A stretch of 64,000 bases of DNA from Desmodesmus armatus (Eukaryota; Chlorophyta; Chlorophyceae; Sphaeropleales; Scenedesmaceae), in NCBI GenBank assembly GCA_007449985.2, contig VIIQ02000193.1, positions 1 to 64,000 of the forward strand, read 5' to 3'. The position numbers were made by a program, and so were the translations under genes. The notes beneath the pieces were generated by a model. The model was not told the DNA's origin. It did not search any database and saw only the letters and a program-made list of their open reading frames with translations. Shown here one piece after another: positions 1 to 64,000 of the stretch (position 1 is the stretch's first letter; each line of letters begins with the position of its first letter).

Positions 1-58
1 GCCCCCTCTGGCCCTTCACATCCCTTCAGTGCCTACCCCCTTGCTCAAACCCACCCAC

Positions 59-166
59 CTGCACCACCTTAGCCCCTGGCTGTCACTCTCCAGCACAGCC
101 TGCAGCACAGTCTGGTCACTACCACCATCACGACTGCCCGTCGGCGCTGCTGCTGCTGCTGCTGCG

Positions 167-197
<31 letters not shown>

Positions 198-1019
198 ATG
201 AGGTCACTCTGAGGGAGGTACCCCACAAGGGCACCCTGTGTGGCAGCAAACAGCAGTGTCTTATTGTGAGACAATGGCTATTGAGCAGCATCTCGAGCAG
301 GGTACAACCATAGCTCCTCCCCCAACGCACAGACACATACACTCCTGCCCTCAACTCCCTCCCTTGCTGATGGACCCCCCCCCCCTCCTCCCGCCTCGGC
401 ACCAGCACCCCCCCTTTCACCTTCTTATTGAAACGACTCAGTGATCATGCTCAACCAATAGCAAATTTCAATTCTAAAGCCCTGGTGTGATGTGCACCCC
501 CCCTCCCTCCACCCCCCCCCTCTCACACCCACACACCTCCTTCCTGGAGATGAGTCCGCTATCGTGTTGTGCCTTCTTGCCCAGTATCTTGAGCAGGGTG
601 CTCTTACCCGCACCATTGGGGCCTACAATGGCCAACTTGGTGCCAGCACTGCAGGGCAGGGACAAAAAATGTGTGCATGTGTAAATTGGGGGGGGGGGGG
701 GGTGCAGCAGAACTTGGTGAAGGGGGTGGATGAAGACAGCAGCAAAGATGCATACGAGCCTGACGGCTGTTGCTGCCAGTTGGTAGTCCCGCTGCTGCTG
801 CTGCTGGTGGTGGTGGCGGTGGTGCTGGTGCTGCTGATACCGCTTCCATGCCAACATCAAGACGCTAATGCTGCCGCTGCTGCTGCTGCTGCTACTGACA
901 ATAATGCTGCTGGCGCAAATGCCGGCGTACATCATGAAGGCACGGCCACAGCTCAGCTGTGCTTCTGCTTCTGCTGCAGCTTCTGCTGCTTCTGCTTCTG
1001 CTTCTGCTTCTGCTTCTGC

Positions 1020-1082
<63 letters not shown>

Positions 1083-2492
1083 CCAGACGTGAACTTGTAA
1101 CTATCAGCCCTCAGCAGTGACTCACGTAACAGTGAAGGTCAGGTTTCCTGCAGCAACGAGAGCAGCAGCAGCAGTAGCAGCAGCATAAACTGGTCACTAG
1201 TGCACCAGGGTAAGGCTGTTGTGACATTTGCAAAACGGGACTGCTGGTTGAAAAATGTAGGTAATGGATGCGCATGGGGGATGGGGCTGTTCACCGCAAG
1301 TTGTGACGGTTTGGCCAGGGACGCAGGGGACGGGGGAGCAAGACTGCGGCAACACATGCACGTGGCTGCTGCTGCTGCTGTTGCCGCTCATCTTGAACAA
1401 GTTGTGTTTGCCCCAGACCACCATCCTCATACCCCAGCCCCCTCCCTTTGTCATGCCGCCCCCCCACCCCCACCCCCAAACCCCATGCCCCCCCCCCCCA
1501 CCCACCCACCCCGACCCCTCCTTGACCCTTCTTCTTGGTGTCGCCCAACCTCCCACGGCAGCTGGCCACCCTTTTTCTTTTTACAGACAGGCTCCAACGG
1601 CACCATGACTCTCCCCCTCGTATGCAGGGCTGGTGCAGCCTCACCATATGGGGCAAGATTGATCTTTTGTGTGCCCCCCCCCCCCCCGCCCCGCCCGGGG
1701 CCTCCCCCCTGCTTGCCTTCCCCATGTATGCAGCTTGCTGTGTTTTGCCTGAAACACCCCGCAAATAGTGGGCTTGCAGCCTCCCCCCTCACCTCGCCCC
1801 CCCCCCTACTGCGTGCACACCGTGCAGATACATCCAAAAACCCGAGTGTGCTGATCACTGATCAGCTGCTTCTCCATGTCAGCACCTGCTTCTTGGCTTC
1901 TTGGCTGCAGCACCCTCTTGAGTAGCAGGTCGCAATCCTCCTGACTCACTCCCCCTGCACCCCCCCCCCCCTCCCCCCCCCCCCCCCCCCACCCACCCGA
2001 CCCATCCGCCCCCCAGCACCCCCCCCCTCGCCCCCGCCCCCCACCCTATACCCATGCCCACCCCTTGACACAGGGTGTCTGCTTACCGAATAGCTGCTTC
2101 TCTCCGTCGTACGTCTTGGCAATACCCTCAGCCACCAGCAGCACATCTCCGGGCTTGGCGTGCACCACCAGGCCCAACCGCTGCTGCTGCTGCTGCTGCT
2201 GCCTGGGTGGTGTTTTGACTGCTGGTGGGTGTGGGTCTGCAGGCAAGGGGTTATCGACAACCGAGACATATGTTGCTTGCGAAAGGAGCATCAGTGTCTG
2301 CGATTGAACTGATGGGAAAGGGAAGCAGGCATTGGCACTAGTGTAGTGGGTATGAGCAGCAGCAGCAGTGTGTGTCTCAGGCACTGGTGCATGCTGATCA
2401 CCTCCAGCGGGGATTTGGCTGGCTGAGACTGATGAAAACGGACTCACAGTGGTGTTGGGTATTGGACCAGTGGCGCAATTGCCGCCCTGCAA
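59..2492 (-). CDS. ABC-F family ATP-binding protein, 5' part, runs off the left edge
   Basis: Three exons are visible on the minus strand. Exon A (2492 to about 2087) carries a Gln-rich N-terminal extension and the start of an ABC domain (GDVLLVAEGIAKTYDGEKQL) and ends at a GTAAGC donor. Exon B (648-537) follows a CTGCAG acceptor and holds the Walker A motif GPNGAGKST; its end joins in frame to exon C (235 to about 59), which begins GALVGYLPQSDLM, the segment after Walker A typical of ABC-F proteins (EF-3/Uup/GCN20 type). ABC-F proteins are soluble twin-ATPase factors acting on ribosomes, not transporters. About ten residues between exons A and B are missing, so a small exon is unplaced. Inside exon C the frame changes within the CAG run (about 145-198): the Gln frame stops, while the Ala frame continues as DQTVLQAVLESDSQG, again ABC-F-like. 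The rest of the gene lies left of the window. The start at 2492 is the first Met of the open frame and is uncertain. Confidence 0.72.
956..1082. repeat. CTG/TTCTGC trinucleotide tract
   Basis: Degenerate then pure CTG repeat (TTCTGC units passing into about 20 CTG units) inside an intron of the minus-strand ABC-F gene. Similar pure tracts occur at 145-198, 10,120-10,145, 13,018-13,052, 15,216-15,260, 40,566-40,612 and throughout 58.7-60.6 kb. Confidence 0.85.
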
Positions 2493-3135
2493 GCTGGGGG
2501 AACATTTCAGCTCTCTGCTGCTGCTGAGTGTCTCAGCAGAGGTGATCTACCACTCGCACCGTGACTGTGTCCTGCGACGCTAAAAGGTAAAACAAGTGAA
2601 AGCGTATTCATTTACAAAAGTTCGACATTAGATGCTGTTGTTCTTATTTCATGCACGACCATGGACATGGATGCATGAACGGTGTACAGCCTGTCAAGCA
2701 AGTGGCATTGAGCAAATGTCTGTTGCACTAGACGTCGAACAAATGCTAGATTGAGGCATGCAGGTGGGATGGCTTGCGGATGGGTTGCTGAGTGTGCAGG
2801 GCCCTTGGAAGCTGTGAGAGGGAACATTCTTCCATGCTGGCAGCGAAATGATGATGAAGCTAGCGTGTTGAAACCCACTGCACACCACTCAGCTCAGATG
2901 CAGGCTTCTGGCAAAACATGTTGCACAGTGAGGCAAGTGACACAAAGCCCCAAACCATGCACACAAGGCCCAGTACATGCTTGGTCATAGACACACAAGC
3001 TATACTTTATAACATTTCATTGAGTGCGATTGGTACTCTTGCACTGACGGGTTGGGCAGCAGTCCCGTCAACCAGCACTGTGCACTTTGTCAAGCACTCT
3101 TCTTTCTTCTGCTGGGCACGAGGCCGTCAAAGGGG
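2493..3135. other. Intergenic, shared 5' region of a divergent gene pair
   Basis: No coding support on either strand. The ABC-F gene leaves to the left and the DA2-like gene to the right, so both promoters probably lie in these 643 bases. I see no convincing TATA box. Confidence 0.5.
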
Positions 3136-6100
3136 ATGGGATGTGTGTGTTCAAAAGCCGTTGGGGGCCCAGCCCCGCCGTCTGCGCTCTACTGTCGCTT
3201 GCCGGAGGGCGTGCACAGTCATATGCTGGAGCACGTAGACTTGAAGAAGCTGACGAAGCTGATCAGGCAAGGACGTCTAGCTCCTTTGTATCCACATGAT
3301 GTGGCGCAGCTGAACCCAGCAGAGGTGAGCCCGGCACAGGTTGGCGCGCGCTGCAGCAGATGGATGGTACCCAGCTTCATCGGGTGCTGCTTAGCGTTCT
3401 GAGTGCTGTTGAGATCGGAATAATGACGTAATCAAAGTCTTATTCAGTACATGAGCTCTTACAGGTCAACCTTGAGGAATCTGCTTGAACTTGGGGTTGT
3501 TGGGGCTGTATCTGCTATCTGCTGCTGGTGCAGCAATGCACCTGCAGTGAAGGGGTTGTGGGTACCTATGTGCCCAGCAGAGAGGATGCAAGGAGATGTA
3601 TTCGTCATGCCACTCAAACAGTCTACCAGTTCGAAGCTCCCTTTCCTGCCCCACGGGTTCGATGCACACCCACCTTGCCCTGCTAAGCAGTGATTGCACA
3701 AAACAACAATCGCGGTAGGCCCCATCTCGTGTGTTGATGAGCAAGCTGTCGCTGTGCATCCAAACGAAGTGCCACCATCCTGTCTGTGCTACCTCGAACC
3801 TCTGCCAACTCTCATGCACACACAGGAGTGCCCGATCTGCACGGTGTCCTACCCCAGCTTGAACACCGCCTCCTGCTGCTCAGCGCGCGTGTGCACCGAG
3901 TGCTTCGTGTACCACCAGACAGCATCAGACCCGCCAGGCAAGGCGCAGTGCCCCTTCTGCAAGTTTGCGCCCTTCGCGGTGCGGGTGAGTGCGCATGCTG
4001 TGGCGTGCTGAGCGGGTGGGGTGGGGTGGGCAGGGGGGGGGGGCTGACTACATGAGTATGTGCTGGGGCCAACCTGACTCACTGCAGGACGCCTGTTCTG
4101 CATGCATGGGTGTGCTGGGGGTAAGCGGTGGCCGCAGAGGCTGCAGGATTTTTGCATGCAAGGATTTTCAGCAGCATTGCTGGGTGGGTGGGTGCAGGAG
4201 GCATGGATTTTGCTTCTGCAGGGTGCAATTGTGCCACACGTCCAACAGAGCAGCAGGGCTTCAGGGTACTTATCAGTGAATCAGCGGCATGACACACATT
4301 CAACGCAGGAGTGTAGTATCCTTGCACTTTCGCTGAAGATATATCACGGAGTGTCGTATGTACCACATCCTGCTATGCTGTGCTGTGCTGTGCTGGCATG
4401 CGTGTGTGCTGTGATGTTGTACTGTGATGTGTCCTGCAGTACCTGGGCACCAAGCCGCAGGAGCAGCTGCAGCAGGAGCAGGCAGAGCAGCAGCGGTGGG
4501 CGCAGGCCAAGCAGCGGCGCAAGCTGCAGCAGGTGAGGACATGCGTGTGAAAGGTTGGCCTTGAGCTTTGTCCAGGTGTTCGTTGTGGCCATGCGTCTTG
4601 ACGTGTGATGGTGCGTGCTTGGGGGAGTTGCACTTCTGTCCCTGTCTGCGCCTGTGTGATTGAGGGAGCGGGTGGTACCCTGAGGGGGCCCATATGGTGC
4701 TGGGAAATCCCAAGGTGTGACAGCAAGGTGTGCATGGGCACACTTGTGCTGTCTGGCAAGGCCAGATGCAGTGTACCTCAGTGATGCTTGGCATGGTGCG
4801 TCCTGCTGACCTCCGTGCTGCTTGCTCTGTGCACTCGCTTGCAGGACTTGCCTGCAGCAGCAGACACCAGCACAGCAGCAGCCAGCACTCAGTCAACGCC
4901 GTCGCACACCTCACAGCAACAGCAGCAGCAGCAGCAGTCACAGCAGCAGCGACATCAAAGGCAGCCCAGCTGGCTGGACGAGCTGTCTAGCCCTGATCCG
5001 GACAGCCCCAGCAGCAGGCGTGTGGAGCCCATCAACGTGTACGCAGGATACCACCACAGGTGGGTGATGGGTGGGACGTGCGTGTCTGTTGGAAAGGATC
5101 AGCTGTCGGAGTGGCTAACAGGCAATGGGTACAACACATGGCCAGGGGGTGGGATTTGTCTGAGCAGTGACCAGTGACCTCACCACCACTGGCAGCAGCA
5201 GCAGACGGCATACATGATTTTGCCTTGGTGGTGCGCAAAGCATGTAGCGCCCTTCCCTGCATCCCCAGCCGCAGCCACAGCAGCAGCAGCGGTTGTGGTG
5301 GTGAGCGGGGTCAGCCAGGTGGTTTGATTGAGGCGCAGCAGGGCACAGTTGTTGTTTTTGTTGGATGCTTGTGTTTGCATGGAGCATACATGTGTAGCTA
5401 GCAAGTTGCGCACATGCGAGTCATATATGCCAGCAATGCTGTCAGGTGCATAACAAGAGTCCTACAACAATAGTCAAACTATGACGTGTGTGTGTTGCAG
5501 GTCCAGCAGCTCCTCGGGGGGTGCAGACACAGCGGTTTCGCAGGACACCACAGCGACAACAGCAGAGGCAGGGGCAGGTCCTGGAGCAGCAGCAGACGAG
5601 GGCGTCAGCGTACGGCAGCTGCTGCTGCTGCAGCCGGCGCGGGACGGCCAGCGGCGGCAGCAGCGGGAGCGGGAGCAGCAGCAGCGCGAGCAGCAGCAGG
5701 CGTGGCGTGGTGCGCAGCTGCTTGAGCTGCAGCTGCAGCGCCTGTCTGAGCTGCAGCAGCTGCAGGAGGCGGGGCTGCTGCCTGGCTATGCAGCTGAGGA
5801 GCTGTCGGGGCTGGGGCTGGAGGAACTGGACGAGATACTGGTGGGTGGGGTGGGATGGGATGGTTGTGTCAGGTGTAGCAGCTTGGTGAAGGTGTGAATA
5901 GTGGTGGCAGGGACTCCCTGGTGACAGTGGCGGCAGGGATAGTGGGGGCTGGGCTGGAGGAACTGGTCGAGATACTGGTGGGTGGGGGTTTTCTTCTGCG
6001 GCTGTGACGTCTGACGCCGCAGCAAGTTGTTGTAGCTGTGGATAGTGGTGCATAATGGGGGCTGGGGCTAGAAGGGCTGGAAGAGGTGGACGAGATACTG

Positions 6101-6778
6101 TTGGGTAGAGGTGTTATTTGTTTTTTGTAGGGCACAGGAGGTCGGGGGGGGGGGGGGGGTGAGGACAGGCCCCCACTGGCTGGCCACACAACAGCCGAGT
6201 AAACCCACTGTCGGGAGCCCGAGGCAGAGCCTCACACCGATGAGGGACGCCCAACACCTCTAGTCCAGGAGGCGTTCTTGCGGCTGTTGGGTGCCATCCA
6301 GAGGTGCCGTAGTGTGCTTGCCATGCATTCATGCCGTGGTGCCATAGCAAATGTGCAGCACGTCACGTGTGCATCACGTCAAGGCCATGGAAGCCAAGGT
6401 ATAGCACGACATTCACCACAACAGGCTCACCCGCGGTAGTGAAAGGGGGTGAGACCATGTCGTCCAACGGAGGTAAGTGTTGTTTTGGCTGTGGATAGTG
6501 GTGGTGGGGATAGGGGGGGCTGGAAGAGCTGGATGAGATGCTGGTGGGTGGGGCGGAATAGGGTTGTCATGTCAGGTGTAGCAATTCGTTGTAGCGGCCA
6601 GCCACAGCATTGCATGATTATTCCGCATGAAGCACAGCTGTGTATGCTGCAGTGCGTGTGCGAGCAAGGTCTTCCTGAGCAGTGCATGGTGTGTGTCCTG
6701 TCTGGTGCTGCTTTTTCTTGGCTGCAGTTGGAGCAGGCTCTGATGGTATCTCTGCAAGGCACGGAAGCTGCTGGCTGA
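3136..6778 (+). CDS. DA2: DA2-like RING-type E3 ubiquitin ligase
   Basis: Six exons with matching phases: 3136-3324, 3826-3984, 4440-4532, 4845-5059, 5501-5840, 6728-6778; together 1047 nt, 348 residues, no frame break. The start MGCVCSK predicts N-myristoylation at Gly2 and palmitoylation at Cys3/Cys5, so membrane anchoring. Residues about 25-60 (VDLKKLTKLIRQGRLAPLYP) and the RING-like module of exon 2 (ECPIC, YPSLN, CC, CTECF, CPFCK) match the plant DA2/SIP5 family, in which DA2 ubiquitinates the DA1 peptidase and limits organ size. Exon 3 (YLGTKP then a Gln/Glu/Arg helix) matches the segment after the DA2 RING. Exon 4 is Gln-rich. Exon 5 forms a Gln/Arg helix ending LEELDEIL, and the short last exon LEQALMVSLQ corresponds to the conserved C-terminal acidic helix of DA2. 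Family assignment is firm; the substrate in an alga is unknown. Copies of the exon 5 donor region lie in intron 5. Confidence 0.85.
5799..6560 (+). repeat. Tandem copies of the exon 5 end and donor of the DA2-like gene
   Basis: The sequence encoding GLEELDEIL plus the GTGGGTG donor (about 5811-5850) recurs at about 5945-5990, 6057-6110 (donor changed to TTGGGT) and 6508-6555. Each copy is followed by related intron sequence (a TGTGGATAGTGGTGG motif). Only the first copy is attached to the full exon; the others lie in intron 5. Confidence 0.75.
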
Positions 6779-7612
6779 CTGCCACGCAGCAGCAGCAGCA
6801 GCGGCGTCAGCGGCGTCAGCGCGGCTGCATTATCATCGGCAGCAGCAGTAGCAGTCCAGCAGGATTGCTGCTGCCCCTTTTCTGCGCGCCAACAAGCTTT
6901 GACATGAAGCTTGCTTGCAAGCCCACATGCATCTGCCTCGTGGCAGTGGCAGTTTGCAGAGGGACGGCAAAGGTGTCTGGGTATGGCGTCCACCGAGCCG
7001 TTCAGCAAGCTACCCAGCACTTTTGCTTCCCCTGCCACTTTCCTCTGCTTTCATTTCGCGTGTACTCGTATGCATCGGACGCACTCATGTGCAGAGGGCG
7101 CACCCGTGTCGGCCCTCTTTGTCAAGCAGCATCGCTAGCATCGTGTTGTTGCATATCCCTTGCTCTTGGATACGGGGGCACTCTTGGGCCGACTCCTGCT
7201 CACAGCCGATCTTGCTTGCTTCGTGGTGTCGGGCACGTGGCCTGCAGAATGGCGCCACCGGCGTCACCCTGTCTTGACCTTATCCCTGTGCCATTGCTTA
7301 GCGCTTCAGGCTGTGCTCTTGCACTGTACACTATGTGTTTAGTGTCACATAGTATGTCTATTTTCTCCCGCATCTGCATGGCACACCGCCAAGTTTTCTA
7401 TGCAGCGGTGTGCATTCAAGCTGGAACATATTGCACGTGGGTTACGGGCATGAGACGCATGTTTCTACATGGTGTGGCGGCTTGTGACGCCCCAACCTCC
7501 GCAGTTTCAGGCAGCTTTCTGAGTATGCCCTGGATTTGGTGGGGCCGAAGCTGTGATGCAAAGACAAGCCACCTTCCAATGGGCTCATGGCCAAGTGGGC
7601 AGAGACCCTGGT

Positions 7613-7688
7613 GTTGCTGGCAGGGGTACTTATATACTAACTTAGTACTAATGTACTAAGTTAGAGTAGTAGTACCCCTGGTTGCTGG
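7613..7688. mobile_element. 60-bp hAT-like MITE with 8-bp target-site duplication
   Basis: The element spans 7621-7680. Its ends are perfect 10-bp inverted repeats (CAGGGGTACT and AGTACCCCTG) and its centre is a perfect 12-bp stem (CTAACTTAGTAC, loop TAAT, GTACTAAGTTAG). It is flanked on both sides by GTTGCTGG (7613-7620 and 7681-7688). An 8-bp duplication with ends starting CAGGG is the signature of hAT-superfamily elements. No transposase is present, so it would be a non-autonomous miniature element. Confidence 0.8.
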
Positions 7689-7835
7689 TGTACGTGGTCT
7701 GAGAGGCGTGCTGGTGTTATCTCCCTACATAGTGGTTTGCTGAGCTGTACATGACCCCCAGCCGTTGCCCCAGCATGCAATGTCAGAGGCGTGCACGATC
7801 GGGCACTTTGGGACGCCTCAGGTCACACATGCAAC

Positions 7836-7911
7836 GCCCTATGAGCCTTGTTTGGCTCCCGAAAGGGCGATCAGGCGAGGCCCTGATCCAGTAATGTAGT
7901 AGCAGTAGTAG
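7836..7911 (-). repeat. Dispersed repeat, copy 1
   Basis: About 75 bp containing GGGCGATC, GGCGAGGCCCTGATCCAGTA and TAGTAG runs. An inverted-orientation copy with a few differences lies at about 28,235-28,325. It is probably a short interspersed or MITE-type repeat; its family is unknown. Confidence 0.6.
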
Positions 7912-7965
7912 AAACGCACGCCGCCGCAGAAGGCAGCGCTGCCCGCCGTTCCACGCGGGCCCACA

Positions 7966-8076
7966 TGCAGCTGCAGAGGCTGCTGTGTTGCACTCTCAGA
8001 CCTGAGTGTTGTACCTGTCACAAGGTTGGGGACCAATTAAGCGGGCACACAAGCAGCTGGAGAGGCTACTGTGTTG
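7966..8076 (+). repeat. Duplicated ~29-bp element
   Basis: A segment around GCAGCTGCAGAGGCTGCTGT (about 7965-7991) recurs with a few changes at about 8050-8077. Function unknown. Confidence 0.5.
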
Positions 8077-8788
8077 CGCCCTGAAGGGGGGTTTCCGGTG
8101 TCCAACCCTAGCCAGAGAGGGGCATCTTTTGCGGTGAGGGGACTTTGTTTGTATGCCTGCGGGGGTGGTTGCGTATGTGCACTGGCACTAATCAAGTGCT
8201 CCCCTCTTGAAGGGTTTGTGGGTGGTTATGGATGAGCTCCACCTCTGAGGTCCTGACAGGACCAGAGATGCGACCTGTGTGGGGCGCGTAAGCAGATATC
8301 CTGATTGTATGTGCAGGATGCAGGGCTGCTGCGCTGAAGGCACACCTCCCTTGGGGATGGGGGTGGGGTGGGGTGAGGATCTTGCTGCAACTGAGTGAGG
8401 GTCTGTGCTGGACAAAACCTGAATGCGGCCTGGCCCATTGGGTGATGTGAAAACAAGCTGCCTATTTGCCAACTACATGCTATTGGCTGTGCGCTTGCAC
8501 CATGCTGGTTGTGCCATGTTGGGTGTTTGAGTGGTTGCGGTGGTGCGGTGGGGTGCGTGGGTGGGGGTGGGGGTGGGGGGGGGGGGTGTCAGAATGAAAG
8601 CCAGCAACCACTGGCTCTCTCAGTCAATTCCAATGGATTCAGCAGAAATACCCTCAGGAACCTTAGGAACAGGACGTGTGATTGGGCTCTTCTTCTCTTT
8701 TCCAGCACAAGCACTTTCAAAACCCAGACAGCTGCGTTGACCTCAACCCAGGCTGCAAACCCAGCTGCTCCGATGTTGCTGCTCTGTC

Positions 8789-11700
8789 TTGCCCGAGATG
8801 AACGTTTGTCAACACTTTGAAGGGGTCAATTCAAACGCATGTAGAGCTCAACACCACCTACAGTACTTGTATCATGCAGCAGCAGCAGATGCCATGATGA
8901 AGCGAAAGGCTCTGTACCCGACGCTTGATGTTCAACGTGTCAACTCCAGCGACATTCGACGTTTCTGCAAAACTGTGAAGCCGCAGGGATCGCTGTCTGT
9001 CGACCAGCATGCACAGCAGAAGCAGCATGCACAGCAGCAGGATCAACAACACCGTCAGCCTGCCGAACAGGCAGATGAACCTGGTAAACAGCAGGTGACA
9101 GATACAACTATAGATGTATTAGAGGTGAATCAGGGTCCCGAGCAGCCGGAGGAGCAAGGCACCACCACCCACAACAGCAGCACGCCCCTGCCAGCACATC
9201 CCTGCACCCAGCTGCTGCTGCTGCTTCTGTTATGGAGCAGCAGGCAGAATCACCAACCCAAGACGCCATTGAGGTGACACCATTGGGTCCAGACGCTGTG
9301 GATCAGGCAGCGCGCTGCAGGTGTGTGGGGCCGGGCGGTGGGTGGTACTGTACTGCACTGTACAAGCCTGGAACCAGCAAGGACAAGGCTTGTACACAAC
9401 TGCAAGCACTGTCATCGGATGTCAAGGACCTTAAAAATCAATACATAGAATATCAGAGCGCTGCAGAACTAGACTCGCTGCTGTCAACACTGCTGCTCCT
9501 TGGATAGCACACACATCCCGCCCTCAGGGCTACAGGAACTTGCACAAGTAGAGCTCACCCGTGTGCTGGATCATGTCTTGTGGACTTTCATCATGGATGT
9601 TGTCATGTGGACTTGGGAATGTGCAACCCCCAAGGGAACAGTCCCAGCACCCTGCAACGTGTGCACCCTCCGGGTCCTGCTGTTGCACTGCATATGCCGG
9701 ACGTCCCTGACGCTCTTGTCACCAAGCACCCCAAGCTTGCTCTTTCCCCCATGCAAACACCATGCATTCCCTCCTTTTTTCCTGCAGGTTCCCACAGGGA
9801 GGCCGTCCTGCAGGCCATGCAGCCGGCCATGCTGACCCCAGAACAGCAGCCATGCAGGACACAGCAGGCCCGCATGCAGGAGATTCTAGCGACCCCTCAC
9901 CAACACCAGAGCAGCTGCCGCCCCGCAAGCGACGAAAGGGCAGCCCAATGCAGCAGCAGCAGAATCAGTTGCTGCATCAGAAACAGATGGAGCTGCTGCT
10001 GCAGCAGCATCAGCAGCCAGCCGAGCAGCAGCAGCAGCAGCAGCAGCTGCCCCGGCGGGAGGCCTCCAGCCTCCCTGCCTTCATGCGGGCAATGCTGCCA
10101 TCTGAGAGCCGCCGCCGGCGCCAGCAGCAGCAACAGCAGCAGCAGCACCAGCCGACAGGCGCACGCTGCTGCCCACTGGTGCTGCAGGTGCAGTCACGGG
10201 AGCACCTCCCTCCAGCTGTAACCGCCGCTACCGGCGCTGCTGCTGCCGGCGCTGTTCTTGCTGCTGCAGCTGGGTATGGAGTTGGTGAAGCTGCAGCATT
10301 GCAGGATCCCTGTGAAGGTCAGCTTGTGCCAACACAGCAGCAGCACAACCAGCACCAGGCCAGCGAGGGCAACATCAATGGTAGCGTGCTGAGCCCCGCA
10401 GCAGCAGCAGCCGCCCCCGCCGCCCCCGCCGCAGCAGCAGCAGCATCCACAACCCTCGAAGCAACACCAAGTGCTGCTGCGGGCGCCCCCGCAGCTGCGG
10501 CAGCAGGGGAATGCAGTGTCGTGCCTGACAGTGCTGCTGGTCAAGTAGTGCTGACACCCCCCTCAGCAGCAGCAGCAGCAGACGCCGTGGTTAGCCCTGT
10601 ACTGGGCATCTGCCAGCACGAGCAACAGCAGCAACAAATGAAGCAGCAGCAGCAGCAGCAGCTACATATGCAGGAGCAGCAGCAGCAACAGTTGGAGCTG
10701 CAGGTGTGCCCCAAGAGCGTGGCATCTGTGGTAGAGGAGACACCACTGGCACCGGCACCAGCCGCAGCGGTTCATGGTCGTGCTGCAGCAGCAGCAGCCG
10801 CAGACGGCCTGGTCAGCCCCGTGCTGGGCCTCTGTCAACAGGAACAGCAGCAGCAACAGCAGCAGCAGCACGTGCAGCTGCAGCAGCAGGAGCTGCAGGT
10901 ATGCCGAAGGAGCGTGGCGTCTGTGATAGAGGAGACACCTGTAGCACCAGCACCAGCAGCAGTAGCAGCTGCTCTGGCAGCAGCAGCAGCAGCAGCAGTC
11001 ATAGGAGCTGATTTCAGCTGCCCAGAATCTGGCATGTCGATTGTGCAGGAGACACCAATTCAAGGCCCAGCAGCAGCAGTCGGTGTTGCAGCCACACCGG
11101 TTGCTGCCGCCGCCAGCAATGCTGTTGATGCACCGGCTGCACCCTCGTCTCCCGCAGCAGTTGCAGCCGCAGCAGCAGCGGGCCGGAATGTAGCAGAGCC
11201 AGTGCCGCTGTTTGAGCTGCACCCCTGTCAGGACCTTCCTGCCGCTGCCACACCACTGCTGTGGGGTGCAGCAGCAGCAGCAGCAGCTGATGGGCTCGAC
11301 CCAGCAGCGTTTGATGTGCTGCTTTCCAACTCGCCGGCAGCACTGGCGGCGGCAGCAGCAGCAGCAGCAGGCGGGGCTGCTGGGGTATTACCCCCTGTAG
11401 CAGCAGCCGAAGCATCACCCCTGGCGCAACCAACAACAGCAACAGCAGCAGCGGCAGCAACGGAGGACGGCAGGGACTCTGTAGTTCAAGAGTATGGCAG
11501 TGCAGGGCCCAGCAGGATTGCAGCATCCGATGCCTTTGACTTCGAAGCGTCACCCCTGGTAGAACAAACAACAGCAGCAGCAGCAGCAGCAGCAGCAGAC
11601 GACAATGTTGAAGGGGAGGGCACTGATTTTGGGGCCCAAAAGTATGGCAGCGCAGGTCCCAGTAGGATTGCAGCATCAGATGCCTTCGACTCACAGCCCC

Positions 11701-12489
11701 TGCCAGAGACAGCAGCAACAGCAGCAGCAGCAGCAGGCGGTGGCAGTTCTGCTGCTACGTCTCCGGGTTTTGTCGCGGCCACAACCTCTGCATCTGCTGA
11801 CCTTGACTTAGAGACGGCAGCACCTGGCAATGCTGCTGGTGCTGGTGCTGCGGTTGGCGGTGGTGCCGCTGAAATGCAGCAGGTTACAGCAGCAGCAGAC
11901 AGCACGGTGAGTGGCGGCTCTGTCGTGGCTCTGCTGCCGACGAGCAGGTCCCGGGCGAAGCAGCAGCTGCGGCAGCAGCACATGCAGCTGGAGCAGCAGC
12001 AGTGGCGGCTGAAGCAGCAGCAGGAGCGGCGACAGGAGCAGCAGCAGCAGCAAGGCGGGGTTCTCCTGCAGCAGCAAGACGGCACTCACAAGCAGGCGCA
12101 GCAGCAGGAGCAGGCGCAGCAGCAGGCGCAGGAGCAGGAGCAGCAGCAGGAGCAGGGAAGGGCTGCAGGGATACGGCATGATGAGAATGTTGGCTCCAAT
12201 GCTGCTGCTGCTGCTGCTCCTGGTGCCCTCCTTGCACCAGCCAAAACCCAACGGCAGCAGCGGCAGCAGCGGCAGCAGCGGCAGCAGCGGCAGCAGCAGC
12301 CTGCGCCATCACCAGCAGCAGCAGCAGCAGCGCGTGTGCCAGCCTGGCACACTGCTGGTGCTGCTCACTTGTCACCCGAGCTGCTGGCAGCAGTGGCACT
12401 CCATGCACCCAGCTTGCAGCGACCACTGTCAGAGTTCGTGCTGTGCGGACAGCAGCAGCGGCCGGGGGTGCTGGGCAAACCCAGCGACT

Positions 12490-12530
<41 letters not shown>

Positions 12531-13018
12531 CGCCCTCCCCAGGGCACTTGCTGTTGAACAGGGCCGCTGAGCAGCAGCGGCACATGGCGTCCAGTCTGCA
12601 GCAGCAGCAGCAGCAGCAGCAACCTGAGCGGCAGCAGCAGCAGCACAGGGTATCCTTTGGTGGCTTGCAGTTCATACCAGCAGCACCTGCAGCAGCAGCA
12701 GCAGCAGGCAGTACCCCTGCTGCTGGTGGCAGCAGTGGCGCATCGGCAGCCGCTGCTGCTGTCGCCGCTGCTGTTGCTGCTGTTGGTCCCGGCGATGTGT
12801 TTGACACTCAAGAGGTGCTGCAGCTGTTGGAGATGGTAACGCCGGCACGACGCCGCAACAGCACCTCAACACCAGCAGCAGCAGCAGCGGCGGCTGCAGC
12901 GACAGGAGGTGTGCCCGGTGACACACCAGCAACAGCAGCGACAAATTCAGGCGCACCCGTGACACACCAGCAACAGTAGCAGCAGCAGGAGGTGCAAGAG
13001 GAGTGAGGAGCACACCAT

Positions 13019-13053
<35 letters not shown>

Positions 13054-13140
13054 GCTGCTGCTGGTTGGACTCCTGGTGCATTGGCAGCAGCAGCAGTGAG
13101 CCAACCCCCCAGCACTGGGAGGGGAGGAGCAGGGGCACAG
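8789..13140 (+). CDS. Gln/Ala-rich low-complexity protein, possibly the N-terminal part of the PrimPol gene
   Basis: No recognised domain. Proposed pieces are 8789 to about 9319, then 9789-13140 after a GTGTGT...CTGCAG intron whose phases match. The early part (MKRKALYPTLDVQRVNSSDI) is not low-complexity. Then come a basic nuclear-localisation-like stretch (PRKRRKGS, about 9925) and more than 900 residues of poly-Gln and poly-Ala with embedded repeats: SVASVxEETPxAPAPA (about 10,715, 10,910, and a divergent copy at 11,025) and YGSAGPSRIAASDAFD (about 11,492 and 11,642). Near 12,650 lies HRVSFGGLQFIP, an RVxF-like motif that could dock PP1, a weak suggestion. The frame moves by one missing base near 9.1-9.2 kb, near 12.48 kb and at about 12,955. 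The last donor (CAG then GTGCGT at 13,141) ends in phase 0, and the first PrimPol exon starts in phase 0. One gene or two cannot be decided here. Confidence 0.45.
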
Positions 13141-13337
13141 GTGCGTTGTGTTAGTGGAAGTCACTGCCACATGATCCTTACAAACTGTCAGACATCTGCT
13201 GCTGTTCCGCGTTGCTTTGCACCCCCCCCCCCCGTCCCCTCACCCCTGCATCTCACTGACACCCCTGCTTGCCGTCCCGCCCTGGCAGCCCCCCCCTTCC
13301 TTTCCTTCCTCAGCCCCACCCCCTACCCCCTCCCTGC

Positions 13338-13720
13338 AAAGACGATGAGCCAAAGCCGCACCCCCCTTCAGCTGGCCCACTCCCTTTGCCCTGTAAGTCT
13401 GATGCCCACAATCCCCACCCTCCCTCACTCACCCCCCTTCCATTACACCCTCCTTCACTCCTCCCCTCCCGTCTCTCCCACCCTCCGTGTCAAGTCAACC
13501 TTCCTGACACTCTTCCCCCTCCCCCCCCCCCCCCCCTCCTGCACAGACGATCAGCCAAACATGAACCCCCCTGGAGGTGGCCCACTCGGGTTCTCCTGCC
13601 TTCTGAATGCTCATGATCTCCCCCCCCTCCCTCACTCCCCCCTCCATCCCACCCTCCCTCTGCCCCCTTTCTTTGTGCACAGACGATCAGCCAAACCCAA
13701 AACCCCTTGGAGTTGGCCCC
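13338..13720 (+). repeat. Upstream partial copies of the first PrimPol core exon start
   Basis: The acceptor and exon start around ACGATCAGCCAAAC (functional at 13,675-13,720) has earlier, more diverged copies at about 13,337-13,380 and 13,543-13,590. Each is followed by similar C-rich sequence. All lie in the preceding intron. Confidence 0.7.
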
Positions 13721-15215
13721 AGAGGTGGAAAGCCTCAGGTTCCACGAGCCTCGCTTGCAGCAGCAGCAGCAGCGGCCGCCATCAGCAGCAGGAGCAGCAG
13801 CTGGCAGCAGCGGCAGCACGCGCCCTGCTGCTGCTGCTGCTGGTAGTGGTGGTGGTAGTGGTGGTGGCGGCAGTGGTGGTGGGTCGCAGTTTGCGCCAGA
13901 TGTGTGTGAGAGCTTTGCCTTCCAGAAGGATGCAGTAGCGTTTGCTGTTTGGTGCAACGCTGTGGGGCCCACTGTGGTGGCTGCACTACAGGTATGTGGA
14001 GAGGGGGCGGGGGGGGGGGGGCTGGGATGTGGATTTGGGACGGGGGGGGGGGTAGGACGGGACTGTCCTCTGCTGTTGGTGCAGTGTGGCTGATGTGGTG
14101 GCTGCGCTGCAGGTGTGCCGAGTTGAGGGGTGTGTGTGTGGAGGGGGGGGGTTTTGGGTGGCAAGGGGGGGGGATCAGGGGGCCGTTTCTGCTGGTGGTG
14201 CAATGCGGCTGGGCCAACAGTGGTGGCTGCACTACAGGTGTATTTGGAGGGGTTGGGGATGGGGGTGGGGGTGCACAACAGGACCGGTCCGTTTGCTACT
14301 GCTGGTGCAACGCTGTGGGGCCCAGCGGTGGCTACGTAGCAGGTATGTGGTTGATAAGGGGTAAGAAAGAGGGGGGGAGTAAGTGCAATACAACATGGGG
14401 CTGTTGCTGCTGATTGCGCATGCAGTGGGCTTTGGATAGTAGCTGCACGACAGGTGCTTGGTGGGCGTGGCTCCCGCTGTGTCTGCAGGGCAGATGGAGA
14501 GGGAGAGCAGGGTTTGGCGTCGGATGATCGCCAGTGGGCAGAATGCAGCTTTGGTGAAGCTGTGGGGCGGGGTGCTGGGGGGGGGGTGGGGCTTGAGAGG
14601 GACAGCTACGCTGCTCAAACAGACGCGATGACTGCGCTTGCTGGTGCAATGCTTCAAGCCTCGGGGCCCTGCAGTGTGGTGTTGACTGCCTCAGATGCTC
14701 TGTGGATGTGTGGTGTAGGTGCGCTGGGGAAGGGGTGTGCTGGGCTGGTGGGGAGTGGTGTAGTAGGAGCAAAAGGGAGGGACGTGCTGGTGGGATGGGA
14801 TGGGCAGTGGGATGAGATGGAAAGGGGTGAGTGATTGGTCTATTTGCTAGGCTAAGCTTGCCGCAGGGATACAGAAAAGAGAGCAGACAGTTTTCACTTC
14901 CCAGATCGTGCCATGGACCCCGCCCCCACCGGCACTGTCTGCCCCCGCCCGCCCTTTGCAGGCTGAGACACGTTCCCGGAATTTTGGCAGCTACCAGGAG
15001 CGTACCCACTTCCTCAGGGAGTACATGCAGACACACAGGCCAGCGCAGCAGCAACAACATAAACAGCAGCAGGATGACACTGCAGACCACCAGCAGCAGC
15101 AGCAGGGTGCCAATGCACAGCAGCACCAGGAGCAGGAGCAGAAGCAGCAACAGCAGCAACAGCAAGGCGCATCTGCAGAGCAGCAGCAGCAGGAGGAGGA
15201 GATTGGTGCTGAGCC

Positions 15216-15269
<54 letters not shown>

Positions 15270-18200
15270 GGGGATGCAGCTGAGTGCCGAGACAGCGGCA
15301 ATGCTTGCTGCTGCTGCCGCCGCTGTTGCCTCCAGTAGGGCACTCACTGGAGCTCTGAGGGACTCACCAGGACCTGCTGCTGCTGCTGCTGGTGTCACTA
15401 GTGACACTGCTGCTGCAGCCGCCGCTGGTGTCACTAGTGACACTACGGCTGCTGCCGGTGTCACTAATGATACCACTGCTGCTGCACCTACAGCTGCTGA
15501 CTCCCAGGCAAGGTGCCAGCATTCAGGTGATGCAGCAAAGGGCGTGACAGCAGCAGCAGCAGCAGCAGCAGCAGAACAACCCTCAGCAGCAGCAGCAGCA
15601 GCAGAACAACCCTCAGCAGCAGCAGCAGAAGCAGAAGCAGCAGCAGCAGAAGGGGCTGATGTTTGGTGTGTGGGCTCCTCCCCTGTCAGTGTCGGAGAGG
15701 TGGCTGGTGGTGTGTGGGTGCGCGTGTTCACTGAGGAGTACAGGAGCAAGCGGGGGGACTACACACGACGGTTCCTGGCCGCATCCTATGCGGTGAGTAT
15801 AGGAGGGGAGGTGCCTGGGTGACAATGAGGGGATGACACTGAGGTTTTTGCCTGCAGTGCGCCCCGCACATCGCTTGGCGGTGTTGAAAGTGTGTGGTCT
15901 TGCCTGCCGTGCTACTTGGACTTGATGGAGTGTCAGGGAGGCACACAAACCTTATGCCAAACAACTTGTGACACGCCCTCCCCCCCTGCCCTCCCCACAC
16001 ACAACATGCTCACATGCCTCCGTTCATTGGCTCCCTTGCTCCCCCCCCCCTCCGCCTATCTTCCGCCTATCCCCTTCTTTGCAACAGGCCCTGTACTCCC
16101 GCCACCTGTCCACCCACCCCTCACAACGGCACCTATACGAAGTGATCACGGAGCGCAGCCCCTGCCATGCATACTTCGACCTAGAGTACAGCAGGGAGGC
16201 ACACAAACTTTCTGACACCCCCTCCCCCTTTTCCCTTACCCTTTCCACCCCGACATGCTCACATGCCCTCCTTTCTTGGTCCCCCCCCCTTGTTTGTGTC
16301 ACAGGCCCTGTACTCCCGCCACCTGTCCACCCATCCCTCACAACGACACCTATACGAAGTCATCACGGAGCGCTCCCCCTGCCATGTCTACTTCGACCTG
16401 GAGTACAGCAAAGAAGCCAACCCGGTGTGTGTGGAGACACGATGGTCAACCGACTGGTGGTTCTGCTGATGGGGCGTTCAGGCAGCGGTGGGGGCTGACA
16501 CTGCGCAAACAGGTGGGTGGGAGGGGGGGGGGGGCGGACAGTGTGTGGGTGTGGGTGGGGGTTGGGGGGGGGTGGGAGGGACGCAGAAAGGGATGTGTTG
16601 AAAATGCAATTGATGTGTGTGTGTTTGGGGGGGGGTAAGGGTTCTTGATGCCCCCTCCAAGCCTTGCTGTGGCTCCAAGTGCTCCCACAGTGGGTGGCGG
16701 AGCTCACGTGTGAACCCACCAGCCTTCACCTCCCTATGCAAGGTGCACCCTCACTCATGGCTGCATGTACCCCTTCCCCCCTCGTCTGTTGCCTTACTGT
16801 CATTGCTCTCCGCCTTTTGCCCATGCAGTGGGTGTTGGAGCTTGATTCCAGCACCCCCACCAAGTTCAGCCGCCACCTGATCGTGCGGGTGCCTGGCTGG
16901 GCCTTTGCCAGCAACGGGACGTGGGCGCATTCGTGCGCAGCATAACTACCAGCCCTGCAGGCCTCGAGTCCCTGTATGTGTTCAAGGACCCACCACCAAC
17001 AGCAGCAGCAGGGGCTGGACCAGCAGCAGCAGCAGCAGCAGCTGGATTATCATCAGGAGCAGGAGGAGGAGGAGGAGAGGGGCAGGATGGGGTGCCTGAC
17101 GATCCCCAGCAGCAGCAGCAGCACGAGAGGCAGCAGCAGCAGGAGCGGGAGCATCGGCAGCAGGAGCGGGACCGGCAGCGTGTGTGTTTTGTGGATGGTG
17201 CTGTGTACAGCCGCAACCGCCACTTCAGGCTGTTTGGCAGCACCAAGGGGGGCAAGGGGGCACGCCTGGAGCCGACCCTGCGCTACTGTATGTCTGCAGC
17301 ATGCAGGTGGGTGGGTTGATACATATGAACAGCATGTGTCCTCCATTGCTTGCTGGTGCGTCATCCCCCCAACTACACGCACGACCCATCCCATCTGCTG
17401 TTCTGTGCCCCTCGCCCTTCCTACCAAGGTGGCTTGCCTGCAGAAACTGGTGTTCCTCCTCTTGCTTTCTCACATGTCCCCCCCCCCCCCCAACACACAC
17501 AGAATACGATGGCTCCAATGCTGTCCTGTGCCCCCTGCGTCTTCGTCACCAACAATCCTGCCCACAGGAATGCGCTGCCTGTGCCGCAGCACAAGGTTAG
17601 TGTGCTGGGACTCATTTGCAATGTGGCAAACCTGCCCCCCCCCCCAACACACTCACGCCCGAGCGGCAGGCTGACGAATGCAACCTCTCTGCTGTTGTGT
17701 GCCTCTCCCTCTGTCTGCCTTGCCATGTGCTCACAGGAATGCGCTGCCTGTGCCGCAGCACAAGGACTGATCTGCAATGTGGCACCTGCTAGTACTAATC
17801 TGCAATGTAGCACCCCATGCATATCCCCCCCCCCTCTTACACACACATGTACAATTGTTGGTGGCTCCAAACTCTCCCCCGTTCCGTTGCCCTGGCCATG
17901 TCCCTCTGTGCGTGCAGGAATGCGCTGCCTGTGCCGCAGCACAAGGTGTTCCTGCTGGGCCTCATCTGCAATGTGGCACCAGGGACGCAGCTGCTCAGGG
18001 TGGACGGCGCACAGCAGCACCAGCAGCAGCAGGGAGGCGCAGGGGGCCGTGGCGGCGGCAGTGTCGGTGGTGGCGGTGGTGGTGGCGGCAGCGGTGGTGG
18101 CGGTGGTGGTTGTGATGAAGAAGTGATCGAGTGGACGGGGCAGGATGCAACGGGTAAGTGGGTGTTGCGGGAGCGAAGGGAGGGGGGGGGGTCAGCGATA

Positions 18201-20549
18201 GTGGCTTGTTTGAAGTAAGGGTCTGCTTGGCAGCAGGGGGCGGCAGCGGTGATGGCAGTGATGTACCGCTGGTGCTTGTGATTGCCTCAACAGCAAACAA
18301 CAAACAACGTGATCTGCTGCTGCCGCTGTTGCTGCTGCTGCAGGTGCCCCCAGCTATCGCTCAATCAAGCTCACCCTAGGCCCCCGCCCCTCCCCCCAAC
18401 AGCTGCAGCAGCAGCTCGACGCACTGGCAGCGGCAGGACCAACAGCACAACCACAGCAGCCGCAGCAGCCGCAGCAGCAGCAGCAGCAGTTGGCATCAGT
18501 GCCGCTGTACCTAGACCCGGATGTGTTGCGTCAGGTGCTGCTGGCTGCGGTGCCTTTTGTAGAGGAGGTGGCGGCGAGCAGGGCGCGGCAGATGAGACCA
18601 CCGGAGATGCAGGGGGCGGACGCATCTGTGCAGGTGGGCGGGGTTTTGTTTGGCTGGTGTCAATTGATACAGGCCCGCTTTCCCTTTTCCCACCCCTCTG
18701 ACCCATGTAAACAATGCCCCCCCCCCCTCCTTGGGACGCACACTTTGAGTGTATGCACCTCGTCTGGGCGGTCAGTAGGGCACAGTTTTGAGACCACCCG
18801 AGCTGCAGGGGGTCACGCATCTTTGCATGTGGGTTTGAGTAGGACCACCCCCACTGGATCCATTCATGCAGCAATTGCAGCCCCCCCTCGCAGTGCCAGT
18901 AGATTTACTCCCACACACCTGGCGCTTTGCCGCCGTTTACAGGTGCGCACCATCTTCCCCGTGGGCTCGCAACGTGGTGCTGCTGCCCCCCCCCCCCACC
19001 CATTCAGCCTTTGCCTTCAGCCTGCTGGGGCCATGCGCACAGTGTACACTGCATGCCACCCACTGGGGCCCTCACCTGCTGCCGCTAGTGGTGGTGGTTG
19101 CAAACTAGTTTGCAGTGCTGCTCATCTGAATACCCCCTCCCCCCCCCCTCCCCGCACGCGCTCGCCCCTTCCCAACCACCACAGGTGTGCGCCATTTTCC
19201 CCGTGGGCTCGCAACGTGGTGCTGCTGCCCCCCCCCCCCCACCCATTCAGCCTTTGACTTCAGCCTGCTGGGGCCATGTGCATGCGCACAGTGTACACTG
19301 CATGCCACCCACTGGGGCCCTCACCTGCTGCCGCTAGTGGTGGTGGTTGCAAACTAGTTTGCAGTGCTGCTCATCTGAATACCCCCTCCCCCCCCCCCTC
19401 CCCGCACGCGCTCGCCCCTTCCCAACCACCACAGGTGTGCGCCAGTTTCCCCGTGGGCTCGCAACGTGGTGCCGCTGCCCCCCCCCCCCCCCATTCAGCC
19501 TTTGACTTCAGCCTGCTGGGGCCATGTGCATGCGCACAGTGTACACTGCATGCCACCCACTGGGGCCCTCACCTGCTGCCGCTAGTGGTGGTGGTTGCAA
19601 ACTAGTTTGCAGTGCTGCTCATCTGAGTACCCCCTCCCCCCCCCCTCCCCGCACGCGCTCGCCCCTTCCCAACCACCACAGGTGTGCGCCATTTTCCCCG
19701 TGGGCTCGCAACGTGGTGCTGCTGCCCCCCCCCCCCCATTCAGCCTTTGACTTCAGCCTGCTGGGGCCATGTGCACGCACACACTGCATCCCACCCATAC
19801 CCCACCTGCTGCTGCTGGTGGTGCTTGCAAACTGCTGATGTGAGTCCCCCCCCCCCACACTTCTTCCCCACCACCACAGGTGCGCACCATTTTCCCCGTT
19901 GGCTCGCAGCGTGGTGTCACTCAGCCCCCCACCACCCATTCAGCAGCCTTCGCCTTCAGCCTGCTGGGGCCCGGCAGCCACGCCTGTGGACGGGTGGGGC
20001 GCGACCACAGGTGGGTGTGCTGTTCTCCAAAGGTGTCAATAGTTTGCCTGTTGAAGCAGTTGATCAGACCCACTCCATGACTGATGCATCACTCATTAAC
20101 CTGGACTGAGCGATTACCTGCACTGTGCTGTGATGTACTGTGATGCAACATGCACATAGGTATTGTGCATGTGTTCAACACATGTTGCTCTTTACGTGGT
20201 AACATCAACATTTTTAACATGATACCATATCATTTGGTCTCGCTGTAGCACAAAGTGGTGTAACAAACAGTACGTGTGTGTGCGCGTACAGGAGCAACTA
20301 CGTCTTCTACGTGCTGGACTTCTCCCCCCGTGGCTTCAGCGGGGTTCTTTCTGCCAGAAGTGCTACGACCCCGACTGCAGGGGGTTCAGGAGCCCCTGGG
20401 CACCTCTGCCGGGGGAGGTGTGGCAGCAGCAGCGGCTGGAAGAGACGGCCGAGGCATCGTCACAGCAGCAGCAGCAGCAGCAGCGGGGCGCTGATGTTGA
20501 GGGGGGTATGGCAGCAGCGGCTGCAGCTGCAGCTGGGGAAGGAGGCTGA
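13683..20549 (+). CDS. PRIMPOL: PrimPol primase-polymerase (archaeo-eukaryotic primase family)
   Basis: PrimPol restarts stalled replication forks by repriming. Exons: 13683-13991, 14962-15792 (with long Gln/Ala insert), 16305-16512, 16829 to about 17307, about 17503-17570, 17918-18153, 18344-18633, 19880-20010, 20292-20549. Recognisable blocks in family order: YEVITERSPCHVYFDLEYSK with the catalytic DxE pair; LELDSSTPTKFSRHLIV; VDGAVYSRNRHFRLFGSTK; and the C-terminal zinc knuckle, CGRVGRDH plus QKCYDPDC, with the same C-x6-H and C-x4-C spacing as human PrimPol. Frame breaks, each repaired by one added base, occur near 16,420 (GG), 16,473 (GGGG), 16,919 (GGG) and 20,330 (C6). The exact junctions near 17.3-17.6 kb are unsure. 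Many exon edges are duplicated in the introns, including a second DxE exon at 16,088. Identification is firm; whether the gene is intact is not. Confidence 0.85.
13940..14460 (+). repeat. Five-fold tandem copies of a PrimPol exon end with its donor
   Basis: The exon end coding for WCNAVGPTVVAALQ with its GTATGT donor (13,950-13,997) is followed by four progressively altered copies ending in CAG-GT at about 14,112, 14,235, 14,341 and 14,454. Each is preceded by a TGGTGCA-type motif. Period is about 110-120 bp. All extra copies lie downstream, inside the intron. Confidence 0.75.
15936..16430 (+). repeat. Tandem duplication of the PrimPol catalytic DxE exon
   Basis: Intron sequence plus acceptor plus exon is repeated with a period of about 217-250 bp. 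Copy 1 (exon part 16,088 to about 16,200) encodes ALYSRHLSTH through AYFDLEYSREAH and then reads into intron-like sequence without the downstream exon part. Copy 2 (16,305-16,512) encodes the same with VYFDLEYSKEANP and continues to a donor. A third fragment with the same exon-end and intron motif (AGGGAGGCACACAAAC) lies at about 15,937. Confidence 0.8.
16686..16870 (+). repeat. Degenerate copy of the PrimPol exon 16,829 acceptor region
   Basis: CACAGTGGGTGGCGGAGCTC at about 16,685 and the following 40 bases resemble the functional CAG|TGGGTGTTGGAGCTT start at 16,829 (WVAELTCEPTSLHL against WVLELDSSTPTKFSRHL). It is an older partial copy in the upstream intron. Confidence 0.55.
17566..17985 (+). 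repeat. Three copies of a PrimPol exon start
   Basis: The block coding for RNALPVPQHK with its AG acceptor occurs at about 17,569-17,600, 17,738-17,765 and 17,918-17,946. Each is followed by a version of LLGLICNVA. Only the last continues into the full exon (GTQLLRVDG and onward). Confidence 0.75.
18588..18840 (+). repeat. Copy of a PrimPol exon end and donor
   Basis: The exon end around GATGCAGGGGGCGGACGCAT with its GTGGGCGG donor (18,588-18,645) has a degenerate copy at about 18,787-18,838 in the following intron. Confidence 0.6.
18943..20010 (+). repeat. Five tandem copies of a PrimPol exon start, ~245-bp period
   Basis: Copies start after AG at 18,943, 19,185, 19,435, 19,682 and 19,880. 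The first four are nearly identical to each other and encode the exon start (TIFPVGSQRG, then FSLLGP) but continue into a different sequence lacking the zinc-knuckle residues. The fifth alone continues to CGRVGRDH and a donor. The similarity of copies 1-4 suggests recent amplification. Confidence 0.85.
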
Positions 20550-20990
20550 GGCGGTTTGTGGCTGCAGCAGCAGCAGCAGCAGGTTGGCTGATCTGCCAGA
20601 AGTGCTACGACCCCGACTGCAGGGGGTTCAGGAGCCCCTGGGCACCTCTGCCGGGGGATGTGTGGCAGCAGCGGCGGCTGGAGGGGACGGCTGAAGCATG
20701 GTCACAGCAGCAGCAGCAGCAGCAGCAGGGTGCTGATGCTGAGGGGAGTGTGGCAGCAGGGGCTGCGGCAGCAGCAGCAGCAGCAGCAGGGCGCTGATGC
20801 TGACGGTTCTGGCAGCAGCGCGCGGCGGCAGCAGCTGCAGCAAATGAATTGGGCTGAAACATGGTCGTAGCAGCAGCAGCGGCAGCAGGATGCTGATGAT
20901 TGAGGGATTATGGCCGCTGCAGCAGTGGGCTGAGGCGTGGTGGCGGCAGCAGCCGCAGCAGGGCGCTGATGGTGAAATGGTCTGGCATCA
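20340..20990 (+). repeat. Duplicated zinc-knuckle exon and decayed copies at the PrimPol 3' end
   Basis: The segment coding for QKCYDPDCRGFRSPWAPLPG, the basic/acidic tail and poly-Gln (about 20,355-20,549) is repeated at about 20,590-20,800 (QKCYDPDC conserved, then GDVWQQRRLEG). Shorter decayed versions of the tail follow at about 20,850-20,990. The second copy lacks the upstream C/H half of the knuckle. Confidence 0.8.
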
Positions 20991-21738
20991 CCAGCTGCAT
21001 CACCGCTGCAGCGGCAGCAGTATGTCCCTTGCAGTGCCCTACTTGTACTCTTCCGCAAGAACCCCTTACATGTACTGTGTTATGTACGCAACCCACCATG
21101 TTCGTTCCTTCCAAAAAACGGCTTCATGAACGGGGCAAACACCAGCCAAGATGCAAGCTGCATGCGGTCCACTTGCCGCATGCAGTGCTTGCAGGCCTGT
21201 GCTATAACATAAAGTGAGTTGGCATTGGGTGCAGGTTCAATCGTAGTTGGCAGTTTGGAAATGCTTGAACACTGCCAGTGCAAGTCCGTCTGTAGGTTAG
21301 TCACCAGCAGTGCCTCTGCCCGCCACGGGAAAGAACTTCACTATCATGGATGAACTTGCAGTTCAGTCATACATAGACAATGTAAAACACTATCGAATAG
21401 TGTGCGTGCTAGTGTGCCAGGCATGTTTCCAATTTTGGTGGAATCCAGCACAGGCACTTGGTGGGCCTGAAAACCGAGATCTGAGACTTTGAAACCAATG
21501 TAAGAACATCTATGGATAGCTTTCCAGTTCAGCACACGGGCAGCAGTTTTGGTGGTTACAGATGTGGCAGCATTTTGGTCGAAGTCGTCGAGATGGGACT
21601 GCCACTGCACTTAAACTATTGGCGTACATGTCTAGATGTTACTGTGAAGCGTGCGGGGGGCCTGGCTCATGCCTCCGGGTCACAACCAAAATAGTAGCAC
21701 CCCTGCCTGTCAGTCACACGCCACACGCGTTTTGACCG
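20991..21738. other. Intergenic, no gene seen
   Basis: No coding signal beyond short chance frames. It separates the PrimPol repeats from secreted gene A. Confidence 0.45.
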
Positions 21739-21760
21739 AGCCAGGATAAAAGTCCTGGCG
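21739..21760 (+). promoter_or_regulatory. TATA-like element in a short palindrome upstream of secreted gene A
   Basis: GCCAGGATAAAAGTCCTGGC has a TAAAAG core flanked by 7-bp inverted arms, about 70-85 bases before the proposed ATG. Position and sequence suit a core promoter. Inference only. Confidence 0.35.
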
Positions 21761-21825
21761 TGCTAGGTGGACATCAAATCACGTCCACGTTCACTTTGAT
21801 ACCGCTTCAAACAAACATTCACACC

Positions 21826-22613
21826 ATGGCCTGGCGCGGGCTGCTTATCTGTTTAGGCTTGCTGTTTCTGTCGCTGACAGTATGTGCGCAAGGCGAGGCT
21901 TTGGCAACCAGCAGCGGCCTGCTGCAGTCTATCCTTGATGCGGATGAGCCAGCTCCTATCCCCGCTGAGCCAGCATCTTACGAGGACGACAAAGTGGAGC
22001 TGCGCTGGACAGACCAGCGGCAATCTGTCCTGACGACTGGAGTTTTGTTTTTGACAACGACAACTTCGAGTTTACAGACATTGTCGACTACATCCAACCT
22101 GATTTCTTTGTGTAAGTTGCACTTGACTTGCTGCTGTGTACAAGTGAAAGCTGACGTTGACGTTTCCGTTGGCAACAAAATAGCATGGCGATTGCGTTGC
22201 ACAGAGCCTGAGTCATCAATGTGGTCTTATTTCTCTGGGTAGGCCAATACCGTAGAAGGCCTTTAGTACGCCTTACCTGGCACTCCTGTTTGCAGCAGTG
22301 CAGTACTGTAACCCGCAGGTGTGTTGGGTTGCTGCTTGCAAGCTAGGGGTCCATCACAAACCTCTACCAGGGGGAAGACACCGGGTTTGCTTGTACCCCC
22401 CCCCCCGTATCCGTTTCAGGCTTTCTGACTCACGGACCCCTACCCCCCTGTCAGTTTTAGGCTGTCGTGAGGTACCGTACTGTACCAACGGTTGCTCTCC
22501 CGTATGGCCAGGCTGCTGGACCCCTACACCCCCCCCCCCTTGATGTTTTGAGCTGATTGTTGTGGGTGATTCCCCCCCCCCCCCCCCCTCTCGAGATCAG
22601 GGTTGGCGTCCCC

Positions 22614-22644
<31 letters not shown>

Positions 22645-24141
22645 ACACCACCACCACCAAAGACTGCAGTGCCCCTCAGACAAACGATGCCCTTGCTTCC
22701 CGCCACTGCTTCCCCTCACAGGACTGAGTTTGAATGCAAGCCCAAGGGTGACAAGCAGCATTACGGCGAGCCCGAAAATCAGTTCGTCATTGAGCCTTCT
22801 CCAGCAGGGTTCTGCGCCATCACTAGGAGTGAGGATGACCGTCTGGACGGCCGCTGCCTTCTGGCTCTACTACACAGGAACTTGACTTCAAGCTGGATGC
22901 CTTCTGGTAAGTGCTGTAGTAACATAGCGGGAAGCATGCCAGCGAGAAGCATGACCGCCATGACCCGTGCTCCTGTTGCATATTGATAGGCACCTATCAG
23001 GTTCGACCTCATCACTCCAGATTTCAAACAGACAGGCAGGCAGACAGACCTGTCACACCAACAGTGTTCACAGCCGTCGTTATGTTGCACAGACTGAGAG
23101 TATATCAATCACCTCCCACACCCTATGCCTTGTGCCCCCTTGCCCTCACAATACTGGCGGTACGGTGCCTCCCACACATGTGGCATGTGCTCCCTCCCAC
23201 ACCCGAAGTCTTTTGCTCCATCGTGCGCCTTTGCCCCCTCCTGTGCCCTGGGCTCTCTCGTACGCGCCCTATGCCTTGCGCTCCCTCCCAACCCCTCTGC
23301 CCTGTGCGCCCTCCTACGCCCTGCGCTCTCTCCTTTGCACCATTTACCCTGCATTCCCTCCCAACCCCTCCATTCTGCGCTCCCTCCTAAACCTGTGCCC
23401 TGTGTGCCCTTTACCCTGCGCTCCCTCCCATCCTCGGTTGCCGCCTGCCGCAGCATGTTGAAGAAGAACGACGAGTGCGACATGGGAGCCTTCCAGGGTG
23501 CAGTGCTGGACATCTCCGGTATTGTGATCTTCGATGAAAACCTCGTCATTGACAAAGACCCTAGGCAGTGGCCCACCCTCAAGTGCGGCGGCCTTCTCCT
23601 GCCTGATGCCGAGGAAAACAGGCGCATGGCCCGAGGCAACACCACCACTCCTGATCAGCAGCGCATGCAAAACCGTCGGAAGGGCTTGAAGGGCAAGGGC
23701 TCAAGGGCGGCCAAGCGCCAAGCTCGTAAGCGCGCACCCGCCACCGGCACCGGGCCCACCAAGGCAACTGCGATGTACGGGGAACACCACCATCACGATG
23801 AGGGCCGTCACTACAGTGAGCACGAGGCCGTCCCTACCCCTACCACCCCTAAGACGTACTACCGAGGACCCGCTTCCATTTACAAGGGAGTGGTGTACGC
23901 CCACGACCCCAACGGCAAGGGCCTGATCGGCACGGGTTCCTTTACGTACGTACAGCCAGAGTTCATCCGCAGCGACGCCACCGACGAAGACCTGGGGCAA
24001 GTGGAGTACGGGTGGGAGATCCTCACCTCCGCCCCTGCAGGCAAGGTCTACACTCCATTCGAGTACAACATTAAGATGACTCCGGGCTCTCTCTCCAAGG
24101 CGCAGGAGCACCCCCAGTACAGCAGCAGGCGCAAGGTTTAA
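21826..24141 (+). CDS. Secreted protein family, paralogue A
   Basis: Function unknown. Exons 21826-22111, 22722-22906 and 23454-24141, all introns in phase 2 as in the paralogues. The start MAWRGLLICLGLLFLSLTVC is a signal peptide, followed by the family motif DADEPAPIPAEPASYE and an acidic stretch. Exon 2 has paired cysteines (FECKPKG, PAGFCAI). Exon 3 carries a Cys pair around GAVLDISGIVI and DPRQWPTLKC, an Arg/Lys-rich linker, a His cluster, and a C-terminal domain TYYRGP, GVVYAHDPNGKGLIG, EILTS, KVYTPFEY, ending SSRRKV. Two one-base losses break the frame, near 22,014 (exon 1) and at GGCC near 22,850 (exon 2). Adding two bases gives 387 codons, matching paralogue B (386). Possible roles (cell wall, matrix, extracellular binding) are guesses. 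Confidence 0.75.
23115..23450 (+). repeat. Degenerate CCCTGCGCTCCCTCC-type minisatellite in intron 2 of gene A
   Basis: Loose tandem repetition of about 15-25 bp pyrimidine-rich units ending just before the exon 3 acceptor. A similar array lies at the same place in paralogue B (28,946-29,200), so it predates or was copied with the gene duplication. Confidence 0.6.
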
Positions 24142-24339
24142 TGGACGCGCAGCAGTCAGTAGGTGTGGTGTGTGTTGACACATGGTTGCATCCAGCAGGT
24201 CCTGTCGTACTGTTGACAGGCTAGTGTCAAAAGGTGCGTTCTGAAACGCACATGTGTGTGAGGATAGGTCAGGTGACGCATGCTCCTGTTGGCTGCATCT
24301 GTGCGGCAGAGGACACCGTGAGGTGTCATTGGTGGACCT

Positions 24340-24890
24340 GATCTGCTTCGATGATGTGATATGTGGGCTGCAGGCAGTTATCTGTGTGGGGCTCCGTATG
24401 CAAGCACCGCAAGGTGCTATGCATGTGTGTTTGGAGAATCCTGCTGTGTGTCAGTCATGGTGTGGGGTAGGGTATCTGCTTCGATGATGTGATATGTCGG
24501 CTGCAGGCAGTTATCTGTGCCGGTTGCTGTGTGCCAGCACGGTGCTGTGCATGTGATGTTGATGAATCCTGCTGTGTGTCAGTCATCATCATAAAGAAAG
24601 AAAAAATCAGATTACCCCCCTTTGATGTGGGGTATCTGCTTTGAGGGTGTGATATATGGCCTGCAGGCAGTTGCTAACTGGGCTTTGTGGGGTGCTGTGT
24701 GCCAGCAACGCAAGGTGATGAGGAATCCTGCTGTGTGTCAGTCATGGTGTGGGGTGGGGTGTCTGCTTTGCTGATGTGGTATGTGGGCTGCATGCGTTAT
24801 CTGTGCCGGGTGCTGTGTGCCAGCAACGCAAGGTGTTGTGCATGCATTCTTGAGGAATAACGCTTGTGTGTCAGTCAAGCAGTGCGCATC
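24340..24890 (+). repeat. Four tandem ~120-140-bp repeats downstream of gene A
   Basis: Units contain TATCTGCTT, GATGTGATATGTGGGCTGCA, CAAGGTG and CCTGCTGTGTGTCAGTCAT. They start at about 24,343, 24,472, 24,630 and 24,757. No coding support. Confidence 0.7.
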
Positions 24891-24894
24891 AAAC

Positions 24895-25200
24895 GCAGCT
24901 GTGCACAAGCTGCATTATTATAGGGCCACGTCACTCTTCCGCCACGTATGCATACTAGTAGCTAGTGTCATAGTAGGTGTTGATAATAATAGTAGGTGCG
25001 TGTCCAACGCATGTGACACTTCTTTTCCTGCATGTGTACAAGGGCACCCTCGCCAAACTACTGGCTACCTTTGCATGTGGTGTGTGGGAGTGGGGGCTTG
25101 GTACGGCATGCATGCAGTTCTTGCATGTGCCCGTATGTCTTGCATGCCTGTCAGGTGGATCTGCACTGTGAGACCATGTGAGGTTTTGGGTTGGGGATAA
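24895..25200 (+). repeat. Segment shared with the 3' flank of secreted gene D
   Basis: Includes GTACAAGGGCACCCTCGCCA and CTGGCTACCTTTGCATGTGG. A related segment lies at about 56,325-56,720, downstream of paralogue D. It supports duplication of gene plus flank. Confidence 0.65.
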
Positions 25201-25572
25201 GTGCCTTGTGTGTGGCGTGAGGAATCCTGCGAGGTGTTTGCAACGTATTTCTCCTTGTTCAGCGCAAGGGCTCGTTGTCAAGCCAGTCTCGGTCTTGCAT
25301 GAGTGCTGGCACGCCTGGCGGCTGGCATGGCGTGGCTTGTTGAAGTATTGTGTGTTGCTTGAGGCTCTATGATGATGACAAGCGTTGACTCAACGTCGTG
25401 ACGGCAGTGAATCCAGTAGTAACAACCAGGGCAGTACTTGAACAACTTGAGCCTGGAACATCACTGGCAGTGGCGAGAGCATGCGTGTTTGCTTGGTGAC
25501 AATAACTTCATTTCAATGCACCTGGAATGCATCCGCTCGATGCCTTCTTGCAAAACACACTCTCACAGCAAG

Positions 25573-25680
25573 TCAAAGTTACACCTGTAGCTATGAAGCT
25601 CAAGAGCTCATGCCAGCCATTCACTGATATATCACGCAGATGGCAGAACAAACCAGACAGAAAAAACACTGAGGCTCAGA
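25573..25680 (+). repeat. Dispersed repeat family, plus copy
   Basis: Contains CTATGAAGCTCAAGAGCTCA followed by TGCCAGCCATTCACTG. Related copies: 53,757-53,830 (plus), 31,695-31,770 (plus, partial), 27,085-27,150 and 47,015-47,075 (minus). Possibly a short interspersed element; the minus copy at 27 kb is adjoined by GGTTCGTTCC, which resembles a tRNA B box. Confidence 0.55.
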
Positions 25681-26029
25681 CCAGAGAGTCCTGACAATTA
25701 CAGCAAAAGAGGGCATCCGATGATGAGTCATGCATGATGCTTTGTCACTACAGTCACACTGTATAGCATACCTCAGCTCTGTTGCTTACAAGACACCATG
25801 CACTGCATGGCATGGGACATATGCTGCAGCACCCTTTCACAGCGGCAGCAAGCCTTGTCCATAGAACACTCCGTGCTGGACATGCTCAAGTGCAGAGTGA
25901 GCCTAACTTTGAAAGAGCCTCCCCACATCAAAGTGACACTACTACAAGTGTGTTGTTAGCTGACTGCACAGCAGCGCCGCCTGTCACACCCTTTACCAAT
26001 GATCATGAGGACTTAGGTAAAAAAGCCCC

Positions 26030-26170
26030 CGCCCCTTCCCCACCACCACAGCTGCGGACCATTTTCCCCGTGGGCGCTCGCAAGTGGTGCAGCTGCGCCC
26101 CCCACCACCCATTCAGCAGCCTTTGCCTTCAGCCTGCTGGGACCCGGCACCCTACGGACAGAATGGAAGA
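26030..26170 (+). pseudogene. Displaced fragment of the PrimPol exon at 19,880
   Basis: Intron end (CCCACCACCACAG), exon start (TTTTCCCCGTGGGC) and the FSLLGP-coding segment closely match the PrimPol exon at 19,880, then homology stops. Because the intron acceptor is kept, this is a DNA-level copy and not a processed pseudogene. Confidence 0.7.
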
Positions 26171-26269
26171 TAACCTGGTTTCCAGGAGCGCCCTTGGCTG
26201 GGCAGCCTGGTAAACTAACCATTCTGTCGGTAGGGGCAGCCGTTCCGAATGAGTCAGCGGCCAACCCTG

Positions 26270-26504
26270 CAGCGTCAGCAGCAGCAGGGCGCTGATGTTG
26301 GGAGGGGACCCGACAGCAGCAGCCTCAACAGCAGCAGGGCACTCTTGCTGAGGTGAGGCGGCAGCAGCGGCTAGTGCAGTGTGCTGAGGTGTGGTGGCAG
26401 CAGCAGCAGCAGGGCGCTGTTGCTGAGTGTGCTTGGCGCTAGCAGCAGTAGCAGCAGCGATTGTAGCAGCTGCAGCAGCAGCTGGTGCAGTGTGCTGAGG
26501 CGTG

Positions 26505-26542
<38 letters not shown>

Positions 26543-26830
26543 GCGCTGCTGCTGAGTGTGCTTGGCGCTATTTGCAGTAGCAGCAGTGATTGCAGCAGCT
26601 GCAGGAGCAGCTGGTGCAGTGGGCTGAGGCTTGGTGGCAGCAGCGGCAGGGCGCTAATGCTGAGGGCGATGTGGCAGCAGCAGCAGTTGCAGCAGCGCCA
26701 ACAGCAGGGCTCTGCTGTTGGGTGGCAGTGTGCCACTAGCTGCGGTGGTCAGCAGCAGCGGCAGCAGCAGGGCACTGCTGCTGAGGGGAGCTTGGCACCG
26801 GCAGCAGCAGTAGTAGCAGGGGAAGGGGTC
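26270..26830 (+). repeat. CAG-rich minisatellite derived from the PrimPol tail
   Basis: Irregular 35-130-bp units with GCAGCAGCAGGGCGCTG and GCTGAGG motifs. The same motifs follow the PrimPol stop region at 20.45-20.99 kb, so this array looks like an expanded copy of that end, next to the fragment at 26,030. Confidence 0.6.
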
Positions 26831-27049
26831 TGAAGGTAGCAGAACTGGTGATTCTGGGGCTGCACTCCCCCCCCCCCCCAACACACACAAGTCTGACCCT
26901 GTCCAAGGCAATTTTGTGGGCAAGAACAGTGTGCCCTGGTTGTGAATGTAGGTCTGTGGGGGATGATGCTCTTGCCCACTGGGTCACCTCGATCGCTTTG
27001 TGCGTGGTCCCTTTGAGCTGATGGGTAGGTAGGCAGCACCCAGGGTACC

Positions 27050-27150
27050 CAGGTTCGTTCCTTCTTGTTTATTGTGCCATCTCCGTGATATCAGTGATTG
27101 GCTGGCATGAGCTCTTGAGCTTCATAGCTACATGTGTAACTTTGATTTGA
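27050..27150 (-). repeat. Dispersed repeat family, minus copy
   Basis: The reverse complement of the 25,573 repeat, here beside GGTACCCAGGTTCGTTCCTT. Upstream of secreted gene B. Confidence 0.5.
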
Positions 27151-27731
27151 TTTGATTTGGGTACACCCAGATCATGTGGGAGTTCACAAAGTGTGCATAA
27201 CCCCGGAATGGAGCAAGGGAATGTGAAAGCCACAGCTATCGCAGACATCTATGATTTGATGAGAGAGAAACACAGAACGAGCCACAACAGCAGCCGGTGT
27301 CAGTTGCGGACAGTGAATTGCTCTGCTGATCATATATGTTGCATGCTGCAGCACTAGTGTGCCAGGTGGTGACAACGTCCCCAGAGGTATCACACACGCC
27401 ACAACCGAGACTAACAACAATTTGGATTTGAAGATGGTCAAACTCCGCTCAGCCACCCCCCCTTTTGCCTCTTTTTGTACTATTGTGTCCAGGTGGCTCT
27501 CTCTGCAGTCCACGGTGAGCACCGACACAATCAGGGATGAAACTCCGTCCATTTGCTCGTGACGTGCCTTAGTACTGAGAAAGCCCCATGAGGGTAGAGC
27601 TGCTGCCTTCTCTGCCAGGTCAATATGACTGTACTGCCTGTGCCCTGCGTTTGAACGAGCATAGAACAAGCTGTCGCGTGGCATCTGGACATTAAGCAAC
27701 TTCAATTGTGATTCCGAAAAACGCTGTCACC

Positions 27732-29890
27732 ATGGCCTCACGCGGGCTGCTCTTGTTTTCAGGCTTGCTGTTTCTGTCGCTGTCAGTCTGTGCACAAGTC
27801 AAGGCCTCCGAAATCAGCAGCAGCCTACTGCAGTCTGTCCTTGATGCTGATGAGCCAGCACCTATCCCCGCGGAGCCAGCTTCATATGAAGGCGGCGCAA
27901 TAGACCTGAGCTTGAAAGACTCGGCAATCTGTCCAGACTACGCGGATGATATCAATAATGACGACGTGGTAGATTACATCTCATTTGATGGCTTTGTGTA
28001 AGTTGCACTTGACTTGCTGCTGTGTACAAGTGAAAGCTGATATTGAACTCTCCGATGGAAACCTTAACAGCATGGCTGTGCTAGCATGGCGTTGCACACA
28101 GCCTAGCCTATGCCGTCTATTATCCTGGTAATCTAGTAGATTGTCAATCAATGACGCCTAGCTTGCCAGCCCTATCAGTGCAACATAAGAATATGTTGGG
28201 TTGCTGCTTGAATGCTGGACTGATCCTATAGGATAGCTACTACTACTACTGTACTGGATCAGGGCCTCGCCGGATCGCCCTTTCAGGAGCCAAAAAAGGC
28301 TCACAGGGTACCAAGGCTCATAGGGTAACACGGCTCATAGGGTAATCCACAGCCCACAAGTCAACACATTACACATGTACACACCCACTCAAGAGAAAAG
28401 TGCTGCCATCTGAGCAGAGGTGCCCGGGCTCCCTTTGAACTGTTGGCTGTACCTATTCATTATGCAGAAGTCCTGCATGGACTCTTTGCAAAGACGTGTC
28501 ACTCATTGACTGTGATTGTCAGACAAACGATGCGTCACCTCCCCTCCCTCCCCGCCCCTGCTTGCCCTGCACAGGTCTGAGTTTGACTGCAAGCCAAAGG
28601 GTGCCAAGGAGCGTTACGGCAGCTACGACTCTCAGTTCGTCGGCGAGCCCTCTTCACCAGCAGGATTCTGCGCCATCGACAGGAATACCAATTCTTTTAG
28701 AAAGCAACGCCCTGGGGAAGGCACTGGCACCGTAGGCCTGCCTTCTGGGCCACCTTCACAGGGACTTGACTTCAAGTTTGATGCCTTCTGGTAGGTGCTG
28801 TTGCACGGCAGAAGGAAGCCTTCCATGCGGCATGCCAGTACTGGTGAGAACTAGGGAGAAACATGACAGCCCATGACCCGAGCTCAACCACTGCCGGCCA
28901 TTGTTTCGCAACAAACTCGATCTCTGTTCCACACCTTCTACACCGTGTAGGGGCCCTTGCCTTGTGCTCCCTTCCACTCTACACCACTGGTGGTCCCTCC
29001 AACACCATACCCTATGTTCCCGCCTGAGCCCTGTGCATGGTGCTCCCGCCTACGCCCTGTGCCCCCTCCTGTACCCTGCGCTCCCTGTACCCTGCGCTGC
29101 CCCCCCCCCCCCAACACACACACCCTGTGGCCTGCTCCTTCATGTGCGTCCTATACCGTGCGCCCCCTTCTACACCCTGCCGATGACACTGTCCCTTGTT
29201 GCTGCCTGCCGCGGCATTTTGAATGAGAATGCACACAAGGACGACTGCAACCTGGAAGGATTCAAGGGCGCTGTGCTGGACGTCTCCGGTATTGTGATTT
29301 TCGACCAAAAGCTCGTCATAGACAGAGACCCTAAGCAGTGGCCCACACTCAAGTGCAGCGGCCAATTAGTGACAGACACAGAAGGCAGAAGACGAATGGC
29401 CGGGCGCAACACCACCATCACTGATGAGGAACGTAGGCAGAGGAATGCCGCAAGGCGCAAGGGCGCAAGGATGACCAAGCGACAAGCTCGTCAGCGCTCA
29501 CCTGCTACCGGCGCCGAGCCCGTCCCGGCTTCTACGATGGGATACGAGAGTCACCGCGACCATGATGAGAACCACTACCACGGCGAGTACGAGTCTACTA
29601 CCACACCTAAGACCTACTACCGAGGGCCCGGCTCCATATTCAGCGGTGTGGTGTATGCCCACGACCCCCATGGCAAGGGCCAGATCGGAACGGGGACATT
29701 TAAGTACGTGCAGCCGGCATATGTCCCCAGCGACGTCGCCGACGAAGATCTGGTGAATTTCGGTTTCGAGATCCTTACCTCCGCACCAGGCAAGGTGTAC
29801 ACTCCGTTCCAGTACGACTTGAAGCTGACACGGAGCTCTAACCCCAAGCAGCAGGCGTACCCTCCCTACAGCAGCAGGCGCAAGGGCTAA
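27732..29890 (+). CDS. Secreted protein family, paralogue B (best-preserved member)
   Basis: Exons 27732-27997, 28575-28790 and 29215-29890; 1158 nt, 385 residues, no frame break, so it is the reference for the family. Signal peptide MASRGLLLFSGLLFLSLSVC, then DADEPAPIPAEPASYEGG and an Asp-rich end of exon 1. Exon 2 has FDCKPKG and PAGFCAIDR. Exon 3 has DDCNLEGFKGAVLDVSG, IDRDPKQWPTLKC, an N-glycosylation site (RNTT), an Arg/Lys-rich linker (RRKGARMTKRQARQR), PATGAEP, and the C-terminal domain (TYYRGPGS, GVVYAHDPHGKGQIG, FEILTSAPGKVYTPFQY) ending in SSRRKG. The 3' splice site of intron 2 reads CCGCGG where A and C have CGCAG, so it lacks the usual AG. I do not recognise the domain; an allene-oxide-cyclase/dirigent-like barrel is a loose structural guess. 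Confidence 0.8.
28235..28330 (+). repeat. Dispersed repeat, copy 2, in intron 1 of gene B
   Basis: Inverted relative to 7836-7911 (GGATCAGGGCCTCGCC, GATCGCCCTTTCAGGAGCC). It is followed by three short tandem GGCTCA(C/T)AGGGTA motifs (28,308-28,345). Confidence 0.6.
28946..29200 (+). repeat. Pyrimidine-rich minisatellite in intron 2 of gene B
   Basis: Counterpart of the array at 23,115-23,450 in paralogue A, with repeated CCCTGCGCTCCC and CCTGTGCCCCC motifs and a C-run. Confidence 0.55.
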
Positions 29891-31340
29891 GGGATGAGCA
29901 GCAGCGCGTGTGCTGGCTGCTATCAGAAGTCTTTGTGGCGCTCCCTTGATTGATTGCTGTTGCGACAGACAGCGGCCCCACATGGCGTTGAATGCCCGGC
30001 TGTAAGCAGTAGCCTGCAAGAAAATGCCGTCCTGGCTAGTCAGCTAAGGTGCCTTGCATGGCTGCCTGATGTCATTTTGTATGTGCATTTGGTTCTTTGT
30101 GTGTGGATGTGTATGCTTGTGGTGGTGATAAACCACCCTGTGGGCAGCGGGATTGGGCCATGCAGCAATAACGCACCCGTGGGACATAAACCCCAAAGTT
30201 GTGGGCAAAATGCTGACTCAGCATTTGGGCCAGTTTGGAGTGTGGCCCGCAACCACTGTGACAAGTTGTCGCCACGTGGTTGACTGGAAGGTATGGTGTG
30301 TTTGCGGCAATGTGTGAGGGTGAATAAAACAACCCATGCTTGGATTTGGCTGCATCTGCATGGAGCAGCTTCTTGAAGGGTTCGTGGGTGCGTCCCATGG
30401 CATGCTGATAATCGGCACAGCATGTTCACCTATTGAGCAATCTTTCTGGGCGGGTCTTGTGGGTCTTGCACTGCTACAGCTTGCAGCCCTGGCGTACTAC
30501 GGACAGCGTCCGACACTGCCTAGCCTCGTGTCCTTGTAGGGGGAAGCTGATGCATGTTGCTGCTTTTTCTTCGTTGTGAAGACATCATCCTTTCATGTGT
30601 GTTGCCGCTCGTTAGGCCCTGCTTGCATGACATGACATGCATGCTTGCGCCCGGCTTAGGGTTTTGGTCAGCAACGCATGGTGACGCCATGATCCGGCGG
30701 TCGGTTTGCGGCGTGTAGCTGCTGCTGGTCCAGCAATAAAGGTTTGTCCTGCCATTCCCCATCCTGCATGAGTGTGTTTGCATGCCGGGCAGCTGGCATG
30801 CCAGTGCAAGTTGGGTGTGAACCTGTGGTGGCAGGTCGTGTGGAGTGGGTTCCTTTTTTTCAGTCAGATACATGGCCCACAGGCTTCAAGAGAATACTTT
30901 CAAAAACACTCTGATCAGGGGAGAGGTAGAAAATACAGTTTCAAGGGGGACGTATGGGACCACTGCAACGTGTCGGGCATGCATCCTTGAGGAGCCTTGA
31001 TGCGTTGCGTTGTCAGCCTGTACGGTATGCACAAACTACAGCTTTGCAACAGCTTCATTAAGGCTATGCAGTTGACTCGCTGCGTTCGATGCATGTGACA
31101 TAGCTGTATGGTGTGTTTTTTGCGCCGTCTCTCATCGGATGTTGATGCTGTGTGGAAGGCAATGCCTGCCCAGGAGTTGCCCAGCAGAAGCACACGATGT
31201 ATCAGCGCTCTCAATTGTCTAACGTCACCTTCATAAGGGCTGCTAGTTGATATATGCCATAGTGTGTGAGATGCAAAGGCACCCACTCAGTGTCTTGGCA
31301 GGTATGGGGACAGTACTGCTGCTCAAGGCAGCTGCACGGC
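29891..31340 (+). repeat. 3' flank of gene B, duplicated downstream of gene C
   Basis: Shares ordered blocks with 49,530-50,850: CTGTAAGCAG, CTGCTACAGCT(T/C)GCAGCCCTGG, CCTCGTGTC, TGTGTGG(A/C)AGGCA(A/T)TGCCTG and GCACCCACTCAGT. No gene seen. The shared order shows that genes B and C arose by duplication of a segment longer than 3 kb. Confidence 0.65.
30001..30005 (+). terminator. Probable TGTAA poly(A) signal of gene B
   Basis: TGTAA is the chlorophycean poly(A) signal. Here it lies 111 bases after the stop, in a context (GCTGTAAGCAG) repeated after gene C. Confidence 0.5.
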
Positions 31341-31985
31341 CACTATAGTACCAGTCTGTGGAAGGTGATTCATCCCGGATTGGCAATGCACATTGGAACA
31401 CCAAGTTGACAGCGGCAGTACCCACGCAGCTTGCTTGTGCAGATACCCAGCAGTGGCAGTGCACTCCACACACCATGATGTGAGCCAACAAGCCTGTCTG
31501 AGTCGAATATCTGTGTGGATGGCAATGACCAGTTGGGCTGTGCAGCCAGCATTGGTGCATGTCAGCATCTCACACTCGCAGTAACTGGCTCCCAAAGTAC
31601 TTGGACAGAAACAGCATCACTTGCCAAGCCCAGTAGGCATGCTTGCATGTTGACTGAACATTTGAATCATAGCTGTCACGCCCAGTCAGCGAATCATGTT
31701 ACACAAACTCACGCCAGCCGTTCGCAGACATCACAAAGATGGCAGGTCAAACCATAAGGAACAAAAACACTAAGGAGAAGGGCTGTGACAGCACACCAGC
31801 AGGACACCTCTGCCAACAGAAACTACACAGCAGCTGCTGCCAGTGTGCAAAGTGTGCCGCACAGCGCCTCTCGTTGCACTGCAGTGCAGCGCAGGGGGCG
31901 CTGCGGCTGCTGCCACCCCTGCACCATGCATACACTCGCCCCCAAACACAAAAATACTCAACGCTGCTGACCTCCACAGGGTTAT

Positions 31986-32240
31986 GTATTCCCCAGGGCT
32001 TGCAGTACAACATTGAGCGTTCCGACGGCTCACAGGACCCCAGCCTGTGGCTGTACAGCAGCCAGCAGGTGGCTGACCTCTAGAAGCCACCCGGCAACAC
32101 CTCTCTCAAGTTTGCCAAAGTCAAACTCTCTGGCCCCGCCAGAAGCTGGGCTCGCTCTCACCAGTTTACTGACTGCTCCGACTTCCAACAGCAGCTGCAG
32201 TCACGCTATGGCAAGTCCGAGGCTTCTGCCAACTGCCGAA
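31986..32240 (+). pseudogene. Broken retrotransposon Gag fragment, N-terminal half
   Basis: The frame reads GLQYNIERSDGS, LWLYSSQQVADL, a stop, then KVKLSGPARSWARSHQ, FQQQLQSRYGKSEA. This matches the LxGxAxxW and W/F...L..Y pattern of Ty3-type Gag capsid. An in-frame TAG at about 32,081 breaks it. It lies immediately left of the DIRS-like element. Described only; no activity implied. Confidence 0.5.
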
Positions 32241-32309
32241 CGGACGCGAGGCCAATGGGAAGAAGTCCTATGGCGTTAAGAGACCAAGGGGGTGTCTCTG
32301 TATCTTTAT

Positions 32310-32465
32310 TAGCATGTTAATGTATTACCATGCGTTAATCAGCAAAGCTGATGCACCCAGGGTTCAGGCCCTGCAGAACCATGGGCTTGCGCACTGCGAC
32401 GGCATGCTTAGCTCTTGCCGTGCTTCTTGCAAGGCACGTTTTGCTGTTGTTGACACAACAGCGCG
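32310..32465 (+). repeat. Left 156-bp direct repeat (A1) of the DIRS-like element
   Basis: Begins TAGCATGTTAATGTATTACC and ends ACACAACAGCGCG. Identical to 36,349-36,504, after which the two flanks differ. Confidence 0.85.
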
Positions 32466-32654
32466 ACTCGCTACTTCGGTAGCGTTTTGTAGTGTTACAC
32501 ACTCTAGCCTCCGGCTCGATCTCAACAACCCCATTCTTGGCACTCACAGTGCCAGAGCCAGTTTCGGAGCTGCACCGCACTCCGCTCTTTTGAACACAGA
32601 GAGTCAACATCGGAACAGCTGATCGGGAAGCAGGCCTGCAGGGCATCTCGTGGT

Positions 32655-32996
32655 GTGGCCAGATCAGCAGTAGCAATGCTTCGGGCACAAGGAGAGCCAT
32701 CCCATCTGACCTGGCAGCTAGGCCAGCTAATCAATCAGCACGTAAGCCTGCAGTCACCTGCTGGAGATATCCAGCAGCAGCCAGAGTACCTGGGCATGGT
32801 TTGGCAGATGATCACACCAGCAGCAGAGTGGGTGGTTCTGCCCCTCTTTGGCTGGGAGAAGCTGCCAGCAGACCCCAAGGAGCTGCTGGAGGGCGCAGAC
32901 AGCAATCTCCTGCTGACCACGTGCCTGGTGACAGCAAACGCCCTGTACAGCGGCGATGAGGGCTCCAGCAGCAGCGCTGGAGCCGGCAGGCCCTAA
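32655..32996 (+). CDS. Hypothetical ORF left of the RT gene
   Basis: An open frame of 113 codons (MARSAVAMLRAQGEPSHLTW) with non-repetitive composition (EYLGMVWQMITPAAEWVVLP), inside the DIRS-like element and just before the RT frame. It could be the remnant of the element's Gag-like first ORF. No recognised domain. Confidence 0.3.
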   Translation: MARSAVAMLRAQGEPSHLTWQLGQLINQHVSLQSPAGDIQQQPEYLGMVWQMITPAAEWVVLPLFGWEKLPADPKELLEGADSNLLLTTCLVTANALYSGDEGSSSSAGAGRP

Positions 32997-33020
32997 GCAA
33001 AGGAGCCTCATCAGGCAGGA

Positions 33021-35150
33021 GTGGGTCTAGGCCCCCACGTAAGTGCCAGCCTTTGGCTTCCTGTCTGTACACCCTGGTGGCTTCTTGCATGCAACCTAGG
33101 GTGGGCACACATTGTAGTGTGCTGTGTCTCCTGTGTTCCTCTCTCTTTTGTGGCGATGGTGGTCCCCCCCTCCCACCCCTTTCCTTGTGATACACCCTTG
33201 CCCCAGCGCTTGGGTCGGTGCGCCAGTCATTGGCGCGCCATCGGGGCCTCCCCCACAGTCGTTTCTTGGTTGCAGCATGGTGTGCCTGTGGAGTGGCGGG
33301 GGGGCCGTCCCCCACCCCCCTTCTACAAGAAACCCCTGCCGTCTACTCATTCTCAGCGGCAGTGGTGGTTGCACACAGAGGCTCCTCGTTTTGTGAAGCT
33401 TGGGGTGTTAACACAGTTGGACGCCCGGCCTGACCACTGTTCTAATGCCTTTTGCGTGCCTAAAGGGGAGACCTGGCGGTTAGTTGTCAACCTGAAGCAC
33501 AGCAACAAGTTTAATGTTGCTCACAAGTGCCGTTTTGAGACGCTGCGTATGTTGCAGCGCTACGACCTTGCCAATGCTTGGGCGGTGAAAGCGGACATGC
33601 AGGACGCTTTCTACCAGGTGCCTTTGCACCCTTCTGCGCGTGACTACTTTTGTTTTGAGTTTGCTAGTTGCTATTACAGGATCAATTGCCTCCCCTTTGG
33701 CTGGAACAATTCTCCCTATTATTTCACCAAGGTTACGCGCCCCTTTGTTGCCCACCTGCGCGCTCCTTTCCACACCCCGGTTCCCCCTGGCTGCATGTAC
33801 CCCTCCCCCTCTGGAGGCTTGGCACGCACAGGGTGTCGTGTGCTGCCATACTTGGACGATTTTCTTTTCTTGTTCCCTGACCCTGAGAGTGCGGCTGCTG
33901 GTGCTCAGTGGATCCTGTCCCTGATGTACTGGCTTGGTTTCACACCGCACCCAAAGAAGTCAGTTTGGCAGCCGTGTCAGCAGTTGGAGCACCTAGGGCT
34001 CACTGTCGACCTGGCGGCTGGCACCTTTGCCGTCCCCCCTGCCAAAGTGGCCAGGCTGGCTCGCCTGGCCAAGGGCCTCATTGTTTCAGCCAAGCTGAAC
34101 AAGCGCTTGGTGCCCAAGCGCGACCTGGCGTCTTTCTGTGGTTATGCTCAGTCTGTTCGGTTGGCTGTCATGCCTGCCAATTTGTTCTTGCGTGCTCTGT
34201 ACGATGATTGCAGCAGTGTCAAGGGTTGGGGCGGCGATGTGCGCCTCTCCCGGCAGTCTTTCAGGGACCTTGAGTGGTGGTGTCAGATCCCTGAGCAGCA
34301 CCTAGTCTCTCCTATCAGGTTGAGGCCTGCTGCCATCGACTTGTTTGTAGATGCTTCTGACCTGGGCTGGGGCGCTGTGATTCCCGACCTTGCTGAAAGC
34401 CCTGATTCAGTAGCTTCTGGTCGTTGGTCTGTTGAGGAACAATGTATGCACATCAACCAGAAGGAAATGCGCGCTGTGCGCTATGCCTTGCTGTCCTACG
34501 CGCCACTGGTACGAGACAGGGTTGTGCGATTGTTTGAAGACAATACTGTTACGCAGAGTGTTTTGGGTAGGTTTGCCTCGCGTTCAGCAGCACTTATGGC
34601 TGAGTATCGTCTGCTGTGGGCGGTGCTGGACAGCCTGCATGTGCACCTTCAGGTTGTCCGGGTCTCCTCTGAGTCCAATCTGGCTGACGCCCCGTCCCGC
34701 TTTGTGGACCATGGGGATTTCCAGTTGCACCCGCGCATCTTTTGCGCCCTCAACACCCTGTGGGGCCCTCACACCCTAGACCTGTTTGCTGCTGACAGTA
34801 ACACACAGCTGCCGCTGTTCTTCAGCATGCACCGCTGCCCAGGCAGCTCTGGCGCGAATGCATTCCTGCAACCTTGGCATGGGCACAATGCCTACGCCTG
34901 CCCGCCCTTCAACAGCAGTGTCTTGCTGCAGCTAGCTCAGAAGGTGCGGGAGGACCGTGCTACTGTCACTGTGGTGGTTCCTTGTTGGCCTGCTCAGCCG
35001 TGGTTTCACGAGTTGATGTTGATGGCTAAAGACAGCATGTACCTGCCAAATGCCACCTTCATTGCAGGCCCTTCTGGGCAGGCCCACCTGCCCAGCCAGC
35101 ATTGGCGGATTATGGCTATCAGGATTGAGCACGGTGGCTTTGGCTTGTAG
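33021..35150 (+). CDS. Reverse transcriptase-RNase H of a DIRS-like retrotransposon
   Basis: An open frame of 709 codons without breaks. The first ATG is near 33,156; the true start may be there. RT: WRLVVNLKHSN, VKADMQDAFYQVPLHP, INCLPFGWNNSPYYF and the catalytic LPYLDDFLFLF (about 33,840-33,875), then GFTPHPKKSVW. RNase H: DLFVDASDLGWGAVI (about 34,340), INQKEMRAV, EDNT and ADAPSR. The C-terminal region (GPHTLDLFAADSN, NAFLQPWHGHNAYACPPFN, VVVPCWPAQPWF) is the module that follows RNase H in DIRS-type elements. No integrase or protease is fused. Codon use and the clean frame contrast with the fragments to its right. Confidence 0.9.
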   Translation: MGLGPHVSASLWLPVCTPWWLLACNLGWAHIVVCCVSCVPLSFVAMVVPPSHPFPCDTPLPQRLGRCASHWRAIGASPTVVSWLQHGVPVEWRGGRPPPPFYKKPLPSTHSQRQWWLHTEAPRFVKLGVLTQLDARPDHCSNAFCVPKGETWRLVVNLKHSNKFNVAHKCRFETLRMLQRYDLANAWAVKADMQDAFYQVPLHPSARDYFCFEFASCYYRINCLPFGWNNSPYYFTKVTRPFVAHLRAPFHTPVPPGCMYPSPSGGLARTGCRVLPYLDDFLFLFPDPESAAAGAQWILSLMYWLGFTPHPKKSVWQPCQQLEHLGLTVDLAAGTFAVPPAKVARLARLAKGLIVSAKLNKRLVPKRDLASFCGYAQSVRLAVMPANLFLRALYDDCSSVKGWGGDVRLSRQSFRDLEWWCQIPEQHLVSPIRLRPAAIDLFVDASDLGWGAVIPDLAESPDSVASGRWSVEEQCMHINQKEMRAVRYALLSYAPLVRDRVVRLFEDNTVTQSVLGRFASRSAALMAEYRLLWAVLDSLHVHLQVVRVSSESNLADAPSRFVDHGDFQLHPRIFCALNTLWGPHTLDLFAADSNTQLPLFFSMHRCPGSSGANAFLQPWHGHNAYACPPFNSSVLLQLAQKVREDRATVTVVVPCWPAQPWFHELMLMAKDSMYLPNATFIAGPSGQAHLPSQHWRIMAIRIEHGGFGL

Positions 35151-35189
35151 CAGTGATGCAACCGTTTGCCCCTGCTAGCTGTCTTTTGC

Positions 35190-35790
35190 TGGAGTGTTGC
35201 TGCTAATGCCGCTCAGGCAGCAGCCATGCCACCGCCCCGGGCGCGTGTGCTTGCAACAGCAGCAGTGCCGTCATGTCGCTCTTTTGGGTTGCCGCCCGCT
35301 CCTTTGCTGCGGCAAAAACGTGTTTAGACTAGCTGTCGTCTGCTGAGTGATGCGGCCGTGGCTCAGGCAGCAACTATGGCAGCGCGCCTATGGCTCGCGT
35401 TGCGGTGTGCAGACAGCAACCTGATATGTGTTCCTTCTTGGGTTTGCCCGCTCATGTGCAGCGGCCATGCATGTCTCGGCTAGCCGTCGGTTGCTTGAGT
35501 GATGCGGCCATTTGGCACAGGCAGCGGCTATGGCAGCGCGCCTCTGACTCGCGTTGCGGTGTGCTGGCGAAAGCAGCCTTGACATTCTCTCCGGACTTGG
35601 GTCTGCGCCCGCTCCTTTGCAGCGGCCGTTCGTGTTTCGGCTAGCCGCCGTTTGCTGTAGTGATGCGGCCATTCGGCTAAGGCAGCAGCTATGGCAGCGC
35701 GCCTCTGGCACGCGTTGCGGTTTGCTGGCGACAACAGCCTGGACATCGTCCTATACGGTCACCCGCGCATGTGCTAGCCACTTGGTGACG
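35190..35790 (+). repeat. Four imperfect ~150-bp tandem repeats after the RT gene
   Basis: Units share GTGATGCGGCC, GGCAGC(A/G)(A/G)CTATGGCAGCGC, CGCGTTGCGGT and CGGCTAGCCG(T/C)CG. Starts at about 35,200 (diverged), 35,348, 35,498 and 35,660. They occupy the place where a recombinase gene would be expected. Confidence 0.7.
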
Positions 35791-35799
35791 ATGTCCCAT

Positions 35800-36320
35800 C
35801 CCTTGACACAGTTTTTGCTGTCCCCGCTGTAGGGGGCGGTATGCTACGGCGGCTCCTTGCAAGCCCCACTAGCTGCCTTGTGTCATGTGGCCTGCCAGTT
35901 TTCTTGGTTGGGACATGCTTTGGGGACAACACCTCACTTCTGCTTTGGAGTACATGCAATGCAAACAATGGCAGAGCTGCCGGCCGCAGCAGTGCCCTCT
36001 CAGTGGCCAAGCTGCCAACTTCAGCGTCATGTCTGACGCGGTGACCCCTTTTCTGGTGGTTGGTGATTTTACAGTTGCATGCCCACAGTTGTGGCTGTAA
36101 GAGGTCTGCCTATGTTTGTATGACGCTTGCGTGACGCTAAGGTCACACTCTCTCCCTTTCGCTGGGTGGCTGGGGAGTTACTCATGGGCACTCCCGAAGT
36201 GCTGCATATGCCGTGTATGCTGTCCCGGCTGACCTGCATGCATGCATGCTTGTTATGGTGCCTTGGTGCACTTAGTAGCTCACCAGGCCTTCAACACAAC
36301 TTCAACACATCTTTTTTATT
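35800..36320. other. Right internal part of the DIRS-like element, no gene identified
   Basis: Short open frames only (for example 35,841-36,044). I could not find the His-x-x-Arg...Tyr signature of a tyrosine recombinase. Confidence 0.4.
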
Positions 36321-36348
36321 ATGGCAATCCCTATGCAAGGTGAATTAA

Positions 36349-36504
36349 TAGCATGTTAATGTATTACCATGCGTTAATCAGCAAAGCTGATGCACCCAGG
36401 GTTCAGGCCCTGCAGAACCATGGGCTTGCGCACTGCGACGGCATGCTTAGCTCTTGCCGTGCTTCTTGCAAGGCACGTTTTGCTGTTGTTGACACAACAG
36501 CGCG
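36349..36504 (+). repeat. Right 156-bp direct repeat (A2) of the DIRS-like element
   Basis: Identical to 32,310-32,465. It is directly preceded by the 28-bp B1 repeat (36,321-36,348); B2 lies at 36,618-36,645. Confidence 0.85.
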
Positions 36505-37597
36505 CCCACCGCACCCTCCCTGGGCCGGTGTTTGGGGCCTTCCCCTGGTTGCTTTCTCCCTTTTCAACTTGTTGTTTGGTGGCTTTGCCCCCTCTCCGAA
36601 AAAAGTGTAACACACAAATGGCAATCCCTATGCAAGGTGAATTAACTTTTTTAACTGCCGGATGAAGCTGCCACGGTCTGTTACTGTGACTATCGCCTAG
36701 AGCGCTGCTTGCATCGCCCTGTTGAGTCTGTCGAGTATTTCGCTGAAGGGTACCTGCAAGATGCAGAAAAGGCAGGCAGTGCTCACTTGTCGACAGTTCC
36801 ACTCAGCGCCAACTGCCTGAGCTGAAGACTTGATTGAAGTGGCCAGGCCGCGCCTGGAAAGCATCGAGGTTATTGTGGACTTTGCAGGTTCTGGGCAGAC
36901 CCCTGGCTGACACCTACCCCCCTGCTGGCTTCTGGCCACAGGCTGCTGCTCCATGGTTCCACACAAGCGCCCTGAGAGCAGGAAACCTTCATCCTACCTG
37001 CCAGCATTCACAGACAAACACTTACAGAGCCTACCCTCAGCACAGGTCTGACCATTGCCAATGGCCCCCTAGTAGGCCCAGCAACCCACCTGCTGCATTG
37101 TCAGCTCCTGCCGCCAGCACCACCGCTGCTGCGAAATTGCTGACCCGGAAGTTCCAGCATGTGGAGCTCAACATGCATCAAGCACCAAATGCAGGACAAG
37201 GACCGTGAGATCCGCACCCTGCGCCTAAGCAGTAAAGCAGCAGCAGGACACGGGCGAGACAGTCCAAGTCAGGTTTGTTCTGCTCAGCAGATGATCTTGA
37301 TCTTGAGCAGGAGCTGCTGGCTTCTCTTATGGTACAGCGCACTCAGAATGGCACCTGCCAAACATGTAGCCGCTACACTTCAGCCCATCTGAACCCCAGC
37401 TGCCAATGCTCCAGCCACCCCCTGCCCTGCAGCCCCCAACACGCAAGCAACTGTCAGCATCTGTAACAATGCTTGCTGCTAGGCTCGCCCCCCCCCCCCC
37501 CCCCCCCCGTGAACATAGCCCAGCTTGACACAGCCCGGCCCAGCACAGGACAACAACAGTGGGCGAGCATCTGCTGCTGCAACCCACCCCGTCCTGC

Positions 37598-37755
37598 TGC
37601 ACCTACTGCAGCAACTGATGGAAGACAGGTACTGGTGTACTAGGCAAAGGTATTTGCCATCAGTTGCTGCAGTAGGTGCAGAAGATATTTGCTGCACCTA
37701 CTTGCAGTAGGTTCAGAAGATATTTGCTGCACCTACTGCAGCAACTGATGCGGGA
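37598..37755. repeat. Inverted repeat cluster with a perfect 25-bp stem
   Basis: CTGCACCTACTGCAGCAACT plus GATGG (37,598-37,622) is repeated as its exact reverse complement at 37,658-37,682 across a 35-base loop. The same motif then appears twice more up to 37,755 with AAGATATTTG spacers. Confidence 0.75.
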
Positions 37756-38074
37756 CAGCTGCTGGCAGAAAGGGACACAAAATGGCTGCTGACAACTGTT
37801 GGAGCTGCTGACAACTGTTGAACGACATGCAGTTGAGCCACGCTAGCGCCTGAACCTGTGGTCACCTGCCTGACAGGGTTCCTGGCTGACCGGCGACCAC
37901 TCCCTCACAGCCCTGGGACAGAACATGGTACGCCAAGTGGATGCTGTGCTGCAGGGCATGAGGCCCAGCAACCAGGCTGCTGCAGCTGCCAGTTTTTATG
38001 GTTGAACATGGCTGCTGCTGCGCCGCGCTCCCCTGCAGGCCTGGGTTCTTCTGCTGCGCTTGGGCTCAGCACAC

Positions 38075-38290
38075 CCAGACTGTTGACCGCCACTTCATGC
38101 AGGTCCTGCCCAAGATCTCCACCTGCAAGGTATCGGCAAGGATCAATGGCAGGGAGGTGGATGGTGTGATTGACACCGGAGCCAGCACCAGTGCTGTCAC
38201 CCTGGATTGGCTGTGCCGCCTAAACCTGGACTCCCTGAACGACTCTTCAAAAACCTCCACATCTCCCAACACTCCACTCAAGGCCCCCTT
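38075..38290 (+). pseudogene. Retropepsin-like aspartic protease fragment
   Basis: The frame encodes VSARINGREVDGVIDTGAS followed by TSAVTLDWLCRLNL. The hydrophobic-D-T-G-A-S motif is the active-site loop of retrotransposon proteases. No matching second half or reverse transcriptase is joined, so it is a remnant. Described only. Confidence 0.55.
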
Positions 38291-38459
38291 GCAAGGTCTC
38301 CCATCCCTCCAACCAACTCATACAAACGTTACACATGACTTTCAGCAAGAACGAGATGACCGACAGGTTAGTGTACTAGTGTGTCCTAGTAGCTTCAGCT
38401 GCTGTCAGCATCTGTCACAATGCTTGCTGGCTAGGCCACGGCCCCCACTGTAAACCTAG

Positions 38460-38600
38460 ATGGGCCCAGCACAGCCCAGCTCAACATCAGCACAGCACAG
38501 CACAGCACCGCAACACACAGCCCAGCACAACACCAGCACAGTATAGCACAGCACAACACAGCACGGCACACCAACAGCACAGCACATACCTCACACTCCA
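38460..38600 (+). repeat. AGCACAGC/CAACAC degenerate short repeats
   Basis: About 130 bases of CAGCACAGCACAGCACCGCAAC-like low complexity. No coding support. Confidence 0.5.
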
Positions 38601-38699
38601 GCATGTCCATGTGCACCAGCTGCATCTGGTCACTCCAGGCGCTTGGGGCACCCTCAAGTCTCAAGGCTTGTGGATCTGAAGGTGTGTGTAGCCTGCAAG

Positions 38700-40460
38700 G
38701 GGAACACAGCAATGCGTTGAGGGTAATTTTCTCACCACCTTGATGCTTCAGCTGTCACAATGTCAGACCCTCTGATTGTCTTGCTGTTGCTGGCATCAAC
38801 AAACTCCTCTGCCAGACTCCAGTGCTCTGGTACGTGCTCTGGCAGCCTCAGCACTTACGCAGGGTATGAAGAAAGTGACGACTCGGCTATGTGTGTAGTG
38901 CTGCTGCAGTGCAGCCCGCTTTTTTGCTGAGTGTTGTCAACACCGCAAAGTGCCGCAAATTACACTCACTCCTGACGTGCCGTAGGCCTCGCAGCTTTGT
39001 ACCAGACCTCATCCGTAAAGTCCTGTGGCCGACGGACACCCGACACTGTGCCAGGCATTGTGAAGTAAGCTGCTCTGCTGCTCAGCAGTAGTTGAGGGGG
39101 TGCCTGGGGGTAACGTTTTTTTGAAGCTGATACACCGTGTTCGTCTGTGTCAGGGATGGAGTTGCTCCCCCCCGGGGGGCATGGTTTCAGGGGCTAAAGT
39201 GCTCCTTGCTCACCCCCCCTCCCAGCACTGTTTTGACTGCAGATCAGGCCAGACCAGGCCAGTTCCCAGTTGCTACCCCCACCTGAGCTGCCCAAAACTG
39301 TGCTTTCGCTCCTCGCTCCCCCCCGGTCAGACGAACAGGGTGTATCAGCTTCAAAAAAACGCTACCCTGGGACATGGAGTGCTGCCGGGGCTTTGAAGAG
39401 CAGCATAGCTGCAGTTTGTTGACTTCTAAAGCTTATGAAATCAAAAAAAGCCAGCGTACGTATGCCACCATGACGGTGGGGGCCTGCTCAAGTGCTCGAG
39501 TGAGTGGTGATCTGGTTGCAACCAATTGGTGGCACAATGCTCATTCAACCCAGCATTGACAGTAGCTTGCATGCCAGAGAAACACTGCAGGTGTGCACAC
39601 ACATACAAGGCGTCCTGTGTGTCCAGTGGTCAGCAGCCACGTACAGCAGTAACAGAACCGACAGTGCCAGTTGCCCTGGTCAGCACTGCCCCTCAGTCAG
39701 AGCAAGAGCCCCGGTTGGTGCAAGAAGCAGCAGCACCTGATTTCCCAGTACACTCTGCCCCTGCCACACACACAACTGCCTGTACCAGGTGTACGCTTTC
39801 CTTATTGAGGATTGTGCCAGCCGTTTTCATGCAGGGCAATACTGTCTACTTGCTCCACCTGCCGTCGATGCAGTCTCCGGTTATGCTGTCTATATTCATT
39901 AATCCCTGTGCTGACACACAGGAATCCACACAGCTCCTCAGTGTTCGACACCCCTGCAAGCAGGACACATCCTGCAAGCGTTTGCGCCAGCAGTCAGGCA
40001 CCATGCTGCTGCGCAGCAGCTGGCATGATGACTGCCAACTGGGGCACTGGCATGAACGACCTGACCAGCAAGCTAGGTGGGCTGAACGGCAAGTTCACGG
40101 GCAGCAGTGACTGTGATATGTTTGAGTTCACGAGCTCTTGCAGGCAGCCGGCTGTGCTGTGGAATGCCAACCCTCGGCAGACCCCCTGCTCGGCTGGTGC
40201 AGACCATGCTAACATCCATCCCTGCAAACACTCCAGCACATAACATTGTGAAGCAGATCTGGTCTGCATGCAGTGACCGGCTGCAAGTAGAACTGAGGGG
40301 CTGCGCTATCGGTATCGCCACTACAATCCGACGCAGGAGGTGGTGGGGGCATGCTCATGTCCATTCCTGTCAACACCCCAACACCCCAGCACATGGCATT
40401 GTCAGGCAGGTCAGGTCTGCATGCAGTGACTGGCTGCACGTAGCTGAACGCGCGTCCTGT
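38700..40460. other. Retroelement-zone spacer, no gene identified
   Basis: Several short open frames in both directions, none recognisable. A pair of similar ~90-base blocks around GTCTGCATGCAGTGACTGGCTG occurs at about 40,190-40,290 and 40,365-40,450. Confidence 0.35.
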
Positions 40461-40563
40461 GTTTGCTGTACCACCTCTGTCAACCCACGCAGGAGGTGTT
40501 GGAGGCAGCACTAGGCTCCAACGCAGGCAGCCAGGCCCATCAGGACATGGTGCGCCGTGAGCC

Positions 40564-40565
<2 letters not shown>

Positions 40566-40612
<47 letters not shown>
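40566..40612. repeat. Pure CAG run (about 16 units)
   Basis: Lies inside a plus-strand open frame (40,463-40,696) with flanks VLEAALGSNAGSQAHQDMVR and FDALIEAAELQQLATS, possibly part of a Gag-like frame. Confidence 0.8.
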
Positions 40613-40613
<1 letters not shown>

Positions 40614-40894
40614 TTGATGCACTGATCGAGGCTGCTGAGCTTCAGCAGCTGGCCACCAGCAGGGCACACATGCTGAAGGATTGTTGCAAGCCATGAGGGT
40701 CCTGTGCATCAGCCTCAAGCAAGCTTGCTTAAAGGTAAGTTTTATTGAATAAAGGGTGCTAGGGCTGCCAGCACGCGTGCACTGCCCAGACAACCCCAAG
40801 CCTGCTGCACCCCTGCGCAACCATCATGGATGATCATTGTGTACGGTGAGAAGGTGAACCCTCACCCTTAAGTTTTTCACTATGTGCTGGCACT

Positions 40895-41215
40895 TGTATA
40901 CCTGCGGTCTGCCCAGGCCACCCTGCAGCAGGAGGCTGAGTGTTTTCAAACAGCTCAAGCAGGGTGCCAACAGCCTTGACACGTACGCTGAGCAGATCAA
41001 GTGTGCTGCCAGCAATCTCAAGCACCGAGACAGCGTTCAAAAAGCAGTACTGTGTGTCGCTGTTTGTGCAGGGCGTGACTGACAAAGAGTGCTCCAGGCA
41101 CCTCCAGCAGCAGCTTAGCTCCCAAGCCTGGGGTACAGTGCACCTCGAGCAGATTGTGGAGCTGGCCACGCGGTGGGAGCGCCACCAGCAGCAGCACATG
41201 CAGGTGTCCACCGAG
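40895..41215 (+). pseudogene. Broken retrotransposon Gag fragment, C-terminal half
   Basis: Two frames in series: LSVFKQLKQGANSLDTYAEQ, IKCAASNLKHRD; then, after a frame change near 41,035, VSLFVQGVTDKECSRHLQQQ, WERHQQQHMQV. The LKQG...Y...I and F..G(V/L) pattern is the second half of Ty3-type Gag capsid. It would follow the piece at 31,986-32,240 in an intact Gag. Confidence 0.5.
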
Positions 41216-41689
41216 ACATACAGCTGGCAGCGCGCATGCAGCGGGTCACCAAGGGTGGCAAGGCCCCCACCACCTCGTTCCTGCAGCAGCAGCAACCCCA
41301 TGCTGGGCCTCTCACAGCTGAAATGGCAGGTCGCGCTGTTAGCCAAAGCCAAGTATGGTGCAGAGCGCGCAGACCATGCTGGGTCACAGGGGTCACAGCA
41401 ACTCAGAGTGCAGGGAGAGGAAGAAGGCGCAGACTGTGCCTGCTGCTGCGCAGTACTCAGCCCCCGTCCCATGCCGGCAGCCAGCAGCAGCAGTACGGTG
41501 TTGCAGCCAGCAAGATGTGCGCTTGGCTCCTGATGAGCGCTATGGCTACAGGCCAGGGAGTGCAGATGCTTCCTGCCTGCTGCTGCCATGCAGACAGCAG
41601 GTGCAGGCCAGCAGGTGAGGTGGGCAAACCAGCAGCATGCAGCTGCTGCGCGCCACCCACTGCAGCAACAGCAGTTCCCACAGCCCCCC

Positions 41690-41915
41690 GGGCTTGCACA
41701 GCATGCCTGCTGCTGGGCCTCCAGTCAGTTGGTGCATGGTTTGGCCGACCATAGTAGCAGGGGCCGTTGCGGTGGCCGTCTTGGCAGCCGCAAATCTTAC
41801 AGGTCTGTGGCTTCCAGGACGGCCAACGCAACGGCACCTGCTACTTTGATCGGCCGGACCAGGCACCAGCCGATCGAAGGCCCAGCAGCAGGGCTGGCCA
41901 GCAGCTGCTGCAGCA
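41690..41915. repeat. Inverted pair of zinc-knuckle segments
   Basis: The left arm (about 41,690-41,800) encodes CKICGCQDGHRNGPC on the minus strand. The right arm (about 41,805-41,915) encodes the near-identical QVCGFQDGQRNGTC on the plus strand. The arms meet near 41,803, making a palindrome of over 200 bases. Confidence 0.7.
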
Positions 41916-41919
41916 CTAC

Positions 41920-41975
41920 CTAAACCCTGAACCCTTAGGCCCAGCAGCAGGGCTGGCCAGCAGCTGCTGCAGCAG
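41920..41975 (+). repeat. Short tandem copy after the knuckle arm
   Basis: GCCCAGCAGCAGGGCTGGCC with the following AGCAGCTGCTGCAGCA at 41,879-41,914 is repeated at 41,938-41,973, separated by AACCCTGAACCCTTAG, which resembles TTTAGGG-type telomere sequence. Confidence 0.6.
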
Positions 41976-42264
41976 TACACGCGTTAGTGTGCCGTGTGGG
42001 GATGCCAAACACCATGTGTTGTACTACTGCACTCTTGCAGGCGGCCTGTGACCTGCTGCTAGCGTCCCGGGTAGCCAGCACGGCAGCTGCTTTATCGTGA
42101 CGTTGTGGAGGCGTTGGAGCGCGCTAGTAGATAGTAGCCAAGTAACAGCGCCAGCCTGCAGCAGCGCAGCAGCGGGTGCGCCCAGGCCGGCAGGTGCTCC
42201 GGCAGTGTGGGACCAGCAGTAAAATGTGGTGCAGTGTGGGACCAGCAGTGGGAACCTGGCACAG

Positions 42265-42400
42265 CCTGCCGTGGACGTAGCCTGTAAGTCCTGCGGCTTT
42301 CAGGACGGCCACTGCCATGGCCCATGCTATTATGACAGGCCAGCCCAGGCACCAGCCGAGTGGAGACCCAGCAGCAGGGCTGGTCAGCAGCTGCTGGAGC
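42265..42400 (+). pseudogene. Third zinc-knuckle copy (Gag nucleocapsid-like)
   Basis: Encodes CKSCGFQDGHCHGPC (C-x2-C-x5-H-x4-C), one residue longer than the usual C-x2-C-x4-H-x4-C knuckle, followed by DRPAQAPAEWRPSSRAGQQ as in the copy at 41.8 kb. Confidence 0.5.
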
Positions 42401-42814
42401 ACTACAGGCGGGCAGTGTGCGCGCGCTGGTAGGCCAGCCAAGGAGCTGCACCCGCCTACAGCAGCGCAGCAGCAGCGGGTGCGCCCAGGCCGGCAGGTGC
42501 TCTTGCAGCGTGCGACCAGCAGTAAACTTTGGTGCAGAGTGGGACCAGCAGTAGAATTTGGTGCAGTGTCAGACCAGCAGTGGGAACCTTTCCCAGAGGA
42601 GTGCGGTGCACAGCAGCATGCAGCAGGTGAGCTGCAGGGATGGTTCGCAAAGGGTGAGACAGAAGGGCCGCAAGCCTGGTATGCTGGGGGTGAAGCAGAG
42701 GAGCCAGAGAGCTGGTTTCCTCCTGCCAAGCTTACAGACGAGGTGATGCCAGCAGCTGTGGCGGGTAGGGGTAGATAGCCACACTTTCTGCCAGCAGACA
42801 ACACGCAGCCGCGC

Positions 42815-43531
42815 ATGAGGCAAGCTGCTGCTGACGCAACTGTGCCGCCCTCAACTGTTCCGCTGCAGTTGAACCTGACAGCCACTGTGCCGCCCTCAAC
42901 TGTTCCGCTGCAGTTGAACCTGACAGCCACTGTGCCGCCCTCAACTGTTCCGCTGCAGTTGAACCTGACAGCCACTGTGCCGCCCTCAACTGTTCCGCTG
43001 CAGTTGAACCTGACAGCCACTGTGCCGCCCTCAACTGTTCCGCTGCAGTTGAACCTGACAGCCACTGTGCCGCCCTCAACTGTTCCGCTGCAGTTGAACC
43101 TGACAGCCACTGTGCCGCCCTCAACTGTTCCGCTGCAGTTGAACCTGACAGCCACTGTGCCGCCCTCAACTGTTCCGCTGCAGTTGAACCTGACAGCCAC
43201 TGTGCCGCCCTCAACTGTTCCGCTGCAGTTGAACCTGACAGCCACTGTGCCGCCCTCAACTGTTCCGCTGCAGTTGAACCTGACAGCCACTGTGCCGCCC
43301 TCAACTGTTCCGCTGCAGTTGAACCTGACAGCCACTGTGCCGCCCTCAACTGTTCCGCTGCAGTTGAACCTGACAGCCAAGCTGACGGTCAGCTTGGACC
43401 CGCAGAGACTCTTCAGCTATCTGTACGGTCAGCCAGGCAGTCCGGAGGCAGCAGCCACCCTGGCGGCCACAGAGCCCCCAACTCCCCCAGCAGCAGCGCT
43501 GCAGCAGCAGCCTGCGCCTGCGCTCGACTGA
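42815..43531 (+). CDS. Hypothetical ORF built on a 12-unit, 15-residue repeat
   Basis: An open frame of 238 codons: a short lead, then TVPPSTVPLQLNLTA twelve times, then KLTVSLDPQRLFSYLYGQ and an Ala/Pro/Gln tail. The minus strand is also open across the repeat in two frames, so openness alone is weak evidence of coding. It sits between a knuckle and a protease fragment and may be an expanded linker of a retroelement polyprotein. Confidence 0.3.
   Translation: MRQAAADATVPPSTVPLQLNLTATVPPSTVPLQLNLTATVPPSTVPLQLNLTATVPPSTVPLQLNLTATVPPSTVPLQLNLTATVPPSTVPLQLNLTATVPPSTVPLQLNLTATVPPSTVPLQLNLTATVPPSTVPLQLNLTATVPPSTVPLQLNLTATVPPSTVPLQLNLTATVPPSTVPLQLNLTAKLTVSLDPQRLFSYLYGQPGSPEAAATLAATEPPTPPAAALQQQPAPALD
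42839..43378. repeat. Twelve perfect 45-bp tandem repeats
   Basis: 540 bases, all units identical by eye. Unit begins ACTGTGCCGCCCTCAACTGT. Divisible by three, so reading frames pass through in both strands. Perfect identity suggests recent expansion, or a collapsed/expanded assembly region. Confidence 0.95.
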
Positions 43532-43700
43532 GCGCTGTGTGTTGGAGCGTCTGGGATCCAACCTCTCAGACGCAGCGGCCACCCTCGAGACCACAGAGCC
43601 TCCAACACCCCAGCAGTGCTGCAGCAGCAGCATGTGCTTGGGCGCTGTGCTTCAGTTTAGGGGGCTTAGGCTTTAGGAGGTAAACCCTAAACCCTAAAGT
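43430..43700 (+). repeat. Tandem copy of the repeat ORF tail and telomere-like bases
   Basis: The segment coding AAATLAATEPPTP (about 43,447-43,520) recurs at about 43,570-43,635. It is followed by AAACCCTAAACCCTAAAG (43,682-43,699), i.e. CCCTAAA telomere-type repeats. Another CCCTAAACCCTAAACCC lies at 43,951-43,967. Confidence 0.65.
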
Positions 43701-43984
43701 TTAGTGGGCGCTGTGTGTTGGAGCAGCTGGGCCCCATGTTCCAGCAGCAGATCCGAAAAAGGTGCAGGTGCCAGCAGTGCTGGCGCAGCATGCAGAGAAC
43801 ATGCAGGTGCAGCACGTGCACCTCTTCAGCAGCACTGAGCCCAGCAGCGGTGGCACGATGCAGGGGGGCTGCACCTGCAGACCCGTACTGCTGCAGTCAT
43901 TACTATGACCCTCGCTGCTGCTGATGCTGCTGATGCTGCTGTATGCCGGCCCTAAACCCTAAACCCAGGGGCCCCAAGGGCTTC

Positions 43985-44320
43985 GAGCGGCACGCTCAGC
44001 CGCCAAGGGTAGCTTCAGATTCGGGCTGCGTGCCCGGCATCATCTCAGCATCACTGATCAAGAGGACAGCAGGGCTGCGCGTGAGGGAGATGCTTTCAAA
44101 GGTGAGGGCCATAGACGTCACAGGATCAGCAAGATTTTACGGGTGCACATGTACTACTACTGTCCCTCTTTTTGTTACATGGTTCAGGCTGTACTACATG
44201 TCATAGTTGCTGGTGAGTGGAACCACAGACCCTGAGACCTCGTCAAGTAGGTCCTTGCCAATGACCATGTCATACCACGACATGGTGATCGGCAGGGATC
44301 TACTGGACAAGGTCTCAGGG
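43985..44320 (+). pseudogene. Second retropepsin-like fragment
   Basis: ASDSGCVPGIISASLIKRTA (D-S-G active-site motif) is followed after a stop by SYHDMVIGRDLLD, the hydrophobic-G-x-D-hydrophobic block that closes retroelement proteases. The part from 44,215 is also duplicated in inverse orientation. Remnant only. Confidence 0.5.
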
Positions 44321-44330
44321 TGGTGCCACT
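44215..44330. repeat. Palindrome of the protease C-terminal segment
   Basis: Two ~52-base arms (44,215-44,270 and 44,279-44,330) are imperfect reverse complements around CATGTCATACCACGACATG. As a result both strands encode an xDMVIGxDLLDxVSG-like peptide. Confidence 0.75.
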
Positions 44331-45164
44331 CAACAACAACTTCTGCTACATGCCACGCCTGCAGCAGAGTGACCCCCGGACCTGCACCATGCCTGTGCTG
44401 GGTGGCAGGGCAGCCGCACCCTCCTGCAACTCGAGAAAACCCCCACACCCCTTCCTCCTGATCCCCGGGGGGGGGGGGGGCTTTGGGGTTTGGAGGGAGG
44501 TGGTGGTGGAGGGGTGGTGGTGGCGGCGGCAGGGGGGGGGGGGGTGAGAGGGATGCTCATCTTCATAACTGGGATGGCAGCCATGGTGCGCTGGCAATGG
44601 CAGTGCTGTCAAGATACAGCCAGCTGCACTGGCTGACGCACTAGCATACCTGCCTGCTTGTGCTGGCGATGTCACAGGAGGCGAGCCAGAAGCAGCAGCA
44701 GAGCCTGCCGCAGCAGCAGCAGGCACACAGCCATGCCTCTCAACAGAAGATGCAGCCACGCAGACAGACGGCAAGCCTGTCAGCAAACGCAAACAGCGGT
44801 TGAGCCGCCTAGCGGCAGCAGCAGAGACGGGGGTAGTGATAGCAGCAGACTGCGGGCCCAGTCGACAGTTGGGGCTTGGGGGGTAGGCAGCACAGCAGCA
44901 GCAGCCCTGCTGTGGCTCATCCTCTGGCCCCTCTGGTGCTGACATGTTTTCCAGACATGCTGGAGCGTACTTGGCTCTCCCTAAAAGGTGCAGCGCTGCA
45001 GTCAGCCCCCGCGCAAAGGCACAACTTACTGGCGGCTTGGCAGAGGTCATCGCTCAACAGCAGGTGAGACTATCTACTTGCAGCCTAATGCAAAAAGCAG
45101 CGGGAGAAAGCCGCGCTCCGTTGTCATACTGCCGCCAACCACCACTTGGAGCATCCAAGCTGGT

Positions 45165-45472
45165 AGCAACTGCTGCTAGCATCAGCAGAAACAACAGCGT
45201 CGTAGCTGTCCATGCTGATGCCACAAAGTAGCGACTGCTGCTAGCATCAGCAGAAACAACAGCGTCGTAGCTGTCCATGCTGATGCCACAAAGTAGCGAC
45301 TGCTGCTAGCATCAGCAGAAACAACAGCGTCGTAGCTGTCCATGCTGATGCCACAAAGTAGCGACTGCTGCTAGCATCAGCAGAGACAACAGCAGCGTAG
45401 CTTTCCATGCTGACGCTACAAAGACAGCTACGACGCTGTTGGTTCTGCTGGTGCTAGCAGCAGTTGCTACCA
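45165..45472. repeat. 65-bp tandem repeats (about 4) ending in an inverted copy
   Basis: Units with GCTGCTAGCATCAGCAGAAA, CAACAGCGTCGTAGCTGTCC and ATGCTGATGCCACAAAGTAG run from 45,170 to 45,425. The last part (45,420-45,472) is the reverse complement of a unit, so the array ends in a hairpin. Confidence 0.8.
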
Positions 45473-46164
45473 GTAGTACACAGGCCATGTCTAGACATTT
45501 CAGGCAGTGACGCCTGTCAGCACAAGCCTGACACACGCACAGCCACTCATGCCACACATGCCTTCCTCTGTGACGCACCTGCTGACTGCAGGCCTCACAA
45601 AACACCTGGGCGGCACTGGCAAAGTGAATGTTTTCGTGGCAACTTAGACCTGATGAGCCTTGTGAAAGACGACACTAGTCGTCTGTATGTTTTTACACAA
45701 CACACGAACACTACATGCCTGCTGTCTGGGTCGCTGGAATCCTGTCTGTTCTACCACCGCTGATGCTCAGGCCAGCAAGCCACCCCCCATCGAAGCATAC
45801 TGCCCAGACGGTGAGTCGGAAGGAAAGCATGTTGGTGATCGGTGGGAAGTAGACCCCGCGCATTTGTCATCATCATCATCATGGGGGCCAGACCTCTTCC
45901 CAACAGCAGCAGAGGTCCCATGTCTACCCTGGCAGCTCATTCAAGCTGTTGGCAATTGAGATCCCAGTCATCTACACACTTTGAATCACTACTGCTTGCT
46001 GCTGCTGCTGCTGCTGCTGCTGCACGGTGGCTGGTAGCCCTTGCCGGGAATGGCGACTGGCTGGATGAAGACGGCAAAGAGCAGGACTCCTGCTCTGGGA
46101 GGCGGGCAGCAGTCCTGCGAGGGGCAGCAGCTGGCGACAAGACAAATGCAGCAGCAGCCCCCCG

Positions 46165-46315
46165 CCCCTTCCCAACACCCACAGGTGGTACAGATGCGCG
46201 CCATTTACCCCGTGGGAGGTGTGGCAGCAGCGGCGGCTGGAAGAGACGGCCGAGGCATGGTCGCAGCAGCAGCAGCCTGAGCCTGCTGAGCAGGGTGCTG
46301 ATGTTGAGGGGAGTA

Positions 46316-46349
<34 letters not shown>

Positions 46350-46370
46350 TGGGGAAGGTGGTTGGATGAG
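46165..46370 (+). pseudogene. Chimeric PrimPol fragment
   Basis: An intron end plus the start of the PrimPol exon at 19,880 (CCCACAG ... GCGCCATTTACCCCGTGGG) is joined directly, inside a CC(C)GTGGG/CCGGGGG microhomology, to the tail of the last exon (AGGTGTGGCAGCAGC, GGCTGGAAGAGACGGCCGAG, then CAG run and CTGATGTTGAGGGGAGTATG). The ~500 bases that separate these parts in PrimPol are absent. The intron acceptor is kept, so it is not a retrocopy. Confidence 0.75.
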
Positions 46371-47535
46371 ACTGTGGTGGTCTCAGCTGCTGCAACTCAA
46401 ACAAGTGACACCATGCCAGTACAAGTCAATGCCCACTGGAGGTTTCACATCCCACTCGTACAATGTGCAACAGCCGTGATGCCGCATCACGTGACAGTGA
46501 CAGCAAAGGGTGGGGCTTTGGGTGGGTGTTTCGTGCTGGTCGTCCTGTTTAACAATGTGCATTGAGGCAGGAAGATCACCACAGCACTGTTCCATTTCAG
46601 CTAACTCGCCCCCCTCCCCTCCCACCCAGCAGTCACAGCCCCCCCCCCCCCCCCCCCCCCAGCAGGATTGCCTTGGGCCCCACCCCCTGAGGCCCTTTTG
46701 TGCAAAGATTCGGATGCCCCACGGGGTGGGGCGTCTGATTCTTGCCAAGAATCCACAGTGAGGAATGCCTTCCCCCCCTTGCTACAAAGACTCCCTGTGT
46801 CAGTTACAAGTAAAATCTACCCTTACGACACCTCACTGCACCCACAGAGTCAGCCCCATACCAGGCCAAGCTGAAGGATCCATACCAAAATAGGGGAGGG
46901 GCACCCCCATATGCTTTGTGGAGGTTCCCATCAAGAAAGGGCCACAGCTGAGCTCTTGCAAGAGGCTTTGAAGCTAGGAGAAGGTCAAAGCTATGATTGA
47001 GCACAGGATTGTCCCATTCCCAGTGACTGGCTGGCATCATGGGCGCTTGATCTTCATAGCTACAGATGTAACTTATGTTTCTCTTGATTCACAGAGCATA
47101 CTATGAGAGGGACAGGAGTCCAAGGCCCTCCTGCTGTTGAACAAGTTGTTGTTGTAATAGGCAGAGACATTACTAACACATTGGCTCTTCCGTGCATTCC
47201 TAGCAGGAGCAAGTTGTAGGTAGCAGCCGGGAGACATTGACTACATGATGCGCTTTGCGTATGCGCGCTTGCAAGGGGTGGTGCCTGGCAATGGCAGCAA
47301 TGGCAGGGTGGTCCGCACCACGTAAAACTCACGACAATACACTGAAAGTGACGCTGAACGATGCATGTGATTGGTTGTGGGACTCTGCTGCTCCTCTAGA
47401 GGCCTTTCCGTACGTCTTCTAGTGTATTTCCGTACGTAACGCGGGTTTGAACAAGCTCAGCCAGAACAAAGTCGTGGGTGTTGCACTGACGAGCTCATCT
47501 CTAGTTGCTGCAGTTAACCAAGGCAAAGAATCACC
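46371..47535. other. Intergenic before gene C
   Basis: Contains a long C run (46,630-46,650) and a minus-strand copy of the 25,573 dispersed repeat (47,015-47,075). No gene seen. Confidence 0.4.
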
Positions 47536-48565
47536 ATGGTCTGTCGCGGGCTGCTCCTGTTCTCAGGCTTGCTGTTTCTGTCGCTGACAGTATGTGCACA
47601 AGGCAAGGCTTTTGCAGTCAGCGAAACTCATGCAGTCTTATGCGGATGAGCCAGCACCTATCCCCGCAGAGCCAGCATCCTACGGATACGACACAACAGA
47701 GCTGTCCTTTGAAGAAACGGCAATCTGTCCCTATGACTATGACGATGAAGTCGTTCAAGGCAATGAAGTCTTTCCAGCAGATATCGAAGATTACTATTTT
47801 ACGTAAGTAGCACCTGGGTTGCTGCTGTACAGCCTGTGGCAGCTATGAACGGTTGGCTTGCTGTTTTGCTGAACTTGTGGAAAGGGCAGCATGGCGTTGC
47901 AACCCACCTGCGTCTAAGATTATGATTTGAAATATGAGCTAGTGATCGTGTGCATGCTTAGCTTGCAGCGCTTTTTGCGTCAGCTTTGCCAACCCAGCCT
48001 TCAAGACAACCGCCACCCACAGGACAGTTGAGCCATTTGAAAAAAGCAATCAGCGCTCTGTGTTGAACCAATGGCTGTGTCCATGTGAGGTGTGTTATGC
48101 CTGGCAACAGGTTGCTGACAATGCTGCCACCCCCCCCCCCTTAATGCGCATGCCTTCCACAGGTCTGAGTTTGAGTGCAAGTCCAAGAAGCATGGCGGTT
48201 ACAGCAACTACGGCACTCACTCCATCTTGGGACACTCCACACCAGCAGGATTCTGTGTCGTCAACAAGCAAAACTATAACAAAACTATAACAGAATCTTT
48301 GCCACTCCCAACCGGCCCCGCTGGACAAAAATTCGGCTTCAAACTGGACGCCTTCTGGTGCGTATTGCTTATGGCCAAGTGTTTTGCCTGAGGGTGTCAG
48401 TGCTGCAGACACACAGGCACACACGCATGTTCTGCCGGTAGCATTTACTGTTGCTATGTCTTGAAAAGCTAGGGTGGTGCAACAGTGCCAGAGTGAGCGT
48501 GAGTTGGCATGCCAATCATTTGTGGCATACACGTGTGAATAATATGGGCCACTGGGCGCACACAT

Positions 48566-48596
<31 letters not shown>

Positions 48597-49366
48597 ACAC
48601 TCCTGTGTCATCTGCTTTCTCGTTCTTTGGTGCTGCCTGTCGCAGCATGCTGCAAGAGACAGGCAACAGTCATGACTGCAACCTGGAGGCATTCCAAGGG
48701 GCTGTGCTGGACATTTCCGGTGTTGTGGTCGCCAACGATCGCATCATCATCGACAGGGATCCCAGGCAATATCCCGCCTTGGTGTGCGCCGGCGAAACTG
48801 TGAACGGCCTCAGAAGGGGCGACTTCAGCGGAAGGACCCCAGGCAACAGCACCGAAACTAGGGAGGACCGCAGGCTCAGGAGGGAGGCAAGGCGCAAAGG
48901 CGGAAGGAGGGGCGCCAAGCGCCTAGGTCGTCGCCAGAAGACCGGCCAGACCTCACCGGCCACCGGCACCGAGCCTCCCCATCAGGAGGCCTCCGTGATG
49001 GGTGCGACCACACCCCAAGGGTACGGCTACAATGAGGACAACCGCCCCTACAACAACCAAGAGTCTGCCACCCCCCAGACATACTACCGAGGTCCCGGCT
49101 TTATCTACACGGGCGTGGTGTACGCTTCCGATCCCAACGGGAAGGGCCTGATTGGTTCTGGGACCTTTGAGTATGTCCGCCCCGTCTTTGTCCCCGCCGA
49201 CACCAACGACGCTGATATGCTGGAAAACTATGACTTTGAGATCCTCACCTCCGCACAGGGTAAGGTGTACACTCCTTTCCAGTACAATTTCAAGCTGACT
49301 CAGGGCGGTCTTGTCAACCAGCAGGCCTACAACAGTGCTCCCTACAGCAACAGGCGCAAGGCTTGA
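47536..49366 (+). CDS. Secreted protein family, paralogue C
   Basis: Exons 47536-47802, 48163-48357 (unusual GTGCGT donor) and 48646-49366. Signal peptide MVCRGLLLFSGLLFLSLTVC, then YADEPAPIPAEPASYGYD and an Asp/Glu-rich tail; exon 2 FECKSKK, PAGFCVVNK, FKLDAFC; exon 3 HDCNLEAFQGAVLDISGVVV, IDRDPRQYPALVC, an N-glycosylation site (GNST), a long Arg/Lys linker (RRLRREARRKGGRRGAKR), PATGTEP, and TYYRGPGFIYTGVVYASDP, GKGLIGSGTFEYV, FEILTSAQGKVYTPFQY, ending SNRRKA. Exon 1 shifts frame near 47,625, after AVS; relative to A and B two bases are missing, and adding two gives 395 codons. Either a sequence error or a damaged gene. Downstream TGTAA lies at 49,531. Confidence 0.75.
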
Positions 49367-50850
49367 ACAGCGGACGCATTGCCTGATGCGTTTGCAGCAG
49401 CGCTTGCACTTGCTGCTCCAGAACGCTGGGTGTTTCTTGTGGCTCTTGTTGTCAGTGCAAGGCGATGTGAGTCCTGCATATTTTACCGCTGTTGTTGAGG
49501 TGTTTGAATCACGACCGGTGCATGCCCAGCTGTAAGCAGGGTGTTATTGCTGCAGCCTGCAGGAAAGTTGTCCTGGCTATCCGGCTGCTGTAAGAGCAGC
49601 AGTGCCAATGAAAGGCACTAGCAGTAACTCTTGTTCAGGGGATTGGGGCAAGCTGATTGATATGCAGTTGCCTTGCTGGTGGCATGCTTGGTTGTTTAGT
49701 GCGACTGACGTAATTCTTATTGTGTGCTGCACTGAAAAGTGTGCATGCACTGGAATCTTGTGTACTACACACGCCAAGTCAGTGGTCAGAGTGTAGCAGA
49801 TATTGCCGGGTCAGGGCTGTGTGTGCATTCGGTCGTGTGTGTGTGTGTGGCGCTGTGCATGCTGGTGTTTGTGAGGCAGATGGACAGCAGGAACGGGGCT
49901 GCATGCATGGGGCATGCCTGGTGCAAAGCACACTCGCACCGGCAAGCTGCCTCACTGGTGGCTTGCAGCACTACTGCACCGGTAGTTACCTTTTATGAAA
50001 GAGTAACCCCCTACAGTTGGTAAGTGTGAGTACCGCTGAGCCAACATGGTGGTTTACCACTAAGTAGTCCGCAACTGCAGCTGAGAAGCTGTTGCCACAA
50101 GGTGTGGCTGGAAAGCACAGGTTGTGTTGTACGCGGTGGCAGTAAGGAAAGGTCAGACAATGCATGCTTTGATTCGGCTGCATCTCATTGGCAGCAGGGG
50201 TCTGACCCCTTAGTAGGGTAGCACATGAGCGTGCGCTTCGTATCGGCGCTGCATGCTCGCGTTTTGAGCAGTATTACTGTGTTGGACTTAGGGTTTAGGA
50301 CACTGCTACAGCTCGCAGCCCTGGCAGTTTGTTGCTGCATAGCCTCGTGTCTCTGGAGCGGCAATCTGGCGCATGTATTGCTTTTGTTGTGGGTACGGTA
50401 TGCTGCCTTTTCAAGGCCTAGTAAGGGTTGAGCAGTGTTGTTGTTGTCATTGTGAGGCAGCATGCGGCATGCAGTGTGTGATGGCAGATGCAAGCTGCTA
50501 GTTGTGCATGTTCTGGTACCAGTTATGGCGACGTGTGTTTAACGCATGTTGCCTGTTGGCAGGCTGAGCCTGCTCTAGTTAGGTCTGGGTGTGGTGGGGT
50601 TGTCTGTCACCCGATGTTGCTGTGTGGCAGGCATTGCCTGGCCAGGAATCTTGAAGCAGAAGTACCTGGCACAACAGCGCTAACACTGGTGTAACATTAT
50701 CTTTAGAAATGCACAGCGAAGCCTGATAAACCAAGTTGGATTGCATGTTCATGCAGTTATCACTTCCCACCAAAACAAGAGCACCCACTCAGTAGGCCCT
50801 ACTGGCAGGTGCACATGCAGGGGCCCGTGGCATTGCACTGGCAGTATTAT
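49367..50850 (+). repeat. 3' flank of gene C, homologous to the flank of gene B
   Basis: See 29,891-31,340. TGTAA poly(A) signal at 49,531-49,535 in the same GCTGTAAGCAG context. No gene seen. Confidence 0.6.
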
Positions 50851-52473
50851 TACATTACAATTAATTAATTAATTAATTAGTATTATTTCATCACTGCACT
50901 GGCAGTATGTTTCACTGTCTCAGGACAGCACTGGACTGCAAAATCACAGTCGCACCAGCCTTCAGGAGACAGTTGTCCTTGATGCACTCTCAAACACCAA
51001 GTTGGCATGCGCAGCAGCAGACACAACAGCTTCAGCCTCTGCGATCTTACTACAACACAGCAGCAGCACTCACGCCGCCCAGCCTGCTTGAGCAGATACC
51101 TTTGACATGCCTCTAGATTTTCTCACATCTGCCTGTACGGTAGGCCTCAACCAGGGAAAGCATTATCATAGTACTACTTCTTTTCTTTGGCAGACATGGC
51201 AGCTTCAGCCTCTGCGATTTTACTACAACATAGTAGGAATAGGAGGCCCATAAGTGCCCAGCCTGGGCAGTGCTCTCTCAGTCTCTGCTCTGACCTGCAG
51301 TCGTACCTGAAGAGACACTGTCTCTCTGGCAGCTAGCGTGCTCGCTGTCAGTGACCAGCCAAAGTAAGCAGTAAACCAACTTGGCGCTGAGCGCTGCTGC
51401 TAGCAGCCTGCCTCGGTCAGTGTCAGCAGCAGCAACGCCCTTGCCCTGCAGGGCTGTGACTGCTACTGACTGTAAGAGATAGTAGTAAGAGATAGTAGCT
51501 GCTTGTGTCAATTCTGTTATCCAGTAGGGTAGGATGCGAGCCCTAGGGTGTGCGCACTGTGCAGCATCCGCATGCTATGGTTGTAGTCGGCTGCGACATC
51601 TCCTCTTCCAACCCTTTACAGACAAAGCGCTTGCTGCAACCTTCTTGGCAAGGGCTTTGTCATAATAACAAATGATGAGACGATCTTATGATATCAGCAG
51701 CTGCTTGCTTGGCTTATATTGGTGGCAGAATCCCTAACAGCAGACGTGCATTCAGATCTGCAGCATCTGCTGTGTGATCACCACACTGATGCACTGCGCA
51801 GTACACACTAGTAGTGTGCTAGCACAGCGCTGCTGTAACGCTGTGCGCTGTAAATGTAAGTAACGCTGTACTACTTTACTTTGAGGTGTCATCAACAGTT
51901 CTTGAACTCCAGCAATTGGCTTTCACAGACCCCCGAAACCATGAAAGGCACGCCTGGTACCTTCATACTGCAGCTGCTCTACCTGTTGCAAGTACTGCTG
52001 AGTGTGTGTACTGCTGAGTACATGTACTAGTACTGAGTACATGTACTAGTACTGCACAGTACTGTGTTGCCCCTGGTTGGCAAATGCTGGGCAGAGGCAG
52101 CACAGTTGCATATTGGCTGGCGAGCCATATGCTCACATTTGGAAATCAAAAGGCCGACTGAATGCACACGTTGGAGAGCAAAGTATGATGGTCCCCATTC
52201 TAGGAGTGTTTTGTAATGAGTGTAAACATTATGTGGGTGACAACATCAGACACCCGCCCAAAACGCACCATTTGGCTGTAGTTGCAACCCGTCACCCATT
52301 GCTTGCATCCTTGCAGCCATCCGATGGCTTATGAGAAGTCTCCGTACAGATGTACACAGAAACATCGTGACAATCCTGTCGGACAACAAAGACCAGCGCG
52401 GCTAATAAGACAGCAAGACCTGGAACGATTTGCTCAAACCCATCTGTCTCTAAGCGTGTTAGCATCATCAAGC
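50851..52473. other. Intergenic before gene D
   Basis: Holds an (AATT)n microsatellite (50,859-50,879) and two tandem 19-bp palindromic units GAGTACATGTACTAGTACT (about 52,016-52,053). No coding support. TTTGGCTGTAGTTGCAACCC and similar proximal sequence may be promoter; no clear TATA box. Confidence 0.4.
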
Positions 52474-54670
52474 ATGTCGAGGCTGCTGCTATTTTCAGGT
52501 GTCCTCTTCCTGTCGCTGACAGTATGCGTGCAAGGAAAAAACACCGACGTGTTGCAGTCGTTCCTGCATCGTGAGCCAGCATCTGTCCCTGTGGAGCCAG
52601 CATATGCAGACGAAGAGATGGTGCAGCTGTGCTTTGAGGAATCGGCGCTGTGCCCAGAGTTTGCTTTTGAGGATTTCGTCTTTGACGACAACTTTGTGTG
52701 AGTTTCATTTGGTTCTGCTGTTCAGGCAGTCAGCATACCGTTTCTTACGGCAGCGCACGTTTCGACTTCTCTGCTCAGTTCACTGGAAGGAGCAGCAATT
52801 GCAAGGGTTAATCTTCACTGACCCATATTGCTGTCAAAAGCTGTCAACCCTTGAAACTGTTCTTAACTAGTAGCAGAAGGGGTTTGGTGTGACAGGAGCA
52901 GCAGGCATGCATGCACATACAGTACGTGTGGTAATGGTGCTGGCCAGCTCTGCAGATAACGAGTTATGGCGCGCTGTCAAGCTATGATACCAGGGTGCCC
53001 TTGCTGTATTTTGCTTCAGTCAATCAGAAAACACATATTGCTCTTATCACATGCTGTCTGAACCTCTGTTTTTCACTGCCCCTCTCTGTCCTGCCTATCT
53101 CCCCCCCCCCCCCCCCCCAAATGCAGGTCTGATTTCGCTGCCCTGTAAAAGATGATGGCAAGCATCGTGAATTCCTGGCCGAGCAGTCCCAAGCCGTGGG
53201 ATTCTGCACCATGAGGAACCCATCAGTCCCCTTGCCATTCCCCTTCACCATCCTCACAGACCTTATCGAGCCGCTCGACGTGTTTGCCCAGGGGCTCCCT
53301 ATGCCATCCTCCAGCACTGGCAAGAAGTTCAACTTCAAGTTCGAGGGTGCATGGTAAGCTCACCACTTCCGACACTTGACATGAAAAAATGTGTGGCATG
53401 CTGTTATCACTAATTACAATTACAGCACCCTGTTAAAACAGCGTGCAGCTCTGCCTGAAACTCTGCAGCCTGAGAGGGTCTCAGACATTCAGTGTCAGAA
53501 TGAGTGTGGCAGCTTGAAATTGTATTTGAAACGGCCAGAGTGGCGGTCACCACCCACTAACACCGCCCTGTTGCCCCCCCCCCCCCCCACCCCCACAGTG
53601 TACTCAAGAGCGGTGATCACGACTGCGACATGGGAGGCCTGGAGGGCACAGTGCTGGACGTCTCGGGACTCACAGTCATGGCTCAGGTGTGTCTAAGGTT
53701 TAGGGTTTAGGGTTAGGGTTTAGGGTTGCGGGACTCACAGTCACGGCTCAGGTGTGTCAAAACCAAATCAAAGTTGCACCTGCAGCTATGAAGCTCAAGA
53801 GCTCATGCCAGCCATTCACTGCTATCCCTGGGGCGTGAGTGGAGCTGCGAGTGCCATTGCCTTCGAGCATGCATGTGATGAGCCCTCCTCAGGCAGGCTG
53901 CCGCGAATGCCATTGCCTGAGTCTTCGAGCATGCACTGCATCCGTGATGAGCAGTCCTCAACTGGCGTGAAGCTAATGCGAGAGATCCTGTGATGTTACA
54001 GTACCGTACTTGAAGGGGGTGTACTCAGTGATATCTTTCTTTCTTTTTCCTTTCACAGGACGTCATCATCGACAGGGACCCCAGGACCCTGCCCGCCCTT
54101 CGGTGCGCGGGCCAGAGTGCGGGCGAATACAACCTTGGGCTCCTCGAAACTCTCCTAGACGGGCTCCGTAAGGGTGCTGGTGCAGACAACCGGGCATCCA
54201 ACTCCTCTTCCTCCGAAGAGGACCTCCAAGCCATCCCCCGCAAGTGGCTCGACCTCATGCGCGAGCGCAGCGCAGCCCGCCGGAGCAACAGAATGAAGAA
54301 GACCGCTAGCCCTAGCGCCACCGCTGCTGCGAAGAACGGAGCTCGCCACGGCTCCCACGGCGCACGTCACAACGGCGACAGCATGGCCACCCCTCGCACC
54401 TACTACAAGGGCCCTGCCAAGATCTTCTCTGGAATGGCATATGCCAACGATCCAAACGGCAAGGGCGTCATCGCTGCTGGGACCTTCCAGTATGTTCGTC
54501 CAGAGTACATACCGGCAGACGAGTTTCTGGAAGAGTTTGGTTTCGAGATCATCACCTCGCTGCCTGAGCACGAGCATGTGTACACCCCCTTCCAGTACAA
54601 GTTCAGGCTGAAGCCCAGCGAGAAGAAAGAGGAGGCGTACCAAGGCTACAGCGGCCAGCTCGGCCAGTGA
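52474..54670 (+). CDS. Secreted protein family, paralogue D (most diverged)
   Basis: Exons 52474-52697, 53127-53353, 53599-53686 and 54059-54670. The family's exon 3 is split by an extra phase-0 intron between GLTVMAQ and DVIIDRDP. Signal peptide MSRLLLFSGVLFLSLTVCVQ, then EPASVPVEPAYADEE. Exon 2 (RCPVKDDGKH, AVGFCTM, FNFKFEGAC) needs one added base near 53,136, giving 384 codons in total. The linker differs: it has a Ser/Glu-rich part (SNSSSSEEDLQAI) before a basic part (RERSAARRSNRMKK). The C-terminal domain is conserved (TYYKGPAKIFSGMAYANDP, GKGVIAAGTFQYVRPEY, FEIITS, HVYTPFQYKFRLKP). The extra intron contains a copy of the exon end separated from it by TTTAGGG repeats, and the gene's last 70 bases are copied downstream. 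Confidence 0.75.
53665..53760 (+). repeat. Exon-end copy separated by telomere-type repeats
   Basis: CGGGACTCACAGTCATGGCT plus CAGGTGTGTC (exon 3 end with donor, 53,663-53,692) is repeated at 53,728-53,757 with one change. Between them lies AGGTTTAGGGTTTAGGGTTA-type sequence (53,696-53,727), i.e. TTTAGGG repeats. Confidence 0.9.
53757..53830 (+). repeat. Dispersed repeat family copy in gene D intron 3
   Basis: Starts directly at the end of the copied exon edge (AACCAAATCAAAGTTGCACC, then CTATGAAGCTCAAGAGCTCA). Same family as 25,573. Confidence 0.6.
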
Positions 54671-54801
54671 TCATCACGGCGTGAAGTTCAGGCTGAAGCC
54701 CCGCACCAGCCGCTTGCGGCAAGCGTGGAGTTCTGGCTGAAGCCCAGAGACAAGAAGGAGGAGGAGTACCAAGGCTACAGCGCACAGCTCGACCAGTGAT
54801 G
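54598..54801 (+). repeat. Copies of the 3' coding end of gene D
   Basis: The last coding bases (TTCAGGCTGAAGCCCAGCGA through CAGCTCGGCCAGTGATC, 54,600-54,672) recur partially at 54,684-54,706 and more fully at 54,730-54,801 (GGCTGAAGCCCAGAGACAAG, CAGCTCGACCAGTGATG). The second full copy also keeps a TGA. Confidence 0.85.
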
Positions 54802-54937
54802 CGTGAGACGCGTGGTTCGACCTGGGGGTTACAAGGGTGTGTTGAACACGCTAATAGTGTTTTGAGCACAGCCAGCCGTGGTTTGTGGGTAGTTTGTAGG
54901 TGGTTGTCGTGTGGTGTGCTGCCAATGCCTGCGGGGA

Positions 54938-54973
<36 letters not shown>

Positions 54974-56324
54974 ACTCGCACTGGCCGCTTGCATCATGCT
55001 CAGCCTCGGAGCGGCCAGTCCTGAGTCATTCCATTACACGTAGTGCGCACACATGACTGTTTTGTCAACACTGCCGCCCAGCTTCTTTTCAATGGCTTTG
55101 CTTTTGTAGGTGTAGGTGTTGGTGACAGCAGTACTTGCTGAATTGTCAACATGACGGCTACCAGGGTGCTACTGGGATTGTTTATGTCTGCTGGATATTG
55201 CGTTGTGACAGTACTGGTGTAGGTGTGCTAGCTAGGAGCGGCAGTGTGGTTGACATGATGGGTACACTGTCTGGCACAAAGCGCCATTTTGTTTGGCGTG
55301 CGCCCGCACGACAGGTGTTCCCTGTCTTGATTTGACCTGGCAGAAGGCAGGGCATGTGAGCTTTTATCCACCCTGACGGGAAGTGCTGATCCACGGCAAG
55401 TGTTGTGCGTATTATATGTTTGCGTGCGTCGTTTTGGCACTTGCACGCATGCGCACTGTCTGGTTTTGAGTCCGCAGCAGCACACAGAGACACAGCATCC
55501 TTATGGCTGCGTGTCTGTCTGGTCGGGCGGGATCTTCTCTGCTCTGTACCTGTCGCGGCGTGTGGTCCGCACCGTATCGTTTTTTAGCGGTATTGTGTCA
55601 GACACGAATGGTGCTCTGCGCCTGCACCACAGCAGGTCACGCTTTTGCAAAGTCACTGAGCGATTTCTACGCGAGCACTGTTTGGCTAACACTGTCGCCA
55701 AGCTGGCAATTGTCACAGCTGCACTGCAGTCAGGGCCGCCTCGGCCAGTGCCACTTCTGAGAAGTGTCTCCCATAGGCAGTCACTGTCGTGTTTGTTTGG
55801 CTGGCATGAATGCCGGCCCCTCCCATTCTACTGCTCGAAATGGTTCATTGCACTCACATGCATGTCAGTGTGTGTTGTTCATCAGCAATGCCAACAGGCT
55901 AAGCACTGCCGTATTTCGCTTGTGTTGTCCAGTGATGCGTGCATTTTGGATCTTGTCTCAGCAGGGTAGCAGGGTAGATTTTGCGGCAGTAACTGGTAGC
56001 AGGGTAGATTCTCTGCAGTAAGTGTCGAATGCATCGCCAGCAGTATCAGAAGTGCTTCTTTCCGCTAGTAGTGCCGCAATGTTGCTGGTGGCGTGTGGTA
56101 TCGTCTACAGTGCCGTAAGTGCTCTGCTGCCGACGTCCCCTGTTGTGTCAACACCCATCCTTCTATGCGTGTGTGCTGGCGTCGTCGAATGCTGCAGCAC
56201 TGCCATGCTGTGCTCTGCTGTGCTGTCGGAGATTACTGCTAGCACTGCAATGTGCACTGCCAGTACTCATGAGTGCCTGCACCGCAATGTGCTAGGCATG
56301 TATCCTGGAAGTGTGTCGGTCATA
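54802..56324. other. Intergenic downstream of gene D
   Basis: A short CTG run at 54,941-54,971. An open frame at 55,400-55,969 has no recognisable content. No gene supported. Confidence 0.4.
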
Positions 56325-56720
56325 CAATACGCACAAACAGCAGCTGTGCCGAAGCTGTATTGCTGCTGGGCCCTATGATCGGTTTGCTGCGTATCCTTAC
56401 GTGGCTGCTTGTCCAATGCATGTGATAGTTCTTCTCCTGCCAGTGTACAAGGGCTCGCTCGCCAGTCAACTGGCTACCTTTGCATGTGGTGTGTGGGAAT
56501 GTGTGTGTGTGTGTGTGGGGGGGGGGGGGGCGTGGACGTGCTGTAAGGCCAGATTGTTGTGGCGTCGTGTGTGGGAGGTGTGTGGACAGTGTGGACCGTC
56601 GTGGCATGACATGGGGGTGCTTGTGATGGCCCAAGGGCATGCATACAGCTCTATGCCTGTCACGCCATATGTCTTGCTCGGTGAATTCGCGCATGGGTGA
56701 GTCTAGGAGGTTTGAGTAGG
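56325..56720 (+). repeat. Segment shared with the 3' flank of gene A
   Basis: GTACAAGGGCTCGCTCGCCA and CTGGCTACCTTTGCATGTGG match 25,030-25,085, in the same orientation and with similar surroundings. Confidence 0.6.
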
Positions 56721-57669
56721 TGCCTTGTACGGCGTGGCTTGTTGAAGATGTGTGCTTCAAGCTCTTATGCATGACAGCCGCCACTCCTTGAAGGCGGTGA
56801 TTAGTGGTAACAGCAGTACTGGTATAACATGAGTATGGTCCACAACTTGCAGTGACGGCAGCATGACACACGTAGCACAGCGCACACATCAATGCAACCA
56901 AACAGCAGGACAGCTCTGCTTTTCACCATATGTGCTGCAGCTGGGGTAAAAACAGGCTTGCTGCTGTTAAAGCCAAAGGCGGCAGCATCTCAAAATGCAC
57001 ACAACATCCTGCTCAGTAGTCGGATGAGAACAGTACATTACACAACATGCCAAGCCGTATTCTGCAACTGAATTGTACTGTCTCAGCACACCACTTCTGT
57101 CTCACATGCCATGAACAACAGCCAACCAACCACTCCGACCCCAAACACTGAGTTATGCCATGCGGCATGTGCCGTGCCGTTGCACGGTGCAACAAAATGC
57201 AGGCTGGGCAGGCAGCATCATGAACGCTGTATGCCTGTGCAGGTGCAGCTTTTGCTGATCATAGGACTCATTGTAACCAAACAAGGTCACCAAACAAGGT
57301 GGAAAAACCATCGGGGGGGGGGGGGTGAGCGCTACCCCAATAACGCTCACCCCCCCCCCCCCCCACCTTTTTGGGTTATAAAACCACACCAATAACACAA
57401 CAACATCCAAAATGACGGTCAGGTGCAACTGCACCAGTGTCGACAAGACAATCCACAGCCGAACGGATACGATGGTAGATATCCCTCCAGCAACAACAAC
57501 AAACTTGTCAACTCGCACTGCCACAAACAAATCTGCGACAATGCCCACTCGGTATGGCCTACCGCCCGACCGCCCGACCGACCGACCGACGACCGACCAC
57601 ACCCAAGCCCGCACCACTGCTGATTCTGTCGAAGTTGCTCCCGCTTCACTTTTTGTACACGTTGCCGCC
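56721..57669. other. Intergenic between gene D flank and the hydrolase gene
   Basis: Contains an inverted pair of G/C runs (GGGGGGGGGGGGTGAGCGNTA type at 57,314-57,334 against TAACGCTCACCCCCCCCCCC at 57,341-57,364), a hairpin of about 20 bp, and a short ACCGACCG repeat (57,570-57,595). Confidence 0.45.
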
Positions 57670-58694
57670 TCACTTCTTGTACACTTTGCCCAACCACGCC
57701 AACAATGCCTCGTTTGCTTCCTCCGGCGTATCGTCATGTGGGCAGTGGCCTGACTGCAGCCGCACACGATCAGCCTCAGGGTACAGCTGCTGAATACGGT
57801 CAGCCTGCACATGTACACGGCAAACAGATAGGGCTTAGGGTTGGGGCGCAGGTTTACTAAGTTCATAGCCTGACTGCAGCCGCACACAATCAGCCTCTGG
57901 GTACAGCTGCTGGATGCGGTCAGCCTGCACATGTACAGGACAGGGCAAGGGGGTTTTGACATGGCAGGGCAGGGCAGGGGGTTTAGGGTTCACCCTATTC
58001 ATGGCCTGACTGCAGCCGCACATGATCAGCCTCGGGGTACAGCTGCTGAATGCGATCGGCCTGCACATGTACACGGCAAACACATGGGGTTTAGGTTAGG
58101 GTTGTCGGTTTAGGGTTTACCCTGTTCATTCAGACTGCAGCCGCACACAATCAGCTGCTGGGTACAGTTGCTGAATCTGCCTGTACACGGCAGAAAGATA
58201 GGTAATGTGTTGGCAGATCCACCAACTTCAAGATGCCCCCAAACGGTCACCCTCCCATTCACCCCCCAGTGCGAGCCACCTGCATCCATTGCTACTGGGC
58301 CGTGAATACAGTAACCCCTTTGCTGCTGCAGTTGTTCGCCGCAAAGTGCACTTCGCAAACCGCTTGCTGCGCATCCACCTGCACAGACTAGCTGCCTTTC
58401 TGCCCACAGCAAAAACTAATGCCCCATCAAGCATGGGGCTTTGCCCACAAAACAAAAACATACCATACCAGAGTGTGAGGTTATGAGCTTACCCTTTTTG
58501 GTGTGATCCACGGATCCAAGTCACCCCACAGCAGCAGCAGCGGCAGCTTTGACCCCCGCATCTGCTTCAGCAGCGTATTGACAGAGGCTGAGGGCTGCCT
58601 GTTGCTGCTGTTGATGCGGAAGAACACCTCAGCAGCTGAGGGGTCACTGGCAGGCACCACAATGCTGTCGACCAAGTCCTCGTCAATAGTGTCT

Positions 58695-58726
<32 letters not shown>

Positions 58727-58818
58727 GGTGAGCAACAGCTGAGTGTAAGCGAGCAGCAGCTGAGGGGTCACTGGCAGGAACCACAATGCTGTTGACTAGA
58801 TCCTCGTCAATAGTGTCT

Positions 58819-58856
<38 letters not shown>

Positions 58857-58941
58857 GTTGATGCGGAAGAACACCTCAGCAGCTGAGGGGTCACTGGCAG
58901 GCACCACGATGCTGTCGACTAAGTCCTCATCGATGGTGTCT

Positions 58942-58991
<50 letters not shown>

Positions 58992-59094
58992 GGGTTTTCT
59001 TGAAGTGAGCAACAGCTGAGTTAAGGAAGCAGCAGCTGAGGGGTCACTGGCTGGTACCACAATACTGTCAACGAGATCCTCGTCAATAGTGTCT

Positions 59095-59141
<47 letters not shown>

Positions 59142-59305
59142 GGTTGTTGTGGTAGTTCTCAGCTTTCCGCTCATGCAAGTCTGCAGCAGCAGCAGCAGCA
59201 GCAGCAGCCAAGCAGTTGCCAGCTGGCAGCACAGTGCTGGCCACTCAACCATTGGCTCAAAGCTACAGCGGTGGCAGCAGCGGCCGCCACCAGCATTACC
59301 ACCAC

Positions 59306-59352
<47 letters not shown>

Positions 59353-59570
59353 AAGAGCTCACCATTGGATGAGTAGACCATCTGTAGCACCTCCTTGATC
59401 CTCTCAGGCTGCTTGGCGCGCTGGAAGGCAAAGTACAGCACCACTCGCTTGGCCAGATTAGTCATGCTGTCCTGGATGCCGGCATACCAGGGCACAGGGA
59501 GGGGCTCTGCCAGCTCGGGGCTGTCACTGTCTTGCAGGGGACCAGCTGAGTTGAGCAGCGCAACACCCCT

Positions 59571-59625
<55 letters not shown>

Positions 59626-59795
59626 TTGAGCAGCGCCACCCCTGCAACGGAATGGTGATGCAATGTGGTTTTGGGGGGTGGGGGTGGGGGTGGGGGTGAG
59701 GAGTCAGCATACCAGGGCACAGGGAGGGGCTCTGCCAGCTCGGGGCTGTCGGTGTCTTGCAGGGGACCAGCTGAGTTGAGCAGCGCAACACCCCT

Positions 59796-59844
<49 letters not shown>

Positions 59845-60561
59845 TTGAGCAGCACCACCCCTGCAACGGAATGGTGATGCAATGTGGTTTTGGGGGTGGG
59901 GGTGGGGGTGAGGAGTCAGCATACCAGGGCACAGGGAGGGGCTCTGCCAGCTCGGGGCTGTCGGTGTCTTGCAGGGGACCAGCTGAGTTGAGCAGCGCAA
60001 CACCCCTGCAGCAGCAGCAGCAGCAGCAGCAGCAATTGAGCAGCACCACCCCTGCAACGGAATGGTGATGCAATGTGGTTTTGGGGGGTGGGGGTGGGGG
60101 TGAGGAGTCAGCATACCAGGGCACTGGCAGGGGCTCTGCTAGCTCGGGGCTGTCGGTGTCTTGCAGAGGACCAGCTGAGTTGAGCAGCGCAACACCCCTG
60201 CAGCAGCAGCAGCAGCAGCAGCAATTGAGCAGCGCCACACCCCTGCAACGGAATGGTGGAAGCAACGTGGTTGGGGGGGGGGGGTGGGGGTGGGGTTGGG
60301 GGTGAAGGGTCAGCATACCAGGGCACAGGCAGGGGCTCTGCTAGCTCGGGACTGTCAGTGTCTTGCAGGGGACTAGCTGAGTTGAGCAGCGCAACGCCCC
60401 TGCAGCAGAATGGAAGAGATATGGGTGATGTGTGTGTGTGTGGGGGGGGGGGGGGGGGGGGGGGAGTCAGCACGACAGCAGGGCACTGGCAGGGGCTCTG
60501 CTAGCTCGGGGCTGTCAGTGTCTTGCAAGGGACCACCTGAGTTGAGCAGCGCAACACCCCT

Positions 60562-60607
<46 letters not shown>

Positions 60608-63340
60608 TTGAGCAGTGTCACAAAAGCCTCTACCTCCCTTGATGGCTGTTCAGCTTTTGCTGAGCCAACTTACCTTGATTGTACCTGTAAGTGGTTCAGG
60701 CATTGGCAAGCCTCAGCTGCAAGCCACAACCAAATGCTTGCAACAAGTCAAGGCCACAACATGATGGTCGCAGTGGCAAGACAGTACAGTACAGTGATTG
60801 GGGACACAATCCCAACCTTGGCACTAGCCAGCAAGCCAGGGGCTCTTGAGGGTGCCCATAGGTCCTACTTACCGAATCAGGTCTGGGTTCTTCACAGCTG
60901 CATTCATACACGCGTAGCCCCCCAAGCTGTTGCCGACAAGAACCACCTGCTCGTTCCTGCTGCTGCTGCTGCCGCCATTGCTGGTAGCACCACCGCGTAT
61001 CACTTGCTGTACAAAATCATCAATCTGCTGACCCCACAGCCCGCCGCTGCTGTATTCAACCAGGGCCTTCTCACTCCAGCCAAAACCCAAGAGGTCAAGG
61101 GCATAAACCCTGTAACCCTGCTGGGCGAGGGCGGGTATCTGGTAGCGCCAGTGGTAGGCTGAAGCGCCATAGCCGTGGATCAACAGCACGGGAGGCCCCT
61201 GCAGCAGCAGCAGCAGCAGCAACAGCGGCGGCGGCGGCGGCGGCAGCAGCAGCATCAGCCGCAGCAGTGGTGCAAAGTGACAGTCATATCATGTGCGGCA
61301 TGCTGAAGAAGGGAGTGCATCATATGTCAAGCCGTTGCCGGACAGAATCGGCTCCTGTGTAGCGGTAGCGGTATGCGAATGCCCCATAGGACTGCATGAC
61401 TCGATAGCACTTGGGGGCACAAAGGCATGGCGCAGAGTCAGGGGCATGTTGTGTACGCCGCTGTCCTGCATGAACCTGCGTGGAAATGAGCCCTGTGCCA
61501 TGTTTTGGCCACACCTGTGTCCCTGCTGTGCTCAACCGCCCCCACTCCTCCCCACTCCTCCCTCCTCCCAAATCGGTACCCTCCCCCCTCACATTACACC
61601 ACATCACCCCCCCCCCCCGCCCACGTGCCCTCTCACACCTGCGTCCCTGCCCAGATGTACCCGCCCCACCCTCCCCCACTCCTTCCCTCCTCCCACATCG
61701 GTACCCTGCCCCCTCACCTTACACCACATCCACCCCTCCCCCCCCCCCCCCCCCGCCCACGTGTCCCCTCACACCTGTGTCCCTGCTGTGATGTAATGCA
61801 CCTTGTGGCCCTGCCACTTCCAGAAGTTCCAACCTCCCCAACTCCTCCCTCCGCCCAAGTCGGTACGCTCCCCCCCCCTCACATTCCACCACATCCCCCC
61901 CCCCCCCCCCCCCCCCCCCCGCGCCCACGTGCCCCCTCACACCTGTGTCCCTGCGGTGATGTAATGCACCTTGTGGCCCTGCCACTCCCAGAAGTTCCAA
62001 CCTCCCCAACTCCTCCTTCCGCCCAAGTCGGTACGCTCCCCCCCCCCCCCTCACATTCCACCACATCCCCCCCCCCCCCCCCCCCGCCCACGTGCCCCCT
62101 CACACCTGTGTCCCTGCGGTGATGTAATGCACCTTGTGGCCCTGCCACTCCCAGAAGTTCCAACCTGCAAGGGCGCATTGACGTAGGCAGGCGGGTGTGA
62201 GTGTGATTGTGGGTGTGAGTGTGAAGTGAGGAATGCATGGCGTGTGCGCATGGGAGGTGCGTGTGAGGGAAGTGCGCGTAGACCCCCCGCTGCTGTGTGA
62301 GCAGATGCATGGCGCATGCGCATGGATGGGTGCTTGCATGCGTAGACCCCGCTGCTGTGTGAGTGAATGCATGGCGCATGCGCATGGATGGGTGCTTGAA
62401 TGCGCAGACCCCGCTGCTGTGTGAGCAGATGGCATGGCGCATGCGCATGGATGGGTACTTGCATGCGCAGACCCCTCTGCTGTGTGAGTGAATGCATGGC
62501 GCATGCGCATGCGCATGGATGGGTGCTTGCATGCGAGACCCCGCTGCTGTGTGAGTGAATGCATGGCACATGCGCATGGATGGGTGCTTGCATGCGCAGA
62601 CCCCGCTGCTGTGTGAGTGAATGCATGGCGCATGCGCATGGATGGGTGCTTGCATGCATAGGTGCGGCTGCTGTGTGTCAGTGACAAGACCACTCTGGGG
62701 AACCTAAGGCCAGCCCACCTCCTTTCTCATAGCGCACACGTGGCCGCCCCTGCTTGTCTGTCTCCACAGAAACATCCTGCGCACGAGGCATGTGCAGTTG
62801 AAAGCAAAGCATGCATTATCAGGGCTGCAGGCACGGTACGTGCAACTCTGTGTGGTATCGTGGTGTTGGAATCGTCTGGGGGTAACACAAGTCTGGTGGT
62901 AACACAAGTCTGGTGGTAACACAAAGTGTGTGCTGGCTGTCAGGAATCGTTGCTGACATGTACTGTCGACAGTACTTGCATCACCGCACGAAGTGCTGCC
63001 ATTGGCTGCAGCGCCGATGAATGCAGATACCTGTAAAGTACACTTCGTCACAAAACAAAGCACCATGCTGCTCAGCTCTCAATTGGCCTGCAACAACTGC
63101 CACTGTTGCTGTTGCTGTTCTCATACAGTATGCCATGGTAACATCCCTGCTCACCATTGCACTGGCAGGAGCCATGGGCAGGCTCGAAGCAGCAAGTCCA
63201 AGAATAGGAGCTGCTATTGCTGTCCTTCTGCTGAAATGAGCGGCGCAGGACCTCCCAGCTGCAGAACGAACGCGTGATACCTTTGCACCACAGAAAGGCC
63301 TCCCTGCTGTCCTGACGCTGGCAACAGTAGAGCTGTTCAT
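57670..63340 (-). CDS. Chloroplast alpha/beta hydrolase (Arabidopsis At4g36530-like)
   Basis: Seven exons, all phases matching, no frame break: 63340-63155, 62776-62719, 62164-62106, 61198-60873, 59568-59363, 58692-58493, 57804-57670; 1170 nt, 389 residues. The first exon is a bipartite plastid signal: a Ser/Arg/Ala-rich transit part, then SRRTAIAAPILGLAASSLPM and ending APASAM, like a thylakoid-lumen (Tat-type RR) peptide. Core: WNFWEWQGHKVHYITAGTQ, the oxyanion loop VLLIHGYGAS, YALDLLGFGWS, nucleophile elbow GNSLGG, GVALLNSAG, RAKQPERIKEVLQMVY, acid block LLWGDLDPW, and histidine block SGHCPHDDTPEEANEALL, giving a complete Ser-Asp-His triad. The order and wording follow At4g36530 closely; relatives include the chlorophyll dephytylase CLD1, but the substrate here is not known. 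Four exon starts are duplicated in the introns, and three acceptors directly follow CTG runs. Confidence 0.88.
57804..58190 (-). repeat. Copies of the last hydrolase exon start, with telomere-like spacers
   Basis: The functional start at 57,804 (ADRIQQLYPEADRVRLQSGH) has partial copies upstream in the transcript at 57,924, 58,060 and a diverged one near 58,178. Each runs to about RLQSGYE and then stops matching. Between copies lie GGGTTTAGGGTT-type sequences (57,832-57,842, 57,979-57,989, 58,086-58,119). Confidence 0.85.
58692..59100 (-). repeat. Four copies of the DTIDEDLVD exon start
   Basis: Copies start after CAG at 59,092, 58,939, 58,816 and 58,692. All encode DTIDEDLV(D/N)SIVVPASDPS. 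Each is preceded by a CTG run. Only the copy at 58,692 continues into LLKQMRGSKLPLLLLWGDLD. Confidence 0.9.
59568..60600 (-). repeat. Six copies of the GVALLNSAG exon start, each behind a CTG run
   Basis: Copies start at 60,559, 60,399, 60,197, 60,005, 59,793 and 59,568, spaced 160-225 bp. All encode GVALLNSA(G/S)PLQD(T/S)DSPEL through PWYA. Most units also carry a second, truncated start (CAGGGGTGGCGCTGCTCAAT) on the other side of the CTG run, so that the run appears to have grown between two acceptor copies. Only the 59,568 copy goes on to the full exon. Confidence 0.9.
61200..61265 (-). repeat. CTG/CCG tract forming the acceptor of hydrolase exon 4
   Basis: On the transcript strand the intron ends in GCTGCTGCTGCTGCTGCAG before GGGCCTCCC. 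The (CTG)n run replaces a normal pyrimidine tract. Confidence 0.7.
61775..62164 (-). repeat. Three copies of the WNFWEWQGHKVHYITAGTQ exon
   Basis: Complete 59-base copies at 62,106-62,164, 61,943-62,001 and 61,775-61,833 (period 163-168), all with the GTGTGAGG donor. Further donor-side remnants lie at about 61,638 and 61,515. Only the first has a strong acceptor (CCTTGCAG), so it is taken as the functional exon. Each copy is followed by a long G run on the transcript strand (C runs at 61,740, 61,890 and 62,070 on the plus strand). Confidence 0.88.
62225..62665. repeat. ~60-bp minisatellite with alternating GCATGC cores
   Basis: About seven units with GGCGCATGCGCATGGATGGG, TGCTTGCATGCG and GACCCCGCTGCTGTGTGAG, in intron 2 of the hydrolase gene. 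The alternating purine/pyrimidine GCATGCGCATGCGCATG core (62,500-62,518) could form Z-DNA. Confidence 0.85.
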
Positions 63341-64000
63341 CCTGACAGATGTCTACTGCACGAGTGCCCTGCCGAATGTATTGTTGTAGCGACCAGCAAC
63401 GTGAACAAATCCAGCCAGTGCCGCTGATCAAATGATCATGAGTCAAAGTCTTGGACACGGCCAAACTGCGCTGGGCGCCTGCCAAAGATGGTTTTGCTGA
63501 CATCTGTATGTCTGATACTGCTGATCGAATGGTTGTTACTGGTGTAACCTCCCATCCAAGGTTATGTACATGCTGCTTCAGCACCAAAGGGTACTGCTGC
63601 TGCTGCTTTGTTGCTGGTGCAGGCCAAATGGCAAGGTGAAAGCATGTGGCATTGCATGAACGCATTTGCCACCGACCTGTTTCAGCCCTTGGCTGCCCCC
63701 TCATTCACGCAAATAAAATGGTCAACAGTGCATAGATGCAGATCTGCTGCTGACAGCTTGGGGACAAGATGCACCCAAATTGTTATTTTACACATATTCA
63801 TGTGCCAACTAGTGTGTATGACACCGCCGCTGATGACCAGCGCTGCACTCAATCCATGCCACAAGGTGGATGGCATACTGTACTTGCAGTACACATGCCG
63901 CCTCACTCAAACATTGGAACCTCCCATGCCCACAACTTCGGATCATGGGCTGGGCGTATGCCAGGCAACGCCCCCGCTGTATTGCCTCATCGCTGAGGGG
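63341..64000. other. 5' flank of the hydrolase gene, no gene seen
   Basis: Presumed promoter side of the minus-strand hydrolase. No TATA box or further gene could be supported. Confidence 0.4.

Follow-up and report, generated by a model that had tools for sequence, protein, structure and literature searches.

A hydrolase gene with repeated exon edges

The window, the whole stretch of 64,000 nucleotides that was analyzed, belongs to Desmodesmus armatus (GCA_007449985.2, contig VIIQ02000193.1, positions 1-64,000, forward strand). Its minus strand carries an intact gene in seven exons separated by GT..AG introns, with the 389 codons that a preliminary description of this DNA had given. The gene product is a PPH-like hydrolase, and the edges of four of the exons are present in tandem copies. 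The features are as follows, all on the minus strand:

63155..63340, minus strand: exon 1 (start), without detected tandem copies
62719..62776, minus strand: exon 2, without detected tandem copies
62226..62684, minus strand: intron-only tandem array in intron 2, unit of ~62 bp, without an exon edge
62106..62164, minus strand: exon 3 (WNFWEWQ, 59 nt), acceptor TTGCAG, treated as real
61943..62001, minus strand: second complete copy of exon 3, same coding sequence, AG 5' and GT 3'
61775..61833, minus strand: third complete exon 3 copy; two changes, one synonymous and one E to K
~61619..61659, minus strand: degenerate fragment of exon 3 (exon end and donor)
60873..61198, minus strand: exon 4 (GPPVLLIHGYG), without detected tandem copies
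59482..60561, minus strand: exon 5 head array; upstream head starts 60559, 60399, 60197, 60005, and 59793; real start 59568
60242, 60051, 59860, and 59641, minus strand: four additional short acceptor copies in the exon 5 array
59363..59568, minus strand: exon 5 (GVALLNSAG), real
58609..59094, minus strand: exon 6 head array; copy starts 59092, 58939, and 58816; real start 58692
58493..58692, minus strand: exon 6 (DTIDEDLVD), real
57746..58202, minus strand: exon 7 head array; copy starts 58060 and 57924, degenerate copy near 58181; real start 57804
57670..57804, minus strand: exon 7 (last, ADRIQQLYPE... to stop), real

The copy numbers given in the preliminary description are recovered, namely three occurrences of the 59-nt WNFWEWQ (WNF) exon, six GVALLNSAG starts including the real one, four DTIDEDLVD starts, and four starts of the last exon, the most upstream of which is degenerate. 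In addition, there is the degenerate WNF fragment, and the four short exon 5 copies each comprise the acceptor and the first ~20 nt. Copies are spaced by 120-225 bp, the period reported earlier, and the near-identity of their coding sequence is borne out by the compared heads (57-80 nt), which share 89-97% identity with the real edge. Over 57 nt, the second WNF copy matches the first completely and encodes the same peptide, and the third carries two substitutions. The heads of exon 5 copies 4 and 5 are identical. These edge repeats are genuine and go beyond chance likeness.

Two earlier statements have to be narrowed. Copies were said to accompany every internal exon, which is too strong because exons 2 and 4 lack arrays: edges are repeated at three of the five internal exons and at the last exon, and with simple repeats masked, exons 1, 2, and 4 are free of any overlapping array. 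Furthermore, a single complete copy had been stated for each set, but the WNF set contains three complete 59-nt exons, each with AG on the 5' side and GT on the 3' side. Any one of them spliced alone is predicted to yield the full-length 389-aa protein (with E to K in the third), whereas inclusion of two together is predicted to break the frame.

The proposal that the gene offers many alternative 3' splice sites is supported by the AG that lies directly 5' of 14 of the 15 extra starts tested (nine at exon 5, three at exon 6, and two at exon 7); the remaining start, the degenerate exon 7 copy, has CA at the coordinate taken. Use of 13 of these 14 putative acceptors would lead to truncated or out-of-frame products, and start 59793 is the only one predicted to give an in-frame insertion, of 75 aa, so that the dead-end and inserted peptides foreseen earlier hold as predictions. 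With up to ten competing putative acceptors per exon, such genes are natural test cases for spliceosome biologists.

Four of the five hydrolase arrays include an exon edge, compared to 3.75 expected under random placement (P=0.63). As there is no excess at exon edges, a targeting of edges is not required for this gene. Simple repeats as the driver of the arrays were also rejected, since the arrays are not enriched in them (14 of 27 arrays in the window vs 13.6 expected, 5 of 16 in random loci vs 3.5, and 2 of 4 in kinase loci vs 1.9).

Recurrence in other genes and loci

A search for the same signature in other genes, as had been suggested, uncovered it in a PrimPol-like gene inside the window and, outside it, in the genes for Aquarius, pyruvate carboxylase, and a NEK kinase. 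None of the PrimPol open frames is named by Pfam, and we take the gene to be PrimPol-like from a 30-aa match. Its arrays lie on the plus strand:

16088..16198, plus strand: exon head ALYSRHLSTHPSQRHLYEVITERSPCHAYFDLEYSRE, copied upstream of the real head (start 16305)
17569..17628, plus strand: upstream copy of exon head NALPVPQHKV...; truncated second copy 17738; real head start 17919
20594..20766, plus strand: second, downstream occurrence of last-exon segment CQKCYDPDCRGFRSPW, which first occurs at 20352-20524

Of ten blindly placed 10-kb loci, which cover 95 kb in total, two (L055 and L061) harbor such arrays. Among 15 array pairs chosen by eye, one was gapped and left unjudged, and six of the other 14 looked coding (three from L036, two from L023, and one from L027); Pfam gave no names for L055 and L036. 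A kinase exon profile screen returned at least 151 matches, with 120 of 685 candidates scored, and is too insensitive for heads of 20-30 aa. The arrays are acceptor-sided at hydrolase exons 5, 6, and 7, donor-sided at the NEK exon tail and in L036, and cover both sides of the WNF exon.

Silent-site bias of the copies

The codon test compares one copy with the real edge per set, and NEK contributes two sets (head and tail). The main pooled count of 13 sets omits the degenerate copies of exons 3 and 7, which were restored in a second version, as well as L036 1346/1607, the 22-nt head from pyruvate carboxylase, and the truncated PrimPol copy at 17738. Copies and working edges are separated by 49 synonymous and 23 nonsynonymous differences, with 48 of the 72 at codon position 3. 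The corresponding pN/pS is 0.14 (kappa 1) or 0.18 (kappa 3) vs 0.5 expected for idle copies. The idle-copy null gives p=1.6e-7 (kappa 1) or 2.1e-5 (kappa 3), and substitution of the two degenerate copies changes this to p=1.6e-6 or 1.5e-4; these figures carry an ascertainment bias, as L055, L036, L023, and Aquarius were spotted partly via their conserved translation, and the L023 reference is the last copy listed, which may not be the real edge. The nine sets that stem from nucleotide repeats in named genes yield p=2.6e-4 or 0.0042 (0.0016 or 0.018 with degenerate copies). For the hydrolase alone, intact copies give p=0.0022 or 0.0095, and use of the degenerate copies gives p=0.024 or 0.075.

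Taken over the sets, the codon evidence for constrained copies is moderate, and for the hydrolase alone with degenerate copies counted it is weak. Constraint is not clear in the PrimPol last-exon copy (three synonymous and four nonsynonymous differences), and a loss of codon bias in the copies was not significant (p=0.43). Gap openings amount to 0.24 per 100 aligned bases in the heads, all three within one truncated PrimPol copy, and to 4.77 in the stretch of 70 bases that precedes the heads, simple repeats included. The AG is retained in all 17 acceptor-side copies examined, a set that does not include the degenerate exon 7 copy. A paralogue as the origin of the silent variants was rejected, as a search for a second close copy of the hydrolase found none: close exon and protein matches are confined to the same contig, and matches on other contigs are 34-58% identical.

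Origin and maintenance of the arrays

The preliminary description knew of no process that repeats exon edges in this way. In amphioxus, however, tandem duplications of intron-exon boundaries have been described as "mirages" (PMC3087553, PMC3902484), which occur in the globins BflGb6 and BflGb9 and in Adh3, TnC, and PGBD5. Haplotypes there differ in copy number, and copies are homogenized inside clusters (PMC3087553), in line with concerted evolution. In both algal arrays and mirages, minisatellite-like tandem repeats cross an intron-exon boundary, either edge of the exon can be involved, and many copies hold splice signals. The repeat unit is ~150-160 bp in the amphioxus globins and 120-225 bp in the hydrolase. 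The algal arrays differ in their green-alga host, in their presence in at least five unrelated genes, and in the silent-site bias measured for their copies. For amphioxus, splicing is reported to be normal and array length to vary between haplotypes; the alga is known from the sequence of one assembly. The word "synonymous" is absent from the main text of the amphioxus globin paper, the mirage passages (PMC3087553, PMC3902484) do not measure whether intronic exon copies are exchanged or used, and no description of exon-edge arrays in green algae is found among the titles and abstract openings listed, which come mostly from outside the subscription journals. The silent-site bias may be the novel part.

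With somewhat better than even confidence, we favor mirage-type minisatellites whose spare edges exchange sequence with the working edges of diverged haplotypes. The process would start with a tandem duplication whose unit chances to span an intron-exon boundary. Duplications inside exons would be removed by selection, and those at boundaries would probably be tolerated because the edge joined to the exon body remains spliceable. Less certainly, spare edges may then swap sequence, through unequal exchange or gene conversion, with working edges on other chromosomes that have diverged within a population of very high diversity. A spare edge would often be an old working allele that was only recently sidelined, which would account for the mostly silent differences and for the retained frame and AG. 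Two copies in L055 agree with the real edge at 70/70 and 69/70 upstream positions, and the heads of the same copies differ from the real head at 4/80 sites each; such matched upstream parts with differing heads are as expected from exchange patches.

Simulations (one run per setting, N=100) gave 0.66 without exchange, 0.51 and 0.54 with exchange inside one haplotype, and 0.31 and 0.28 (Nc=1) or 0.15 (Nc=2) with exchange between haplotypes. It counts against exchange that the Nc=2 run, scaled to pS ~0.2, would need a very high silent diversity of ~12-14%. The confinement of close protein matches to this contig, the ascertainment bias in four loci, the weak hydrolase values with degenerate copies, and the unclear constraint on the PrimPol last-exon copy also weigh against it. 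A bolder extension, in which thousands of boundaries in active arrays trade exon edges between chromosomes and introns are a reservoir of still-coding edges, is possible but doubtful. If true, introns would archive past alleles of the adjacent exon that are able to resume service.

Plain neutral mirages, in which the spare edges are tolerated junk and simply decay where they lie, with no exchange, are an unlikely but serious alternative, with the silent bias then being an effect of small samples or case selection. The chance frequency of exon edges, the intron-only array, the neutral look of the PrimPol last-exon copy, and the weak significance of the hydrolase with degenerate copies fit this reading, as does the farthest hydrolase copy being the most degenerate in three of four sets (exons 3, 5, and 7, not exon 6). 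Yet the pooled nonsynonymous fraction falls below the neutral expectation in every version of the test, not always significantly, and the AG in all 17 copies examined and the few indels in heads also speak against it. That the spare copies have for the most part retained their protein code is difficult to reconcile with idle junk.

Direct use appears improbable. In this reading, some mRNAs would contain copies as alternative edges or as mutually exclusive ones, and selection would act on their protein. It would explain the silent-site bias and intact acceptors and agrees with the full-length protein predicted from any one WNF copy, but not with the truncation or frame loss predicted for nearly all acceptor copies tested. 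Moreover, no repeated segment was seen by eye in 11 homologues (P0049 stops before these exons), and amphioxus mirages are spliced normally by RT-PCR in the passages of PMC3087553. Indirect selection is a very improbable cause: contraction or conversion could move a decayed copy into the working exon, and lineages with decayed copies would slowly be lost. The codon and AG evidence suits it, but two-way conversion within one haplotype at Nc=1 had no visible effect (the 0.54 run), and copies as old as pS 0.2 suggest slow turnover and therefore weak selection. An assembly artefact, with arrays as stutters or merged haplotypes at repeats, is highly unlikely. In its favor, CTG or homopolymer runs occur in three of four hydrolase exon-edge arrays, and a C run that breaks one PrimPol frame suggests an imperfect consensus. 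Against it, the copies combine common internal junctions with distinct substitutions, five genes named by homology show the pattern, and arrays overall are not enriched in simple repeats.

With the algal arrays, mirages are no longer confined to a few genes of amphioxus but recur in the genome of a green alga. Should the silent bias hold genome-wide, it would indicate that intronic exon copies are exchanged or used. The arrays also offer natural material for modelling intron gain via boundary duplication.

Three other systems bear a likeness to the arrays. Mutually exclusive tandem exons are complete and interchangeable in frame, as is predicted for the WNF copies, and differ from the other hydrolase sets, which are partial exon edges; complete copies usable in frame are a putative property of the WNF set only and not of the gene. 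Also unlike such exons, the first two WNF copies encode one and the same peptide. OGT-type decoy exons, which promote intron retention, likewise place exon-like splice sites inside an intron and are single regulatory exons. Introners also put repeated sequence near splice sites but are dispersed across many genes, whereas each algal array stays at one place and includes the host exon itself; with close copies of the hydrolase exons found on the one contig only, near-identical introns dispersed over many genes are not seen here.

Distinct from the arrays, a dispersed element lies at the start of hydrolase intron 4. An introner at this position is unsupported: the element does not start at the splice site, because the shared sequence continues upstream of the start (gggtac) in four of seven other aligned loci.

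Tandem exon-edge copies in the hydrolase gene

The PPH-like hydrolase is encoded on the minus strand by seven exons that are separated by GT..AG introns and join into an uninterrupted protein of 389 aa. Exon 4 carries an Abhydrolase_1 match (E 3.4e-19). The best relative among the matches listed is PPH1 of Chromochloris zofingiensis (65% identity, 79% of the query covered), and green algae and plant pheophytinases are numerous among the best 120 of 3,410 relatives. The relatives point to a green-algal host, probably close to Sphaeropleales.

Gene model of the hydrolase (window coordinates)
Exon 1: 63340-63155, minus strand
Exon 2: 62776-62719, minus strand
Exon 3: 62164-62106, minus strand, 59 nt
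Exon 4: 61198-60873, minus strand
Exon 5: 59568-59363, minus strand
Exon 6: 58692-58493, minus strand
Exon 7: 57804-57670, minus strand

Intron 4 opens with a dispersed, SINE-like element of about 92 bp (60872-60781, minus strand). When the genome (115.8 Mb, 831 contigs) was searched with a 21-base pattern taken from this element, 67 sites matched with at most two mismatches, its own copy counted, versus 0 for a control.

Four exons carry tandem copies of their edges. Exon 3 is present in three complete copies plus one fragment. The real head of exon 5, i.e. the exon start that is contiguous with the exon body, is accompanied by five heads upstream and four more short acceptor copies. Exon 6 has three upstream heads, and exon 7 has two plus a degenerate one. 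The preliminary description had placed such copies at every internal exon, a genuine observation but an overstated one, since the array scan of the gene found no edge copies at exons 1, 2, and 4; it holds for exons 3, 5, 6, and 7 and fails for exons 2 and 4. Telomere-like TTTAGGG/CCCTAAA tracts lie among the exon 7 copies (57980-58120).

Reading through the copies agrees with the earlier expectation that their acceptors lead to dead-end or inserted peptides: 13 of the 14 extra AG-bearing acceptors are predicted to cause a stop or frame loss, and the remaining one would add 75 aa. Any single exon 3 copy used alone would yield the full protein, and two or three combined would break it. One additional array, in intron 2, lacks an exon edge. 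Four of the five arrays thus include an edge, compared to a mean of 3.75 under random placement in the gene; targeting of exon edges is therefore unnecessary, and absent, in the hydrolase.

Recurrence in the genome and the amphioxus counterpart

The search for the same signature in other genes, proposed at the outset, was successful. A PrimPol-like gene in the window has three copy sets, and outside the window copies are found in Aquarius, in a NEK kinase (the sole kinase locus of five with an array overlapping a kinase-profile exon), and in pyruvate carboxylase, where the exon part in common is just 22 nt. The PrimPol-like gene owes its name to 30 aa that match DNA-directed primase/polymerase protein (E 6e-5), and it has no Pfam match. 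Its coding frame shifts within a C run directly before CQKCYDPDC (~20310-20352, plus strand), which reflects a mistake in the assembly or else a genuine break. An open frame with EVWQQRRLEETAEAWSQQQQ (46069-46476, plus strand) resembles the tail of this gene at 20.4 kb and is possibly a dispersed duplicate of it.

Ten 10-kb stretches, whose positions were fixed blind (95 kb readable), were judged by reading. Two contain exon-edge copies, namely the pyruvate carboxylase locus and L055, an open frame without family name; a very rough extrapolation from these two cases gives a few thousand exon-edge arrays genome-wide. Per 10 kb, the window has 4.2 tandem arrays of all kinds, the random stretches have 1.7, and the kinase loci have 1.0; the window is therefore array-rich. 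At another locus (L023, 189-1230), the exon-like block VLMNPEDGSRQEMPMNKSG occurs in at least four tandem copies, mostly preceded by AG and followed by GT.

The closest known counterpart is the amphioxus mirage, a tandem duplication of the intron–exon boundary (PMC3087553), whose structural features are present in the DNA of the algal arrays. Similar duplications are reported from lancelet PGBD5 (PMC3902484). The process is thus known from animals, and the statement that no described process repeats exon edges does not stand. Among the literature matches listed, with subscription journals largely outside the scope and the original Adh3 work among them, titles and abstract starts revealed neither green-algal arrays of the mirage kind nor a codon-level test of mirage copies. 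The spread in the alga and the coding constraint on the copies are the parts worth further pursuit.

Silent-site bias of the copies

The copies were aligned to the working edge and read in its frame. Across all copies, variable columns at codon positions 1/2/3 number 2/1/11 in the exon 6 head and 2/3/8 in the exon 5 head. In a pooled test of 13 sets, each represented by its most diverged intact copy, 49 synonymous and 23 nonsynonymous differences were counted (pN/pS 0.14-0.18), and the third codon position holds 48 of the 72. Under the null, a copy decays freely and substitutions in the working edge are all silent, which should lead to a pN/pS of about 0.5 or higher (simulated: 0.51-0.66) even with duplication and deletion within the lineage, because two copies that coexist are never both the working one. 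This null is rejected for all 13 sets (p 1.6e-7 or 2.1e-5, depending on kappa, a setting of the test), with degenerate copies restored (p 1.6e-6 or 1.5e-4), and when restricted to the nine sets in named genes that nucleotide repeats had revealed (p 2.6e-4 to 0.018 over versions). The pooled sets are hence biased toward silent sites. For the hydrolase by itself, p is 0.0022 or 0.0095 when intact copies are used and rises to 0.024 or 0.075 when degenerate ones are, so that this gene is insufficient for the codon claim. All 17 acceptor-side copies examined retain the AG, and gap openings per 100 aligned bases amount to 0.24 in the heads versus 4.77 in the 70 bases upstream, simple repeats included there. 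Tests of codon usage on the copies and of simple repeats on the arrays were negative.

The duplications may arise through slippage or unequal exchange and would be tolerated as long as the contiguous edge still functions. As the likely source of the silent-site bias, we favor exchange in which the partners are working edges of homologous chromosomes that have diverged. In simulations (N=100, a single run per setting), exchange inside one haplotype gave ratios of 0.51 and 0.54, i.e. not below 0.5, and exchange between haplotypes gave 0.31 and 0.28 at an exchange setting (Nc) of 1 and 0.15 at Nc=2. L055 is consistent with an exchange patchwork: in two copies, 70 and 69 of the 70 upstream bases match the real edge, and each head has 4 differences over 80 sites. 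The weak point of between-haplotype exchange is that it would require about 12-14% silent diversity, by scaling of the simulation. Direct use of the copies remains a rival account of the bias, as does indirect selection via array contraction.

Other features

A retroelement open frame with reverse transcriptase (32997-35147, plus strand) also has RNase H-like and Dam methyltransferase matches that fall below the curated cut-offs. Two open frames (21736-22239 and 52282-52698, plus strand) have the secretion-signal-like stretch LFLSLTVC.QG in common and may encode paralogous secreted proteins. At 42831-43379, a 45-bp unit is repeated about 12 times with 99% matches inside an open frame (GTVEGGTVAVRFNCS repeats). 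Outside the window, locus L064 harbors two cysteine-rich modules (QCGGKGAKC..., 2494-2606 and 3048-3160) at a spacing of 554 bp, which we take to resemble cellulose-binding repeats.
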